DNA of 41,034 bases from an uncultured Eisenbergiella sp. (lineage in GTDB: Bacteria; Bacillota; Clostridia; Lachnospirales; Lachnospiraceae), in the NCBI GenBank assembly GCA_947598825.1, contig CANQFM010000024.1, forward strand, positions 1 to 41,034. The letters run 5' to 3'. A program made the translations under genes and the position numbers. This document shows, piece by piece, positions 1 through 41,034 of this stretch. The notes beneath the pieces are model-generated. The model saw nothing but the letters and a program-made list of their open reading frames with translations. It searched no databases and had not been told where the DNA came from. Numbering within the stretch: position 1 is the stretch's first letter; each line of letters begins with the position of its first letter.

Positions 1-375
1 CTGACGGGGTGGTTCCAGGACGAGGAAGAACGGCTGATGCAGGTATCGGACATGGAGGAGAAGCCGACGATGGACTACGCGCGGCTGTACCTGGGGGTGA
101 AGGACAAGAAAGGGACGGACAGGTATTACTGCGTGTTCGGGCAGTATGTACTGACGCCGAAGGTGTTCGAACTGCTGGGCAGGGACATCGCAGAGGGGAA
201 GAAAAGCGAGAAAGGCGAGTACGGCCTGACCAGCGTGCTGAAGGAGATCTGCCATACGGAGGGGATGATGGCGTACCGTATCGACGGGAGGCGGTATGAT
301 ATCGGGATCCCCCAGGAATACCTGGCGACGATGGCCGTGTACAGGCAGGAGGAAGCTAAAAGATGGCGACGCTGA
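1..375 (+). CDS. GalU-like sugar nucleotidyltransferase, C-terminal part (5' truncated by window edge)
   Basis: The frame is open from base 1 to the TGA at 373-375, giving 124 residues with no start inside the window that looks genuine, so this is the end of a longer gene. The visible part has the C-terminal pattern of UTP-glucose-1-phosphate uridylyltransferase-like enzymes: a FGQYVLTPKVFELL strand-helix, then GEYGLTSVLKEI and the TEGMMAYRIDGRRYDIGIPQEYL segment that closes the nucleotidyltransferase fold. Such enzymes make NDP-sugars from sugar-1-phosphates for polysaccharide synthesis, which fits the downstream cluster. The catalytic N-terminal GxGxR loop lies outside the window, so the sugar and nucleotide cannot be named. 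Base composition is GC-rich, unlike the genes that follow. Confidence 0.6.
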   Translation: MTGWFQDEEERLMQVSDMEEKPTMDYARLYLGVKDKKGTDRYYCVFGQYVLTPKVFELLGRDIAEGKKSEKGEYGLTSVLKEICHTEGMMAYRIDGRRYDIGIPQEYLATMAVYRQEEAKRWRR

Positions 376-728
376 TCTGAGGGGAAAAAGTACATATATC
401 TGATTCCATGATTACAATTGATAAAAATGAAATAAGTTGACAGTGTCCGCAAAGAGTTGGGAAGAAAAGTAAAACGAGTTGATTCAATTGCGATGCTCCG
501 TGTGTAATTGGATCTAAAATCTTCGCTGTTAGACAGTATGAATTTCGGCGGATCATTAGCCGGTAACTAACCTGCGAGGGATAAAGTGGCTACCAGCCAG
601 AGAATGTCAAACGGCTCCTGCTAGATACTGTCAGACAATAACAAATATGACTGATCCAAGGGATAGATTTTTTGAAATTACCTTAAGATAAAAGTCATTT
701 CATAACAGAAAGGAGTATTTACTAAGAC
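376..728. other. Intergenic region, 353 bp, no recognisable gene
   Basis: AT-rich spacer between the GalU-like gene and the polysaccharide genes. Stops occur in every frame, and the short open stretches around 480-565 resemble no family I recognise. A TTGACA hexamer lies at 437-442 but has no -10 box at a sensible distance. The only clear signal is the AAAGGAG ribosome site at about 711-717 for the epimerase gene. The region might hold decayed coding sequence, but I cannot show this. Confidence 0.5.
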
Positions 729-1730
729 ATGAAGCGCATTTTGGTAACCGGCGGCTGTGGAATGATTGGATCTAATCTCGTCAAAAGACTGGTAAAGGAA
801 GGCTGGGATGTCTATGTGGTGGACAATCTCTGGCGGGGCAAATTGGAATATCTGAACGATGATACGGGAAACCCGGTAATAGACCTCAAAACTCATTTCC
901 TAAAGAAGGATTTAACGAACTATGAAGAAGCAAAGGAAGCGGTCGAAAAAGCGGAATATATTGTACACCTGGCGGATGTAGTTGCCGGGATTGACTATGT
1001 ATTTAAGAACCAGGGTGAAATTTTCCGTATCAATAATTTAATTAATTCCAATATTTTTGACTGTTGCCGTAAGGCGGGAAAGGAACGGATCAGAGGACTG
1101 TTGTATGTGGGAACGGTCTGTAGTTTCCCCTTGACTAGACAGAATACGCTGGATCCAAAACCGCTGCGGGAGGAAGAACTGTTTCCAGCCATGCCGGAGT
1201 CCGCATACGGTTGGAGCAAGCTTATAGGACAGTTGGAGATTGGATATCTGGAGCAGGAGACAGGGATCCCCTGTTGCACATTGATGTTCCATAATGTATA
1301 TGGGACGCCGACGGATTTTGGAGAACGGAGCCAGGTGATACCTGCATTAATCCGAAAAGCGGTCAATTATCCGAAAGAGCCGTTCCATGTCTGGGGAAGC
1401 GGAAATCAGGGGCGGGCTTTTATACATGTAAATGATATTGTAGAGGCGCTTATGCTTGCTCTGGAAAAGGGCTGGGGACACGGGTATATACAGATTGGCC
1501 CAGGGAAAAGCACGACGATCCGAGAAGTTGCTGAGACGGTAGTAAAGATATCCGGGAAAACGATAACCCCGTTTTATGATACCGGAAAGCCGGAAGGAGA
1601 CAAGGCAAGGTGTGCAGATTATTCAAAAGCAAAGGAGATCCTTGGGTGGGAACCAAGGGTGCCGCTTGAAATCGGTCTTAGGGAATCCTATGACTGGGTG
1701 AAAAGACAGATAGAAGAGACACCGTTTTAA
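729..1730 (+). CDS. NAD-dependent sugar epimerase/dehydratase, GDP-mannose 3,5-epimerase-like
   Basis: A 333-residue extended short-chain dehydrogenase. The Rossmann loop TGGCGMIG is at residues 7-14, and the catalytic YxxxK is Y160-K164 in AYGWSK. The middle and C-terminal segments (HLADVVAGIDYVFKNQ, then FHNVYGTP at about residue 190) resemble GDP-mannose 3,5-epimerases more than UDP-glucose 4-epimerases. Family knowledge: these enzymes oxidise, epimerise and re-reduce a nucleotide sugar in the cytosol. Here it probably prepares an NDP-sugar for the surface glycan. The ATG has an AAAGGAG site about 11 bases upstream. The next gene starts 21 bp downstream, suggesting cotranscription. The substrate assignment is inference; the SDR family is secure. 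Confidence 0.85.
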   Translation: MKRILVTGGCGMIGSNLVKRLVKEGWDVYVVDNLWRGKLEYLNDDTGNPVIDLKTHFLKKDLTNYEEAKEAVEKAEYIVHLADVVAGIDYVFKNQGEIFRINNLINSNIFDCCRKAGKERIRGLLYVGTVCSFPLTRQNTLDPKPLREEELFPAMPESAYGWSKLIGQLEIGYLEQETGIPCCTLMFHNVYGTPTDFGERSQVIPALIRKAVNYPKEPFHVWGSGNQGRAFIHVNDIVEALMLALEKGWGHGYIQIGPGKSTTIREVAETVVKISGKTITPFYDTGKPEGDKARCADYSKAKEILGWEPRVPLEIGLRESYDWVKRQIEETPF

Positions 1731-1751
1731 CAGAAAAGGATAAATCTAAAC

Positions 1752-3014
1752 ATGCGGAAAAAGTTGTTATTTATTACGACGCGTTTGTTCTGGCCGACGG
1801 ATGAAGGCCATAAGGTTTTGCTTTTCAATTACTGTAAAGGATTATATACATTTTACAACTACGATATCTATCTTTACAGTTTTTTAGAGGCGGATCAGAA
1901 TTCTGAAAAAAAAGAATGGCCTGATTTCATTAGATTTGTCAAAACGGCTGTTCCGGTGCCTACTTCACGAAAGGTGAAAAATGTATTGCGGTATTCTCTA
2001 ATAGGGAAAGATAGATGGTCATTTCAAAGTGCTATGTTTATCAGTCCGGAAAATACGAAGAATATAAAAGACTATATTTGTGAACTGAAACCGGATGCCG
2101 TTATTGTTGATATGATCCGATTAAGCAGATATTTTAATTCGCTTTCGGACGTTAAGGGGAAAAAAGTGCTGTTTATGGAGGATGCTTTATCGAAAAGATA
2201 TGCTCGTCAGAAGCAGATATCGAATTCCAAAGCAGGTATTGCAGGGCAATACAGAAAAAATCTTCCGCCTTTTATTAATGCAGTTATAAATTCATCATTT
2301 ATAAAAAAAATGATTCTGCAAGGAGAAAGCCGACGCTTAGATAAGGAAGAAGTTTTTGCGGCAAAGGAATATGATTCGGTGATTTATGTTAATGAAATAG
2401 AAGCGGAAGAAATGAACCGGAAAACCGGTAAGGGAAATTCATATACCGTTACGATGGGCGCTGATTGTGATTATTTTGGCGAAGCAGTGGAGACGGAAAA
2501 AGAGAACAATACATTATGTTATGTGGGTAATATGACAGTAGCGGCCAATGCGGATGCTGTGAGAATGATTATGGATAAAATCATACCGCTGATTCCAAGC
2601 AGTCCGGTGATCCATTTTATAGGGAAATGCCCGGATTCCCTGAAAAGAGAATATGCGGATAATCCACAATGTATATTTGAAGGAAGAGTAGACGATATAC
2701 GAAAAAGTGTAAAAAGAACACAGATCGTACTTTCGCCAATTGCATACGGGACAGGCGTAAAAACCAAAGTTATTGAAGGCATGGCGATGTCTATGCCAGT
2801 TATTACAAATTCATTGGGAATTGAAGGCCTTTCGGTAGAAAATGGTCGCGAGTTGTTGGTGAGTGATGATTATAGGGAGCTTGCCAGTATGACTGAAGAA
2901 TTGTTGCATAGCCCGGAAAGGTGCAAAGAACTGGGAGAAAAAGGACATATATATGCTCTGAAAAATCATACATGGGAAAGAATTTTTGCTGTATTTGAGA
3001 AGGTTGGATTGTAA
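1752..3014 (+). CDS. Glycosyltransferase, GT4 (group 1) family
   Basis: A 420-residue GT-B fold glycosyltransferase. The N-terminus (LLFITTRLFWPTDEGHK) is the usual first strand and glycine-containing acceptor loop of the family. The C-terminal donor domain has LCYVGNM near residue 257 and the diagnostic run YGTGVKTKVIEGMAMSMPVI followed by GIEGL near residues 336-362, including the conserved E of the E-x7-E region. It should add a sugar from an NDP donor to a lipid-linked oligosaccharide on the cytoplasmic face of the membrane. Donor and linkage cannot be read from sequence. It is AT-rich like its neighbours and lies 21 bp after the epimerase and 38 bp before the HAD gene. Confidence 0.85.
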   Translation: MRKKLLFITTRLFWPTDEGHKVLLFNYCKGLYTFYNYDIYLYSFLEADQNSEKKEWPDFIRFVKTAVPVPTSRKVKNVLRYSLIGKDRWSFQSAMFISPENTKNIKDYICELKPDAVIVDMIRLSRYFNSLSDVKGKKVLFMEDALSKRYARQKQISNSKAGIAGQYRKNLPPFINAVINSSFIKKMILQGESRRLDKEEVFAAKEYDSVIYVNEIEAEEMNRKTGKGNSYTVTMGADCDYFGEAVETEKENNTLCYVGNMTVAANADAVRMIMDKIIPLIPSSPVIHFIGKCPDSLKREYADNPQCIFEGRVDDIRKSVKRTQIVLSPIAYGTGVKTKVIEGMAMSMPVITNSLGIEGLSVENGRELLVSDDYRELASMTEELLHSPERCKELGEKGHIYALKNHTWERIFAVFEKVGL

Positions 3015-3052
3015 GTTTATTTATGGCGAGTTGCGGAGAAAAATAGAAAATA

Positions 3053-4933
3053 ATGAACGATATATATTCTTATATAGACAGATATGAATATGTTTCATTT
3101 GATATCTTTGACACATTGTTGTGTAGAGATGTAAATGATTATAGACGTGTTTTTGACTTAGTCGCGCAAAGGGCAGATTTGCCAAGGGCGACAGATTTTA
3201 AATGGAAAAGAATCTTTGCCGCGCAAAAGGCTCGGGAATTGGCGGGGGATCGGGAAATTACTCTGGATGAAATCTATGAGCAGATGGAGGGATATGGAAA
3301 AGCAGAGAAAGAAAGATTAAAAGGTTTGGAAAAAGATACAGAAAAAGCGATATTGACTGTAAATGAAAAGATAAGAAAAATATATCAGTATTGTGTAAAA
3401 CAGAAGAAAAAAATAGTAATTATTTCTGATATGTATCTTGATAAAGATTTCTTAAGTGATTTGTTGATCGAAAAGGGATATATTGGATTCTTTAAGTTAT
3501 ACGTTTCATCAGAGTATGGGGAAGAAAAAAAGACGGGAAGGTTGTTTCAGATCGTACTTGGTGATTTAAGAATTAAGGCCAGTCAGATGATTCATATTGG
3601 TGACAATTTGCGCAGGGATTTCCTTGCCCCGGGAATTCTGGGAATCAGATCCATCTGGAGCAAATCGACATATAAACGTACAATGCATAGAACACAAGAT
3701 CGCATGGATTTGGAACGCTTTTCTAAAAATCATTGTAGATATATAGATCCGTTTGAGAAAATTGGCTATTTATATTATGGACCTTTTTTATATGGTTTTG
3801 TCCTGTATCTTATTACTGCACTGGAAAAAGAAAATTTTGATAAAGTGCTTTTTATGGCGAGAGATGGATATGTTATTCAAAGAGCCTATGATTTGTTTGT
3901 AAAGCTTGGAAAAGTGAATGTTCCATCTGTCTATTTTATGGGATCAAGGAGAAGCCTTCAAGTACCTTTACTTGCATCGTTAAAAGGGGATTTTGACATT
4001 TTTTTTAAAACAGCTTCTTTTAGTGCTTATACGAGCGTGAATCGTGTTCTTGAACGAATGGGATATAGTGGAATTTTTTTAAAAAAATATGATGAAAATA
4101 TTTCACTGTCCAAGATTAAGGAAATGTTTTTAGATCCGAATGAATTAGTTAATGAAAAAAAACTAATTCTTTCTAACGCGGAAAAAGAGCAAAACTGCTT
4201 AATTAGGTATTTAAAAGAAACAGGAGTTGTTGGAAAAAAATGCCTTCTGGTTGATGTGGGATGGAAATGCTCTCTACAGACGGCCATCAACAGGATATTA
4301 AAGGAACAGAGAATTAAATCGGAAATTTCGGGGATATACTGCGGATTTTATACGAATGAGGAAACTTCAAAAAAAGATGCAAAAGGATTTCTCTTTACTA
4401 CGGATCGCAGGAAAGAAAATTTTTATGTTACAAAAGGAGCGGTCGGAATTATGGAATTATTTTTTTCTGCTCCGCACGGATCTGCCAATCATTACACTGA
4501 AAGTGGAGTGGAATGTGAAACGTATGAATATTGGGACGAAAAAAAATATGGATTTGAGAAAGATGTTGTTGAAAAATTACAGCGAGGCGCTTTGGATTTT
4601 GTAAATGATTTACTTGGATCTCCACTTTCTCAAATCATTGAATGTGACAGCGAGACAGCATTCTACAAATTGAAAAGGCTTATGAAGAGGCCAACTTTAA
4701 GGGAAGTAAGTTTGTTTGAAAATTATCAGTTTGTAGGCGCAAATGGTCTTATACCTATTCTGCCGTGGAAAGGATATGTATATTACATAAGACATCCGAG
4801 AAAATTGCTGATCGATTACTGTCAAAGTGTCTGGAAAATAGGATTTATTAAAAAAATGCTTATGCTTCCACAGATAGAATATCCGTTGTTCTATTTAAGT
4901 TACAAGTTCTTTGAAATGAAAGGGAAGTTGTGA
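3053..4933 (+). CDS. HAD-superfamily protein of the large COG5610 type
   Basis: A 626-residue protein. The N-terminal HAD hydrolase domain has motif I SFDIFDTLL with nucleophile candidate D17, motif II IISDMYLD near residue 124, and motif IV IHIGDNLRRDF near residue 180. The C-terminal 400 residues (for example LFMARDGYVIQRAYDLF) form a second domain found with such HAD domains in polysaccharide loci, whose activity I cannot name. Genes of this kind sit among glycosyltransferases in capsule and O-antigen clusters. A phosphatase or phosphotransfer role on a glycan intermediate is inference. The very low GC content matches the rest of this cluster. The start is the first ATG in frame, with only a weak ribosome site. 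Confidence 0.75.
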   Translation: MNDIYSYIDRYEYVSFDIFDTLLCRDVNDYRRVFDLVAQRADLPRATDFKWKRIFAAQKARELAGDREITLDEIYEQMEGYGKAEKERLKGLEKDTEKAILTVNEKIRKIYQYCVKQKKKIVIISDMYLDKDFLSDLLIEKGYIGFFKLYVSSEYGEEKKTGRLFQIVLGDLRIKASQMIHIGDNLRRDFLAPGILGIRSIWSKSTYKRTMHRTQDRMDLERFSKNHCRYIDPFEKIGYLYYGPFLYGFVLYLITALEKENFDKVLFMARDGYVIQRAYDLFVKLGKVNVPSVYFMGSRRSLQVPLLASLKGDFDIFFKTASFSAYTSVNRVLERMGYSGIFLKKYDENISLSKIKEMFLDPNELVNEKKLILSNAEKEQNCLIRYLKETGVVGKKCLLVDVGWKCSLQTAINRILKEQRIKSEISGIYCGFYTNEETSKKDAKGFLFTTDRRKENFYVTKGAVGIMELFFSAPHGSANHYTESGVECETYEYWDEKKYGFEKDVVEKLQRGALDFVNDLLGSPLSQIIECDSETAFYKLKRLMKRPTLREVSLFENYQFVGANGLIPILPWKGYVYYIRHPRKLLIDYCQSVWKIGFIKKMLMLPQIEYPLFYLSYKFFEMKGKL

Positions 4934-4950
4934 GAAGGAGATTGTTTGTA

Positions 4951-5106
4951 ATGACCGATGAACAAAAGAAATTAAGAAAAGTACAAGTTGCAACAGCAGT
5001 GTGTCAGGAACAAATCAATGGAATCATCAACATATGTTCCGGGTGCCCGGAAAAGATGTCAGACCGCGTAGAACGGTTTATTTCAGAGAATGGTTTAAAA
5101 CTCTAA
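4951..5106 (+). CDS. Small hypothetical protein, 51 residues
   Basis: An ATG at 4951 preceded by AAGGAG (4934-4939) opens a 51-codon frame ending in TAA at 5104-5106. The product begins MTDEQKKLRKVQVA and ends ISENGLKL. It is hydrophilic and likely helical, with three cysteines (one in VCQEQ, two in ICSGCPEK) but no membrane segment. I do not recognise a family. It lies between the HAD gene (17 bp upstream) and licD, so it is probably cotranscribed if real. The good ribosome site favours a real gene; the small size and the gene decay just downstream argue for caution. Confidence 0.45.
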   Translation: MTDEQKKLRKVQVATAVCQEQINGIINICSGCPEKMSDRVERFISENGLKL

Positions 5107-5246
5107 TTGAAATATGGTGCATTCCCGAACAGGCCATATGATTTAAAAGCAGTTTGGGAAAACGAGGAAAAAATACGAAAAATCAGGGGTCAGGCAAAAT
5201 CCTTAGTATAAAAAGTTCTAATAAATGTTTGGAAAAGGAGTTAAAG

Positions 5247-6068
5247 ATGTTTTCAGAAAACAATAATTTGCGCAATATTCAGAAGTGTTCTTTGGAAATA
5301 TTAAAAGTTGTAGCTACAATATGTAAAAAACGGAATACAAGGTATTTCCTTGCGGAAGGAACGCTGCTGGGTGGGGTACGCCATAATGGTTTTATTCCTT
5401 GGGATGATGATGTAGATATTTGTATGCCTCGTGAAGATTTCGAATCTTTTGCAGGTTACATAAATGAAGAACTGCCCCCGCGTTTCAGTGCAAAACACTG
5501 CACGGAAATGTTAGATGTTTGGGGAACGCTTCGCATTACTGATGAAACTCATACACTCATGCGTAATTATAACGGTCATGATATATATTTTAAAACCAGT
5601 ATTGATGTTTTTCCAATCGACGGAATGCCAGAAAACCGGCTTTTGCAACATCTTCATATCCTCCATATTTATTTGAGATATGTTCCTTTACGCCTGTCCC
5701 AGATCGAGAGTTGGGATTTGATGAAGCATCGTCCGTTAGTCATACAATTGATAAGGAAAGGGATACTTTTTCTATCTATTCAAAAGCTGATTGATGAGCG
5801 AAAAGCGTTGTTACAGCTAACAAAAGTATTGACATTATATCCGTATGATAAATCAACAGTTGTGTTTTCTTTTTACTCGGAGTATCGCAAAAAAACAATA
5901 GTACCCAAAATATGTTACGGTATTGGTCGTGATATTATTTTTGAAAACACACATCTGTGTGCGCCTTTTGACAGCGAAAGGATTTTGACGCAGGAATACG
6001 GAAATTATCAGGTGCTGCCACCTGAAAATATGCGGCATTCAAAGCACGGGTTGACTTTTATTAGCTGA
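5247..6068 (+). CDS. LicD family phosphotransferase (intact copy)
   Basis: A 273-residue LicD protein. The hallmark run is present: YFLAEGTLLGG (residues 33-43), then HNGFIPWDDDVDICMPRED (47-64) with the metal-binding aspartates, then SIDVFPIDGMP, and a C-terminal LTQEYGNYQVLPP. I choose the ATG at 5247 because AAAGGAG lies 6 bases upstream; an in-frame TTG at 5154 lacks a good site. Family knowledge: LicD-type enzymes transfer phosphocholine from CDP-choline, or related phospho-groups, onto sugars of teichoic acids and polysaccharides. No choline kinase or uptake gene is visible. A CMP-activated phosphonate from the 15.2-19.5 kb block is therefore a plausible donor (inference). Two decayed paralogues lie directly downstream. 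Confidence 0.88.
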   Translation: MFSENNNLRNIQKCSLEILKVVATICKKRNTRYFLAEGTLLGGVRHNGFIPWDDDVDICMPREDFESFAGYINEELPPRFSAKHCTEMLDVWGTLRITDETHTLMRNYNGHDIYFKTSIDVFPIDGMPENRLLQHLHILHIYLRYVPLRLSQIESWDLMKHRPLVIQLIRKGILFLSIQKLIDERKALLQLTKVLTLYPYDKSTVVFSFYSEYRKKTIVPKICYGIGRDIIFENTHLCAPFDSERILTQEYGNYQVLPPENMRHSKHGLTFIS

Positions 6069-6140
6069 GCGATTATTGTCTGCTCCCTTTTCTGGCATCT
6101 GTATAAATGTACTTCTGATGTCGAAAAGGAGAGTAACAAT

Positions 6141-6820
6141 ATGGAGAGCGATATCAGGCAACTGTGACTGTGCGAGTTGGCAATTCTTAAGGAGTTTGCG
6201 GAGTTATGCGATAAATTTGAATTGATTTTTTGGCGGAAGGAACCCTCTTGAGTAATACGCCACAAGGGTTTTGTTCCTTAGGACGGTGATATTGCTATGC
6301 CGTGTGAGGATCATAACAGATTTATTGAGCTATTAAAAAGCGAATTGCCGGAAAATTAAATGGCATTTCACAGGTTCAGAAAAAACGCCTGTTTTCATTG
6401 ATATCTTACCACTTGATGGAATACCTTCGAACAAAGGTGAACAGCTCTTGCATCAAATAAGAATCTTTTTCTGGAATAAACTAATGCGTTGTTCACAGGT
6501 GCCTTCAATTAACCGGAACCGCTCTCTTGTCTGGTGGAGGAAGTTTGGGATTAAATTGGCTGAAGTGTTTAAAATGGACAAACTGAATTCTAAACAGTTG
6601 TGTGTACGTTTTGATAAAGCCGCACAGAGATATTCTTATAAAGAATCGGAAAGGGTTATCGACTGGGCATCCGAACATAAGAAAAAAACAATTTGTCCGC
6701 AAAAAATTACGGAGATGGATTTATGCCCTTTTTGAAAATTTGTATTTACACATCCCGCAGAAGGTAGAAAAGTTTCTTACGCAGGAATATGGGGATTATA
6801 TGCAGTTACCACCTCTGTAA
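6141..6820 (+). pseudogene. Decayed LicD gene, copy 2
   Basis: A relic with its own ATG (6141) and AAGGAGAG site, but broken by in-frame stops: TGA at 6165 and 6249, TAG at about 6279, TAA near 6357. It also needs at least two frame changes. LicD signatures survive in pieces: ILKEFAELCDKFELI, then RHKGFVP followed by a stop where W should be, DGDIAMPCEDHNRF, then FIDILPLDGIP in another frame. The C-terminal LTQEYGDYMQLPPL ends at the TAA at 6818-6820. In order these match the intact LicD at 5247. The central part of the protein is still readable over about 95 codons (6448-6735), so decay is probably recent. Confidence 0.85.
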
Positions 6821-7160
6821 GACAGAAAATCAAAGTATCAGATGAATTGATCGCATCAAATTAAGGAAGGGAGTAAGGAAAAGTGCGTTATCACGCGAGA
6901 GTATTTCCATGGCGATAGCAAGACGGGGAGTCGTATGACCCGCCAATGATGAGGAAAGCCAGAACTTATTTTAACAATAACAAACGCTTACGGAGATATA
7001 ATCTAGCGCCATATTTACGGACGGTTGACAGAATCCAGGCACTATGGCATGGAGTTAGATGTCTGTTTATTAATACAATATAAAGCTAATTTCATAATTA
7101 TAAAAGGAATAAGTGTGAAATATAGAGGTTAGAAAATATACATTTTCGAATTCTGAAAAG
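6821..7160. other. Interval between two licD relics; nothing identifiable
   Basis: 340 bp without a supported gene. The longest notable frame is 6946-7083 (45 codons from a double ATG; MMRKARTYFNNNKRLRRYN). It is basic, lacks a convincing ribosome site and resembles no family I know. The interval may contain further decayed coding sequence, since it sits between two pseudogenes. Confidence 0.4.
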
Positions 7161-7362
7161 GTGATTAATTTTTATTCTGAATACAGCAAAAATATTAATT
7201 GTTCATAAGACGATTTTACCAAAAGACTATTTTGGAGGCGGAAGGCTTGCCTTGTTTGAGAGTGAATACTTATGTATTCAACGCGAGGCAGAAAAAGTAC
7301 TGGAAAGGGAATATGAGGATTATATGATTTCTCCACCGTTGGAAGGAGAAAACCAAACATAG
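7161..7362 (+). pseudogene. LicD fragment, copy 3 (C-terminal remnant, frameshifted)
   Basis: Only the last third of a LicD protein remains. INFYSEYSKNI is read in one frame from 7161 and runs into TAA. After a frame change, the sequence reads PKDYFGGGRLALFESEYLC and then VLEREYEDYMISPP, ending at TAG 7360-7362. Pieces and order correspond to the intact LicD segment that runs SFYSEYRKK, VPKICYGIGRD, ENTHLCAPF, LTQEYGNYQVLPP. No N-terminal half is found upstream, so this copy was truncated as well as frameshifted. Confidence 0.78.
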
Positions 7363-7470
7363 CATATTACTTATTAAAGGTAATGCATTATTTTTCTTCA
7401 TGGATCATGTATTTATCTAAGATAATTCATAAAAACATAACTAGAAAAAAGTGAATGAGGGGATTTGAAA

Positions 7471-8304
7471 ATGAAAAATATTAAAAATATTCGTATTGTG
7501 CGTTGTATTTTCAAACCGTATATGGACTGGAAGAAAAAACGCGCACATGAGTTGTACCTGCGTTCACCGGATAGCTATTATCTGAAAACATTGAAGGGAA
7601 TACATGCAGGGGAAAGATGTTTTGTGATTGGAAACGGTCCAAGCCTTCGAGCGGAAGATTTAGATAAACTGAAAAATGAGTATACTTTTGCAGCAAACAG
7701 GATCTTCAAAATATTTGAGCATACTGACTGGAGACCAACGTATTATCTTTCAACAGACCAACTGGTTCTAAGGTCGATTTATAAAGATCTGCCATCTTAT
7801 GGAATGGAGCATATGTTCCTTGCGGTTGACAGGAAAGTGAGAATTGCAGGTGCGACCAATAAAATAACACGGATTTATTATGATAAGCTTTGCTTTGATG
7901 TGGATTATAATCAATGGAATGATGTTCACGCTTATATCAGTGAGGATGTATCGGATCATTTTGGTATGGGACATACAGTGACGTTTAATGCAATACAGCT
8001 CGCTTTGTATATGGGTTTCACAGAGATTTATCTGCTTGGAATAGATCATAGCTATTCAATAGTAAGGGATGCAGACGGGAAAATTCATGAAGACCATACT
8101 GTGAAAGATTATTTTGATGATAAACGATACACGGATCGAACCGATTTCAGTTATAACAATGTTCAACATGCCTATGAGGTGGCCAGGGAATATTGTGACA
8201 ATCACAGGATAAAGATATTTAACGCGACCCGCGGAGGAAAACTGGAAGTGTTCAAAAGAGTTGATTTCGACAGTCTTTTCGATGTTAAAAATCATGCTGA
8301 CTGA
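7471..8304 (+). CDS. DUF115 / GT42-like glycosyltransferase (Maf and sialyltransferase fold)
   Basis: A 277-residue protein usually labelled MptE-like or DUF115. The nucleotide-binding loop FVIGNGPSLRAEDL (residues 51-64) and the segment MGFTEIYLLGIDHSYS (181-196) have the same order and spacing as GNGPSLK and IYLCGIDFY of GT42 sialyltransferases such as CstII. Flagellin Maf glycosyltransferases also carry this DUF115 core. It probably transfers a CMP-activated acidic sugar, and the next gene is a CMP-sugar synthetase-like protein 12 bp downstream. The ATG at 7471 has AGGGGAT about 7 bases upstream and is preferred over the in-frame TTG at 7465. A pterin kinase role is unlikely in this context. 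The acceptor is unknown. Confidence 0.75.
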   Translation: MKNIKNIRIVRCIFKPYMDWKKKRAHELYLRSPDSYYLKTLKGIHAGERCFVIGNGPSLRAEDLDKLKNEYTFAANRIFKIFEHTDWRPTYYLSTDQLVLRSIYKDLPSYGMEHMFLAVDRKVRIAGATNKITRIYYDKLCFDVDYNQWNDVHAYISEDVSDHFGMGHTVTFNAIQLALYMGFTEIYLLGIDHSYSIVRDADGKIHEDHTVKDYFDDKRYTDRTDFSYNNVQHAYEVAREYCDNHRIKIFNATRGGKLEVFKRVDFDSLFDVKNHAD

Positions 8305-8316
8305 ATGAAAGGATAA

Positions 8317-8985
8317 ATGGAGAATACAATGAAAATTATAGCGATGATGCCGATAAAGCTGCATAACGAGAGGCTGCCGGGGAAAAACACAAAACTGTTG
8401 GGGGATAAACCGTTGCTGCAGTACGGGCTTGACAGCCTGCGGGCAACGGGACTTGTGGATGAAATATATGTTTACTGCAGTTCGGAGGATGTTATTCCGT
8501 ATCTGCCGGAAAAAGTTGTTTTTTTAAAGCGGCCGGAGTACCTGGATCTGCCGACCTCCAATTTTACACAATTCTTTGATGCTTTTTCCCGTGAAAAGGA
8601 TGCAGATATTTATATACTGGTTCATGCTACGGCTCCATTTATTACCGTTGAAACTATGTATGAATGTATTGTCGCCGTAAAGAGCGGAAAATATGATTCT
8701 GCATTTTGCGCACAGAAGATACAGACGTTTCTATGGCAGGATGGGGAGCCGCTGAATTTTGCGCCGGATAACTTGCCGCGTACCCAGGATTTAAGGCCGG
8801 TTTATCAGGAGACTTCGGGGATGTATGTGTTCAGGCAGGAGGTATTTAAGGAGCATCGCAGGAGGGTTGGCGAAACCCCATATATTAAATGTGTTTCTTT
8901 TAGAGAAGCGGTGGATATCGACGAACCGGAGGATTTTGAATTGGCAGAGGCGTTGCTGAATTTTACCCATCCTACAGCGGAATGA
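8317..8985 (+). CDS. NeuA-like acylneuraminate/ulosonate cytidylyltransferase
   Basis: A 222-residue nucleotidyltransferase. The N-terminal loop IAMMPIKLHNERLPGKNTKLL corresponds to the CTP-binding loop of CMP-sialate and CMP-Kdo synthetases (pattern P-x-R-x(3-5)-R/G-x-PGKN). The closing VDIDEPEDFELAEALL motif is typical of the family. Such enzymes couple CTP to a 2-keto sugar acid, giving a CMP-sugar. There is no NeuB-type synthase in the window. The nearby aldolase (10178) and HAD phosphatase (11774) could supply the acid. The start is an ATG at 8317 with AAAGGAT upstream; a second in-frame ATG lies at 8329. Acting on a phosphonate instead is possible but less likely, since the 15212 protein already has LicC-like domains. 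Confidence 0.82.
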   Translation: MENTMKIIAMMPIKLHNERLPGKNTKLLGDKPLLQYGLDSLRATGLVDEIYVYCSSEDVIPYLPEKVVFLKRPEYLDLPTSNFTQFFDAFSREKDADIYILVHATAPFITVETMYECIVAVKSGKYDSAFCAQKIQTFLWQDGEPLNFAPDNLPRTQDLRPVYQETSGMYVFRQEVFKEHRRRVGETPYIKCVSFREAVDIDEPEDFELAEALLNFTHPTAE

Positions 8986-9022
8986 AGCAAAAAATTAAGA
9001 AAAGCTGAATGGGAGACGGGAA

Positions 9023-10141
9023 ATGAACAGAAGGGAAGCAAATTATGATCTGCTGCGAGTGATTTGTGCGGTTGCAGTGATATTTATACATATAGCCAAT
9101 TCGTTTTTGAAGGCATCGTTTGAGATCAATTATCAAAATTATGGCTTTGTTTTTGCAGGAAGCCTTCCGGCAACAGTTATTCTGGACACGCTTCCCAGGT
9201 TCGCTGTGCAGTGTTTTGTAATGCTGTCAGGGGCGTTTCTCCTGGGCAATAAGCGCAATGCCGATTTTAAATATTTCTATTCCAGATCATTCAGGAATAT
9301 AGGAGTTACAACTCTGGTATTCAGTGTAGCCTATACGCTCTATGCATCTGTAAAAAGAATAATATCCGGGGGGGGGTATGAACTTCTGACACCCTTGCTT
9401 CAGATGGTTTTAGGCCTGCCTGACCGGCATATGTGGTTTATGTTTATGCTCCCGGGACTGTATTTGATGACACCGGTTTTGCTTGTGCTTGAGGAAAGAA
9501 TAAAGCCTGCTGACCTGTTTGGGAAAATAACCTGGGTGTTTCTGGCCATGTCGGTAGTGAGTTACTGGTCGAGACCCTATGATTTTGCAGTCGGATGGGA
9601 CATTGGTCTGCAGGCGGAGTTTTTAAGTCTGTTTATGGCGGGTTATTCCATTAGGAGATGGGCAGAATGTACCGGCAGATCCAACGTGAAGGGCACCTTG
9701 TTGATTGCTTCCGGCCTGTTTATGGAAATGCTGCTTGCAATTCTCAGGTATAGGGAAATGCTGGCAGGGAAGAGCTTTACAGGGACGAGACAACCGTTTG
9801 ACTGGCTCGCATTCGAAGGACTGGCACCCTTTGTAATGGTAAGTGCCGTGCTGATTTTTGCGGGCTTTGCCTTATTGGAAATACACGCGGACTTTTCCAG
9901 ACTGTCTTCTCTGACGTTCCTGATTTATCTGTTTCATATAGGAATATGGGATATCATGCGTACGCTTTCCATTCATTTGAAGCTATATCCGCCGCAGACG
10001 GCAGCAATTATCCCGGTCTGCGCTGCGGTAGTATTTGTGTTTTCTCTTCTGGGTGCGTGGATTTACAGATGGCTTTGGAACAATGTGGAGAAGAAATTTA
10101 AGATTACGGACAGGCTTTGTAGATTACTCAGGCTTGTTTAG
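9023..10141 (+). CDS. Acyltransferase 3 family membrane protein
   Basis: A 372-residue polytopic protein with about ten hydrophobic segments. The N-terminus REANYDLLRVICAVAVIFIHIANSF carries the family's arginine and catalytic-type histidine (H in IHIAN, within the first 25 residues). The second helix LPRFAVQCFVMLSGAFLLG is also characteristic. Family members (OafA/WecH-like) O-acetylate or otherwise acylate surface glycans at the membrane. Here it would decorate the polysaccharide repeat unit; acyl group and position are unknown. The ATG is preceded by a GGGAGACGGG-type site. It lies in the run of closely spaced genes from the cytidylyltransferase to the phosphonopyruvate decarboxylase. Confidence 0.88.
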   Translation: MNRREANYDLLRVICAVAVIFIHIANSFLKASFEINYQNYGFVFAGSLPATVILDTLPRFAVQCFVMLSGAFLLGNKRNADFKYFYSRSFRNIGVTTLVFSVAYTLYASVKRIISGGGYELLTPLLQMVLGLPDRHMWFMFMLPGLYLMTPVLLVLEERIKPADLFGKITWVFLAMSVVSYWSRPYDFAVGWDIGLQAEFLSLFMAGYSIRRWAECTGRSNVKGTLLIASGLFMEMLLAILRYREMLAGKSFTGTRQPFDWLAFEGLAPFVMVSAVLIFAGFALLEIHADFSRLSSLTFLIYLFHIGIWDIMRTLSIHLKLYPPQTAAIIPVCAAVVFVFSLLGAWIYRWLWNNVEKKFKITDRLCRLLRLV

Positions 10142-10177
10142 AATCTGAAACAGCATTAAGGGAAGGGGAACTGGATT

Positions 10178-11761
10178 ATGGACTCGGCTGCTATATTGGA
10201 CGTCACTTTACGGGACGGAGGGATCGTAAATGACTTTAACTTTGGTGAAAGAAATATGCGGAGTATTTTGTCCGCTGTTGAAGACTCCGGTATACGGTTC
10301 ATTGAACTGGGCTATCTTGAAAAAAATACGGGGACGGAACGGGGACGCACCCAGTATTGCAATGAAAAAGTGATAGAAAAGTATTTTCTTATGGAAAAGA
10401 AGCCCGGTGTCACCTATCTTGCTATGATGGACTATGGCAAATTTGATGTGGATATGCTGCAAAACAGGGTGGAGAGGGGAATTGATGCAATCCGCCTTGC
10501 ATTCCATAAGCGTGATTTTTACAGTGCAATCCCCCTGTACAGCGAGATAGCGAAACGGGGCTATGACGTTTACATGCAGCCGATGGTTACGCTGCATTAT
10601 TCAGACGAGGAATTGAATGAACTGGCAGACGCGGCAAATCAGACGCCGATCAAAGGATTTTATTTTGTAGATACCTTCGGGCAGATGCAGCAGCCCGATA
10701 TTGAACGTATGGCTCTTCTGTTCCATGAAAAATTAAGGCCGGATATTGCCTTGGGTTTTCATTCCCATAACAATATTCAGATGGCGTATGCGAATGCGAT
10801 TGCGTTTCTCAAGCTTCGGATTGATCGGAAAAAAATGCTCGATTCATCTATCATGGGAATGGGACGCGGAGCAGGAAATCTCAATACAGAGCTTATCCTT
10901 TCACATCTTAATCAGTATTATGGCGGCAGATATAATATTTCACCGCTGCTGAACGTGATGGACACGGTGATTGAGACTATCAGAGAGCAATATCCCTGGG
11001 GTTATTCCGTTAAATATTATCTTTCTTCTGTCAATGACTGTTCTCCAATCTACGCGAGCCATTATTACAGCAAGCATATGCTTCCTGTTGAGCAGTTGAA
11101 TGAGCTTCTGGGAATGTTGAAAGGAGAGAAAAAGGTTTCTTTTGACAGAAAATATGCGGAGGAGATTTACCGTCAATATAACGGAAAGGAACCCTATGAC
11201 GACACGGAGGCGATAGAGGAATTGCGGAATGTTTTTTCTGGGAAAACGGTGTGTCTGATTGCGCCGGGAAAAAGCCTGATCGATGAACGGAAGCGGATAG
11301 AAAGTGCTGTCTGTAAGGCTGACCTTACGGTAAGTCTCAACTGTAATGAGTTTGGGGCAGACTATGAAATGGTGACGCGGCGTGAAGTGTTATTTGGAGA
11401 AAAAGATTTTAACAGGAAATACATCATACCGTCAAATATATCCAGAGATACACGGGAGAATGTCTGGATTGTTGATTATTACAGATGGATCACAGTAGAT
11501 GATGAAACTCATGATTCGTCCGGCTTTATAGCGATTAAGCTTTTGTGTGAATTGGGGGCCGGTGAGATCTGGATGGCGGGATTTGATGGTTTCAGCCTGG
11601 ATGGAAACCGGAATTATTATGATGCGGCTCTGAAAAGACCGATTTCACCGGAACAGCTCTCGGAGACGAACCGGGCGATGGCCGAATTTATACGGAAGAA
11701 ACAGGAACGGCATCCAATCCGATTCATCACACAGTCAATATATAATAAAGAAATACAGTAA
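10178..11761 (+). CDS. DRE-TIM aldolase fused to a DUF115-like C-terminal domain
   Basis: A 527-residue two-domain protein. Residues 1-330 form an HMG-CoA-lyase/4-hydroxy-2-oxovalerate-aldolase type TIM barrel. The signature ILDVTLRDGG is at 6-15, the metal-binding GFHSHNN has HSH at 195-197, and GMGRGAGN is at 227-234. Residues 355-520 form a Rossmann-like domain with VCLIAPGKSL (358-367) and EIWMAGFDGF (463-472), similar in layout to the DUF115 gene at 7471. The barrel family makes or breaks C-C bonds with pyruvate or related keto acids, using a divalent metal. Substrates are unknown: candidates are a ulosonic-type acid (with the HAD phosphatase 12 bp downstream and the NeuA-like gene) or phosphonoacetaldehyde, by analogy with RhiG of rhizocticin synthesis. 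Confidence 0.82.
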   Translation: MDSAAILDVTLRDGGIVNDFNFGERNMRSILSAVEDSGIRFIELGYLEKNTGTERGRTQYCNEKVIEKYFLMEKKPGVTYLAMMDYGKFDVDMLQNRVERGIDAIRLAFHKRDFYSAIPLYSEIAKRGYDVYMQPMVTLHYSDEELNELADAANQTPIKGFYFVDTFGQMQQPDIERMALLFHEKLRPDIALGFHSHNNIQMAYANAIAFLKLRIDRKKMLDSSIMGMGRGAGNLNTELILSHLNQYYGGRYNISPLLNVMDTVIETIREQYPWGYSVKYYLSSVNDCSPIYASHYYSKHMLPVEQLNELLGMLKGEKKVSFDRKYAEEIYRQYNGKEPYDDTEAIEELRNVFSGKTVCLIAPGKSLIDERKRIESAVCKADLTVSLNCNEFGADYEMVTRREVLFGEKDFNRKYIIPSNISRDTRENVWIVDYYRWITVDDETHDSSGFIAIKLLCELGAGEIWMAGFDGFSLDGNRNYYDAALKRPISPEQLSETNRAMAEFIRKKQERHPIRFITQSIYNKEIQ

Positions 11762-11773
11762 AGGAGATAGTGA

Positions 11774-12460
11774 ATGGGCAGTGAACGGGGTATACATAAC
11801 AGGAACATAATCAGAAATCGCCTGGCGTTGATTTTTGATTGTGACGGAGTCCTGATTGATTCCAGTGAAGTACAGAAGTGCGCCTTTTATGGAAGCTATA
11901 AAGAAGTAGTTGGGGATGACAATTGCCCACCGTTTTCTGAATATATGAAGCATACGGGCGACTCTCTTCCCAATATTTTTCGCAAAATGGGACTGCCTGT
12001 AGAAATGGCTGATCCATATCGCAGGATCAGCAGCAGCGCGGTCGATAAAATAATAATAAACGATGAGGCAATCAGGCTGATTAGAGAATTAAAGGAGCTT
12101 GGGGTAAAAAACGCGATATGTACGGGAAAGGATCGTTACCGCATGATAGAGATCCTGAAATATTTTGAAATTGACGACCTTTTTGAAGCAATCGTCTGTT
12201 CCGATGACGTTGCGGAGCCAAAGCCGTCAGCTATGCCCATTCTGAAGGCGATAAACAATCTGGCAGAGGATCCGGGCACGAGGAATATTGTGATAGGCGA
12301 CGGTTATTATGATATCTTGAGCGCCAAAAGGGCTGGATGCGAATGTGTGCTGACGCTTTGGTATGGCGACGAGGGCGTTCCGCGGGAAGCGGATTATACC
12401 GTTGAAACAGTGGAAGAACTCAGGAAGCTGCTGAAAATTTTTCTGAACGACGCCCGCTGA
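11774..12460 (+). CDS. HAD-IA phosphatase
   Basis: A 228-residue HAD subfamily IA hydrolase. Motif I is IFDCDGVLIDS near residue 17, motif II ICTGKD near residue 115, motif III lysine in AEPKPSAM, and motif IV VIGDGYYDI near residue 177, so all catalytic motifs are intact. The size and cap type resemble phosphoglycolate, beta-phosphoglucomutase-like and N-acylneuraminate-9-phosphatase enzymes. It starts 12 bp after the aldolase with AAGGAG overlapping that gene's stop codon, implying coupled expression. Dephosphorylation of the aldolase product is the simplest role (inference). A phosphonatase is less likely, since that would destroy the phosphonoacetaldehyde made by the same operon. Confidence 0.83.
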   Translation: MGSERGIHNRNIIRNRLALIFDCDGVLIDSSEVQKCAFYGSYKEVVGDDNCPPFSEYMKHTGDSLPNIFRKMGLPVEMADPYRRISSSAVDKIIINDEAIRLIRELKELGVKNAICTGKDRYRMIEILKYFEIDDLFEAIVCSDDVAEPKPSAMPILKAINNLAEDPGTRNIVIGDGYYDILSAKRAGCECVLTLWYGDEGVPREADYTVETVEELRKLLKIFLNDAR

Positions 12461-12497
12461 TGGAATTCACAGACTGGCTTTGTGGAGGAGTATCATA

Positions 12498-13739
12498 ATG
12501 AATAGAAAAGTCGAAACTAGAGAACTGAACAGCAGCTTGTTTTTGGGCTTGCTCATGTTGCCGTTTTTTCAGCCAGTTGGACTTTTTTATTTTTTTCCGG
12601 CCCTTAATCAGGTATTTAATACATGGGAAATTGTTTCTTTTATAATTGTGGTCGGGTTGTTCTTGATGGAACGAAAAGCTTCCAAAATGTTTTTGGCAAT
12701 TATAGCGTATGAGGCCGTGCTGTTTGTCAGCACGCTAGCTGGTGGCAGCAACAATTACTGGAGGCTGGCGGTGTCATGCGGCGAAGTGGTATCCCTGTGT
12801 ATGCTGATTGAAATAGCAGTGCGGCATAATCCGAAAGTGCTTATCCGATCTATGCTGTGCGTACTTGGTATAGAGTGTATGGTTAATTTGTTTACTGTTA
12901 TCCTTTTCCCGGACGGGATGTATTATGCCAGCGGCTATTCATGGAACAACTGGTTTTTAGGCTATGATAATAAACATCAGTTATTTATCTTTCCGCTTTT
13001 ATGTATTTTTCTGATTTTTACGACGCATAAACAAATGTCGGCAACAGCGGAGTTCGCAGGCATCGTACTGTTTTCTGCGTCGGTGTACATGACATGGTCT
13101 GCTACAGCGGTTGTAGGATTTACGGTTTTTATTTTACTGATTGTATTACTGGAGTTTCGTTTTCAATTGGGGATAGTTGAAGTGAAGAAGGGTTTTATGA
13201 TTAATCTTGCAGCTTTTCTAGCGATCGTGATTTTCAGAGTGCAGAATCTGTTTGAGTTTCTGATAGTTGATATTTTACATAAAGACCTGACGTTTTCGAA
13301 GCGGACGCTTACCTGGGACAGGGCTATCGAATATTTTAAAGATAACATGCTAATAGGGATCGGACAATATTCCCGCGAGGCAAATAAACAAATGATAGGG
13401 CTGGCGCACCCGCATAATTTATATCTTCGCGTTCTTTATGAGACGGGGATTGTTGGAGCGGTGTGTTTTATTGCCATTATATTGATTTTGGCAAAAAAAA
13501 TGAAGGAATATCAGAAAAACAGATATGGTTATATTCTGTCAGTGACGATTTTCTGCTTTTTCCTTATTTTTCAGACGGAAGCACCTGACTATATGACTAC
13601 TTTTTTTGGAATCACAATGCTTGGGTATCATATTGAGGATCTGACTGCTGGGATGGTTCCTGAACACCGGAGGCAGGTCCGATGGCTTTATCCCAATCTG
13701 CGGATTCGAATGCGCAGGCGAAATATGTATGTATCATAA
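12498..13739 (+). CDS. Wzy-type polysaccharide polymerase / O-antigen ligase-like membrane protein
   Basis: A 413-residue protein with about ten membrane segments. A large outward loop before the last segments contains the Wzy_C-type motif HPHNLYLRVLYETGIVG (near residues 295-312). Such proteins join lipid-linked repeat units outside the cell membrane. Its position directly before a flippase supports a Wzx/Wzy-dependent pathway. ATG 12498 is chosen because GGAGG (12484-12488) lies 9 bases upstream; an in-frame TTG at 12480 would overlap that site. AT-rich, like most polymerase genes. The linkage formed cannot be inferred. Confidence 0.82.
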   Translation: MNRKVETRELNSSLFLGLLMLPFFQPVGLFYFFPALNQVFNTWEIVSFIIVVGLFLMERKASKMFLAIIAYEAVLFVSTLAGGSNNYWRLAVSCGEVVSLCMLIEIAVRHNPKVLIRSMLCVLGIECMVNLFTVILFPDGMYYASGYSWNNWFLGYDNKHQLFIFPLLCIFLIFTTHKQMSATAEFAGIVLFSASVYMTWSATAVVGFTVFILLIVLLEFRFQLGIVEVKKGFMINLAAFLAIVIFRVQNLFEFLIVDILHKDLTFSKRTLTWDRAIEYFKDNMLIGIGQYSREANKQMIGLAHPHNLYLRVLYETGIVGAVCFIAIILILAKKMKEYQKNRYGYILSVTIFCFFLIFQTEAPDYMTTFFGITMLGYHIEDLTAGMVPEHRRQVRWLYPNLRIRMRRRNMYVS

Positions 13740-13763
13740 GACAGTAATTATGACGGGGTGAAC

Positions 13764-15215
13764 ATGATGATGAAAGCCGGGAAAGCAGCGGGCCGCTATA
13801 AGTCCTTTTCTCCTGCGGCAAAAGCATCTGCTGTCCTGATGATGACGCAGGTGATCCAGAAAGGGATTCAGATACTTACGAGTCCGGTTCTTACGCGCCT
13901 TTTGACGAATGAAGAATACGGACAGGTAACCGTTTTTCTCTCCTGGTATGAGATCATGTTTATATTTACCGGACTTGGGTTGGCAAAGGGCGTATTCAAC
14001 AATGGTATGCTAGACTTTTGCCAGGATCGCAACAGATTTACGCTTTCGTTGTATCTGCTGTCCCTGACTTCAACGGTACTTATCGGCGGCACAGTCTTGG
14101 GCTTCTGCCGTCTGGTCTGGAATTTTACGGGACTTCCGTTGGGTCTTCTTATATATCTGTTTATTCTTCAGGCTTTTGAAAGTGCGCTGGATATGTGGAG
14201 CATGAGACAAAGATTTGAGTATAAATACAAGGCCCTTGCTGCGGTAACGGTGGCAATTGCAGTATTGTCTCCGGTGTGTGGGATTGCGGCGATATTGAAA
14301 GCCCCACAGAATCCGGCTATAGCTGATATTATTGCTTCACGGGCCGTTTTTCTAATCGTATATTTAATAATTCTGGGAGTTGTTATTGCAAAGGCGAAAG
14401 GAAAAATCAAGCTTTCCTATTGGAAATATGCTTTAAAATTTAATCTTCCGCTGATCCCACATTACCTTTCCCTTCATATTTTAAGCCATATGGACAGAAT
14501 CCAGATAGCCGCGATTGCCGGGGAAGCGAGCGCGGGGATTTACAGTTTGGCATATGGGGGCGCTACTGTGGTAAATCTGTTCTGGAATTCAATTAATGCA
14601 TCCCTCATACCATGGACCTATGAGCAATGCAGGCAGCGGCAGTTTCAGCGTATCAATTACCTGACGCAGCAGTTGATGCTTGGATATGGAATGATTTGTG
14701 TGGTTGTCATGTTCCTTGCGCCTGAAATTATCGCACTCCTTGCGCCCGCATCCTATTATGAGGGGATCTATGTGATTCCGTCAGTTATTATGGGTGTATT
14801 TTTTGTGGCGTTGTATTCTGTATTTGCCAATGTCGTTCACTATTACAAGAAACCCAAATATGTAATGATTGGAAGCTGTTGTTCTGCTTTGTTGAACGTG
14901 GTGTTGAATGCCATTCTTATTCCAGTATTTGGATACATCGCGGCAGGTTATACGACGATGATATCTTACCTGCTGCAGGCGGTAATTGATTATGCCGCGG
15001 TCAGGAAAGTGGAGACAGAAAGGATTTATAATATACGGTTTTTTGTTATGGTTTCCGCGGCAGTCACCACAATAGGGATTGTATTGAACTTTATATATGG
15101 GGACGTACTGATCAGATATGGGCTGTTAGGAATTATGCTTATATTGTTAGCGGTATATATAAAAAAGAACAGAGGTTTGTTTATAAAGCTGTTTAAAAGG
15201 GGGAAAACGGAATGA
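13764..15215 (+). CDS. Wzx-type oligosaccharide flippase (MOP superfamily)
   Basis: A protein of about 483 residues with 12-14 predicted membrane segments and the polysaccharide-transporter N-terminus (VLMMTQVIQKGIQILTSPVLTRLL, then EEYGQVTVF). The central ALKFNLPLIPHYLSLHILSHMDRI is the usual loop before the seventh helix. It should move the lipid-linked repeat unit across the membrane for polymerisation by the preceding Wzy. Three ATGs are in tandem (13764, 13767, 13770) and a GTG lies at 13758. The GACGGGG at about 13752 favours 13764 or 13767. The stop overlaps the start of the phosphonate gene (ATGA at 15212-15215), so flippase and phosphonate production are translationally coupled. Confidence 0.86.
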   Translation: MMMKAGKAAGRYKSFSPAAKASAVLMMTQVIQKGIQILTSPVLTRLLTNEEYGQVTVFLSWYEIMFIFTGLGLAKGVFNNGMLDFCQDRNRFTLSLYLLSLTSTVLIGGTVLGFCRLVWNFTGLPLGLLIYLFILQAFESALDMWSMRQRFEYKYKALAAVTVAIAVLSPVCGIAAILKAPQNPAIADIIASRAVFLIVYLIILGVVIAKAKGKIKLSYWKYALKFNLPLIPHYLSLHILSHMDRIQIAAIAGEASAGIYSLAYGGATVVNLFWNSINASLIPWTYEQCRQRQFQRINYLTQQLMLGYGMICVVVMFLAPEIIALLAPASYYEGIYVIPSVIMGVFFVALYSVFANVVHYYKKPKYVMIGSCCSALLNVVLNAILIPVFGYIAAGYTTMISYLLQAVIDYAAVRKVETERIYNIRFFVMVSAAVTTIGIVLNFIYGDVLIRYGLLGIMLILLAVYIKKNRGLFIKLFKRGKTE

Positions 15216-17221
15216 AAGCCCTGATCCTTAACTCCGGCCTCGGCCACCGCATGGGCGTGCTGACCTCGGAGCATCCGAAATGTATGACAGAGATCTCCCC
15301 CAGGGAGACAATCCTGAGCCGTCAGCTCCATCAGATCGCGGAGGCGGGGATCACCGAGGTGGTCATGACCACCGGGTACTTCGACGAGGTGCTGGAAGAG
15401 TACTGTCAGTCGCTTGAACTGTCTTTACATATCACCTTTGTGAAGAACCCGGAGTATAACTCAACCAACTACATCTATTCCATCTACTGCGCCCGGGAGC
15501 ATCTGCAGGACGACATCCTCCTGATGCACGGGGATCTGGTGTTTGAAAACGCCGTGCTGGACGCCATTCTGGAAAGCGGGGAGAGCTGTATGGCGGTCAG
15601 TTCCATGCTCCCCCTGCCGGAAAAGGACTTCAAGGCCGTCATAAAGGATGGACGGGTCGAAAAGGTTGGCGTGGAGTTTTTTGACAACGCTATGGCTGCG
15701 CAGCCGCTTTATAAGCTGAAACAGGAAGACTGGCGCGTCTGGCTTGACGGAATCTGTGCATTCTGCGAGCGCGGCGAAACAGGCTGTTATGCAGAACATG
15801 CCTTGAATGCGGTGTCAGAACAATGCCACATCAATGCACTGGATGTAAAGGACCGGCTCTGCGCGGAGATCGATACGCCGGAGGATTTAAGGGACGTTTC
15901 CGCCAGACTGCGGGAGATTGAAAACCGCACGGTGTATATGTGCTTCTCCACCGATATCCTGCACAGCGGGCATTTTGCGATCATCAAAAAGGCGTCTCGC
16001 CTGGGGAGGCTGACGGTGGGGGTGCTTTCGGATGAGGCGACGGCCAGCTACCGGCGATTTCCATTGGTCCCTGCTTCGGAGCGCCGGGCCATGTTGGAGA
16101 ACGTGAACGGGGTCAGCCGGGTGGTGGAGCAGAGGACACTAAGCTACCGGGAGAACCTGGAAAGATATAAGCCGGACTACGTCGTCCATGGGGACGACTG
16201 GGCCGCAGGGTTCCAGCGGCCCATCCGGGACGAGGTGGAAGCGGTCTTACATACTTACGGCGGCCAGCTTGTGGAGTATCCCTATGCCAGCGATGCAAAG
16301 TATCGGGCGCTGGAGGAGCGGACAAGGGCGGAGCTGTCCCTGCCGGATATGCGCCGTGCCCGCCTGCGGAGGCTTCTGTCGATGAAAGGGCTGGTGACAG
16401 CCATCGAGGCCCACAGCGGGATCACGGGGCTAATCGCAGAAAAGACTGTGGTCTACCAGGAAGGGCAGGCCCGCCAGTTCGACGCCATGTGGATCAGTTC
16501 CCTGTGCGATTCTACCGCTAAGGGCAAGCCGGATATCGAACTGGTGGATATGACCAGCCGGTTCCGTACTATCGACGACATCATGGAAGTGACGACGAAG
16601 CCCATTATCTTTGATGGCGATACGGGCGGGCTGACGGAGCATTTCGTGTATACGGTGCGGTCCCTGGAGCGCATGGGGGTGTCCATGGTGATCATTGAGG
16701 ACAAGACCGGATTGAAAAAGAACTCGCTGTTCGGGACCCAGGTGCAGCAGACCCAGGACAGCATCGAGAACTTCTGTGCCAAGATCGCGGCGGGCAAACG
16801 GGCGCAGAAGACGAGGGACTTCATGATCTGTGCCAGGATCGAGAGCCTGATCCTGGAGCGGGGCATGGAGGATGCGTTAGAGCGCGCCTTTGCCTTTGTG
16901 GGTGCGGGTGCGGACGCCATCATGATCCACAGCCGGAAAAAGGACCCGGCGGAGATCTTTATGTTTGTGGAGAGGTTCCGGCAGAAGGATCCGGCAACGC
17001 CCCTCGTGGTGGTGCCCACCTCCTTTAACGGGGTGACGGAAGAGGAGTTCAAGGCCCGGGGGGTGAATGTCGTGATCTATGCCAACCAGTTGACCAGGAC
17101 GGGCTTCCCTGCCATGCAGGAGGCGGCAAGGACGATCCTGGAAAACCACAGGGCGAAGGAGTGCGACGAGAAATGCATGAGCATCAAGGAGATCATCACC
17201 CTGATCCCGGAAGAGGAATGA
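15212..17221 (+). CDS. Trifunctional phosphonate protein: LicC/MobA-like nucleotidyltransferase, cytidylyltransferase-like domain, PEP mutase
   Basis: 669 residues in three parts. Residues 1-232: LicC/MobA-like domain with LNSGLGHRM (6-14), PK at 22-23, YNSTNYIYSIY (82-92), metal-binding GD at 107-108 and EIDTPEDL (219-226). Residues 238-365: CTP_transf_like domain with HSGH at 251-254; the usual C-terminal ISTT-type motif is not evident, so it may be inactive. Residues 393-655: PEP mutase with FDGDTGG (467-473) and the diagnostic EDKTGLKKNS (496-505). The mutase converts PEP to phosphonopyruvate; the first domain is suited to making a CMP-phosphonate. Family knowledge: a cytidylyltransferase-like domain plus mutase (about 430 residues) is common in Bacteroides-type loci, and MobA-like domains occur fused to or near PEP mutases. 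GC-rich compared with the overlapping wzx. Confidence 0.9.
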   Translation: MKALILNSGLGHRMGVLTSEHPKCMTEISPRETILSRQLHQIAEAGITEVVMTTGYFDEVLEEYCQSLELSLHITFVKNPEYNSTNYIYSIYCAREHLQDDILLMHGDLVFENAVLDAILESGESCMAVSSMLPLPEKDFKAVIKDGRVEKVGVEFFDNAMAAQPLYKLKQEDWRVWLDGICAFCERGETGCYAEHALNAVSEQCHINALDVKDRLCAEIDTPEDLRDVSARLREIENRTVYMCFSTDILHSGHFAIIKKASRLGRLTVGVLSDEATASYRRFPLVPASERRAMLENVNGVSRVVEQRTLSYRENLERYKPDYVVHGDDWAAGFQRPIRDEVEAVLHTYGGQLVEYPYASDAKYRALEERTRAELSLPDMRRARLRRLLSMKGLVTAIEAHSGITGLIAEKTVVYQEGQARQFDAMWISSLCDSTAKGKPDIELVDMTSRFRTIDDIMEVTTKPIIFDGDTGGLTEHFVYTVRSLERMGVSMVIIEDKTGLKKNSLFGTQVQQTQDSIENFCAKIAAGKRAQKTRDFMICARIESLILERGMEDALERAFAFVGAGADAIMIHSRKKDPAEIFMFVERFRQKDPATPLVVVPTSFNGVTEEEFKARGVNVVIYANQLTRTGFPAMQEAARTILENHRAKECDEKCMSIKEIITLIPEEE

Positions 17222-17224
17222 GGA

Positions 17225-18364
17225 ATGGGGACACAGAAGATCATTGAAGTAAGGGACGGCTATGCCGGATTGGACGCCTGGCTGGAACAGACTGGGACCA
17301 GGCGAATCCTTCTGGTGTGCGACAGCGCCATGCCTTATCTTAAGATCGACCATTATTTTGCAGAACTGGAAAAAGAAGACCGGGTCATCCGTTTCAGAGA
17401 TTTTCAACCAAATCCGGATTATGCCTCGGTGGTAAAGGGAGTGGAACGGTTCCGGGAGGGCGGATGCGACAGCATCATCGCAGTTGGCGGCGGCAGCGCC
17501 ATCGATGTGGCCAAGTGCATCAAGCTGTATGCCAGCCTGGATCCGGCGAAGAACTATCTGGAACAGCCGGTGGCGCCAAACGACATCCCCCTGGCGGCCC
17601 TGCCGACCACGGCGGGGACGGGCAGCGAGGCCACACGTTATGCAGTGATCTATGATAAGGGGGAAAAACAGTCGATCACCCATGAAAGCCTGATCCCGGA
17701 GGCGGTCATCTGGGACCCTTCGGCACTGGACACGCTGCCGGAATACCAGAGAAAGGCCACCATGCTGGACGCCCTGTGCCACGCCGTAGAGTCCTTCTGG
17801 TCCTTGAACAGCACGGAAGAGAGCAGGGGGTATTCCCAGAAAGCGCTGGGGCTGATCCTGCAGAACCGGGAAGGCTACCTGGGAAATACCCGGGAAGGCA
17901 ACGCCGGGATGCTGGAAGCGGCGCACACGGCGGGACAGGCGATCAATCTGACCCAGACCACGGCAGGGCATGCCATGTGCTACAAACTGACCAGCCTGTA
18001 CGGGATTGCCCACGGCCATGCGGCGGCGCTGTGCGTGGCGCAGTTGTGGCCGTATATACTGGCGCATACGGAGAAGTGTATCGATGCCAGGGGGGAAGCC
18101 TATCTGAAAGGGATCTTTGCCGAACTGGGCAGGCTCCTGGGAGGCAGGGACGCACAGGAAGGGGCGGAAAGGTTTCAGAAGCTTTTCTTATCCCTCGGCC
18201 TGCCCGGGATCAGGGCGGGTGAAAAGGATCTCGCTATTTTGAGCGATTCGGTCAATCAGACGCGCCTGAAAAACAATCCAGTGCGGCTGGACAGGAAGGC
18301 CATTGAGGAGATTTACTGCAGAATATTAGGAACGGCCCAGAGGAAAGGCGGAGGAAAAGGATGA
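17225..18364 (+). CDS. Iron-type alcohol dehydrogenase, probable phosphonoacetaldehyde reductase
   Basis: A 379-residue group III Fe-dependent alcohol dehydrogenase. The nucleotide loop GGGSAID is at 88-94, TTAGTGSE at 128-135. The metal ligands fall in LDALCHAVES (D182, H186), TAGHAM (H249) and IAHGHAA (H263 or H265). It lies between the PEP mutase (3 bp gap) and phosphonopyruvate decarboxylase (4-base overlap). This matches the PhpC/DhpG-type reductases that turn phosphonoacetaldehyde into 2-hydroxyethylphosphonate with NAD(P)H. The decarboxylation step is thermodynamically pulled by consumption of the aldehyde, and no aminotransferase is present, so this enzyme is the likely sink. The substrate is inferred from context. 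Confidence 0.85.
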   Translation: MGTQKIIEVRDGYAGLDAWLEQTGTRRILLVCDSAMPYLKIDHYFAELEKEDRVIRFRDFQPNPDYASVVKGVERFREGGCDSIIAVGGGSAIDVAKCIKLYASLDPAKNYLEQPVAPNDIPLAALPTTAGTGSEATRYAVIYDKGEKQSITHESLIPEAVIWDPSALDTLPEYQRKATMLDALCHAVESFWSLNSTEESRGYSQKALGLILQNREGYLGNTREGNAGMLEAAHTAGQAINLTQTTAGHAMCYKLTSLYGIAHGHAAALCVAQLWPYILAHTEKCIDARGEAYLKGIFAELGRLLGGRDAQEGAERFQKLFLSLGLPGIRAGEKDLAILSDSVNQTRLKNNPVRLDRKAIEEIYCRILGTAQRKGGGKG

Positions 18365-19479
18365 ACGTAGAAAACCTATTGAAGCTCATCGGTTCGGATT
18401 TTTACACGGGGGTGCCGGATTCCCAGCTCCGCGCCCTGTGCGACCATCTGATGGACGTTTATGGGACCGACCCGCAACACCATATCATTGCGGCCAACGA
18501 GGGCAACGCGGCGGCGCTGGCGGCAGGGTATCACCTGGCCACGGGCAGGGTGCCCGTGGTGTATATGCAGAACAGCGGCATTGGGAACATCATCAACCCG
18601 ACGGCGTCGCTCTTAAACGGCAAGGTCTATGGGATCCCCTGTCTATTTATCGTGGGCTGGCGGGGGGAGCCGGGGGTACACGACGAGCCCCAGCATATCT
18701 ACCAGGGCGAAGTAACGATGCGGCTGCTGGAAGATATGGATATCCGCACCTTTGTCATCGGAAAAGAAACAGGGGAGGAAGAGCTGCGGGAAGCGATGGA
18801 AAGCTTTCGGCTTCTGTTTAAACAGGGGAAGCAGGCGGCGTTTGTGGTGAAAAAATGGGCCTTACAGTATACAGGCCAGGTAGAGTACCGGAATCATTAT
18901 GAGATGTCCCGTGAGGAGATCATCCGCCATATCACGGCGGTGTCCGGGGGCGATCCGGTGGTTTCCACCACGGGCAAGGCGAGTCGGGAACTGTTTGAGA
19001 TCCGGGAAGGCCGGGGGGAAGGGCATGGAAAGGATTTTTTGACGGTAGGTTCCATGGGCCATGCTTCCTCCATCGCCCTGGGAATCGCTCTGCAGAAGCC
19101 GGAAAAGAAGGTCTGGATCATCGATGGGGATGGCGCGGCGCTGATGCACATGGGGGCGATGGCGGTGATCGGCGCGTGCGCGCCCAGGAACCTGGTGCAT
19201 GTGGTGATCAACAACGGCGCCCATGAGACGGTGGGCGGGATGCCGACAGCGGCAAAGAAAACGGATCTGGTCGGCGTGGCGCGATCCTGCGGGTATCCGT
19301 ATGCGGTATGCGCAGAGGACTACCAGACATTGGACGCAGAACTTCTGGCGGCAAAAGAGCGTGAAGAACTGTGTCTGATCGAAGTAAAGTGCGCCATCGG
19401 GGCGCGGGCGGATCTGGGCAGGCCCACAACGACGGCGCAGGAGAACAAGCGGGCGTTTATGGGATTTTTGCAGGCATGA
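18361..19479 (+). CDS. aepY: Phosphonopyruvate decarboxylase
   Basis: A 372-residue thiamine-diphosphate enzyme. The N-terminal FYTGVPDSQL (14-23) and the glutamate in ANEGNAAALAAGYHLA (E47) belong to the Ppd/AepY family. The conserved MQNSGIGNIINP (69-80) and GWRGEPGVHDEPQH (99-112) distinguish it from pyruvate and sulfopyruvate decarboxylases. The ThDP motif is GDG at 256-258 with NN at 284-285. It removes CO2 from phosphonopyruvate to give phosphonoacetaldehyde, the step that makes PEP mutase flux irreversible. It overlaps the dehydrogenase gene by 4 bases (ATGA) and is the last gene before a strong terminator at 19496. Length is normal for the family. Confidence 0.93.
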   Translation: MNVENLLKLIGSDFYTGVPDSQLRALCDHLMDVYGTDPQHHIIAANEGNAAALAAGYHLATGRVPVVYMQNSGIGNIINPTASLLNGKVYGIPCLFIVGWRGEPGVHDEPQHIYQGEVTMRLLEDMDIRTFVIGKETGEEELREAMESFRLLFKQGKQAAFVVKKWALQYTGQVEYRNHYEMSREEIIRHITAVSGGDPVVSTTGKASRELFEIREGRGEGHGKDFLTVGSMGHASSIALGIALQKPEKKVWIIDGDGAALMHMGAMAVIGACAPRNLVHVVINNGAHETVGGMPTAAKKTDLVGVARSCGYPYAVCAEDYQTLDAELLAAKEREELCLIEVKCAIGARADLGRPTTTAQENKRAFMGFLQA

Positions 19480-19495
19480 GTTTACAGATAACGCA

Positions 19496-19530
19496 GAAGA
19501 GGGCTTTTCAGCCCTCTTCATTTTTCTTGC
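19496..19530 (+). terminator. Rho-independent terminator of the polysaccharide/phosphonate operon
   Basis: A perfect 9-bp stem GAAGAGGGC (19496-19504) pairs with GCCCTCTTC (19511-19519) across a six-base loop, followed by ATTTTTCTT. It lies 16 bp after the decarboxylase stop. The stem contains the last bases of the convergent NYN gene, whose stop codon lies in the loop (19508-19510). Confidence 0.85.
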
Positions 19531-20527
19531 GCCCTTTTCCCTTGCCTTTCACCGCGTCTTTCAGGCTGACGGCGTTTCCTTTGACGGTAACGCCCACCAT
19601 GCTCCGCAGGAAACTGGAAATGCGGCTGTAGCCATAGTCCTTCAGGTCAAAGTCCGGATGTTTCTTTTTCAGCTTGTCGTAGACGACGGAGAGATTGTCG
19701 ATCGTGCCGCCGTTTTTGGCGATCATGCTGGTGATCTCCTGTTGGACGTCGGTTTCGTTGTCCAGTTCCCGCACGATGGCATAGTAGGAGGAGTTTTCCT
19801 TGATAAGCTCTAGCTTGGAGCATTTGTCGCGGATGAAGGTCAAAAGCTTGGTGTAGCCGTAATTGCGGACGTCGAAATCGGTGAACTTCGCGTTCAGGCG
19901 GCTCCCGATCTCTCCCATATAGGTGGTCTTGCCCTTGTTTTCGTTGTCGTTGATAATGGAAATGATCGCCTCCTCGATCTCGGAGATCGGGGTGATGGCG
20001 TTGGCCTTGGCGCTTCTGTCGGTGGTAAAATCATCGTGCAGGTCATGGTCTTCTGAGGCGCCTGCGCCGGAGGAGGCGTTACCGGGCTGATCATAGATCA
20101 GGTTCAGATGGATGAATTTGTTGCAGGCCTTGGTCAGAGAGACGGGGCTTTTGGATTCGCCCATGCCGATGACATACATATTGGCTTCCCGCAGGCGCAT
20201 GGCCAGGCGGGTGAAATCGCTGTCGCTGGTGACCAGGCAGAAGCCGTCCACGTTGCCGGAATAGAGGATGTCCATGGCGTCGATGACCATGGTCATATCG
20301 GTGGAATTTTTGCCGGAAGCGTAATCGAACTGTTGGATCGGGGTAATGGAATTTTCCAGAAGGATGTTCTGGTTCCATCCGTTGTTGCGTGTCCAGTTCC
20401 CGTAGATCCTCCGATAGGAGGCGAAACCGTAGGTTTCGATCTCGTTGAAGATGATCGAAGCGTAGCGGGAACTGACATTTTCCGAATCGATCAGTACGGC
20501 GATCTGCATTTTGTTTTCGTTATTCAT
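19508..20527 (-). CDS. NYN-domain protein with two OST-HTH/LOTUS domains
   Basis: A 339-residue protein. Residues 7-145 form a NYN (PIN-like) ribonuclease domain with VLIDSENVS (D14), STDMTMVIDAMD (76-86, D77 and D83) and SDSDFTRLA (101-109), so the acidic metal site is intact. A charged linker (about 150-180) leads to two LOTUS-type winged helices at about 180-245 and 262-330. Each ends in a similar DFDVRNYGYTKL or DFDLKDYGYSRI segment. Family knowledge: NYN-LOTUS proteins are widespread and presumed RNA-binding or RNA-processing, but the bacterial targets are unknown. The start ATG has AAGGGAG upstream. It ends in a lysine/glycine-rich tail and is convergent with the phosphonate operon. Confidence 0.86.
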   Translation of the reverse strand: MNNENKMQIAVLIDSENVSSRYASIIFNEIETYGFASYRRIYGNWTRNNGWNQNILLENSITPIQQFDYASGKNSTDMTMVIDAMDILYSGNVDGFCLVTSDSDFTRLAMRLREANMYVIGMGESKSPVSLTKACNKFIHLNLIYDQPGNASSGAGASEDHDLHDDFTTDRSAKANAITPISEIEEAIISIINDNENKGKTTYMGEIGSRLNAKFTDFDVRNYGYTKLLTFIRDKCSKLELIKENSSYYAIVRELDNETDVQQEITSMIAKNGGTIDNLSVVYDKLKKKHPDFDLKDYGYSRISSFLRSMVGVTVKGNAVSLKDAVKGKGKGRKKNEEG

Positions 20528-20579
20528 AAAAAACTCCCTTAAGACGGCCTGTCCGAACGGCTGAGATCATAAAACGGAC

Positions 20580-20606
20580 GGGCGGCAGGAGAGCAGCCTG
20601 CCGCCC
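20580..20606 (-). terminator. Probable terminator downstream of uxaC
   Basis: A perfect 10-bp stem, GGGCGGCAGG (20580-20589) with CCTGCCGCCC (20597-20606), has a seven-base loop and lies 16 bp past the uxaC stop. Read on the minus strand it is followed by a modest T-run (GTCCGTTTTATG). It separates uxaC from the NYN gene on the same strand. Confidence 0.65.
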
Positions 20607-20621
20607 ATCGGGTGCAACTAT

Positions 20622-22028
20622 TTACAGGTCGAAGCAGAAATAGCGGACCGCGTTGTTGTAGGAAATATCCTGTACGATCTGTCCCAGCGTCTCCATATCG
20701 TCCGGGAATTCGCCGTTCTCCACCAGATCGCCGATGAAACCGCAGAGGATGCGGCGGAAATACTCGTGTCTCGTATAGGACAGAAAGCTCCTGGAGTCCG
20801 TCAGCATTCCGACAAAGCCGGAGAGGTTGCCCAGGTTTGCCAGGCCGGTGAGTTGTTCCAAAATCCCCTGTTTGTGATCGTTGAACCACCATGCGCTGCC
20901 CTGCTGGATCTTCGCCACCGCAGTGGAATCCTGGAAACAGCCCAGAATGGAGCAGATAGCCGCGTTGTCGTTGGGGTTGAGGCTGTAAATAATGGTCTTG
21001 GGCAGCGCCTTTTTGGCGTCCAGCGCGTTTAAGAAGTCCGCCATCTGGTAGGAGGGCGCATGGTTGTTGATGCAGTCATAACCGGTATCGGGGCCAAGCT
21101 TTTCAAACATGGTGGAGTTGTTGTCGCGCTTGGTGCCGTAATGCAACTGCATTACCCAGTTGCGCCGTGCATATTCGCCCGCCACGAAGAGCATGAAAGC
21201 GGTCTTGAACTTGGAAATATCGCTGGCCGTCAGAGGCTTGACGGAGAAACGCTTGGTGAAGATATCCTCGATCTCGTCCTCGCTGGCCGGGTCGTACATC
21301 ACATACTCCAGAGCGTGGTCGGAAACGGTACAGCCCATGGAAGCAAAGAAGTCCATCCGCTTGATCAGCGCTTCCTTCAAAGTGGCAAAAGAGTAGATAT
21401 CCACGCCGCTGACCTCGGAAAGCTGTTCCATATATTCGCGGTAGGTGGGTTTCTCGATGTTCATGGCCTTGTCAGGACGCCAGGCGGGTTTGACCTTTAC
21501 GTCGAAGGTTTTGTCTTCGGCCAGCATCTTATGCCATTCCAGGGAATCCACGGGATCGTCGGTGGTGCAGATCAGCTTCACGTTGGACTGCCTGATCAGG
21601 GAACGGACGCCCATGCCGGGCTCGTTGAGCTTTTTATTGCACAGTTCCCAGACTTCCTCCGCCGTGTTCTTGTTCAGGATGCCCTGATAGCCGAAATAGC
21701 GGCGCAGTTCCAGATGGCTCCAGTGATAGAGCGGATTGCCGATGGCTTTGCCCAGAACCTCGGCCCATTTGAGAAATTTCTCTTTATCCGGCGCATCCCC
21801 CGTGATGTAGTATTCGTCCACGCCGCAGGAACGCATCAGACGCCACTTATAATGATCGCCTCCCAGCCATACCTGCGTGATGTTGTCGAAATGCCGGTCC
21901 TGCGCGATCTCCTGGGGATTGATGTGGCAGTGGTAATCTACGACGGGCATCTGCTGGGCGTACTCATGATAGAGCTTCTGCGCGGTAGGCGTATTTAACA
22001 GAAAATTCTCGTCCATAAAGGGTTTCAT
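20622..22028 (-). CDS. uxaC: Uronate isomerase
   Basis: A 468-residue amidohydrolase-fold isomerase of the usual length. The N-terminal MDENFLLNTPTAQKLYHEYA and VVDYHCHINP (metal-type HCH at 33-35) are characteristic. So are DNITQVWLGGDHYKWRLMR, LICTTDDPVDSLEWH and the C-terminal YTRHEYFRRILCGFIGDLVENGE. It converts D-galacturonate to D-tagaturonate, or D-glucuronate to D-fructuronate, in the cytosol. The divergent uxaB-uxaA genes point to galacturonate as the main substrate. A GAGGAGG-type site precedes the ATG. It lies 67 bp downstream of the LacI regulator on the same strand, so the two probably form one transcript. Confidence 0.96.
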   Translation of the reverse strand: MKPFMDENFLLNTPTAQKLYHEYAQQMPVVDYHCHINPQEIAQDRHFDNITQVWLGGDHYKWRLMRSCGVDEYYITGDAPDKEKFLKWAEVLGKAIGNPLYHWSHLELRRYFGYQGILNKNTAEEVWELCNKKLNEPGMGVRSLIRQSNVKLICTTDDPVDSLEWHKMLAEDKTFDVKVKPAWRPDKAMNIEKPTYREYMEQLSEVSGVDIYSFATLKEALIKRMDFFASMGCTVSDHALEYVMYDPASEDEIEDIFTKRFSVKPLTASDISKFKTAFMLFVAGEYARRNWVMQLHYGTKRDNNSTMFEKLGPDTGYDCINNHAPSYQMADFLNALDAKKALPKTIIYSLNPNDNAAICSILGCFQDSTAVAKIQQGSAWWFNDHKQGILEQLTGLANLGNLSGFVGMLTDSRSFLSYTRHEYFRRILCGFIGDLVENGEFPDDMETLGQIVQDISYNNAVRYFCFDL

Positions 22029-22095
22029 TGGTCGTTTCCTCCTCTTCCTATTTTCCTTTTTTATTTATAGCCGTGCGGGAAAAAGCGCCCGTACG

Positions 22096-23121
22096 CTACA
22101 GCTCGTGGTTAAGTGGTGCGGTCGTGCCCCGGCGGATCAGCCTGCCGGAAAAAATGGTCTTCTGGGGCATCTGGTTCCCGCCAAGCGTCATGATCAGAGT
22201 TTTGACAAGCTGGCGGCAGATGTCTTCCAGACGGTTATCCACGCTCGTCAGTTCCGGTTCGCAGCAGGAGGCGAGAATGGAGTTGTTGTAACCGATGATC
22301 GAAAGCTCCTCCGGGATCTTAAGATCGTTGAGGCGGGCATATTTCACAGCGGCGGTGGCGAGGATGTCCTCGGAAGCGAACACCGCGTGAAAGGAAAGGC
22401 CGGATCGGCGCAGGCCGTCGAGGAAGTGACAGATACCGTCCACGTCTTCATGGCTGCCCGCATAATATTGCTGATATTCCCTGGACAGCGGGAGGTCTTT
22501 CTGCAGGAAAGCGGACTGATAACCGGCCAGCTTGTTCTTCCCGCTGTAGGATCTGGAATTATACAAATAGAGGATATCGGCGATCCCGGCCTCGATGAGG
22601 CTTAAGGTGGCTTCCTGGGCCGCTTTGAAATCGTCGCAAAGCGTGCAGTAGACGTTGGGGTAGTCGAAATCCGCGTTCAGGAGCATCACGGGAACCTGCT
22701 GGGCCGCGTCCCGGATATACTGGTTGTCCGCGTCGTCCTCCTCGATGAAGTTGGAACCTACCATGATCACGCCGTCCACCTTCTGATTCAGCAGAAGACT
22801 CAGGGAGTTTTTCTTGTTCTCCAGTTCATAGCCGGTGCAGCAGAGAAGGGAACGGTAGCCGCCTAAACGCAGGTTCTGTTCAATATGATAAACCGCTTTC
22901 GCCAGGTAGAGATCCGAAGAGTCGGCGCAGAGGATGCCGATGGTGTTCATGGAGTTCAGCCCCAGCCCCCGCGCGAAGGCGTTCGGCGTATAGCCGCAGC
23001 GCTCCATGACGTCCAGCACCTTTTTCCGGGTCTCGGGGCGGACGTTGGCGTTGCCGTTTAAAACGCGGGAAACGGTGGCGATGGAGACGCCGGCCATTTT
23101 CGAAATGTCATATATGGTCAA
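22096..23121 (-). CDS. LacI family regulator of galacturonate genes
   Basis: A 341-residue LacI/GalR repressor. The N-terminal helix-turn-helix TIYDISKMAGVSIATVSRVLNG is followed by the hinge and a periplasmic-binding-like effector domain (for example GVIMVGSNF, LSIIGYNNS). I choose the TTG at 23121 because GGAGG ends 8 bases upstream and the family usually begins MTIYDIA; the in-frame GTG at 23130 touches the ribosome site and is too close. It lies upstream of uxaC on the minus strand and divergent from uxaB. Two matching TGTAAnnnnTTACA palindromes lie in the intergenic region, one at each promoter. It probably represses both arms until a uronate-derived inducer binds (inference). Confidence 0.9.
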   Translation of the reverse strand: MTIYDISKMAGVSIATVSRVLNGNANVRPETRKKVLDVMERCGYTPNAFARGLGLNSMNTIGILCADSSDLYLAKAVYHIEQNLRLGGYRSLLCCTGYELENKKNSLSLLLNQKVDGVIMVGSNFIEEDDADNQYIRDAAQQVPVMLLNADFDYPNVYCTLCDDFKAAQEATLSLIEAGIADILYLYNSRSYSGKNKLAGYQSAFLQKDLPLSREYQQYYAGSHEDVDGICHFLDGLRRSGLSFHAVFASEDILATAAVKYARLNDLKIPEELSIIGYNNSILASCCEPELTSVDNRLEDICRQLVKTLIMTLGGNQMPQKTIFSGRLIRRGTTAPLNHEL

Positions 23122-23189
23122 GTGGCCCACCTCCGGTTACATCCATTTCCCTTTGGCCGTCCCTGATCGTCCTGACTGGCTGAAAATGG

Positions 23190-23217
23190 AATGTAAATGG
23201 TTACAAAAATTATGCAA
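23190..23217 (-). promoter_or_regulatory. Probable promoter of the lacI-uxaC transcript with overlapping operator
   Basis: On the minus strand, TTGCAT (23217-23212) and TACATT (23195-23190) are 16 bp apart. A TGTAAATGGTTACA palindrome (23192-23205) overlaps the -10 box and spacer. Its TGTAA/TTACA half-sites are identical to those at 23324-23337, suggesting autoregulation by the LacI protein. Confidence 0.55.
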
Positions 23218-23288
23218 CTTCATTATACAATAGTAATGAAGCAAATTCAAGCATAAAATCGGAATTGTAAATTCTGGACAAATATATA

Positions 23289-23317
23289 TTGACTATAGGG
23301 AAAAATCGGGGTAGAAT
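23289..23317 (+). promoter_or_regulatory. Promoter of uxaB-uxaA
   Basis: TTGACT (23289-23294) and TAGAAT (23312-23317) are separated by exactly 17 bp, a good sigma-A-type promoter. Predicted transcription start is about 23324, inside the operator. This gives a leader of about 50 bases to the uxaB ATG. Confidence 0.72.
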
Positions 23318-23322
23318 TAGAG

Positions 23323-23338
23323 ATGTAAGGGCTTACAT
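23323..23338. promoter_or_regulatory. LacI-type operator at the uxaB promoter
   Basis: ATGTAAGGGCTTACAT is a 7-2-7 palindrome with perfect arms, typical in size and symmetry of LacI-family operators. It overlaps the predicted +1, where a bound repressor would block initiation. The inner TGTAAnnnnTTACA recurs at 23192-23205. Confidence 0.7.
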
Positions 23339-23374
23339 GGCGTTGCGCCAAATATTCAAAACAGAGAGGGTAAA

Positions 23375-24844
23375 ATGATGGAATTATTGAACAAGGCGAT
23401 GACAGGTAAAAAAGAACGGCCCGTAAAGGTGCTGCAGTTCGGTGAGGGGAATTTCCTCCGCGGTTTTGTTGACTATATGATCGATATTGCCAATGAAAAG
23501 GAGTATTTTGACGGCGATATCGTCCTGGTCAAGCCCATCGAGTTCGGTACGCTGGAGCGCCTGCATAAGCAGGGCTGCCAGTACACGGTTTCCCTGCGGG
23601 GCATCGTGGACGGGGAAGCGACGGTACAAAACCGCATCATCACAAGCGTGACGGACGCAGTGGCGGCGGTAGAGGATTATGAGAAGTACAGCGCCTATGC
23701 GAAGCTGGATACGCTGCGTTTTATCGTTTCCAATACGACTGAGGCCGGCATCGTGTACGATGAGAACGACAGGCTGGAGATGACCCCGCCCCACAGCTAT
23801 CCCGGCAAGCTGGCGAAGTTTTTATATGAGAGATATCAGCATTTCAACGGCGCTTTGGATAAGGGGCTGATCATGCTGCCCGTGGAGCTGATCGACGACA
23901 ACGGCATTCATTTAAAGGAGTGCGTGTTGAAGCAGGCGGACAACTGGGGACTGGAAGAAGGCTTTAAGATCTGGCTGAACGAGGCCTGTGTGTTCACCTC
24001 CACGCTGGTGGACCGGATCATCACCGGCTATCCCAGGGAGGAGGCGCCGAAGCTCTGGGAAGAGTGGGGCTATGAAGACGACAACATCGTGACCGGCGAA
24101 CCCTTCGCCCTGTGGGTCATCGAGAGCGATAAGGATATCAGCAAGGAGCTGCCGCTGCCGGCGGCGGGGCTGCCCGTGATTTTTACCGACGATCAGAAGC
24201 CCTATAAGCAGCGGAAGGTGCGCATCTTGAACGGCGCCCATACCTCCTTCGTGCTGGCCTCCTATCTGGCGGGCAACGATTATGTGCTTCAGTCCATGCA
24301 GGATAAGCTGGTGTTTGATTTCATGTATCACACCATTTATGACGAGGTCATCCCGACCCTGACGCTGCCCAAACAGGACCTGGAGGATTTCGCTCAGGCG
24401 GTGATCACCCGGTTTAACAACCCTTATGTAAAGCACGCCCTTTTGTCCATTTCCTTAAACTCCGTATCCAAGTGGCGCGCCAGGTGTCTGCCCAGCCTTC
24501 TTGGCTATGTGGAGAAGACCGGGGAGTTGCCGGCCCATCTGACTTTCTCCATCGCTGCGCTGATGGCCTTTTATTCCGCGACAGAGCGTGAGGAGAAGGC
24601 GCTGATCGGTAAACGCGGCGATGGCACCTACAAGATCCTGGACGATGAGGCGGTGCTGGGTTTCTTCGCGGAGAACTGTGAAAAGGATACGGCAGAATTT
24701 GTGGACCTGTATCTTTCCAACGAGGCTTTCCACGGTCAGGATCTGACGAAGGTGGCCGGACTGGCAAAGCAGGTGGCCGCATATCTGGACGATATCCGGA
24801 CGCTCGGCATGCGCAAAGCCATGGAAAAGAACTTCGGCGCATAA
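23375..24844 (+). CDS. uxaB: Tagaturonate reductase (altronate oxidoreductase)
   Basis: A 489-residue member of the mannitol-dehydrogenase (polyol) family. The N-terminal VLQFGEGNFLRGFVDYMID is the nucleotide-binding region. FIVSNTTEAGI, MLPVELIDDNG, VDRIITGYPREEA and the catalytic-region KVRILNGAHTSFV are all characteristic of UxaB. It reduces D-tagaturonate to D-altronate with NADH. It is the first gene of the plus-strand operon, with a strong promoter and LacI operator immediately upstream. ATGs occur at 23375 and 23378; GAGAGGG lies 8-10 bases before them. UxaA begins 15 bp after the stop. Confidence 0.94.
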   Translation: MMELLNKAMTGKKERPVKVLQFGEGNFLRGFVDYMIDIANEKEYFDGDIVLVKPIEFGTLERLHKQGCQYTVSLRGIVDGEATVQNRIITSVTDAVAAVEDYEKYSAYAKLDTLRFIVSNTTEAGIVYDENDRLEMTPPHSYPGKLAKFLYERYQHFNGALDKGLIMLPVELIDDNGIHLKECVLKQADNWGLEEGFKIWLNEACVFTSTLVDRIITGYPREEAPKLWEEWGYEDDNIVTGEPFALWVIESDKDISKELPLPAAGLPVIFTDDQKPYKQRKVRILNGAHTSFVLASYLAGNDYVLQSMQDKLVFDFMYHTIYDEVIPTLTLPKQDLEDFAQAVITRFNNPYVKHALLSISLNSVSKWRARCLPSLLGYVEKTGELPAHLTFSIAALMAFYSATEREEKALIGKRGDGTYKILDDEAVLGFFAENCEKDTAEFVDLYLSNEAFHGQDLTKVAGLAKQVAAYLDDIRTLGMRKAMEKNFGA

Positions 24845-24859
24845 GGTTTGGGGGGACAT

Positions 24860-26341
24860 ATGGCGAATATCATCAAGATCCATAAAGACGACAATGTGGC
24901 GGTGGCGATCGAGGAGATCAAAAAGGGCGATACCTTTTATGTGGACGGCCAGCCCATCACTGCGGTCACGGATGTCCCGGCGGGGCATAAGGTGGCGCTG
25001 TCCGATCTGGACGAAAAGACCCCTGTCATCAAATACGGCTGTCCCATCGGCAATACCGTCTGCAAGGTTTCAAAAGGAGAGTGGATCCATACTCACAACG
25101 TAAAGACCGGACTGGGCGATCTGCTGGATTATACCTATGCGCCTGTGGAAACGAAGCTTCCCCACAAGCAAGAGGCTTATTTCATGGGCTATGAGCGGCC
25201 GGACGGCAGCGTGGGCGTGCGCAATGAGATCTGGATCATCCCCACAGTGGGATGCGTCAACAATATCGCCACAGCCATGGCGAAGCAGGCGGCCGGGCTG
25301 GTGAAAGGCTCCGTAGAGGAAGTGGTGGCCTTCCCCCATCCTTACGGCTGCTCTCAGATGGGAGACGATCAGGAGCATACCAGGACGATCCTGGCGGATC
25401 TGATCCATCATCCCAACGCCGGCGGCGTGCTGGTCCTGGGGCTGGGCTGTGAAAACAGCAACATCGACGTGCTGAAAGGCTATATCGGCGAATACGATGA
25501 AAAACGGGTGAAATTCCTGGTTTGCCAGGAGAGCGACGATGAGATGGCCGACGGCCTTGCGTTGATCGGGGAGCTGATCGAGAACGTATGCCGCCTGGAG
25601 CGGACGAAGATCAGCGCCTCCCGGCTGATCGTGGGCTTAAAGTGCGGTGGTAGCGACGGCTTTTCGGGCATTACCGCCAATCCGCTGGTGGGCAGGTTTT
25701 CAGATCTTCTCATTGGCCGGGGCGGCACGACGATCCTGACGGAGGTGCCGGAGATGTTCGGCGCGGAGACCCTTTTGATGAACCGCTGCGAGAACGAGGC
25801 GCTCTTCCATCAGACCGTGGAGTTGATCAACGATTTTAAGAACTACTTTAAACAGCATGGCCAGACCATCTATGAGAATCCGTCGCCCGGCAACAAAAAG
25901 GGCGGGATCTCCACCCTGGAGGACAAATCCTTGGGCTGTACGCAGAAATCCGGTTCCGCGCCGGTGAAGGGCGTGCTGGCCTATGGCGACCGGGTAAAGA
26001 CGGCGGGCCTGAATCTTTTGAGCGCGCCCGGAAACGATCTGGTGGCGGCTACGGCGCTGGCCTCGGCAGGCGCCCATATCGTTCTGTTTACCACGGGACG
26101 GGGAACCCCTTTTGCTTCTCCCGTACCGACGGTCAAGATCGCCAGTAATTCCCGTCTGGCGGGGAAAAAGGCGGGCTGGATCGATTTCAACGCCGGCGTG
26201 CTGACCCAGGGGGCGGATATGGACGAGACGGCGGAGAAGTTTTTCGATTTCGTCCTGGAGGTGGCTTCCGGCAGGAAGGTGCGCAGCGAGGAAGCTGGTT
26301 TCCACGATATGGCGATCTTCAAGCAGGGTGTGACGCTGTAA
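24860..26341 (+). CDS. uxaA: Altronate dehydratase
   Basis: A 493-residue fusion of the SAF-type N-terminal domain (IIKIHKDDNVAVAIEEIKKGD, through VRNEIWIIPTVGCVNN) with the large UxaA catalytic domain (for example FPHPYGCSQMGDD, LGLGCENSNID, LKCGGSDGFSGITANP). Full length for the single-chain form. It dehydrates D-altronate to 2-keto-3-deoxygluconate; the iron-binding type of the family is expected. The ATG at 24860 follows a GGGGGGA site; an in-frame TTG at 24848 would lie before it. KDG kinase and aldolase genes are not in the window, so downstream steps must be encoded elsewhere. Confidence 0.95.
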   Translation: MANIIKIHKDDNVAVAIEEIKKGDTFYVDGQPITAVTDVPAGHKVALSDLDEKTPVIKYGCPIGNTVCKVSKGEWIHTHNVKTGLGDLLDYTYAPVETKLPHKQEAYFMGYERPDGSVGVRNEIWIIPTVGCVNNIATAMAKQAAGLVKGSVEEVVAFPHPYGCSQMGDDQEHTRTILADLIHHPNAGGVLVLGLGCENSNIDVLKGYIGEYDEKRVKFLVCQESDDEMADGLALIGELIENVCRLERTKISASRLIVGLKCGGSDGFSGITANPLVGRFSDLLIGRGGTTILTEVPEMFGAETLLMNRCENEALFHQTVELINDFKNYFKQHGQTIYENPSPGNKKGGISTLEDKSLGCTQKSGSAPVKGVLAYGDRVKTAGLNLLSAPGNDLVAATALASAGAHIVLFTTGRGTPFASPVPTVKIASNSRLAGKKAGWIDFNAGVLTQGADMDETAEKFFDFVLEVASGRKVRSEEAGFHDMAIFKQGVTL

Positions 26342-26353
26342 CGGGACAGAGCA

Positions 26354-26369
26354 ACGGCCTGCAGGCCGT
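26354..26369. repeat. Perfect 16-bp palindrome between uxaA and the isomerase gene
   Basis: ACGGCCTGCAGGCCGT is its own reverse complement. It lies 13 bp after the uxaA stop, with no T-run behind it. It could be a weak RNA hairpin that tunes expression of the next gene or a protein-binding site; the sequence does not decide this. Confidence 0.5.
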
Positions 26370-26388
26370 CTGAATAATGGAGGGAAAG

Positions 26389-27225
26389 ATGCAGTTAGGG
26401 ATTCGATTACACGACGTGGCAGGCGCGACGCTGGAAGAAAAGCTGGCCAATGCAAAGGCCCAGGGTTTTGCCTGCGGCCATGTGGCGCTTTCCAAGGTGA
26501 TCAGCCAGTACAGCGTAGCGGACAGCGCGCTGACGCCCGGGCTTGCCATGTATATTAAGAAGCAGTTTTCCAAATACGATCTGGATATCGCGGTGTTGGG
26601 CAATTACCTGAATCTGGCCAATCCCGATCCGCAGAAGCTGGCGGCGATCCAGAAGCGTTATATGACCCACATCCGTTTTGCCGCCCTGCTGGGCTGCGGC
26701 GTGGTGGGGACGGAGACCGGCGCGCCCAATGAGGAGTACCGTTATGAGCCGGCTTGCCGGAGCGAGGAGGCGCTGGATACCTTCATCACCAACTTAAAGC
26801 CCGTGGTCCGCTATGCGGAAAATATGGGCGTGATCATCGCCATTGAGCCGGTGATCCGCCATATCGTCTATAACCCGAAACGGGCCAGGCAGGTGCTGGA
26901 CGCCATCGCTTCGCCGAATCTGCAGATCATCCTCGATCCGGTGAACCTGCTGGATGAAAGCAATGCGGCCGATCATCGAGAGATCATACAGGAGGCCATC
27001 GAGCTTCTCGGCGAGGATGTAGCGGTGGTCCATCTGAAGGATTTTAAGGTACAGGACGGGAAGCTTCTTTCCATGGGCGCCGGTATGGGTGAGATGGATT
27101 ATACCGGTCTGATGCGGTTTATCAAAAAGGAAAAGCCCTATATCCATGCGACGCTGGAGGACACGAAGCCCGATAACGCGGTGGCGGCCAGGCTGTTCAT
27201 CCAGAAACAGTGGGAGCAGGCATAA
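26389..27225 (+). CDS. Sugar phosphate isomerase/epimerase family TIM-barrel protein
   Basis: A 278-residue AP-endonuclease-2-type TIM barrel. Metal-site residues are visible in VIIAIEPVIRH, LQIILDPVNLL, VVHLKDFK and IHATLEDTKPDN. Members include hydroxypyruvate and tagatose/psicose-type isomerases. Its place as third gene of the uxaB-uxaA operon suggests work on a uronate-derived sugar acid or an alternative entry sugar, but the substrate cannot be named. The ATG at 26389 is chosen because GGAGGG (26379-26384) lies 5 bases upstream; the ATG at 26377 overlaps that site and would add only four residues. Confidence 0.8.
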   Translation: MQLGIRLHDVAGATLEEKLANAKAQGFACGHVALSKVISQYSVADSALTPGLAMYIKKQFSKYDLDIAVLGNYLNLANPDPQKLAAIQKRYMTHIRFAALLGCGVVGTETGAPNEEYRYEPACRSEEALDTFITNLKPVVRYAENMGVIIAIEPVIRHIVYNPKRARQVLDAIASPNLQIILDPVNLLDESNAADHREIIQEAIELLGEDVAVVHLKDFKVQDGKLLSMGAGMGEMDYTGLMRFIKKEKPYIHATLEDTKPDNAVAARLFIQKQWEQA

Positions 27226-27270
27226 GAACTGACCGTTTGCAGGTTACAGAGAGAGCGGTGGAAAAAGAAA

Positions 27271-27338
27271 GGCTGCCGTGCCGCAGCTTGCGCAGATCCG
27301 TTTCGGATCGCCGTAAGCGATGGCACGACAGCCGTTTT
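27271..27338 (+). terminator. Long hairpin terminator ending the uxaBA operon
   Basis: GGCTGCCGTGCC (27271-27282) pairs with GGCACGACAGCC (27322-27333) with one mismatch. An inner stem GATCCG (27295-27300) pairs with CGGATC (27304-27309). The structure is followed by GTTTTTG. It lies 45 bp after the isomerase stop and just past the end of the convergent methyltransferase gene. Confidence 0.75.
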
Positions 27339-27346
27339 TGTGGGGG

Positions 27347-28168
27347 TCATTTCCGCAGTCGGATATACCACACATATCCGTCGAAGACCAGCGTCCTTTT
27401 TGCCGAAGCGGGCGAGGCGTTGGCTGCTTTTGCCGGAAGGCCCTTTTTCGTATCGTCTGTCCAGAGGGAGGAAAGACTGTTTTGAAACCAGGCGCGGATC
27501 TCCTCCGGGGACTGGCCGTTTTCGATCTGCCGGTTTACATTGGACTGGATCATCATGAAACGGATAAAAGCGTCCAGGGTGAAATCCCAGGAGAGCTTGA
27601 GACCGTACTGGCCTTCCATAGAATAGCCGTCGATCAGCGTCTCCTTTGTCCAACGGTTTTCTTTGCGCGGCGGTTTGGGAAAGCGCGGAAGGTATTGTCC
27701 ATACCACCAGTCGCGGTAGCGGGGACATCCGGGCATTTCCTCCGTGATCCAGAAATCATATACGCACAAAAGCCCCTGATTTGTCAGGACCCGTTTCAAA
27801 GCGGTCAGAAAAGGGGCTTCTTCCACCCAGTTTACCACGCCCGCGGCGGTGGCGATCTGGCAGGAATCGGCGGGCAGATCGATCTGTTCCGCACTGCACT
27901 GGCGGAAAAGATAGCCCTCCTGCGGGTACAGGGCTTCACACATCCGGATCATCTCGGCGGAACTGTCGATGCCGGTCACTTCGCGGCACAGATCCTTTAG
28001 GGCACGGGTGGAGAGTCCTGCGCCGCAGCCGATATCCAGCCCTCTGGGAAAGGGAGCGTCGATTTGGTTGTCCATACGAATCTTACGGATGACGGCGGGA
28101 TGCAGATAGGGCCGGTCCGAGGCGTAGCCCAGGGCGATCCGCCGACGGTCAAAGGAAACGGGTTCCAT
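27347..28168 (-). CDS. Class I SAM-dependent methyltransferase
   Basis: A 273-residue protein with the SAM-binding motif LDIGCGAGLSTRAL (44-57), the acidic end of strand 2 in VTGIDSSAEM, and the Methyltransf_11-like IATAAGVVNWVEEAPFL. The C-terminal third is rich in tryptophan, tyrosine and arginine and resembles nothing I can name. The substrate is unknown. It sits 24 bp downstream of the pectinesterase gene on the same strand, so they are probably cotranscribed. ATG 28168 with AAAGGA upstream is preferred over the in-frame GTG at 28183, which overlaps that site. Confidence 0.8.
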   Translation of the reverse strand: MEPVSFDRRRIALGYASDRPYLHPAVIRKIRMDNQIDAPFPRGLDIGCGAGLSTRALKDLCREVTGIDSSAEMIRMCEALYPQEGYLFRQCSAEQIDLPADSCQIATAAGVVNWVEEAPFLTALKRVLTNQGLLCVYDFWITEEMPGCPRYRDWWYGQYLPRFPKPPRKENRWTKETLIDGYSMEGQYGLKLSWDFTLDAFIRFMMIQSNVNRQIENGQSPEEIRAWFQNSLSSLWTDDTKKGLPAKAANASPASAKRTLVFDGYVWYIRLRK

Positions 28169-28192
28169 GGCAATTCCTTTCACGGCGATGGT

Positions 28193-29173
28193 TTAATCCA
28201 GCCTTTCAAAAACGGTTTCCGGCGTGATGGACGCAGCTTCGCCGGCGGTCAGGCTGCGCGCGAACGGAGCGCGCCCCTCCAGGGCGGATCCCGGGCCGGT
28301 GCAGCCGTATTCCCCGTAGAAAACGGTTTCATGGGATTCCGGCTTGTTCCAGTCGTGAAAGCCTGCCGGATGGATGCTTTCGTCCATGCTGCAGTTTAAA
28401 AAGACCGTTTTTGCCCAGATGCGCCAGGGACGACCCAGATAGACGCTGCCGGGCGGGCAGTCCTTCGCGGTGATGCGGCAGCGGTCAAAGACATAGCCAA
28501 AGCGCTGGCCTTCGGGCGTTGAAGCGGCCGTCAGGTAGGAACAGACCGGGGGCCTGTTTTCAGGGCTTTCCAACTCTTCGGGCGGCAGGTTGTTTTTGGC
28601 CTCGATGTGGCAGTTGAGAAAATAGGCGGTGGCGCTGCCGAAGATGAAGTCGATATCGCCGCAGATATAACAGTTCTCATAGAACTGCCTGCCGTTTTGA
28701 CGGGGCGCAAATTCCTTCGGGCCGGTGAACCCGCCGGCCTGCTTTGGAGCGGGCGGCAGCGGTCCGGTAAAGAGGGTGTCCTGATTGCCCAAAAGGCGGC
28801 AGTTTTTAAAATGCAGGCGGTCGCCGTCGGCATACAGGGCGATGGCCTGCCCCACCTTTTTGCGGGGAGCGGCGGTGTTTTCGATAGTGAGATTCTCCAT
28901 CGTGACGAAAGAGGCGTCCAGCAGGACGGTATAGGAGCGGAAGGTGCCCCGCTTGCTCCCGTCAGGCATAGGAGCGGTTGCGTAATCGTCGTAAGTGATC
29001 ACGGTCTTTTGCGCGTCTTCCCCGAAAAAATGCAGATGGGGGCGGTCGATGACGACCTTTTCCCGGTAGACGCCGCGGGAAAGACGGATATGGATCTCTT
29101 CCTGATTGTCGGTGGGGATCTGCCGGAGCAGTTCGTTGATGGAATCGCCCGGATGTAGGTAGAAGGTTTTCAT
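28193..29173 (-). CDS. Pectin methylesterase (CE8), cytosolic form
   Basis: A 326-residue right-handed beta-helix esterase. GQAIALYADGDRLHFKNCR (109-127), LLGNQDTLF (catalytic-type Q131 and D132), GDIDFIFGSATAYF (D175) and YLGRPWR are the family's active-site signatures. There is no signal peptide: the ATG at 29173 with CAGGAG upstream gives MKTFYLHPGDSIN, a soluble start. It therefore probably removes methyl groups from imported oligogalacturonides inside the cell, feeding the adjacent galacturonate pathway. Upstream in-frame codons to 29218 have no ribosome site. It is slightly longer than minimal CE8 domains because of a proline-rich insertion at about 137-160. Confidence 0.9.
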   Translation of the reverse strand: MKTFYLHPGDSINELLRQIPTDNQEEIHIRLSRGVYREKVVIDRPHLHFFGEDAQKTVITYDDYATAPMPDGSKRGTFRSYTVLLDASFVTMENLTIENTAAPRKKVGQAIALYADGDRLHFKNCRLLGNQDTLFTGPLPPAPKQAGGFTGPKEFAPRQNGRQFYENCYICGDIDFIFGSATAYFLNCHIEAKNNLPPEELESPENRPPVCSYLTAASTPEGQRFGYVFDRCRITAKDCPPGSVYLGRPWRIWAKTVFLNCSMDESIHPAGFHDWNKPESHETVFYGEYGCTGPGSALEGRAPFARSLTAGEAASITPETVFERLD

Positions 29174-29253
29174 GGCGTTTCTCCTGAAAGGCTGAGGGCC
29201 CCTTGGGGCCTTTGCCATTTTGATGGTATAATGTTATGGTTTCCTTTACCAGT

Positions 29254-29281
29254 ATTATAGCAGAACGACGTCCTGCGGCAA
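29254..29281 (-). promoter_or_regulatory. Possible promoter of the pectinesterase operon
   Basis: On the minus strand, TTGCCG (29281-29276) and a perfect TATAAT (29259-29254) are 16 bp apart, giving a leader of about 75 bases before the pectinesterase ATG. The -35 match is 4 of 6, so this is tentative. Confidence 0.4.
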
Positions 29282-29309
29282 AGAATTTATTTTTTTATGG
29301 GCGGACCGC

Positions 29310-29338
29310 TTGTGATCCGGCGGAAATTCCTTTATGAT
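29310..29338 (+). promoter_or_regulatory. Possible promoter of the SGNH hydrolase gene
   Basis: TTGTGA (29310-29315) and TATGAT (29333-29338) are 17 bp apart, placing the transcript start just before the AGGAG site of the gene at 29359. The leader would be very short, which lowers confidence. Confidence 0.4.
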
Positions 29339-29358
29339 GATCACAGGAGAAAGAAGGG

Positions 29359-30483
29359 ATGTTCAAGATGCCGGACAGAGAGGACGCAGGGAATGGAAGG
29401 ATCGAAAAGCTGGATCCGAATCTTCGGACAAATAGCCCGACAGGGCAGGAGGGGCTGCGGTTTTATGATGTGACGCAGCCTCCGTTTCAGGTTTTTGGCC
29501 TGGGATGGGCGCAGGGGGACGGTTTTTTCAGGATGCCGCCCAAAGCTGCAGAGAAGGTGAGCGAGGGCGTCGGCAGCCTGTGCTTTCACACGGCGGGCGG
29601 CAGGCTCCGGTTTTGCACGGATTCCGGACAGATCGCAGTACGGGCAGGGCTGAAGGATCTCTGCCGCTTTTCCCACATGCCCCTGACCGGAACGGGCGGC
29701 TTTGCCCTGTATGAAAAAAAGGGCGCGGAATGGACCTATGCCCACACCTTTGTGCCGCCCTACGATATGACGGAGGGCTATACGGCCTTAAAGGAGTTTC
29801 CCGACCGGCGGATGCGGTCCTTCACTCTGTATTTCCCGCTTTACAGCGGCGTGTCCAGTCTGGAGATCGGACTTGAAGCGGATGCAGCGCTGACGGAAGG
29901 GGAAGGATACCGGCATCCTCTGCCGGTGGTATTTTACGGTTCCTCCATTACCCAGGGCGGCTGCGTTTCCCGGCCGGGAAACGATTATCCATCCATCGTG
30001 GCCAGAAGATGCGGCTGCGATCTTATCAATCTGGGGTTTGCGGGCAACGCGAAAGGAGAGCGGGAGATGGCCCGGTATCTGGCAGGGCTTCCGATGTCCG
30101 TCTTTGTCTGCGACTATGATCACAACGCGCCGGATTCGGGGTATTTGGAACGTACCCTGGGGCCTTTCCTGGAAACGATCCGGGCGAGGCAGCCGGAGCT
30201 GCCGGTCCTTTTGCTGAGCCGGCCGAATTTTGACCCTGCCTCCGCAGAGTGCCAAAAAAGGCGCGAGATCGTTTTTCAGATTTACGGAAAGCTGGCATCG
30301 GACGGGAAAAATATCACCCGATGGGTCGATGGGGAGACGCTGTTTGCGGGCGCGGACCGGGACGCCTGCACGGTGGACGGCACCCATCCCAACGATCTGG
30401 GGATGATGCGCATGGCCGATGCCGTCAGCCCTTTGGTGGAAGAACTTTTGCAGATGCGTATTGGGGTAAAGGAGGAAAATTGA
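29359..30483 (+). CDS. SGNH/GDSL hydrolase with N-terminal accessory domain (carbohydrate esterase-like)
   Basis: A 374-residue protein. Residues 1-180 form a beta-rich accessory domain; residues 186-370 are the SGNH hydrolase. Block I is VVFYGSSITQGG (nucleophile probably S196), block II-III NLGFAGNAKGE (N230), and block V VDGTHPNDLG with the catalytic Asp and His. There is no signal peptide, so it is cytosolic. This architecture occurs in acetyl esterases acting on plant glycan fragments. Beside the pectin methylesterase, an acetyl-pectin oligosaccharide esterase is the natural guess (inference). It stops 3 bp before larC, and the two are likely cotranscribed, although no functional link is evident. 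Confidence 0.82.
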   Translation: MFKMPDREDAGNGRIEKLDPNLRTNSPTGQEGLRFYDVTQPPFQVFGLGWAQGDGFFRMPPKAAEKVSEGVGSLCFHTAGGRLRFCTDSGQIAVRAGLKDLCRFSHMPLTGTGGFALYEKKGAEWTYAHTFVPPYDMTEGYTALKEFPDRRMRSFTLYFPLYSGVSSLEIGLEADAALTEGEGYRHPLPVVFYGSSITQGGCVSRPGNDYPSIVARRCGCDLINLGFAGNAKGEREMARYLAGLPMSVFVCDYDHNAPDSGYLERTLGPFLETIRARQPELPVLLLSRPNFDPASAECQKRREIVFQIYGKLASDGKNITRWVDGETLFAGADRDACTVDGTHPNDLGMMRMADAVSPLVEELLQMRIGVKEEN

Positions 30484-30486
30484 AAA

Positions 30487-31698
30487 ATGAAGACATTGTA
30501 TCTGGACTGTTCCATGGGAGCGGCAGGGGATATGCTGGCGGCGGCCCTGCTGGAGCTTTTGCCGGATCGGGAGGCTTTCCTTCGGGGCATGAACGGACTG
30601 GGGATCCCGGGCGTTGAGATAAAGGGAGAGGATTCTGTCAAATGCGGGATCCACGGGACGCACTTTGCCGTGACCGTGAACGGGCAGGAAGAGGAAAGCT
30701 GCGACTGGGGGACGGACAGCCACAAGCATTCCCATGACCATGGCGGCGACGGACATTCCCACAGCCATATGCACGATATTGCACATATCGTCCGGGATCA
30801 TCTGGATCTTCCGGAAAAGGTGAAAGAAGATATCCTGGCGGTTTATGGCCTGATCGCAGACGCGGAAAGCCAGGTACACGGCGTCCCGGCGGATCAGGTC
30901 CATTTCCATGAGGTGGGTTCCCTGGACGCGGTTGCCGATATCGCGGCGGTCTGCCTGCTGATGTATCGGCTGGATGCGGACGAGGTGATCGTATCTCCTG
31001 TGCATGTGGGCAGCGGCCAGGTCAGGTGCGCCCATGGGATCCTGCCGGTCCCGGCGCCCGCCACGGCCTGTATTCTCCGGGATGTGCCGATCTATGGGGG
31101 AAGCATAAAGGGGGAGTTGTGTACGCCCACAGGAGCCGCCCTTTTGAAATATTTCGCAACGCGGTTTGGGGATATGCCGCCGATGCGGCTGACAGCCGCC
31201 GGTTATGGAATGGGCAAGAAGGATTTTGAGGCGGCCAACTGCGTCCGGGCCTTACTGGGGGAGCGGGAGGAAAGCGCCGATGTAGTGCTGGAGCTTTCCT
31301 GCAACGTGGACGATATGACGGCCGAAGAGATCGGGTTTGCCATGGAAAGGCTTTTTGACAGCGGGGCGCTGGAGGTTTATACTATCCCCCTGGGAATGAA
31401 GAAATCCCGTCCCGGGACGCTTCTTTGCGTCATGTGCCGGCAGGAGAAGCGGGAGGAGATCCTGCGGACGCTGTACCAAAACACCACGACCATCGGCGTC
31501 CGGGAAACGAAGAGCAGGCGTTATGTGATGCGCCGTTTGACAGAAAAACTGGAAACGCCTTACGGCACGGTGAGGCAGAAAAAATCCCAGGGATACGGCG
31601 TAGACAGAGTCAAATATGAATATGAAGATCTGGCCAGGATCGCCAGAGAGCAGAAGATGAGCCTGTGGGAGGTCCGTTCTCTTCTGGACAAAGCTTAA
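30487..31698 (+). CDS. larC: LarC, nickel-pincer cofactor nickel insertion protein
   Basis: A 403-residue DUF111 protein. LYLDCSMGAAGDMLAAALL (4-22), VHFHEVGSLDAVADI, CAHGILPVPAPATA, CTPTGAALLKYFA and LSCNVDDMTAEEIGF are family landmarks. A histidine-rich stretch lies at 79-100 (HKHSHDHGGDGHSHSH). LarC inserts nickel into the pyridinium dithiocarboxylate nucleotide cofactor of lactate racemase and related LarA-type enzymes. In Lactiplantibacillus plantarum the gene is split into larC1/larC2 and needs a programmed frameshift; here one frame encodes the whole protein. No larA, larB or larE lies nearby. The start ATG has AAAGGAGG about 13 bases upstream, overlapping the end of the esterase gene. 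Confidence 0.93.
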   Translation: MKTLYLDCSMGAAGDMLAAALLELLPDREAFLRGMNGLGIPGVEIKGEDSVKCGIHGTHFAVTVNGQEEESCDWGTDSHKHSHDHGGDGHSHSHMHDIAHIVRDHLDLPEKVKEDILAVYGLIADAESQVHGVPADQVHFHEVGSLDAVADIAAVCLLMYRLDADEVIVSPVHVGSGQVRCAHGILPVPAPATACILRDVPIYGGSIKGELCTPTGAALLKYFATRFGDMPPMRLTAAGYGMGKKDFEAANCVRALLGEREESADVVLELSCNVDDMTAEEIGFAMERLFDSGALEVYTIPLGMKKSRPGTLLCVMCRQEKREEILRTLYQNTTTIGVRETKSRRYVMRRLTEKLETPYGTVRQKKSQGYGVDRVKYEYEDLARIAREQKMSLWEVRSLLDKA

Positions 31699-31726
31699 GA
31701 GGGCCGGACCGGTACAAAAAATAGCG

Positions 31727-31758
31727 GAAGGCCCCGCAGAAACGAGGCCTTCACTTTT
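31727..31758 (+). terminator. Terminator after larC
   Basis: GAAGGCC (31727-31733) pairs with GGCCTTC (31746-31752), followed by ACTTTTTA. It lies 28 bp after the larC stop. Confidence 0.75.
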
Positions 31759-31836
31759 TATGGAGAAAAGAACTGCGCCGCATTCGCTCTGGCCGACACA
31801 ATTCTTCTTTTCTGTATGGCGCCGCCTTAACGGCGG

Positions 31837-31864
31837 TTGTTATCGTATAAAAACAAGATAACAT
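31837..31864 (+). promoter_or_regulatory. Possible promoter of the Nudix gene
   Basis: TTGTTA (31837-31842) and TAACAT (31859-31864) are 16 bp apart in an AT-rich stretch. This would give a leader of about 90 bases that contains a small hairpin just before the ribosome site. Match quality is moderate. Confidence 0.4.
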
Positions 31865-31925
31865 AAAAATATGGCGAAAATGTTTCCAAAATAAAAAGAA
31901 ATCATAAATTGTATAAAAAAAAGCA

Positions 31926-31940
31926 TGTCCTGTCAGGACA
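31926..31940 (+). repeat. Short inverted repeat in the Nudix gene leader
   Basis: TGTCCTG (31926-31932) and CAGGACA (31934-31940) are perfect complements around one T, immediately 5' of the GGAAAGGA ribosome site. It may act as an RNA hairpin or an operator; the sequence does not show which. Confidence 0.4.
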
Positions 31941-31959
31941 GGAAAGGAACGAAACGAGA

Positions 31960-32514
31960 ATGTTAAACGAGACGAATGCGGAAAAGCCGATCCGGCTGGT
32001 GGAACGCCGGGAGGCGTATAAGGGGACGGTGATCACGGTTTACGATGATCTGGTGGACATCGGCGGCCATAAGACCCACTGGGATTTCATCCATCATGAC
32101 GGGGCGGCGGCGGTGCTTCCGGTGCTGGAGGACGGCAGGATATTGATGGTGCGCCAGTTTCGGCACGCTCTGGGCCGGTATACGTTGGAGATTCCGGCGG
32201 GCAAGCTGGACAGCCCCGGGGAGCCTTTTATCGAGTGCGCCCGGCGGGAACTGGAAGAGGAGACGGGATTTTATACGGACGATCTGGAATTTTTGCTGTT
32301 CGTGAATACCACGGTGGCGTTTTTGGACGAAAAGATCGGGATCTATCTGGCGAAGGGCCTGAAGAAGGGAGAAACCCACTGGGACGAGGACGAGGAACTG
32401 GGCGTGGAGGCCTGGGAACTGGAGGATCTCAAACAGATGATCTTCAAAGGGGAAATGACCGATGGGAAAACGATCGCGGCTCTGATGACCTATGCGGCAA
32501 AGTACGGAAAATAG
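31960..32514 (+). CDS. Nudix hydrolase, probable ADP-ribose pyrophosphatase
   Basis: A 184-residue protein of the NudF/YqkG group. The N-terminal strand, ILMVRQFRHALGRYTLEIPAGKLD, and the Nudix box GKLDSPGEPF...RRELEEETGF (81-104) are intact. There is one extra residue between the first glycine and the glutamate compared with the textbook spacing. The conserved RQFR and E-rich box fit ADP-ribose hydrolysis to AMP and ribose-5-phosphate. The ATG at 31960 is chosen for its GGAAAGGA site; an in-frame TTG at 31909 has none and would add lysine-rich residues unusual for the family. It is convergent with the PRPP synthetase gene, which uses the same ribose-5-phosphate (a suggestive but unproven link). 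Confidence 0.88.
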   Translation: MLNETNAEKPIRLVERREAYKGTVITVYDDLVDIGGHKTHWDFIHHDGAAAVLPVLEDGRILMVRQFRHALGRYTLEIPAGKLDSPGEPFIECARRELEEETGFYTDDLEFLLFVNTTVAFLDEKIGIYLAKGLKKGETHWDEDEELGVEAWELEDLKQMIFKGEMTDGKTIAALMTYAAKYGK

Positions 32515-32530
32515 AGAATAGAAAAGGACA

Positions 32531-32557
32531 GGCGGCCACCCCCAAAAGGCGGCCGCC
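32531..32557. terminator. Bidirectional hairpin between Nudix and PRPP synthetase genes
   Basis: GGCGGCC (32531-32537) pairs with GGCCGCC (32551-32557). Only weak T-runs follow on either side, but its place between two convergent genes supports a terminator role. Confidence 0.5.
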
Positions 32558-32568
32558 TTATCTGCAGC

Positions 32569-33753
32569 TTAGCCGTATTCTTCCCGGTTATTATATTTGT
32601 CCAGGATCGTGCGGATCTTGTCCGTAGGGGTCAGGACGTTGGTGAGGGATACGTCGTGGTTCATGAAGTCGATGATGGAGGCCAGGAATTTGCTCATGTC
32701 GGCTTCGATGTAATAGGGGCGGGAGAGCAGGTCGGGGATCTGGTAGGTGAGGTTGGTGGTGATCACCTTGTCGAACCAGCCCTTTTCATACGCTTTGTCG
32801 AACTCGCCCATGCCGTCGGTAAACAGGCCGAAGGTGGTGCAGATGAAGACGCGGCGCGCGTTCATTTCTTTTAACTGGCGGGCGGTGTCCAGCATACTGC
32901 CGCCGGAGGAGATCATATCGTCGATGATGACGATATCCTTGCCGTCTACGTTATCGCCCAGAAATTCATGGGCGACGATGGGGTTTTTGCCGTTGACGAT
33001 GACGGAATAGTCCCGGCGTTTATAGAACATGCCGATATTGACCCCGATGACGTTGGCAAAATAGGTGGTGCGGTCCAGGGCGCCTTCGTCGGGGCTGATG
33101 ACCATCATATGGTCCTTGTCGATGATCAGATCCGGCACGCTGTCCAAAAGGGCGCGCATGAACTGATAGGGCGGCGTGAAATTATCGAAGCCGCAAAGGG
33201 GCGCGGCGTTCTGTACCCGGGGGTCATGGGCGTCGAAGGTAATAAAATTGCTGACCCCCATATCGGCCAGTTCCCCCAGCGCGTAGGCGCAGTCCAGGGA
33301 TTCCCGTCCGCTTCTTTTATGCTGCCGCCCTTCGTAGAGGAAGGGCATGATAACGGTGATCCGTTTTGCCTTTCCGCCGACGGCGGAGATCATTCTTTTC
33401 AAATCCTGATAATGGTCGTCGGGAGACTTGTGGTTGACAAAACCGTTTACGGAATAGGTGATGCTATGGTTGCAGACGTCTACCAAAATAAAAAGATCCG
33501 CGCCGCGGACGGATTCATACAGCACGCCCTTGCCTTCCCCGGTGCCAAATCGCGGGCAGTCGGTGTCCACAAGATAGTTGTCTGCGGCATAACCGCGGAA
33601 AACCAGATCGGTAGGAGAAGCGGTCTGCATTGTTTTGCGGAAAGAGACAAGATAGTGATTTACGCTGTTGCCCAGCCTTTTGGCGCTGTCCAGAGCGATG
33701 ATCTTAAGCGGGCCGACGGGCAGGGCGTTTTCCAGTTCGTGTAAATTAGGCAT
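32569..33753 (-). CDS. prs: Ribose-phosphate pyrophosphokinase (long clostridial form)
   Basis: A 394-residue PRPP synthetase, longer than the usual 310-320. The flexible-loop segment is YEGRQHKRSGRES (140-152) and the metal loop FDAHDPRV (173-180). The PRPP-binding loop is VIIDDMISSGGSM (275-287) in place of the common DDMIDTGGT. It makes PRPP from ribose-5-phosphate and ATP for nucleotide, His and Trp synthesis. The extra length is mostly N-terminal (residues 1-90) and in insertions. ATG 33753 with AGAGG 5 bases upstream is preferred over codons up to 33789. A strong promoter lies at 33807-33835. Family identity is clear; regulatory behaviour of this variant is not. Confidence 0.9.
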   Translation of the reverse strand: MPNLHELENALPVGPLKIIALDSAKRLGNSVNHYLVSFRKTMQTASPTDLVFRGYAADNYLVDTDCPRFGTGEGKGVLYESVRGADLFILVDVCNHSITYSVNGFVNHKSPDDHYQDLKRMISAVGGKAKRITVIMPFLYEGRQHKRSGRESLDCAYALGELADMGVSNFITFDAHDPRVQNAAPLCGFDNFTPPYQFMRALLDSVPDLIIDKDHMMVISPDEGALDRTTYFANVIGVNIGMFYKRRDYSVIVNGKNPIVAHEFLGDNVDGKDIVIIDDMISSGGSMLDTARQLKEMNARRVFICTTFGLFTDGMGEFDKAYEKGWFDKVITTNLTYQIPDLLSRPYYIEADMSKFLASIIDFMNHDVSLTNVLTPTDKIRTILDKYNNREEYG

Positions 33754-33806
33754 TTTTCCTCTCATTCTGCCGCAGGGCGGCTCTTTCATATGAAGTTTCC
33801 CTTTCC

Positions 33807-33835
33807 TTTATATCATCGGTTTTTCCGCCAGTCAA
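33807..33835 (-). promoter_or_regulatory. Promoter of the PRPP synthetase gene
   Basis: On the minus strand, TTGACT (33835-33830) and TATAAA (33812-33807) are separated by exactly 17 bp. Predicted start is near 33800, about 45 bases before the ATG. Confidence 0.72.
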
Positions 33836-33845
33836 GAAAATTCTA

Positions 33846-33874
33846 GTGACAGGGATGGATTTTTCCTGTAAAAT
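33846..33874 (+). promoter_or_regulatory. Possible promoter of the DUF512-der-plsY-gpsA operon
   Basis: GTGACA (33846-33851) and TAAAAT (33869-33874) are 17 bp apart. The predicted start falls at the AAGGAG site of the first gene, so the leader would be very short. It is back-to-back with the prs promoter. Confidence 0.5.
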
Positions 33875-33897
33875 AATGGGGAAAAGGAGTTGCGCCG

Positions 33898-35238
33898 ATG
33901 AGGAAGGACAAGGGACATCTGATCAGGAAGGTAGAGGCAGGAAGCATTGCGCAGGAGATGGAGATCGAAGCGGGGGACAGGCTGCTTGCGGTCAACGGGG
34001 AAGCGGTCGGGGACGTTTTCGATTATCAGTATCTCATGCAGGACGAGTATGTGGAGGTGCTGATCCAAAAGCCCTCCGGGGAGGAGTGGCTGTTACAGAT
34101 CGACAAGGAGTACGAGGAGGATCTCGGCGTAGAATTTGAAAACGGCCTGATGGACGAGTACCGTTCCTGCTCCAACAAGTGCATTTTCTGTTTTATCGAT
34201 CAGATGCCGAAAGGGATGCGCGATACCCTGTATTTTAAGGACGACGATTCCAGGCTTTCCTTTCTGCAGGGCAATTATGTGACGCTGACCAATATGTCCG
34301 ATCACGATGTGGAGAGGATCATCCGCTACAGGCTCTCTCCCATCAACATTTCGTTCCAGACGACCAACCCTGAGCTGCGGTGCAGAATGCTTCATAACCG
34401 GTTCGCCGGAAAAGCGCTGGAGAAAGTAAAGGCATTTTACGAGGCGGGTATCGAGATGAACGGCCAGATCGTGCTGTGTAAGGGGATCAATGACGGGGTA
34501 GAGCTGGAGCGTTCTCTTTCGGACCTGGCCGGATATCTGCCCCATCTGCGCAGCGTTTCCGTCGTGCCGGTTGGCCTTACCAGATATCGGGACGGGCTGT
34601 ATCCCCTTGCGCCTTTTACAAAAGAGGACGCTGGCGGGGTGCTGGATATCGTCCACCGATGGCAGGAGAAGCTGTTTCCCCAATGGGGGCTGCACTTTGT
34701 CCATGCCAGCGATGAGTGGTATCTTCTGGCGGATCGGGAATTGCCGGGAGAAGAAAATTACGACGGTTATCTACAACTGGAAAACGGCGTGGGGATGCTC
34801 CGGCTTTTGCTGGAAGAGTTTGAAGATTCCATGGGCCGGCTGCGCAGGGAGGGCGCAGCAGAGCGTTGGGCGGGGCGCAGGCGGTGCGTTTCCGCGGTGA
34901 CGGGGCAGATCAGCTATCCTTATATTTTGCGGATGGCGCGGCAGATGGAACAGGAGTTTAAGGGCCTGTCCGTCCATATTTGGCCGATCCGGAACGATTT
35001 TTTCGGAGAATCCATTACGGTGACGGGGTTGCTCACGGGACAGGATATCGTGGCGCAGCTAAAGGGGAAGGCACTTGGAGAGGCGCTTCTTTTGCCCCAG
35101 AACCTTCTGCGCAGCGGAGAGCGGGTGCTGCTGGACGATTACACGGTGGACGGGATCCAAAACGCTTTACAAGTGCCGGTGAATATTGTAAAATCAAGCG
35201 GATATGATTTCACGGAAAGCATACTTGGCCCTTTTTAA
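33898..35238 (+). CDS. DUF512 radical-SAM-like protein with N-terminal PDZ domain
   Basis: A 446-residue protein. Residues 5-65 form a PDZ-like domain (VEAGSIAQEMEIEAGDRLLAVNG). Residues 85-300 carry a radical-SAM-type cluster CSNKCIFCF with C91, C95 and C98 (C-x3-C-x2-C). The C-terminal DUF512 domain includes YLQLENGVGMLRLL and VSAVTGQISYPYI. The family is common in Clostridia and cyanobacteria, and its reaction is not established. It lies 20 bp upstream of der, a ribosome-assembly GTPase, a frequent arrangement that hints at but does not prove a translation-related role. ATG with AAAGGAG upstream. Confidence 0.88.
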   Translation: MRKDKGHLIRKVEAGSIAQEMEIEAGDRLLAVNGEAVGDVFDYQYLMQDEYVEVLIQKPSGEEWLLQIDKEYEEDLGVEFENGLMDEYRSCSNKCIFCFIDQMPKGMRDTLYFKDDDSRLSFLQGNYVTLTNMSDHDVERIIRYRLSPINISFQTTNPELRCRMLHNRFAGKALEKVKAFYEAGIEMNGQIVLCKGINDGVELERSLSDLAGYLPHLRSVSVVPVGLTRYRDGLYPLAPFTKEDAGGVLDIVHRWQEKLFPQWGLHFVHASDEWYLLADRELPGEENYDGYLQLENGVGMLRLLLEEFEDSMGRLRREGAAERWAGRRRCVSAVTGQISYPYILRMARQMEQEFKGLSVHIWPIRNDFFGESITVTGLLTGQDIVAQLKGKALGEALLLPQNLLRSGERVLLDDYTVDGIQNALQVPVNIVKSSGYDFTESILGPF

Positions 35239-35258
35239 CAGTAGAATGTGAGGATAGA

Positions 35259-36596
35259 ATGGCAAAGAATAAACGCAGGCCGGTCGTTGCGGTAGTGGGT
35301 CGGCCCAATGTGGGCAAATCGACCCTGTTCAACGCGCTGGCGGGAGAAATGATCTCCATTGTAAAGGATACGCCCGGGATCACCAGGGACAGGATCTACG
35401 CGGACGTCACCTGGCTGGATCACACCTTTACGCTGATCGATACGGGGGGCATTGAACCGGATTCCCGCGATATTATTTTGTCCCAGATGCGCCAGCAGGC
35501 GCAGATCGCCATTGATACGGCGGATGTCATCTTGTTCATGGTGGACGTAAGACAAGGGCTGGTGGACGCGGATTCCAAGGTGGCGGATATGCTGCGCCGT
35601 TCCCAAAAGCCGGTCGTTTTAGTGGTCAATAAGGTGGACAGCTTTCAGAAATATATGGCGGATGTCTACGAATTTTATAACCTGGGGATCGGAGATCCGC
35701 ATCCCATTTCGGCGGCCAACCGCATGGGCATAGGGGATATGCTGGACGAAATGGTGCGGCATTTCCCGCAGGGCGAGCAGGAGGAGACAGAGGACGACAG
35801 ACCCAGGATCGCCATCGTAGGCAAGCCCAACGTAGGAAAATCCTCTATCCTCAACCGCCTGATCGGGGAGAACCGGGTAATTGTTTCCGATATCGCGGGG
35901 ACGACCAGGGACGCGGTGGATACGGAAGTGATCCACAACAAAAAAGCCTACGTTTTCATCGATACGGCGGGACTGCGTCGAAAGAACAGGATCAAAGAGG
36001 AACTGGAGCATTTTATGATCCTGCGTACGGTCAGCGCCGTGGAACGCGCCGATGTGGTGGTGCTTGTGGTGGACGCCAAAGAAGGCGTGACGGAGCAGGA
36101 CGCGAAGATCGCCGGGATCGCCCATGAGCGGGGCAAGGGAATGATCATTGCGGTCAACAAGTGGGACGCCATCGAAAAGGACGATAAGACGATTTACAAG
36201 TTCCGGGACAGGCTCCGCGAGACGCTTTCCTTCATGCCTTACGCGGAGATGGTCTTTATCTCTGCCCTGACGGGGCAGCGTTTTTCCAAGCTTTTTGATA
36301 CGATCGACGCGGTCATTGAAAACCATGCGATGCGGGTGGCCACCGGCGTACTCAACGAGATCATGGCGGAGGCCGTAGCGCTGCAGCAGCCGCCGTCCGA
36401 CAAGGGTAAGCGCCTGCGCCTTTACTATATTACGCAGGTGGCGGTCAAACCGCCCACCTTTGTGATCTTTGTCAACGATAAGGAACTGATGCATTTTTCC
36501 TATACCAGATATATCGAAAATAAGATCCGGGAGGCCTTTGGCTTTGCCGGAACGCCGCTTAGGTTTATCATACGGGAGAGAAGGGAGAAGGAATGA
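35259..36596 (+). CDS. der: Ribosome biogenesis GTPase Der (EngA)
   Basis: A 445-residue tandem GTPase. The first G domain has GRPNVGKSTLFN (about 14-25), DTGGIE and NKVD. The second has GKPNVGKSSILN (about 187-198), DTAGLRRK and NKWD. A C-terminal KH-like domain follows (about 355-440, KGKRLRLYYITQVAVKPPTFVIFVN). It binds the 50S subunit and is needed for its late assembly. Normal family length. Its stop overlaps the plsY start by 4 bases (ATGA), so the two are translationally coupled. Confidence 0.97.
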   Translation: MAKNKRRPVVAVVGRPNVGKSTLFNALAGEMISIVKDTPGITRDRIYADVTWLDHTFTLIDTGGIEPDSRDIILSQMRQQAQIAIDTADVILFMVDVRQGLVDADSKVADMLRRSQKPVVLVVNKVDSFQKYMADVYEFYNLGIGDPHPISAANRMGIGDMLDEMVRHFPQGEQEETEDDRPRIAIVGKPNVGKSSILNRLIGENRVIVSDIAGTTRDAVDTEVIHNKKAYVFIDTAGLRRKNRIKEELEHFMILRTVSAVERADVVVLVVDAKEGVTEQDAKIAGIAHERGKGMIIAVNKWDAIEKDDKTIYKFRDRLRETLSFMPYAEMVFISALTGQRFSKLFDTIDAVIENHAMRVATGVLNEIMAEAVALQQPPSDKGKRLRLYYITQVAVKPPTFVIFVNDKELMHFSYTRYIENKIREAFGFAGTPLRFIIRERREKE

Positions 36597-37282
36597 TCAT
36601 GGTACGGTTTGGCGCTTTGTTGATCGGTTATCTGTTCGGGCTGATCCAGACTTCCTATATTTACGGGAAACTCAAAGGAATCGATATCCGCAGCTATGGG
36701 AGCGGCAACGCGGGGACGACCAACACCCTGCGGGTCCTGGGCGCCCGCGCGGGGATGATCGTTTTGCTGGGAGATATCTTGAAGTGCGTGGTGGCCATCG
36801 TGCTGGTTCGCGCCCTTTTTTCGGGAAACTATGGCGATATGAAATATCTGTTGGCCATGTACGCGGCGGCCGGCGTGATCCTGGGGCACAATTTCCCTTT
36901 TTACCTGCATTTTAAAGGCGGAAAAGGAGTAGCCGCCACGGCGGGACTGGTGTTCGCCTTTCATCCGTACTTTCTGCCGTTGGAGGTGGTGCTGTTTCTG
37001 GGGATCTTTTTTACCACCCATTATGTGTCCCTGGCGTCCCTGACCTCCTATGCGGTTTATTTTTTGCAGATCGTCGTAGCCGGCCAGCTTGGGCTGTTTG
37101 GCATGACGCAGGCCCATCTGATCGAGCTTTATGTCCTCACGGGGCTGCTGACGGCCCTGGCCTTCTGGAAGCACCGGGAGAATATCGGACGGCTGCTTCG
37201 CCATGAGGAACGAAAGACCTATCTGACAAAGAAGAATAAGGAAGCGCTTTCTTCAGAAAAAGAGAACGCGGAAAGGAAATGA
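36593..37282 (+). CDS. plsY: Acyl-phosphate:glycerol-3-phosphate acyltransferase
   Basis: A 229-residue membrane protein. The three conserved PlsY motifs are visible: IGYLFGLIQTSYI, then RSYGSGNAGTTNTLRVLG (glycine-rich, about 35-52), and ILGHNFPFYLHFKGGKGVA (about 98-117). About six membrane segments are followed by a basic, lysine-rich cytosolic tail that is longer than in many homologues. It acylates glycerol-3-phosphate to lysophosphatidate at the membrane. GpsA, which makes glycerol-3-phosphate, is encoded one base after its stop, a common pairing. ATGs at 36593 and 36599 are both possible. Confidence 0.95.
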   Translation: MIMVRFGALLIGYLFGLIQTSYIYGKLKGIDIRSYGSGNAGTTNTLRVLGARAGMIVLLGDILKCVVAIVLVRALFSGNYGDMKYLLAMYAAAGVILGHNFPFYLHFKGGKGVAATAGLVFAFHPYFLPLEVVLFLGIFFTTHYVSLASLTSYAVYFLQIVVAGQLGLFGMTQAHLIELYVLTGLLTALAFWKHRENIGRLLRHEERKTYLTKKNKEALSSEKENAERK

Positions 37283-37283
37283 G

Positions 37284-38294
37284 ATGGCGAAGATCGGAAT
37301 GATCGGTGCCGGAAGCTGGGGGATCGCGCTGAGCTGGCTTCTGACCAATAACGGGCATGAGGTGACCGTATGGAGCGCGCTGCCGGAGGAGATCGAAATG
37401 CTTGCCCGGGACAGGGAGCAAAGGGATAAGCTTCCCGGCGTGATCCTGCAGGAGAGCGTTTCCTTTCTCACCGACCTGGAGGCAGCGGTGCGTGGCAAAG
37501 ACCTTTTGGTACTGGCGGTGCCTTCCTCCTTTACCAGACAGACGGCCCGCAGGATGAAGGCCTTCGTATCGCCGGGGCAGATCGTCGTCAATGTGGCAAA
37601 GGGCATCGAGGAAGAGACGTTACTGACCCTTTCCCAGATCATAGAAGAAGAGATTCCCCAGGCGGATGTGGCCGTGCTTTCCGGCCCCTCCCATGCAGAA
37701 GAGGTAGGAAAGGGGCTTCCCACCACCATTGTAGCCGGAGCCCACAGGAAGGCCACGGCGGAGTACATCCAGAACGTGTTTATGAGCCGGGTCTTTCGCG
37801 TTTATACCAGCCCGGACGTGCTGGGGATCGAACTGGGGGCCGCGTTGAAAAATGTGGTCGCCCTTGCGGCGGGCATCGCGGATGGGCTGGGCTATGGGGA
37901 TAACACCAAGGCGGCCCTGATCACCCGCGGCATGATTGAGATCGCCCGGCTTGGTACGGCCATGGGCGGCCGGTTCGAGACTTTCTGCGGCCTTTCAGGC
38001 ATCGGCGACCTGATCGTGACCTGCGCCAGTATGCATTCCCGGAACCGGAGGGCTGGGATCCTGATCGGCCAGGGATACAGTATGCAGGAAGCCATGGATA
38101 AGGTACAGATGGTGGTAGAGGGCGTTTACTCCGCCAAAGCCGCCATGGGGCTCGCCCGGAAATACAACGTTTCTCTGCCCATTATCGAGCAGGTCAACGA
38201 GGTGCTTTTCGGCGGCAAGCCTGCGGACGCCGCAGTGAGCGATCTGATGCTGCGCGACCGGAAGATAGAGATTTCCGATACGGAGTGGAAGTAG
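37284..38294 (+). CDS. gpsA: Glycerol-3-phosphate dehydrogenase (NAD(P)+)
   Basis: A 336-residue enzyme. The N-terminal GAGSWGIALSWLLTNNGHEVTVW is the nucleotide-binding fold. VAKGIE, LSGPSHAEEV, GAALKNVVALAAGI (with the catalytic-type lysine) and GLSGIGDLIVTC are family signatures. It reduces dihydroxyacetone phosphate to sn-glycerol-3-phosphate in the cytosol for phospholipid synthesis, supplying PlsY encoded just upstream. Normal length. GAAAGG sits about 6 bases before the ATG. Confidence 0.97.
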   Translation: MAKIGMIGAGSWGIALSWLLTNNGHEVTVWSALPEEIEMLARDREQRDKLPGVILQESVSFLTDLEAAVRGKDLLVLAVPSSFTRQTARRMKAFVSPGQIVVNVAKGIEEETLLTLSQIIEEEIPQADVAVLSGPSHAEEVGKGLPTTIVAGAHRKATAEYIQNVFMSRVFRVYTSPDVLGIELGAALKNVVALAAGIADGLGYGDNTKAALITRGMIEIARLGTAMGGRFETFCGLSGIGDLIVTCASMHSRNRRAGILIGQGYSMQEAMDKVQMVVEGVYSAKAAMGLARKYNVSLPIIEQVNEVLFGGKPADAAVSDLMLRDRKIEISDTEWK

Positions 38295-38305
38295 GGGAAA
38301 AAGGC

Positions 38306-39112
38306 ATGAAGATCAAGTGCAGGGACTGCGGTTATCGTTTCCGTCCCGAGCTTTACAGCGGCCTGTGTCCCAGATGCGGCGCATACAACCGTTATCAGGA
38401 CGATGTTGGAAAAGCCTTAAAGGATGCAGAGGAAAAACAGAACCAGTGGGCGGCCGATCCGATATCCGTCGGACAGACCGCAAGAACCATGAAAAAGCCC
38501 TTCCCCGTATTGCTCGCTGTCCTGGCGTTTTTGGCGGTCCTGCTTCCGGCCGTCGCGGCAGCGGCCTATCAGGTTTGGGTGGGTCGCTTTTATGAGACTG
38601 CCCTGGACAGGGATATCGTACAGGTGGAGGCGTCGGAGGGCAAACTGACTTTCCATGGCCCCTATAAGCATTATCCTCTTTCCTTTACGCTGCAGGAGGC
38701 AGGGCCGGTGGATACGAAAGACCTGACGCTGCCGGAGGGAATGGGGCTGTTGGCGGTCCGGGTAAAAGCATACTGCGAAAATTATGAACCGGAGGTTTCC
38801 TGGCAGGATCCCTGCCTGAAATATGAGATCGACGGCAGGATCTGCTATCGGGAGGCCGTCAACTATTATTCTTTCCCGGAAGGTTTTTTTGAGGAGGGCT
38901 TCACCAATGAAGATTTCCTCAATTCTTATTTTTGGGGGCCGGGAGAGGAAGAGGGCTATCTGATGTTCTTTTATGAAAAGGACGCGCAGAATATGGAACT
39001 GATGTGGACGCTGCATCGCGTACAGGCGCCGGAATACGCGGATTTTGCCATAGCCCAGGGGTATTTGCCCCTAGAAGACATTCTTCAGAAGGAAAAGGGG
39101 GCTGGGCAATGA
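38306..39112 (+). CDS. Membrane-anchored zinc-ribbon protein, function unknown
   Basis: A 268-residue protein. Residues 1-30 form a zinc ribbon with CxxC pairs C5/C8 and C21/C24. A polar linker leads to one membrane segment at about 66-89. The remaining 180 residues are predicted outside the membrane, acidic and rich in aromatic residues, with no enzyme motif I recognise. The layout (cytosolic zinc ribbon, helix, external domain) suggests a sensor or scaffold, but this is inference. I choose ATG 38306 with GGGGAAAAAGG upstream over a GTG at 38285 that lies inside gpsA. It overlaps the next gene by 4 bases (ATGA), so the two products probably act together. Confidence 0.75.
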   Translation: MKIKCRDCGYRFRPELYSGLCPRCGAYNRYQDDVGKALKDAEEKQNQWAADPISVGQTARTMKKPFPVLLAVLAFLAVLLPAVAAAAYQVWVGRFYETALDRDIVQVEASEGKLTFHGPYKHYPLSFTLQEAGPVDTKDLTLPEGMGLLAVRVKAYCENYEPEVSWQDPCLKYEIDGRICYREAVNYYSFPEGFFEEGFTNEDFLNSYFWGPGEEEGYLMFFYEKDAQNMELMWTLHRVQAPEYADFAIAQGYLPLEDILQKEKGAGQ

Positions 39113-39651
39113 AGGTGAAGGTGTGGCAGAAGGGGGCCGCGTGTCTGCTGACAGCGCTGCTGGTCCTGGAGATCTTTTTGCTCTTCGGCTTTCTGGCGTC
39201 CCGGAAGGACGCCCTGCGGTACGCCATGGAATATGAGAAAAGCCAGGTCGAAATAGAAAGCGTTACCGTCCGCAACATAGACGACAGACGGGAGGATTAC
39301 GAAGTATACGATGGACGGCGGCTCTATGAGGTGTCCATGACCTGCCATAACCGGGCCGCCTATGCCAGTCAGCTTTACCGGGGCATCGTGAAATTTGAAG
39401 AGAAGGGTTCCGGCAATGCGGCCTATTCGGTTTACGGAAAAGATCTGGGATATCTGGGATCCGTGGCCTACGACAGCCAGATGCTCCCGGCGGGGCAGAC
39501 GGGGACTTACCGCTGGGTGATCGCTGTGGACGAGCAGGAGGACGCGCTGGTGATCCGGGACATCCAGGACAGGTTCGCCGGGGAAAATGTGCTTGTGCAG
39601 GTTGACCTGCCGGAAGAGGCGGGGGAATCGGTCACGGAACAATTAGATTAA
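39109..39651 (+). CDS. Single-pass membrane protein, function unknown
   Basis: A 180-residue protein with one hydrophobic segment at about 9-30 and an external beta-rich domain. Segments such as RRLYEVSMTCHNRAAYASQLY and MLPAGQTGTYRWVIAVDE look like an immunoglobulin-like (DUF4352/DUF5067-like) fold, tentative. The segment lacks a lipobox or clear signal-peptidase site, so it is probably an anchor. It is translationally coupled to the zinc-ribbon gene and ends the operon that starts with the DUF512 gene. Confidence 0.7.
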   Translation: MKVKVWQKGAACLLTALLVLEIFLLFGFLASRKDALRYAMEYEKSQVEIESVTVRNIDDRREDYEVYDGRRLYEVSMTCHNRAAYASQLYRGIVKFEEKGSGNAAYSVYGKDLGYLGSVAYDSQMLPAGQTGTYRWVIAVDEQEDALVIRDIQDRFAGENVLVQVDLPEEAGESVTEQLD

Positions 39652-39686
39652 AAGGAAAGGGATTGCAATACAGGAGGCACACATAA

Positions 39687-40913
39687 ATGCCAAATAAATC
39701 AGATGACGAGCATATGGCGGTACGTTCTCATAATGTGAATCTTGATAGCGAGTACGTTCAATGGATATATGATGTTAAGCAACGTTTTCAAAGCGCACAA
39801 ATAAAAGCGGCGGTAAAAGTTAACTCAGAGCAGCTCCTTTTTAACTGGCAGCTTGGCAGAGATCTCGTAGTTCAGCATGCGGAAGAAAAGTGGGGAAAGG
39901 GTGTCGTGGAGCAGGTGAGCCTTGATTTGCAGGCCGCTTTTCCTGATTCGCGTGGTTTTTCTGCGCGAAATTTATGGTTTATGAAGCAATGGTATTCGTT
40001 TTATGCTTTAAGAAGTGAAACTACCGGGCTTATCAAAAGTTTTGAAACTCGCTTTGACAAAGGAAATATAAAACTGAATCAGCTTGGTTCAGAAATTCAA
40101 GAACAAAAACTGAACCAAGTTGGTTCAGAAATGCGTTTTCCGTCCTTTTTTGCCTATATTCCCTGGAGGCACCATGTCCTTATTATACAAAAATGTAAAA
40201 CTATCGATGAAGCGCTGTTTTATATAAAAAGGACAATCGATGAAGGCTTGAGTCGTAATGCCTTAGACAATTGTATTCGCTCCGATATGTATCATGTGAT
40301 GGGCGCGGCAGTTACAAATTTTAATGTACAGCTTCCGTCTCCCCAAGGCAAACTTGCGCAAGAACTGCTAAAAGAAAGATATGATTTAGGTTTTGTCAGT
40401 CTTTCTGCGGAATACGACGAAACTGCGTTGGAGGATGCCATTGAAAAACAGATGACACGGTTCCTGCTTGAATTAGGTGCGGGATGGGCATTCGTCGGCA
40501 GGCAAAAAGAGATTATCATTTCAGGTAAATCCAGAAAAATCGATCTGCTTTTCTATCATATCTTCATAAAATGTTATGTGGTGATAGAATTAAAGGTAAA
40601 ACCGTTTGAACCAGAATTTGCCGGTAAATTAAATTTTTATGTAAATGCGGTAAATGAGTTGATTCGCAGAGATGGAGATAATCCATCCATCGGACTTTTG
40701 ATCTGCAAAGATATGGATCGAACTGAAGTGCAAATGGCGTTTGAGGGAATTACGACACCTATGGGTGTTGCCACCTATGACAATGTAAAAATCAAAGAGA
40801 TCCAGGAACATTTGCCAACCGCTGAACAAATTAGGCAACAGATCGAGATCGCGGAGGAAGAGTTTAGATTGAATATGCAAAAGAAAACGAACGAAACAAA
40901 CCATGAATCGTAA
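39687..40913 (+). CDS. DUF1016/YhcG-type PD-(D/E)XK nuclease
   Basis: A 408-residue protein. Residues 20-200 are the DUF1016 N-terminal domain (VNSEQLLFNWQLGRDLV, FSARNLWFMKQWY, IPWRHHVLIIQKCK). Residues 225-370 are a PD-(D/E)XK nuclease with KIDLLFYH (D286) and VVIELKVK (E301, K303), an intact catalytic set. An in-frame duplication gives LNQLGSE at 130-136 and LNQVGSE at 142-148. The family occurs in mobile and defence-rich regions; its biological role is unsettled. AGGAGG (39672-39677) lies 9 bases before the ATG. It is AT-rich beside a GC-rich operon and stands alone, suggesting acquisition by transfer. Confidence 0.87.
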   Translation: MPNKSDDEHMAVRSHNVNLDSEYVQWIYDVKQRFQSAQIKAAVKVNSEQLLFNWQLGRDLVVQHAEEKWGKGVVEQVSLDLQAAFPDSRGFSARNLWFMKQWYSFYALRSETTGLIKSFETRFDKGNIKLNQLGSEIQEQKLNQVGSEMRFPSFFAYIPWRHHVLIIQKCKTIDEALFYIKRTIDEGLSRNALDNCIRSDMYHVMGAAVTNFNVQLPSPQGKLAQELLKERYDLGFVSLSAEYDETALEDAIEKQMTRFLLELGAGWAFVGRQKEIIISGKSRKIDLLFYHIFIKCYVVIELKVKPFEPEFAGKLNFYVNAVNELIRRDGDNPSIGLLICKDMDRTEVQMAFEGITTPMGVATYDNVKIKEIQEHLPTAEQIRQQIEIAEEEFRLNMQKKTNETNHES

Positions 40914-40960
40914 AATGATTCTGATTGATAGTTTAAAAATAATTATATGTTAAAGCACAA

Positions 40961-41015
40961 AGCCGCGGTTCTTTTCCCGGACGCGAAAGGCATAACTGAG
41001 AAAAGAACCGCGGCT
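40961..41015. terminator. Perfect 16-bp inverted repeat downstream of the nuclease gene
   Basis: AGCCGCGGTTCTTTTC (40961-40976) and GAAAAGAACCGCGGCT (41000-41015) are exact complements around 23 bases. The right arm has no T-run after it on the plus strand; on the minus strand the stem is followed by TTGTGCTTT. It may be a terminator for a minus-strand gene beyond the window, a bidirectional terminator or a mobile-element remnant. Confidence 0.5.
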
Positions 41016-41034
41016 CTGGCGTTTATATGCGAAC

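Follow-up and report, generated by a model that had tools for sequence, protein, structure and literature searches.

A three-domain PEP mutase from an uncultured Eisenbergiella sp.: a predicted division of labour between mutase and nucleotidyltransferase domains

Introduction

A gene from an uncultured Eisenbergiella sp. encodes a PEP mutase (PepM) preceded by two domains that both resemble nucleotidyltransferases, which raises the question of what each domain does. The gene lies in a 41,034-nucleotide stretch of contig CANQFM010000024.1, the whole of which is called the window here (Table 1). Rice 2019 (PMC6697681) reports that about 60% of PEP mutases carry a fused nucleotidyltransferase, and interprets this as pointing to CMP activation. 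The three-part architecture is already in print in the same paper, which counts 42 triple fusions, or 2.8% of Ppm; the addition made here is a division of labour among the domains. Searches of the open-licence literature found neither a characterised triple fusion nor an assay of any member.

The window protein probably acts twice, first in making the C-P bond and then in linking CMP to the finished phosphonate, which can thereby be placed on surface sugars. The explanation favoured here, with fair though not high confidence, is a bifunctional enzyme in which the mutase is joined to an N-terminal cytidylyltransferase for 2-hydroxyethylphosphonate (HEP), with a third, middle domain that is probably non-catalytic.

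Table 1. Features of the triple-fusion gene and its surroundings (window coordinates)
Feature	Residues	Position	Strand	Match
Three-domain PEP mutase gene	669 aa	15212..17221	+	
N-terminal LicC/PntC-like nucleotidyltransferase domain (N* clade), a predicted CTP:HEP cytidylyltransferase	1-235	15212..15916	+	
His106, aligned with the amine-contact residue Glu104 of Tde-PntC / Asp105 of LicC	106	15527..15529	+	
Middle Fom1-type cytidylyltransferase-like domain	238-375	15923..16336	+	PF01467; 5x3d
HSGH motif of middle domain	251-254	15962..15973	+	
YASDAKYRA, at the place of the Fom1 GISST signature	358-366	16283..16309	+	
PEP mutase domain	378-669	16343..17221	+	
PEP mutase motif EDKTGLKKNS	496-505	16697..16726	+	
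Predicted HEP-forming phosphonoacetaldehyde reductase (iron-containing alcohol dehydrogenase)		17225..18364	+	PF00465
Phosphonopyruvate decarboxylase		18361..19479	+	TIGR03297, 458.5 bits (cut-off 312.5)
LicD-family protein, candidate HEP transferase from CMP-HEP to glycan		5154..6068	+	PF04991, 127.4 bits
Genes immediately upstream that indicate a surface-glycan setting: Wzy-like polymerase/ligase, flippase		12480..15215	+	PF04932, PF01943

Domain layout and recurrence

The 669-codon frame is intact, and the earlier note was right that a single chain carries a LicC/MobA-like, a cytidylyltransferase-like and a PEP mutase domain. A Pfam search covering each third of the protein found PF12804, PF01467 and PF13714, all above gathering score, with aligned spans of 1-111 of 160, 7-104 of 133 and 1-240 of 240 profile positions. 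Rice 2019 (PMC6697681) defines a triple fusion by three Pfam domains above gathering score, each aligned over 60% or more of its model, and by that definition the window protein is one. Between positions 15000 and 19600, the only internal repeats are short and imperfect ones.

The triple order, which the earlier note proposed to count, occurs identically in 85 sequences (80 distinct), named isolates among them, and the source genome has two copies. A separate gene for the N-terminal type of domain adjoins two-domain PepMs at four loci (L099, L132, L177 and L178), as would suit a chain produced when adjacent genes were joined by a frameshift or in assembly, the event that the earlier note named as fatal to its proposal. 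Recurrence of the fused frame rules such a join out, and its probability is taken as close to nil.

The mutase domain is canonical and is predicted to convert PEP to phosphonopyruvate. It scores 403.8 bits against TIGR02320 (PEP mutase; curated cut-off 319.55), and the E, D, K, N and S of EDKXXXXXNS are each present in 85/85 sequences.

Gene neighbourhood and proposed pathway

Iron-dependent alcohol dehydrogenases of HEP pathways reduce phosphonoacetaldehyde. The best NCBIfam match of the gene directly downstream of the mutase is of this kind (TIGR03405, Phn_Fe-ADH), at 148.4 bits, far below the cut-off of 423.7, and in Segatella copri the homologue beside the triple fusion is annotated as a phosphonoacetaldehyde reductase. 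No transaminase for 2-aminoethylphosphonate (AEP) was found within 7 kb of the window gene.

In the proposed pathway, the C-terminal domain would turn PEP into phosphonopyruvate, from which the adjacent phosphonopyruvate decarboxylase and then the iron-dependent reductase would produce HEP. The N-terminal PntC/LicC-type domain would convert CTP and HEP to CMP-HEP and PPi, and a LicD- or TagF-like transferase would then place HEP on a surface glycan. The outer domains thus probably put C-P bond formation and CMP activation on one polypeptide, as had been supposed. Activation was also supposed to be the last step; this part has to be revised if activation is followed by transfer to a glycan, which the glycan genes suggest.

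The N-terminal domain and its substrate

The N-terminal domain has the LicC/PntC cytidylyltransferase fold, and its catalytic residues are constant in 85/85 sequences. Compared with the published consensus GXG(T/S)RX4-8PK, the window sequence GLGHRMGVLTSEHPK matches everywhere except at T/S, where it has His12; of the 81 fused domains of the same clade, 60 have S or T here. That clade, N*, includes fused domains and separate genes. A second class of separate LicC-like genes, called n, was assigned at a 22-bit threshold that may admit other nucleotidyltransferases.

The two classes keep different company within 7 kb. A reductase is present in 78 of 88 N* loci, two of which also have an AEP transaminase, and the other 10 have neither route. 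Among these, the three-domain loci (83 distinct) comprise 74 with the reductase (two of them with the transaminase too) and nine with neither, and the two-domain loci with a separate N* gene (n=5) comprise four and one. In contrast, loci with a separate n gene (n=20) have the transaminase in 16 cases, neither route in four and the reductase in none. Among 40 loci outside the scan seeded by the window's middle domain, unambiguous clusters split 13:0 and 0:16; the Segatella copri locus was itself found using that middle domain, and without it and the window the split is 11:0 and 0:16. These counts suggest that N* tracks the HEP route.

In a quick tree of 58 N domains, the N* and n clades have SH-aLRT values of 97 and 99. 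The choice of reductase or transaminase needs one change on the tree, a count that leaves out 13 of the 58 rows as having no one clear route, and the branch that separates the routes is supported at SH-aLRT 71. The tree comes with a long-branch warning and includes two very long rows, L177_5914 and L126_10099, which are other nucleotidyltransferases of their loci.

The classes also differ at the site where AEP and choline enzymes have an amine-contacting Glu or Asp. Glu104 of Tde-PntC, a numbering that was verified, sits by the AEP amine according to the part of Rice 2019 consulted (PMC6697681). The window protein has His106 in place of this mark of AEP-specific PntC enzymes, and the site is His in 89/89 N* domains (81/81 fused, 8/8 separate), Glu in 13/13 n enzymes and 3/3 Tde-like ones, and Asp in 3/3 further separate enzymes. 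A second amine-contact site is still Glu in N*.

The top fold match of the N domain is the AEP enzyme Tde-PntC, which ranks second by sequence profile, and with the AEP transaminase of 2/83 three-domain loci this could speak for AEP as the pathway product and an ordinary AEP-specific PntC. That reading is very improbable: the window gene has a reductase nearby rather than the transaminase, and His occupies the amine-contact site throughout N*. The earlier note had left the substrate as HEP or AEP, of which gene context and residue 106 favour HEP. N* is therefore best read as a predicted CTP:HEP cytidylyltransferase.

The middle domain

Among solved structures, the cytidylyltransferase (CyTase) of Fom1 (5x3d) is nearest to the middle domain, at E 2.1e-37 and with a TM of 0.95; the match rests on Foldseek and sequence, since VIA-align barely tested residues 239-374. 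A tree of middle domains is built on few columns and leaves many of its forks unresolved.

Active Fom1-type enzymes have both HxGH and a GISST-type signature, which in Fom1 reads PYTPGISSTRL. Both HxGH histidines are present in 85/85 triple fusions (the Gly is Ala in two), and the window has HSGH. The signature is present in 0/85, the window included. In Plasmodium CCT, the change of either signature Thr to Ala leaves an enzyme described as "practically inactive", with CTP binding about threefold lower (PMC6060094, section 10).

The middle domain is thus probably a nucleotide- or CMP-HEP-binding domain without turnover. Its nucleotide pocket (HxGH) would be retained and its PPi-side signature lost, and it most likely holds CTP or CMP-HEP either as a scaffold or as a sensor that tunes the mutase. 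The earlier note called this domain perhaps structural, which was probably correct in that it is not the catalyst. The wording is too weak in another respect, as the constancy of the histidines indicates that ligand binding is likely kept. Invariant HxGH histidines are more than a pure scaffold needs, and they rule out a domain free to drift.

An alternative assigns cytidylyl transfer to HEP to the middle domain and leaves the N domain to activate something else, such as a different phosphonate, phosphocholine or a sugar phosphate. The Fom1 CyTase does act on HEP (Rice 2019, PMC6697681, in the text used here), the HxGH histidines are invariant, and N* also occurs where a fused domain keeps a GVSI[ST] signature. 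This alternative is nevertheless unlikely, given that the ISST signature is absent from 85/85, that N* follows the HEP route, and that HxGH is NSAH in Segatella copri (outside the set of 85) and HSAH in two other triple fusions, all three with intact N-domain motifs. It is also quite improbable that both domains are catalysts, whether for two different CMP-phosphonates or for a single product at two affinities. Key residues are conserved in each pocket, and one Bacillota family has both apparently intact, but the PPi-side signature is lost from all 85 three-domain sequences and the genes adjacent in the window predict a single phosphonate, HEP.

Other PEP mutase fusions

Signature loss extends beyond the triple fusions that are favoured here as bifunctional enzymes. 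The signature is missing from 30 of 35 two-domain PepMs, and 25 of these 30 have another candidate cytidylyltransferase in the locus, which in L134 is a stand-alone Fom1-type domain with GISSS intact. No other cytidylyltransferase was found in the remaining five loci, three of which are near contig ends. The fused nucleotidyltransferase of all six PepM-NTP proteins sampled lacks Arg and the initial Gly of its GxGxR motif, and an intact nucleotidyltransferase is encoded nearby. The signature-keeping set consists of seven rows: Fom1, five two-domain proteins and one stand-alone domain. Among the best 40 of 57 plasmid records and all 38 phage records, none reached 60% identity to the Fom1 fragment.

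In one Bacillota family (that of G665), the fused domain keeps GVSI[ST] and a separate N* gene is present in four loci (L166, L193, L194 and L195); the fifth locus stops at a contig end. Given that this family has both, an intact signature and N* are not simply alternatives, and simple replacement of one by the other is ruled out.

A catalytic signature is lost in the fused domain of 85/85 three-domain, 30/35 two-domain and 6/6 PepM-NTP proteins, while an intact cytidylyltransferase is mostly found elsewhere. It can tentatively be suggested, at less than even chances, that the nucleotidyltransferase domain in contact with the core of the mutase is in general a former enzyme that now serves as a sensor, and that in triple fusions an intact enzyme of a new, HEP-specific PntC class (His106) was re-attached at the far N-terminus. 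If so, the level of CMP-phosphonate or CTP would gate C-P bond formation.

Comparison with known systems

The triple-fusion Ppm proteins of Rice 2019 have the same three Pfam domains and EDKXXXXXNS motif as the window protein; in the portions of that paper available here (PMC6697681) they are only counted, with no discussion of what each domain does, of the substrate or of the lost signature. Should the fused domain often be something other than the catalyst, that paper's reading of such fusions shifts, and the real activator is to be sought beside it. The His106/Glu104 difference would be a one-residue marker to predict hydroxyethyl- or aminoethylphosphonate surface decoration from sequence, and Segatella copri DSM 18205, a named strain, makes the prediction testable.

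Fom1 of Streptomyces wedmorensis (CyTase 5X3D) has its CyTase N-terminal and its PepM C-terminal (PMC8976061, in the part seen), the same order as the middle and mutase domains of the window protein. Fom1 keeps PYTPGISSTRL, which is lost in the window protein, and the latter begins with an additional LicC-like domain. PntC of Treponema denticola (Tde1415, 6PD1/6PD2) and LicC of Streptococcus pneumoniae (1JYK) have Glu104 and Asp105 where the window protein has His106; Tde1415 PntC is fused to a transaminase, whereas the window N domain is fused to a CyTase-like domain and a mutase. The two-domain PEP mutases of gut Bacillota, to which the C7 copy in the source genome belongs, share with the window protein a signature-less CyTase-like domain joined to a mutase. 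Unlike the window protein, they have the activating enzyme as a separate gene, and where that gene is of the n type an AEP transaminase is present in 16 of 20 loci.

Domain architecture and neighborhood

The earlier note had read three domains from this gene, and the motifs on which it relied, a GxGxR-type loop, GD (107-108), HSGH (251-254) and EDKTGLKKNS (496-505), are present at those residues. Domain searches bear the reading out, with the nucleotidyltransferase, CyTase-like and PEP mutase domains all above threshold: PF12804 (residues 3-123), PF00483 (2-119), PF01467 (248-344) and PF13714 (385-643) exceed their Pfam gathering scores, and the NCBIfam PEP mutase model TIGR02320 gives 403.8 bits (cut-off 319.55). 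The outer domains very likely catalyze the proposed first and last steps, C-P bond formation and CMP activation, with 2-hydroxyethylphosphonate (HEP) as the phosphonate predicted to be activated.

Features of the window and of compared loci (L numbers); N* is the clade of the window N domain, fused or separate
Feature	Position	Strand	Remarks
Three-domain PEP mutase gene	window 15212-17221	+	single 669-codon frame
Iron-containing alcohol dehydrogenase	window 17225-18364		starts 3 bases past mutase gene
Phosphonopyruvate decarboxylase	window 18361-19479		overlapped by alcohol dehydrogenase gene; TIGR03297 458.5 bits (cut-off 312.5)
PseF-like CTP_transf_3, HMGL-like aldolase, HAD phosphatase	window 8317-12460		aldolase has additional C-terminal part
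NYN domain protein	window 19508-20527	-	two OST-HTH/LOTUS stretches
Hexuronate catabolism genes	window 20622-26341		UxaC (-), LacI-like regulator (-, by eye), mannitol-dehydrogenase family (UxaB-like), altronate dehydratase
N*-Cy-FeADH fusion	L115 4308-6530		740 aa, no mutase; Ruminococcaceae bacterium YAD3003
N*-Cy protein	L111 4308-5438		376 aa, no mutase
Stand-alone Fom1-type cytidylyltransferase	L134 5612-6046	-	144 aa, intact GISSS, adjoins signature-less CyTase-PepM

The surrounding genes form a surface-glycan cluster (LicD, Wzy-like, flippase, glycosyltransferase, acyltransferase), in which the upstream flippase gene overlaps the mutase gene by 4 bases. The PseF-like, aldolase and phosphatase genes are perhaps a CMP-activated ulosonic-type sugar branch. 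The best NCBIfam match of the alcohol dehydrogenase is TIGR03405, for phosphonate Fe-ADH, at 148.4 bits, below its cut-off of 423.7. A second cluster of the same genome (L004, on another contig) carries decarboxylase DNA 95.8% identical to window 18353-19469 over 1120 bases, whereas the mutase-domain DNA of the two clusters is only 78% identical, perhaps reflecting recent exchange between them.

Recurrence of the three-domain layout

The search for other genomes with this triple order showed that it recurs, and 85 three-domain sequences (80 distinct) were assembled. TIGR02320 matched in 39 of 299 same-family genomes, above cut-off in 31, and the 34 places above cut-off comprise 13 of three-domain length, 20 of two-domain length and 1 single. 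Across the phylum set, 16 of 398 genomes exceeded the cut-off. Their 18 places divide into 3 with the three-domain length (2 from the window's own genome), 12 with the two-domain length and 3 PepM-NTP fusions, in which a nucleotidyltransferase is C-terminal to the mutase. The best 80 of 192 middle-domain relatives, those kept from the scan, are mostly from Clostridia, with others from Erysipelotrichaceae, Bacteroidales/Prevotellaceae and, going by its record title, one Gastranaerophilales MAG. The three-domain gene of Segatella copri DSM 18205, aepX, has as neighbors aepY, a gene whose annotation is phosphonoacetaldehyde reductase, and a member of the CDP-glycerol glycerophosphotransferase family (PF04464).

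The layout is not new: 42 triple fusions, 2.8% of Ppm, were reported in Rice 2019 (PMC6697681), where the portion consulted counts them and leaves domain roles unassigned; no such assignment was found in the literature searched, itself seen in part.

Two relatives lack the mutase (L115 and L111). The YAD3003 genome has another PEP mutase elsewhere, in a 437-codon frame, and no PEP mutase match was found in the genome of L111. In the phage collection, a Fom1 fragment matched MT837901.1 at 56% and MT836947.1 at 40% identity. These are human fecal records titled 'Bacteriophage sp.' that carry no annotation, and both are perhaps bacterial DNA.

Loss of signature motifs in fused domains

In cytidylyltransferases of this fold, the portion of PMC6060094 consulted describes RTEG(I/V)ST(S/T) as contacting CTP and probably PPi, and Plasmodium CCT T761A and T762A as practically inactive, with CTP binding down about threefold. 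The Fom1 C-terminal signature is PYTPGISSTRL. This Fom1/CCT-type motif is absent from 85/85 three-domain proteins, the two matching positions being S/T in 0/85 and 1/85. Both HxGH histidines are kept in 85/85; S. copri, outside that set, has NSAH, and two Ruminococcus proteins have HSAH. So the pocket seems to be retained for binding while the turnover part is lost. Judged from these residues, the middle domain, a relative of Fom1, probably binds a ligand without turning it over.

Among two-domain PepMs (CyTase-like plus mutase), 30 of 31 in the context survey lack the signature. For 25 of those 30 the locus encodes a second candidate cytidylyltransferase, which is N* in 4, 'n' (other LicC-like nucleotidyltransferases) in 20 and the stand-alone enzyme in L134, where the gene on the opposite side of PepM resembles radical SAM by eye. 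None was found in the other five loci (L124, L125, L128, L171, L172), three of which are near contig ends. In all six PepM-NTP fusions inspected (L146, L147, L149, L198, L199, L200) the C-terminal nucleotidyltransferase domain lacks the Arg of GxGxR and has Ser for its first Gly; Ala at the matching Arg15 of Treponema denticola PntC (Tde-PntC) leaves <10% activity, according to the part of PMC6697681 consulted. Every PepM-NTP locus examined has an additional GxGxR...PK enzyme, transaminase-fused in L169. PF12804 exceeded cut-off in 2 of 3 fusions scanned, a set without L198-L200, and fell slightly below in the third.

There are counter-cases to this loss-of-signature pattern. PMC6697681, consulted in part, cites activity of the Fom1 CyTase, and in one Bacillota family (that of G665) five two-domain proteins retain GVSI[ST] although a separate N* gene is present in all four loci of sufficient length.

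The predicted phosphonate substrate

Genes within 7 kb of pepM were surveyed, N* being assigned at >=100 bits to the window N domain and 'n' to other nucleotidyltransferases at >=22 bits to one of three LicC-like seeds; the transaminase label was verified on two proteins (TIGR03301 and TIGR02326, NCBIfam, above cut-off). A phosphonoacetaldehyde reductase is found in 74/83 three-domain loci, 2 of which also have a 2-aminoethylphosphonate (AEP) transaminase, and neither in 9/83. Two-domain loci with separate N* have a reductase in 4/5 and neither in 1/5; those with 'n' have a transaminase in 16/20, neither in 4/20 and a reductase in 0/20. The six with no N* or 'n' gene found have a transaminase (2), a reductase (1) or neither (3). 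With the scan that used the window's middle domain as seed set aside, 40 loci are left, whose unambiguous cases stand at 13:0 versus 0:16 (Fisher p 1.5e-8, computed without regard to kinship); the 13:0 becomes 11:0 without the window and S. copri loci. In another Bacillota family, separate N* is paired with the reductase in three more loci.

A tree built by a quick method from 58 N domains gives SH-aLRT values of 97 for the N* clade, 99 for the AEP-associated clade and 71 for the dividing branch; one change of phosphonate route is needed on this tree, which carries long-branch warnings. The reductase of N* loci presumably turns phosphonoacetaldehyde into HEP, and therefore N* should act on HEP.

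Comparison with characterized enzymes bears on the same prediction. In the part of PMC6697681 consulted, Glu104 and Glu196 of Tde-PntC are placed by the AEP amine, the LicC equivalents being Asp105 and Asp192. With Tde numbering verified, the Glu104 site is residue 106 of the window protein, which is His in 81/81 fused and 8/8 separate N*, Glu in 13/13 'n' enzymes of transaminase loci and 3/3 Tde-like enzymes, and Asp in 3/3 separate enzymes adjoining proteobacterial PepM-NTP fusions. The second amine-contact site aligns with window Glu195 and is Glu in 81/81 fused N*, so a single contact is altered relative to Tde-PntC, and on alignment His at residue 106 would fit an amine-free substrate.
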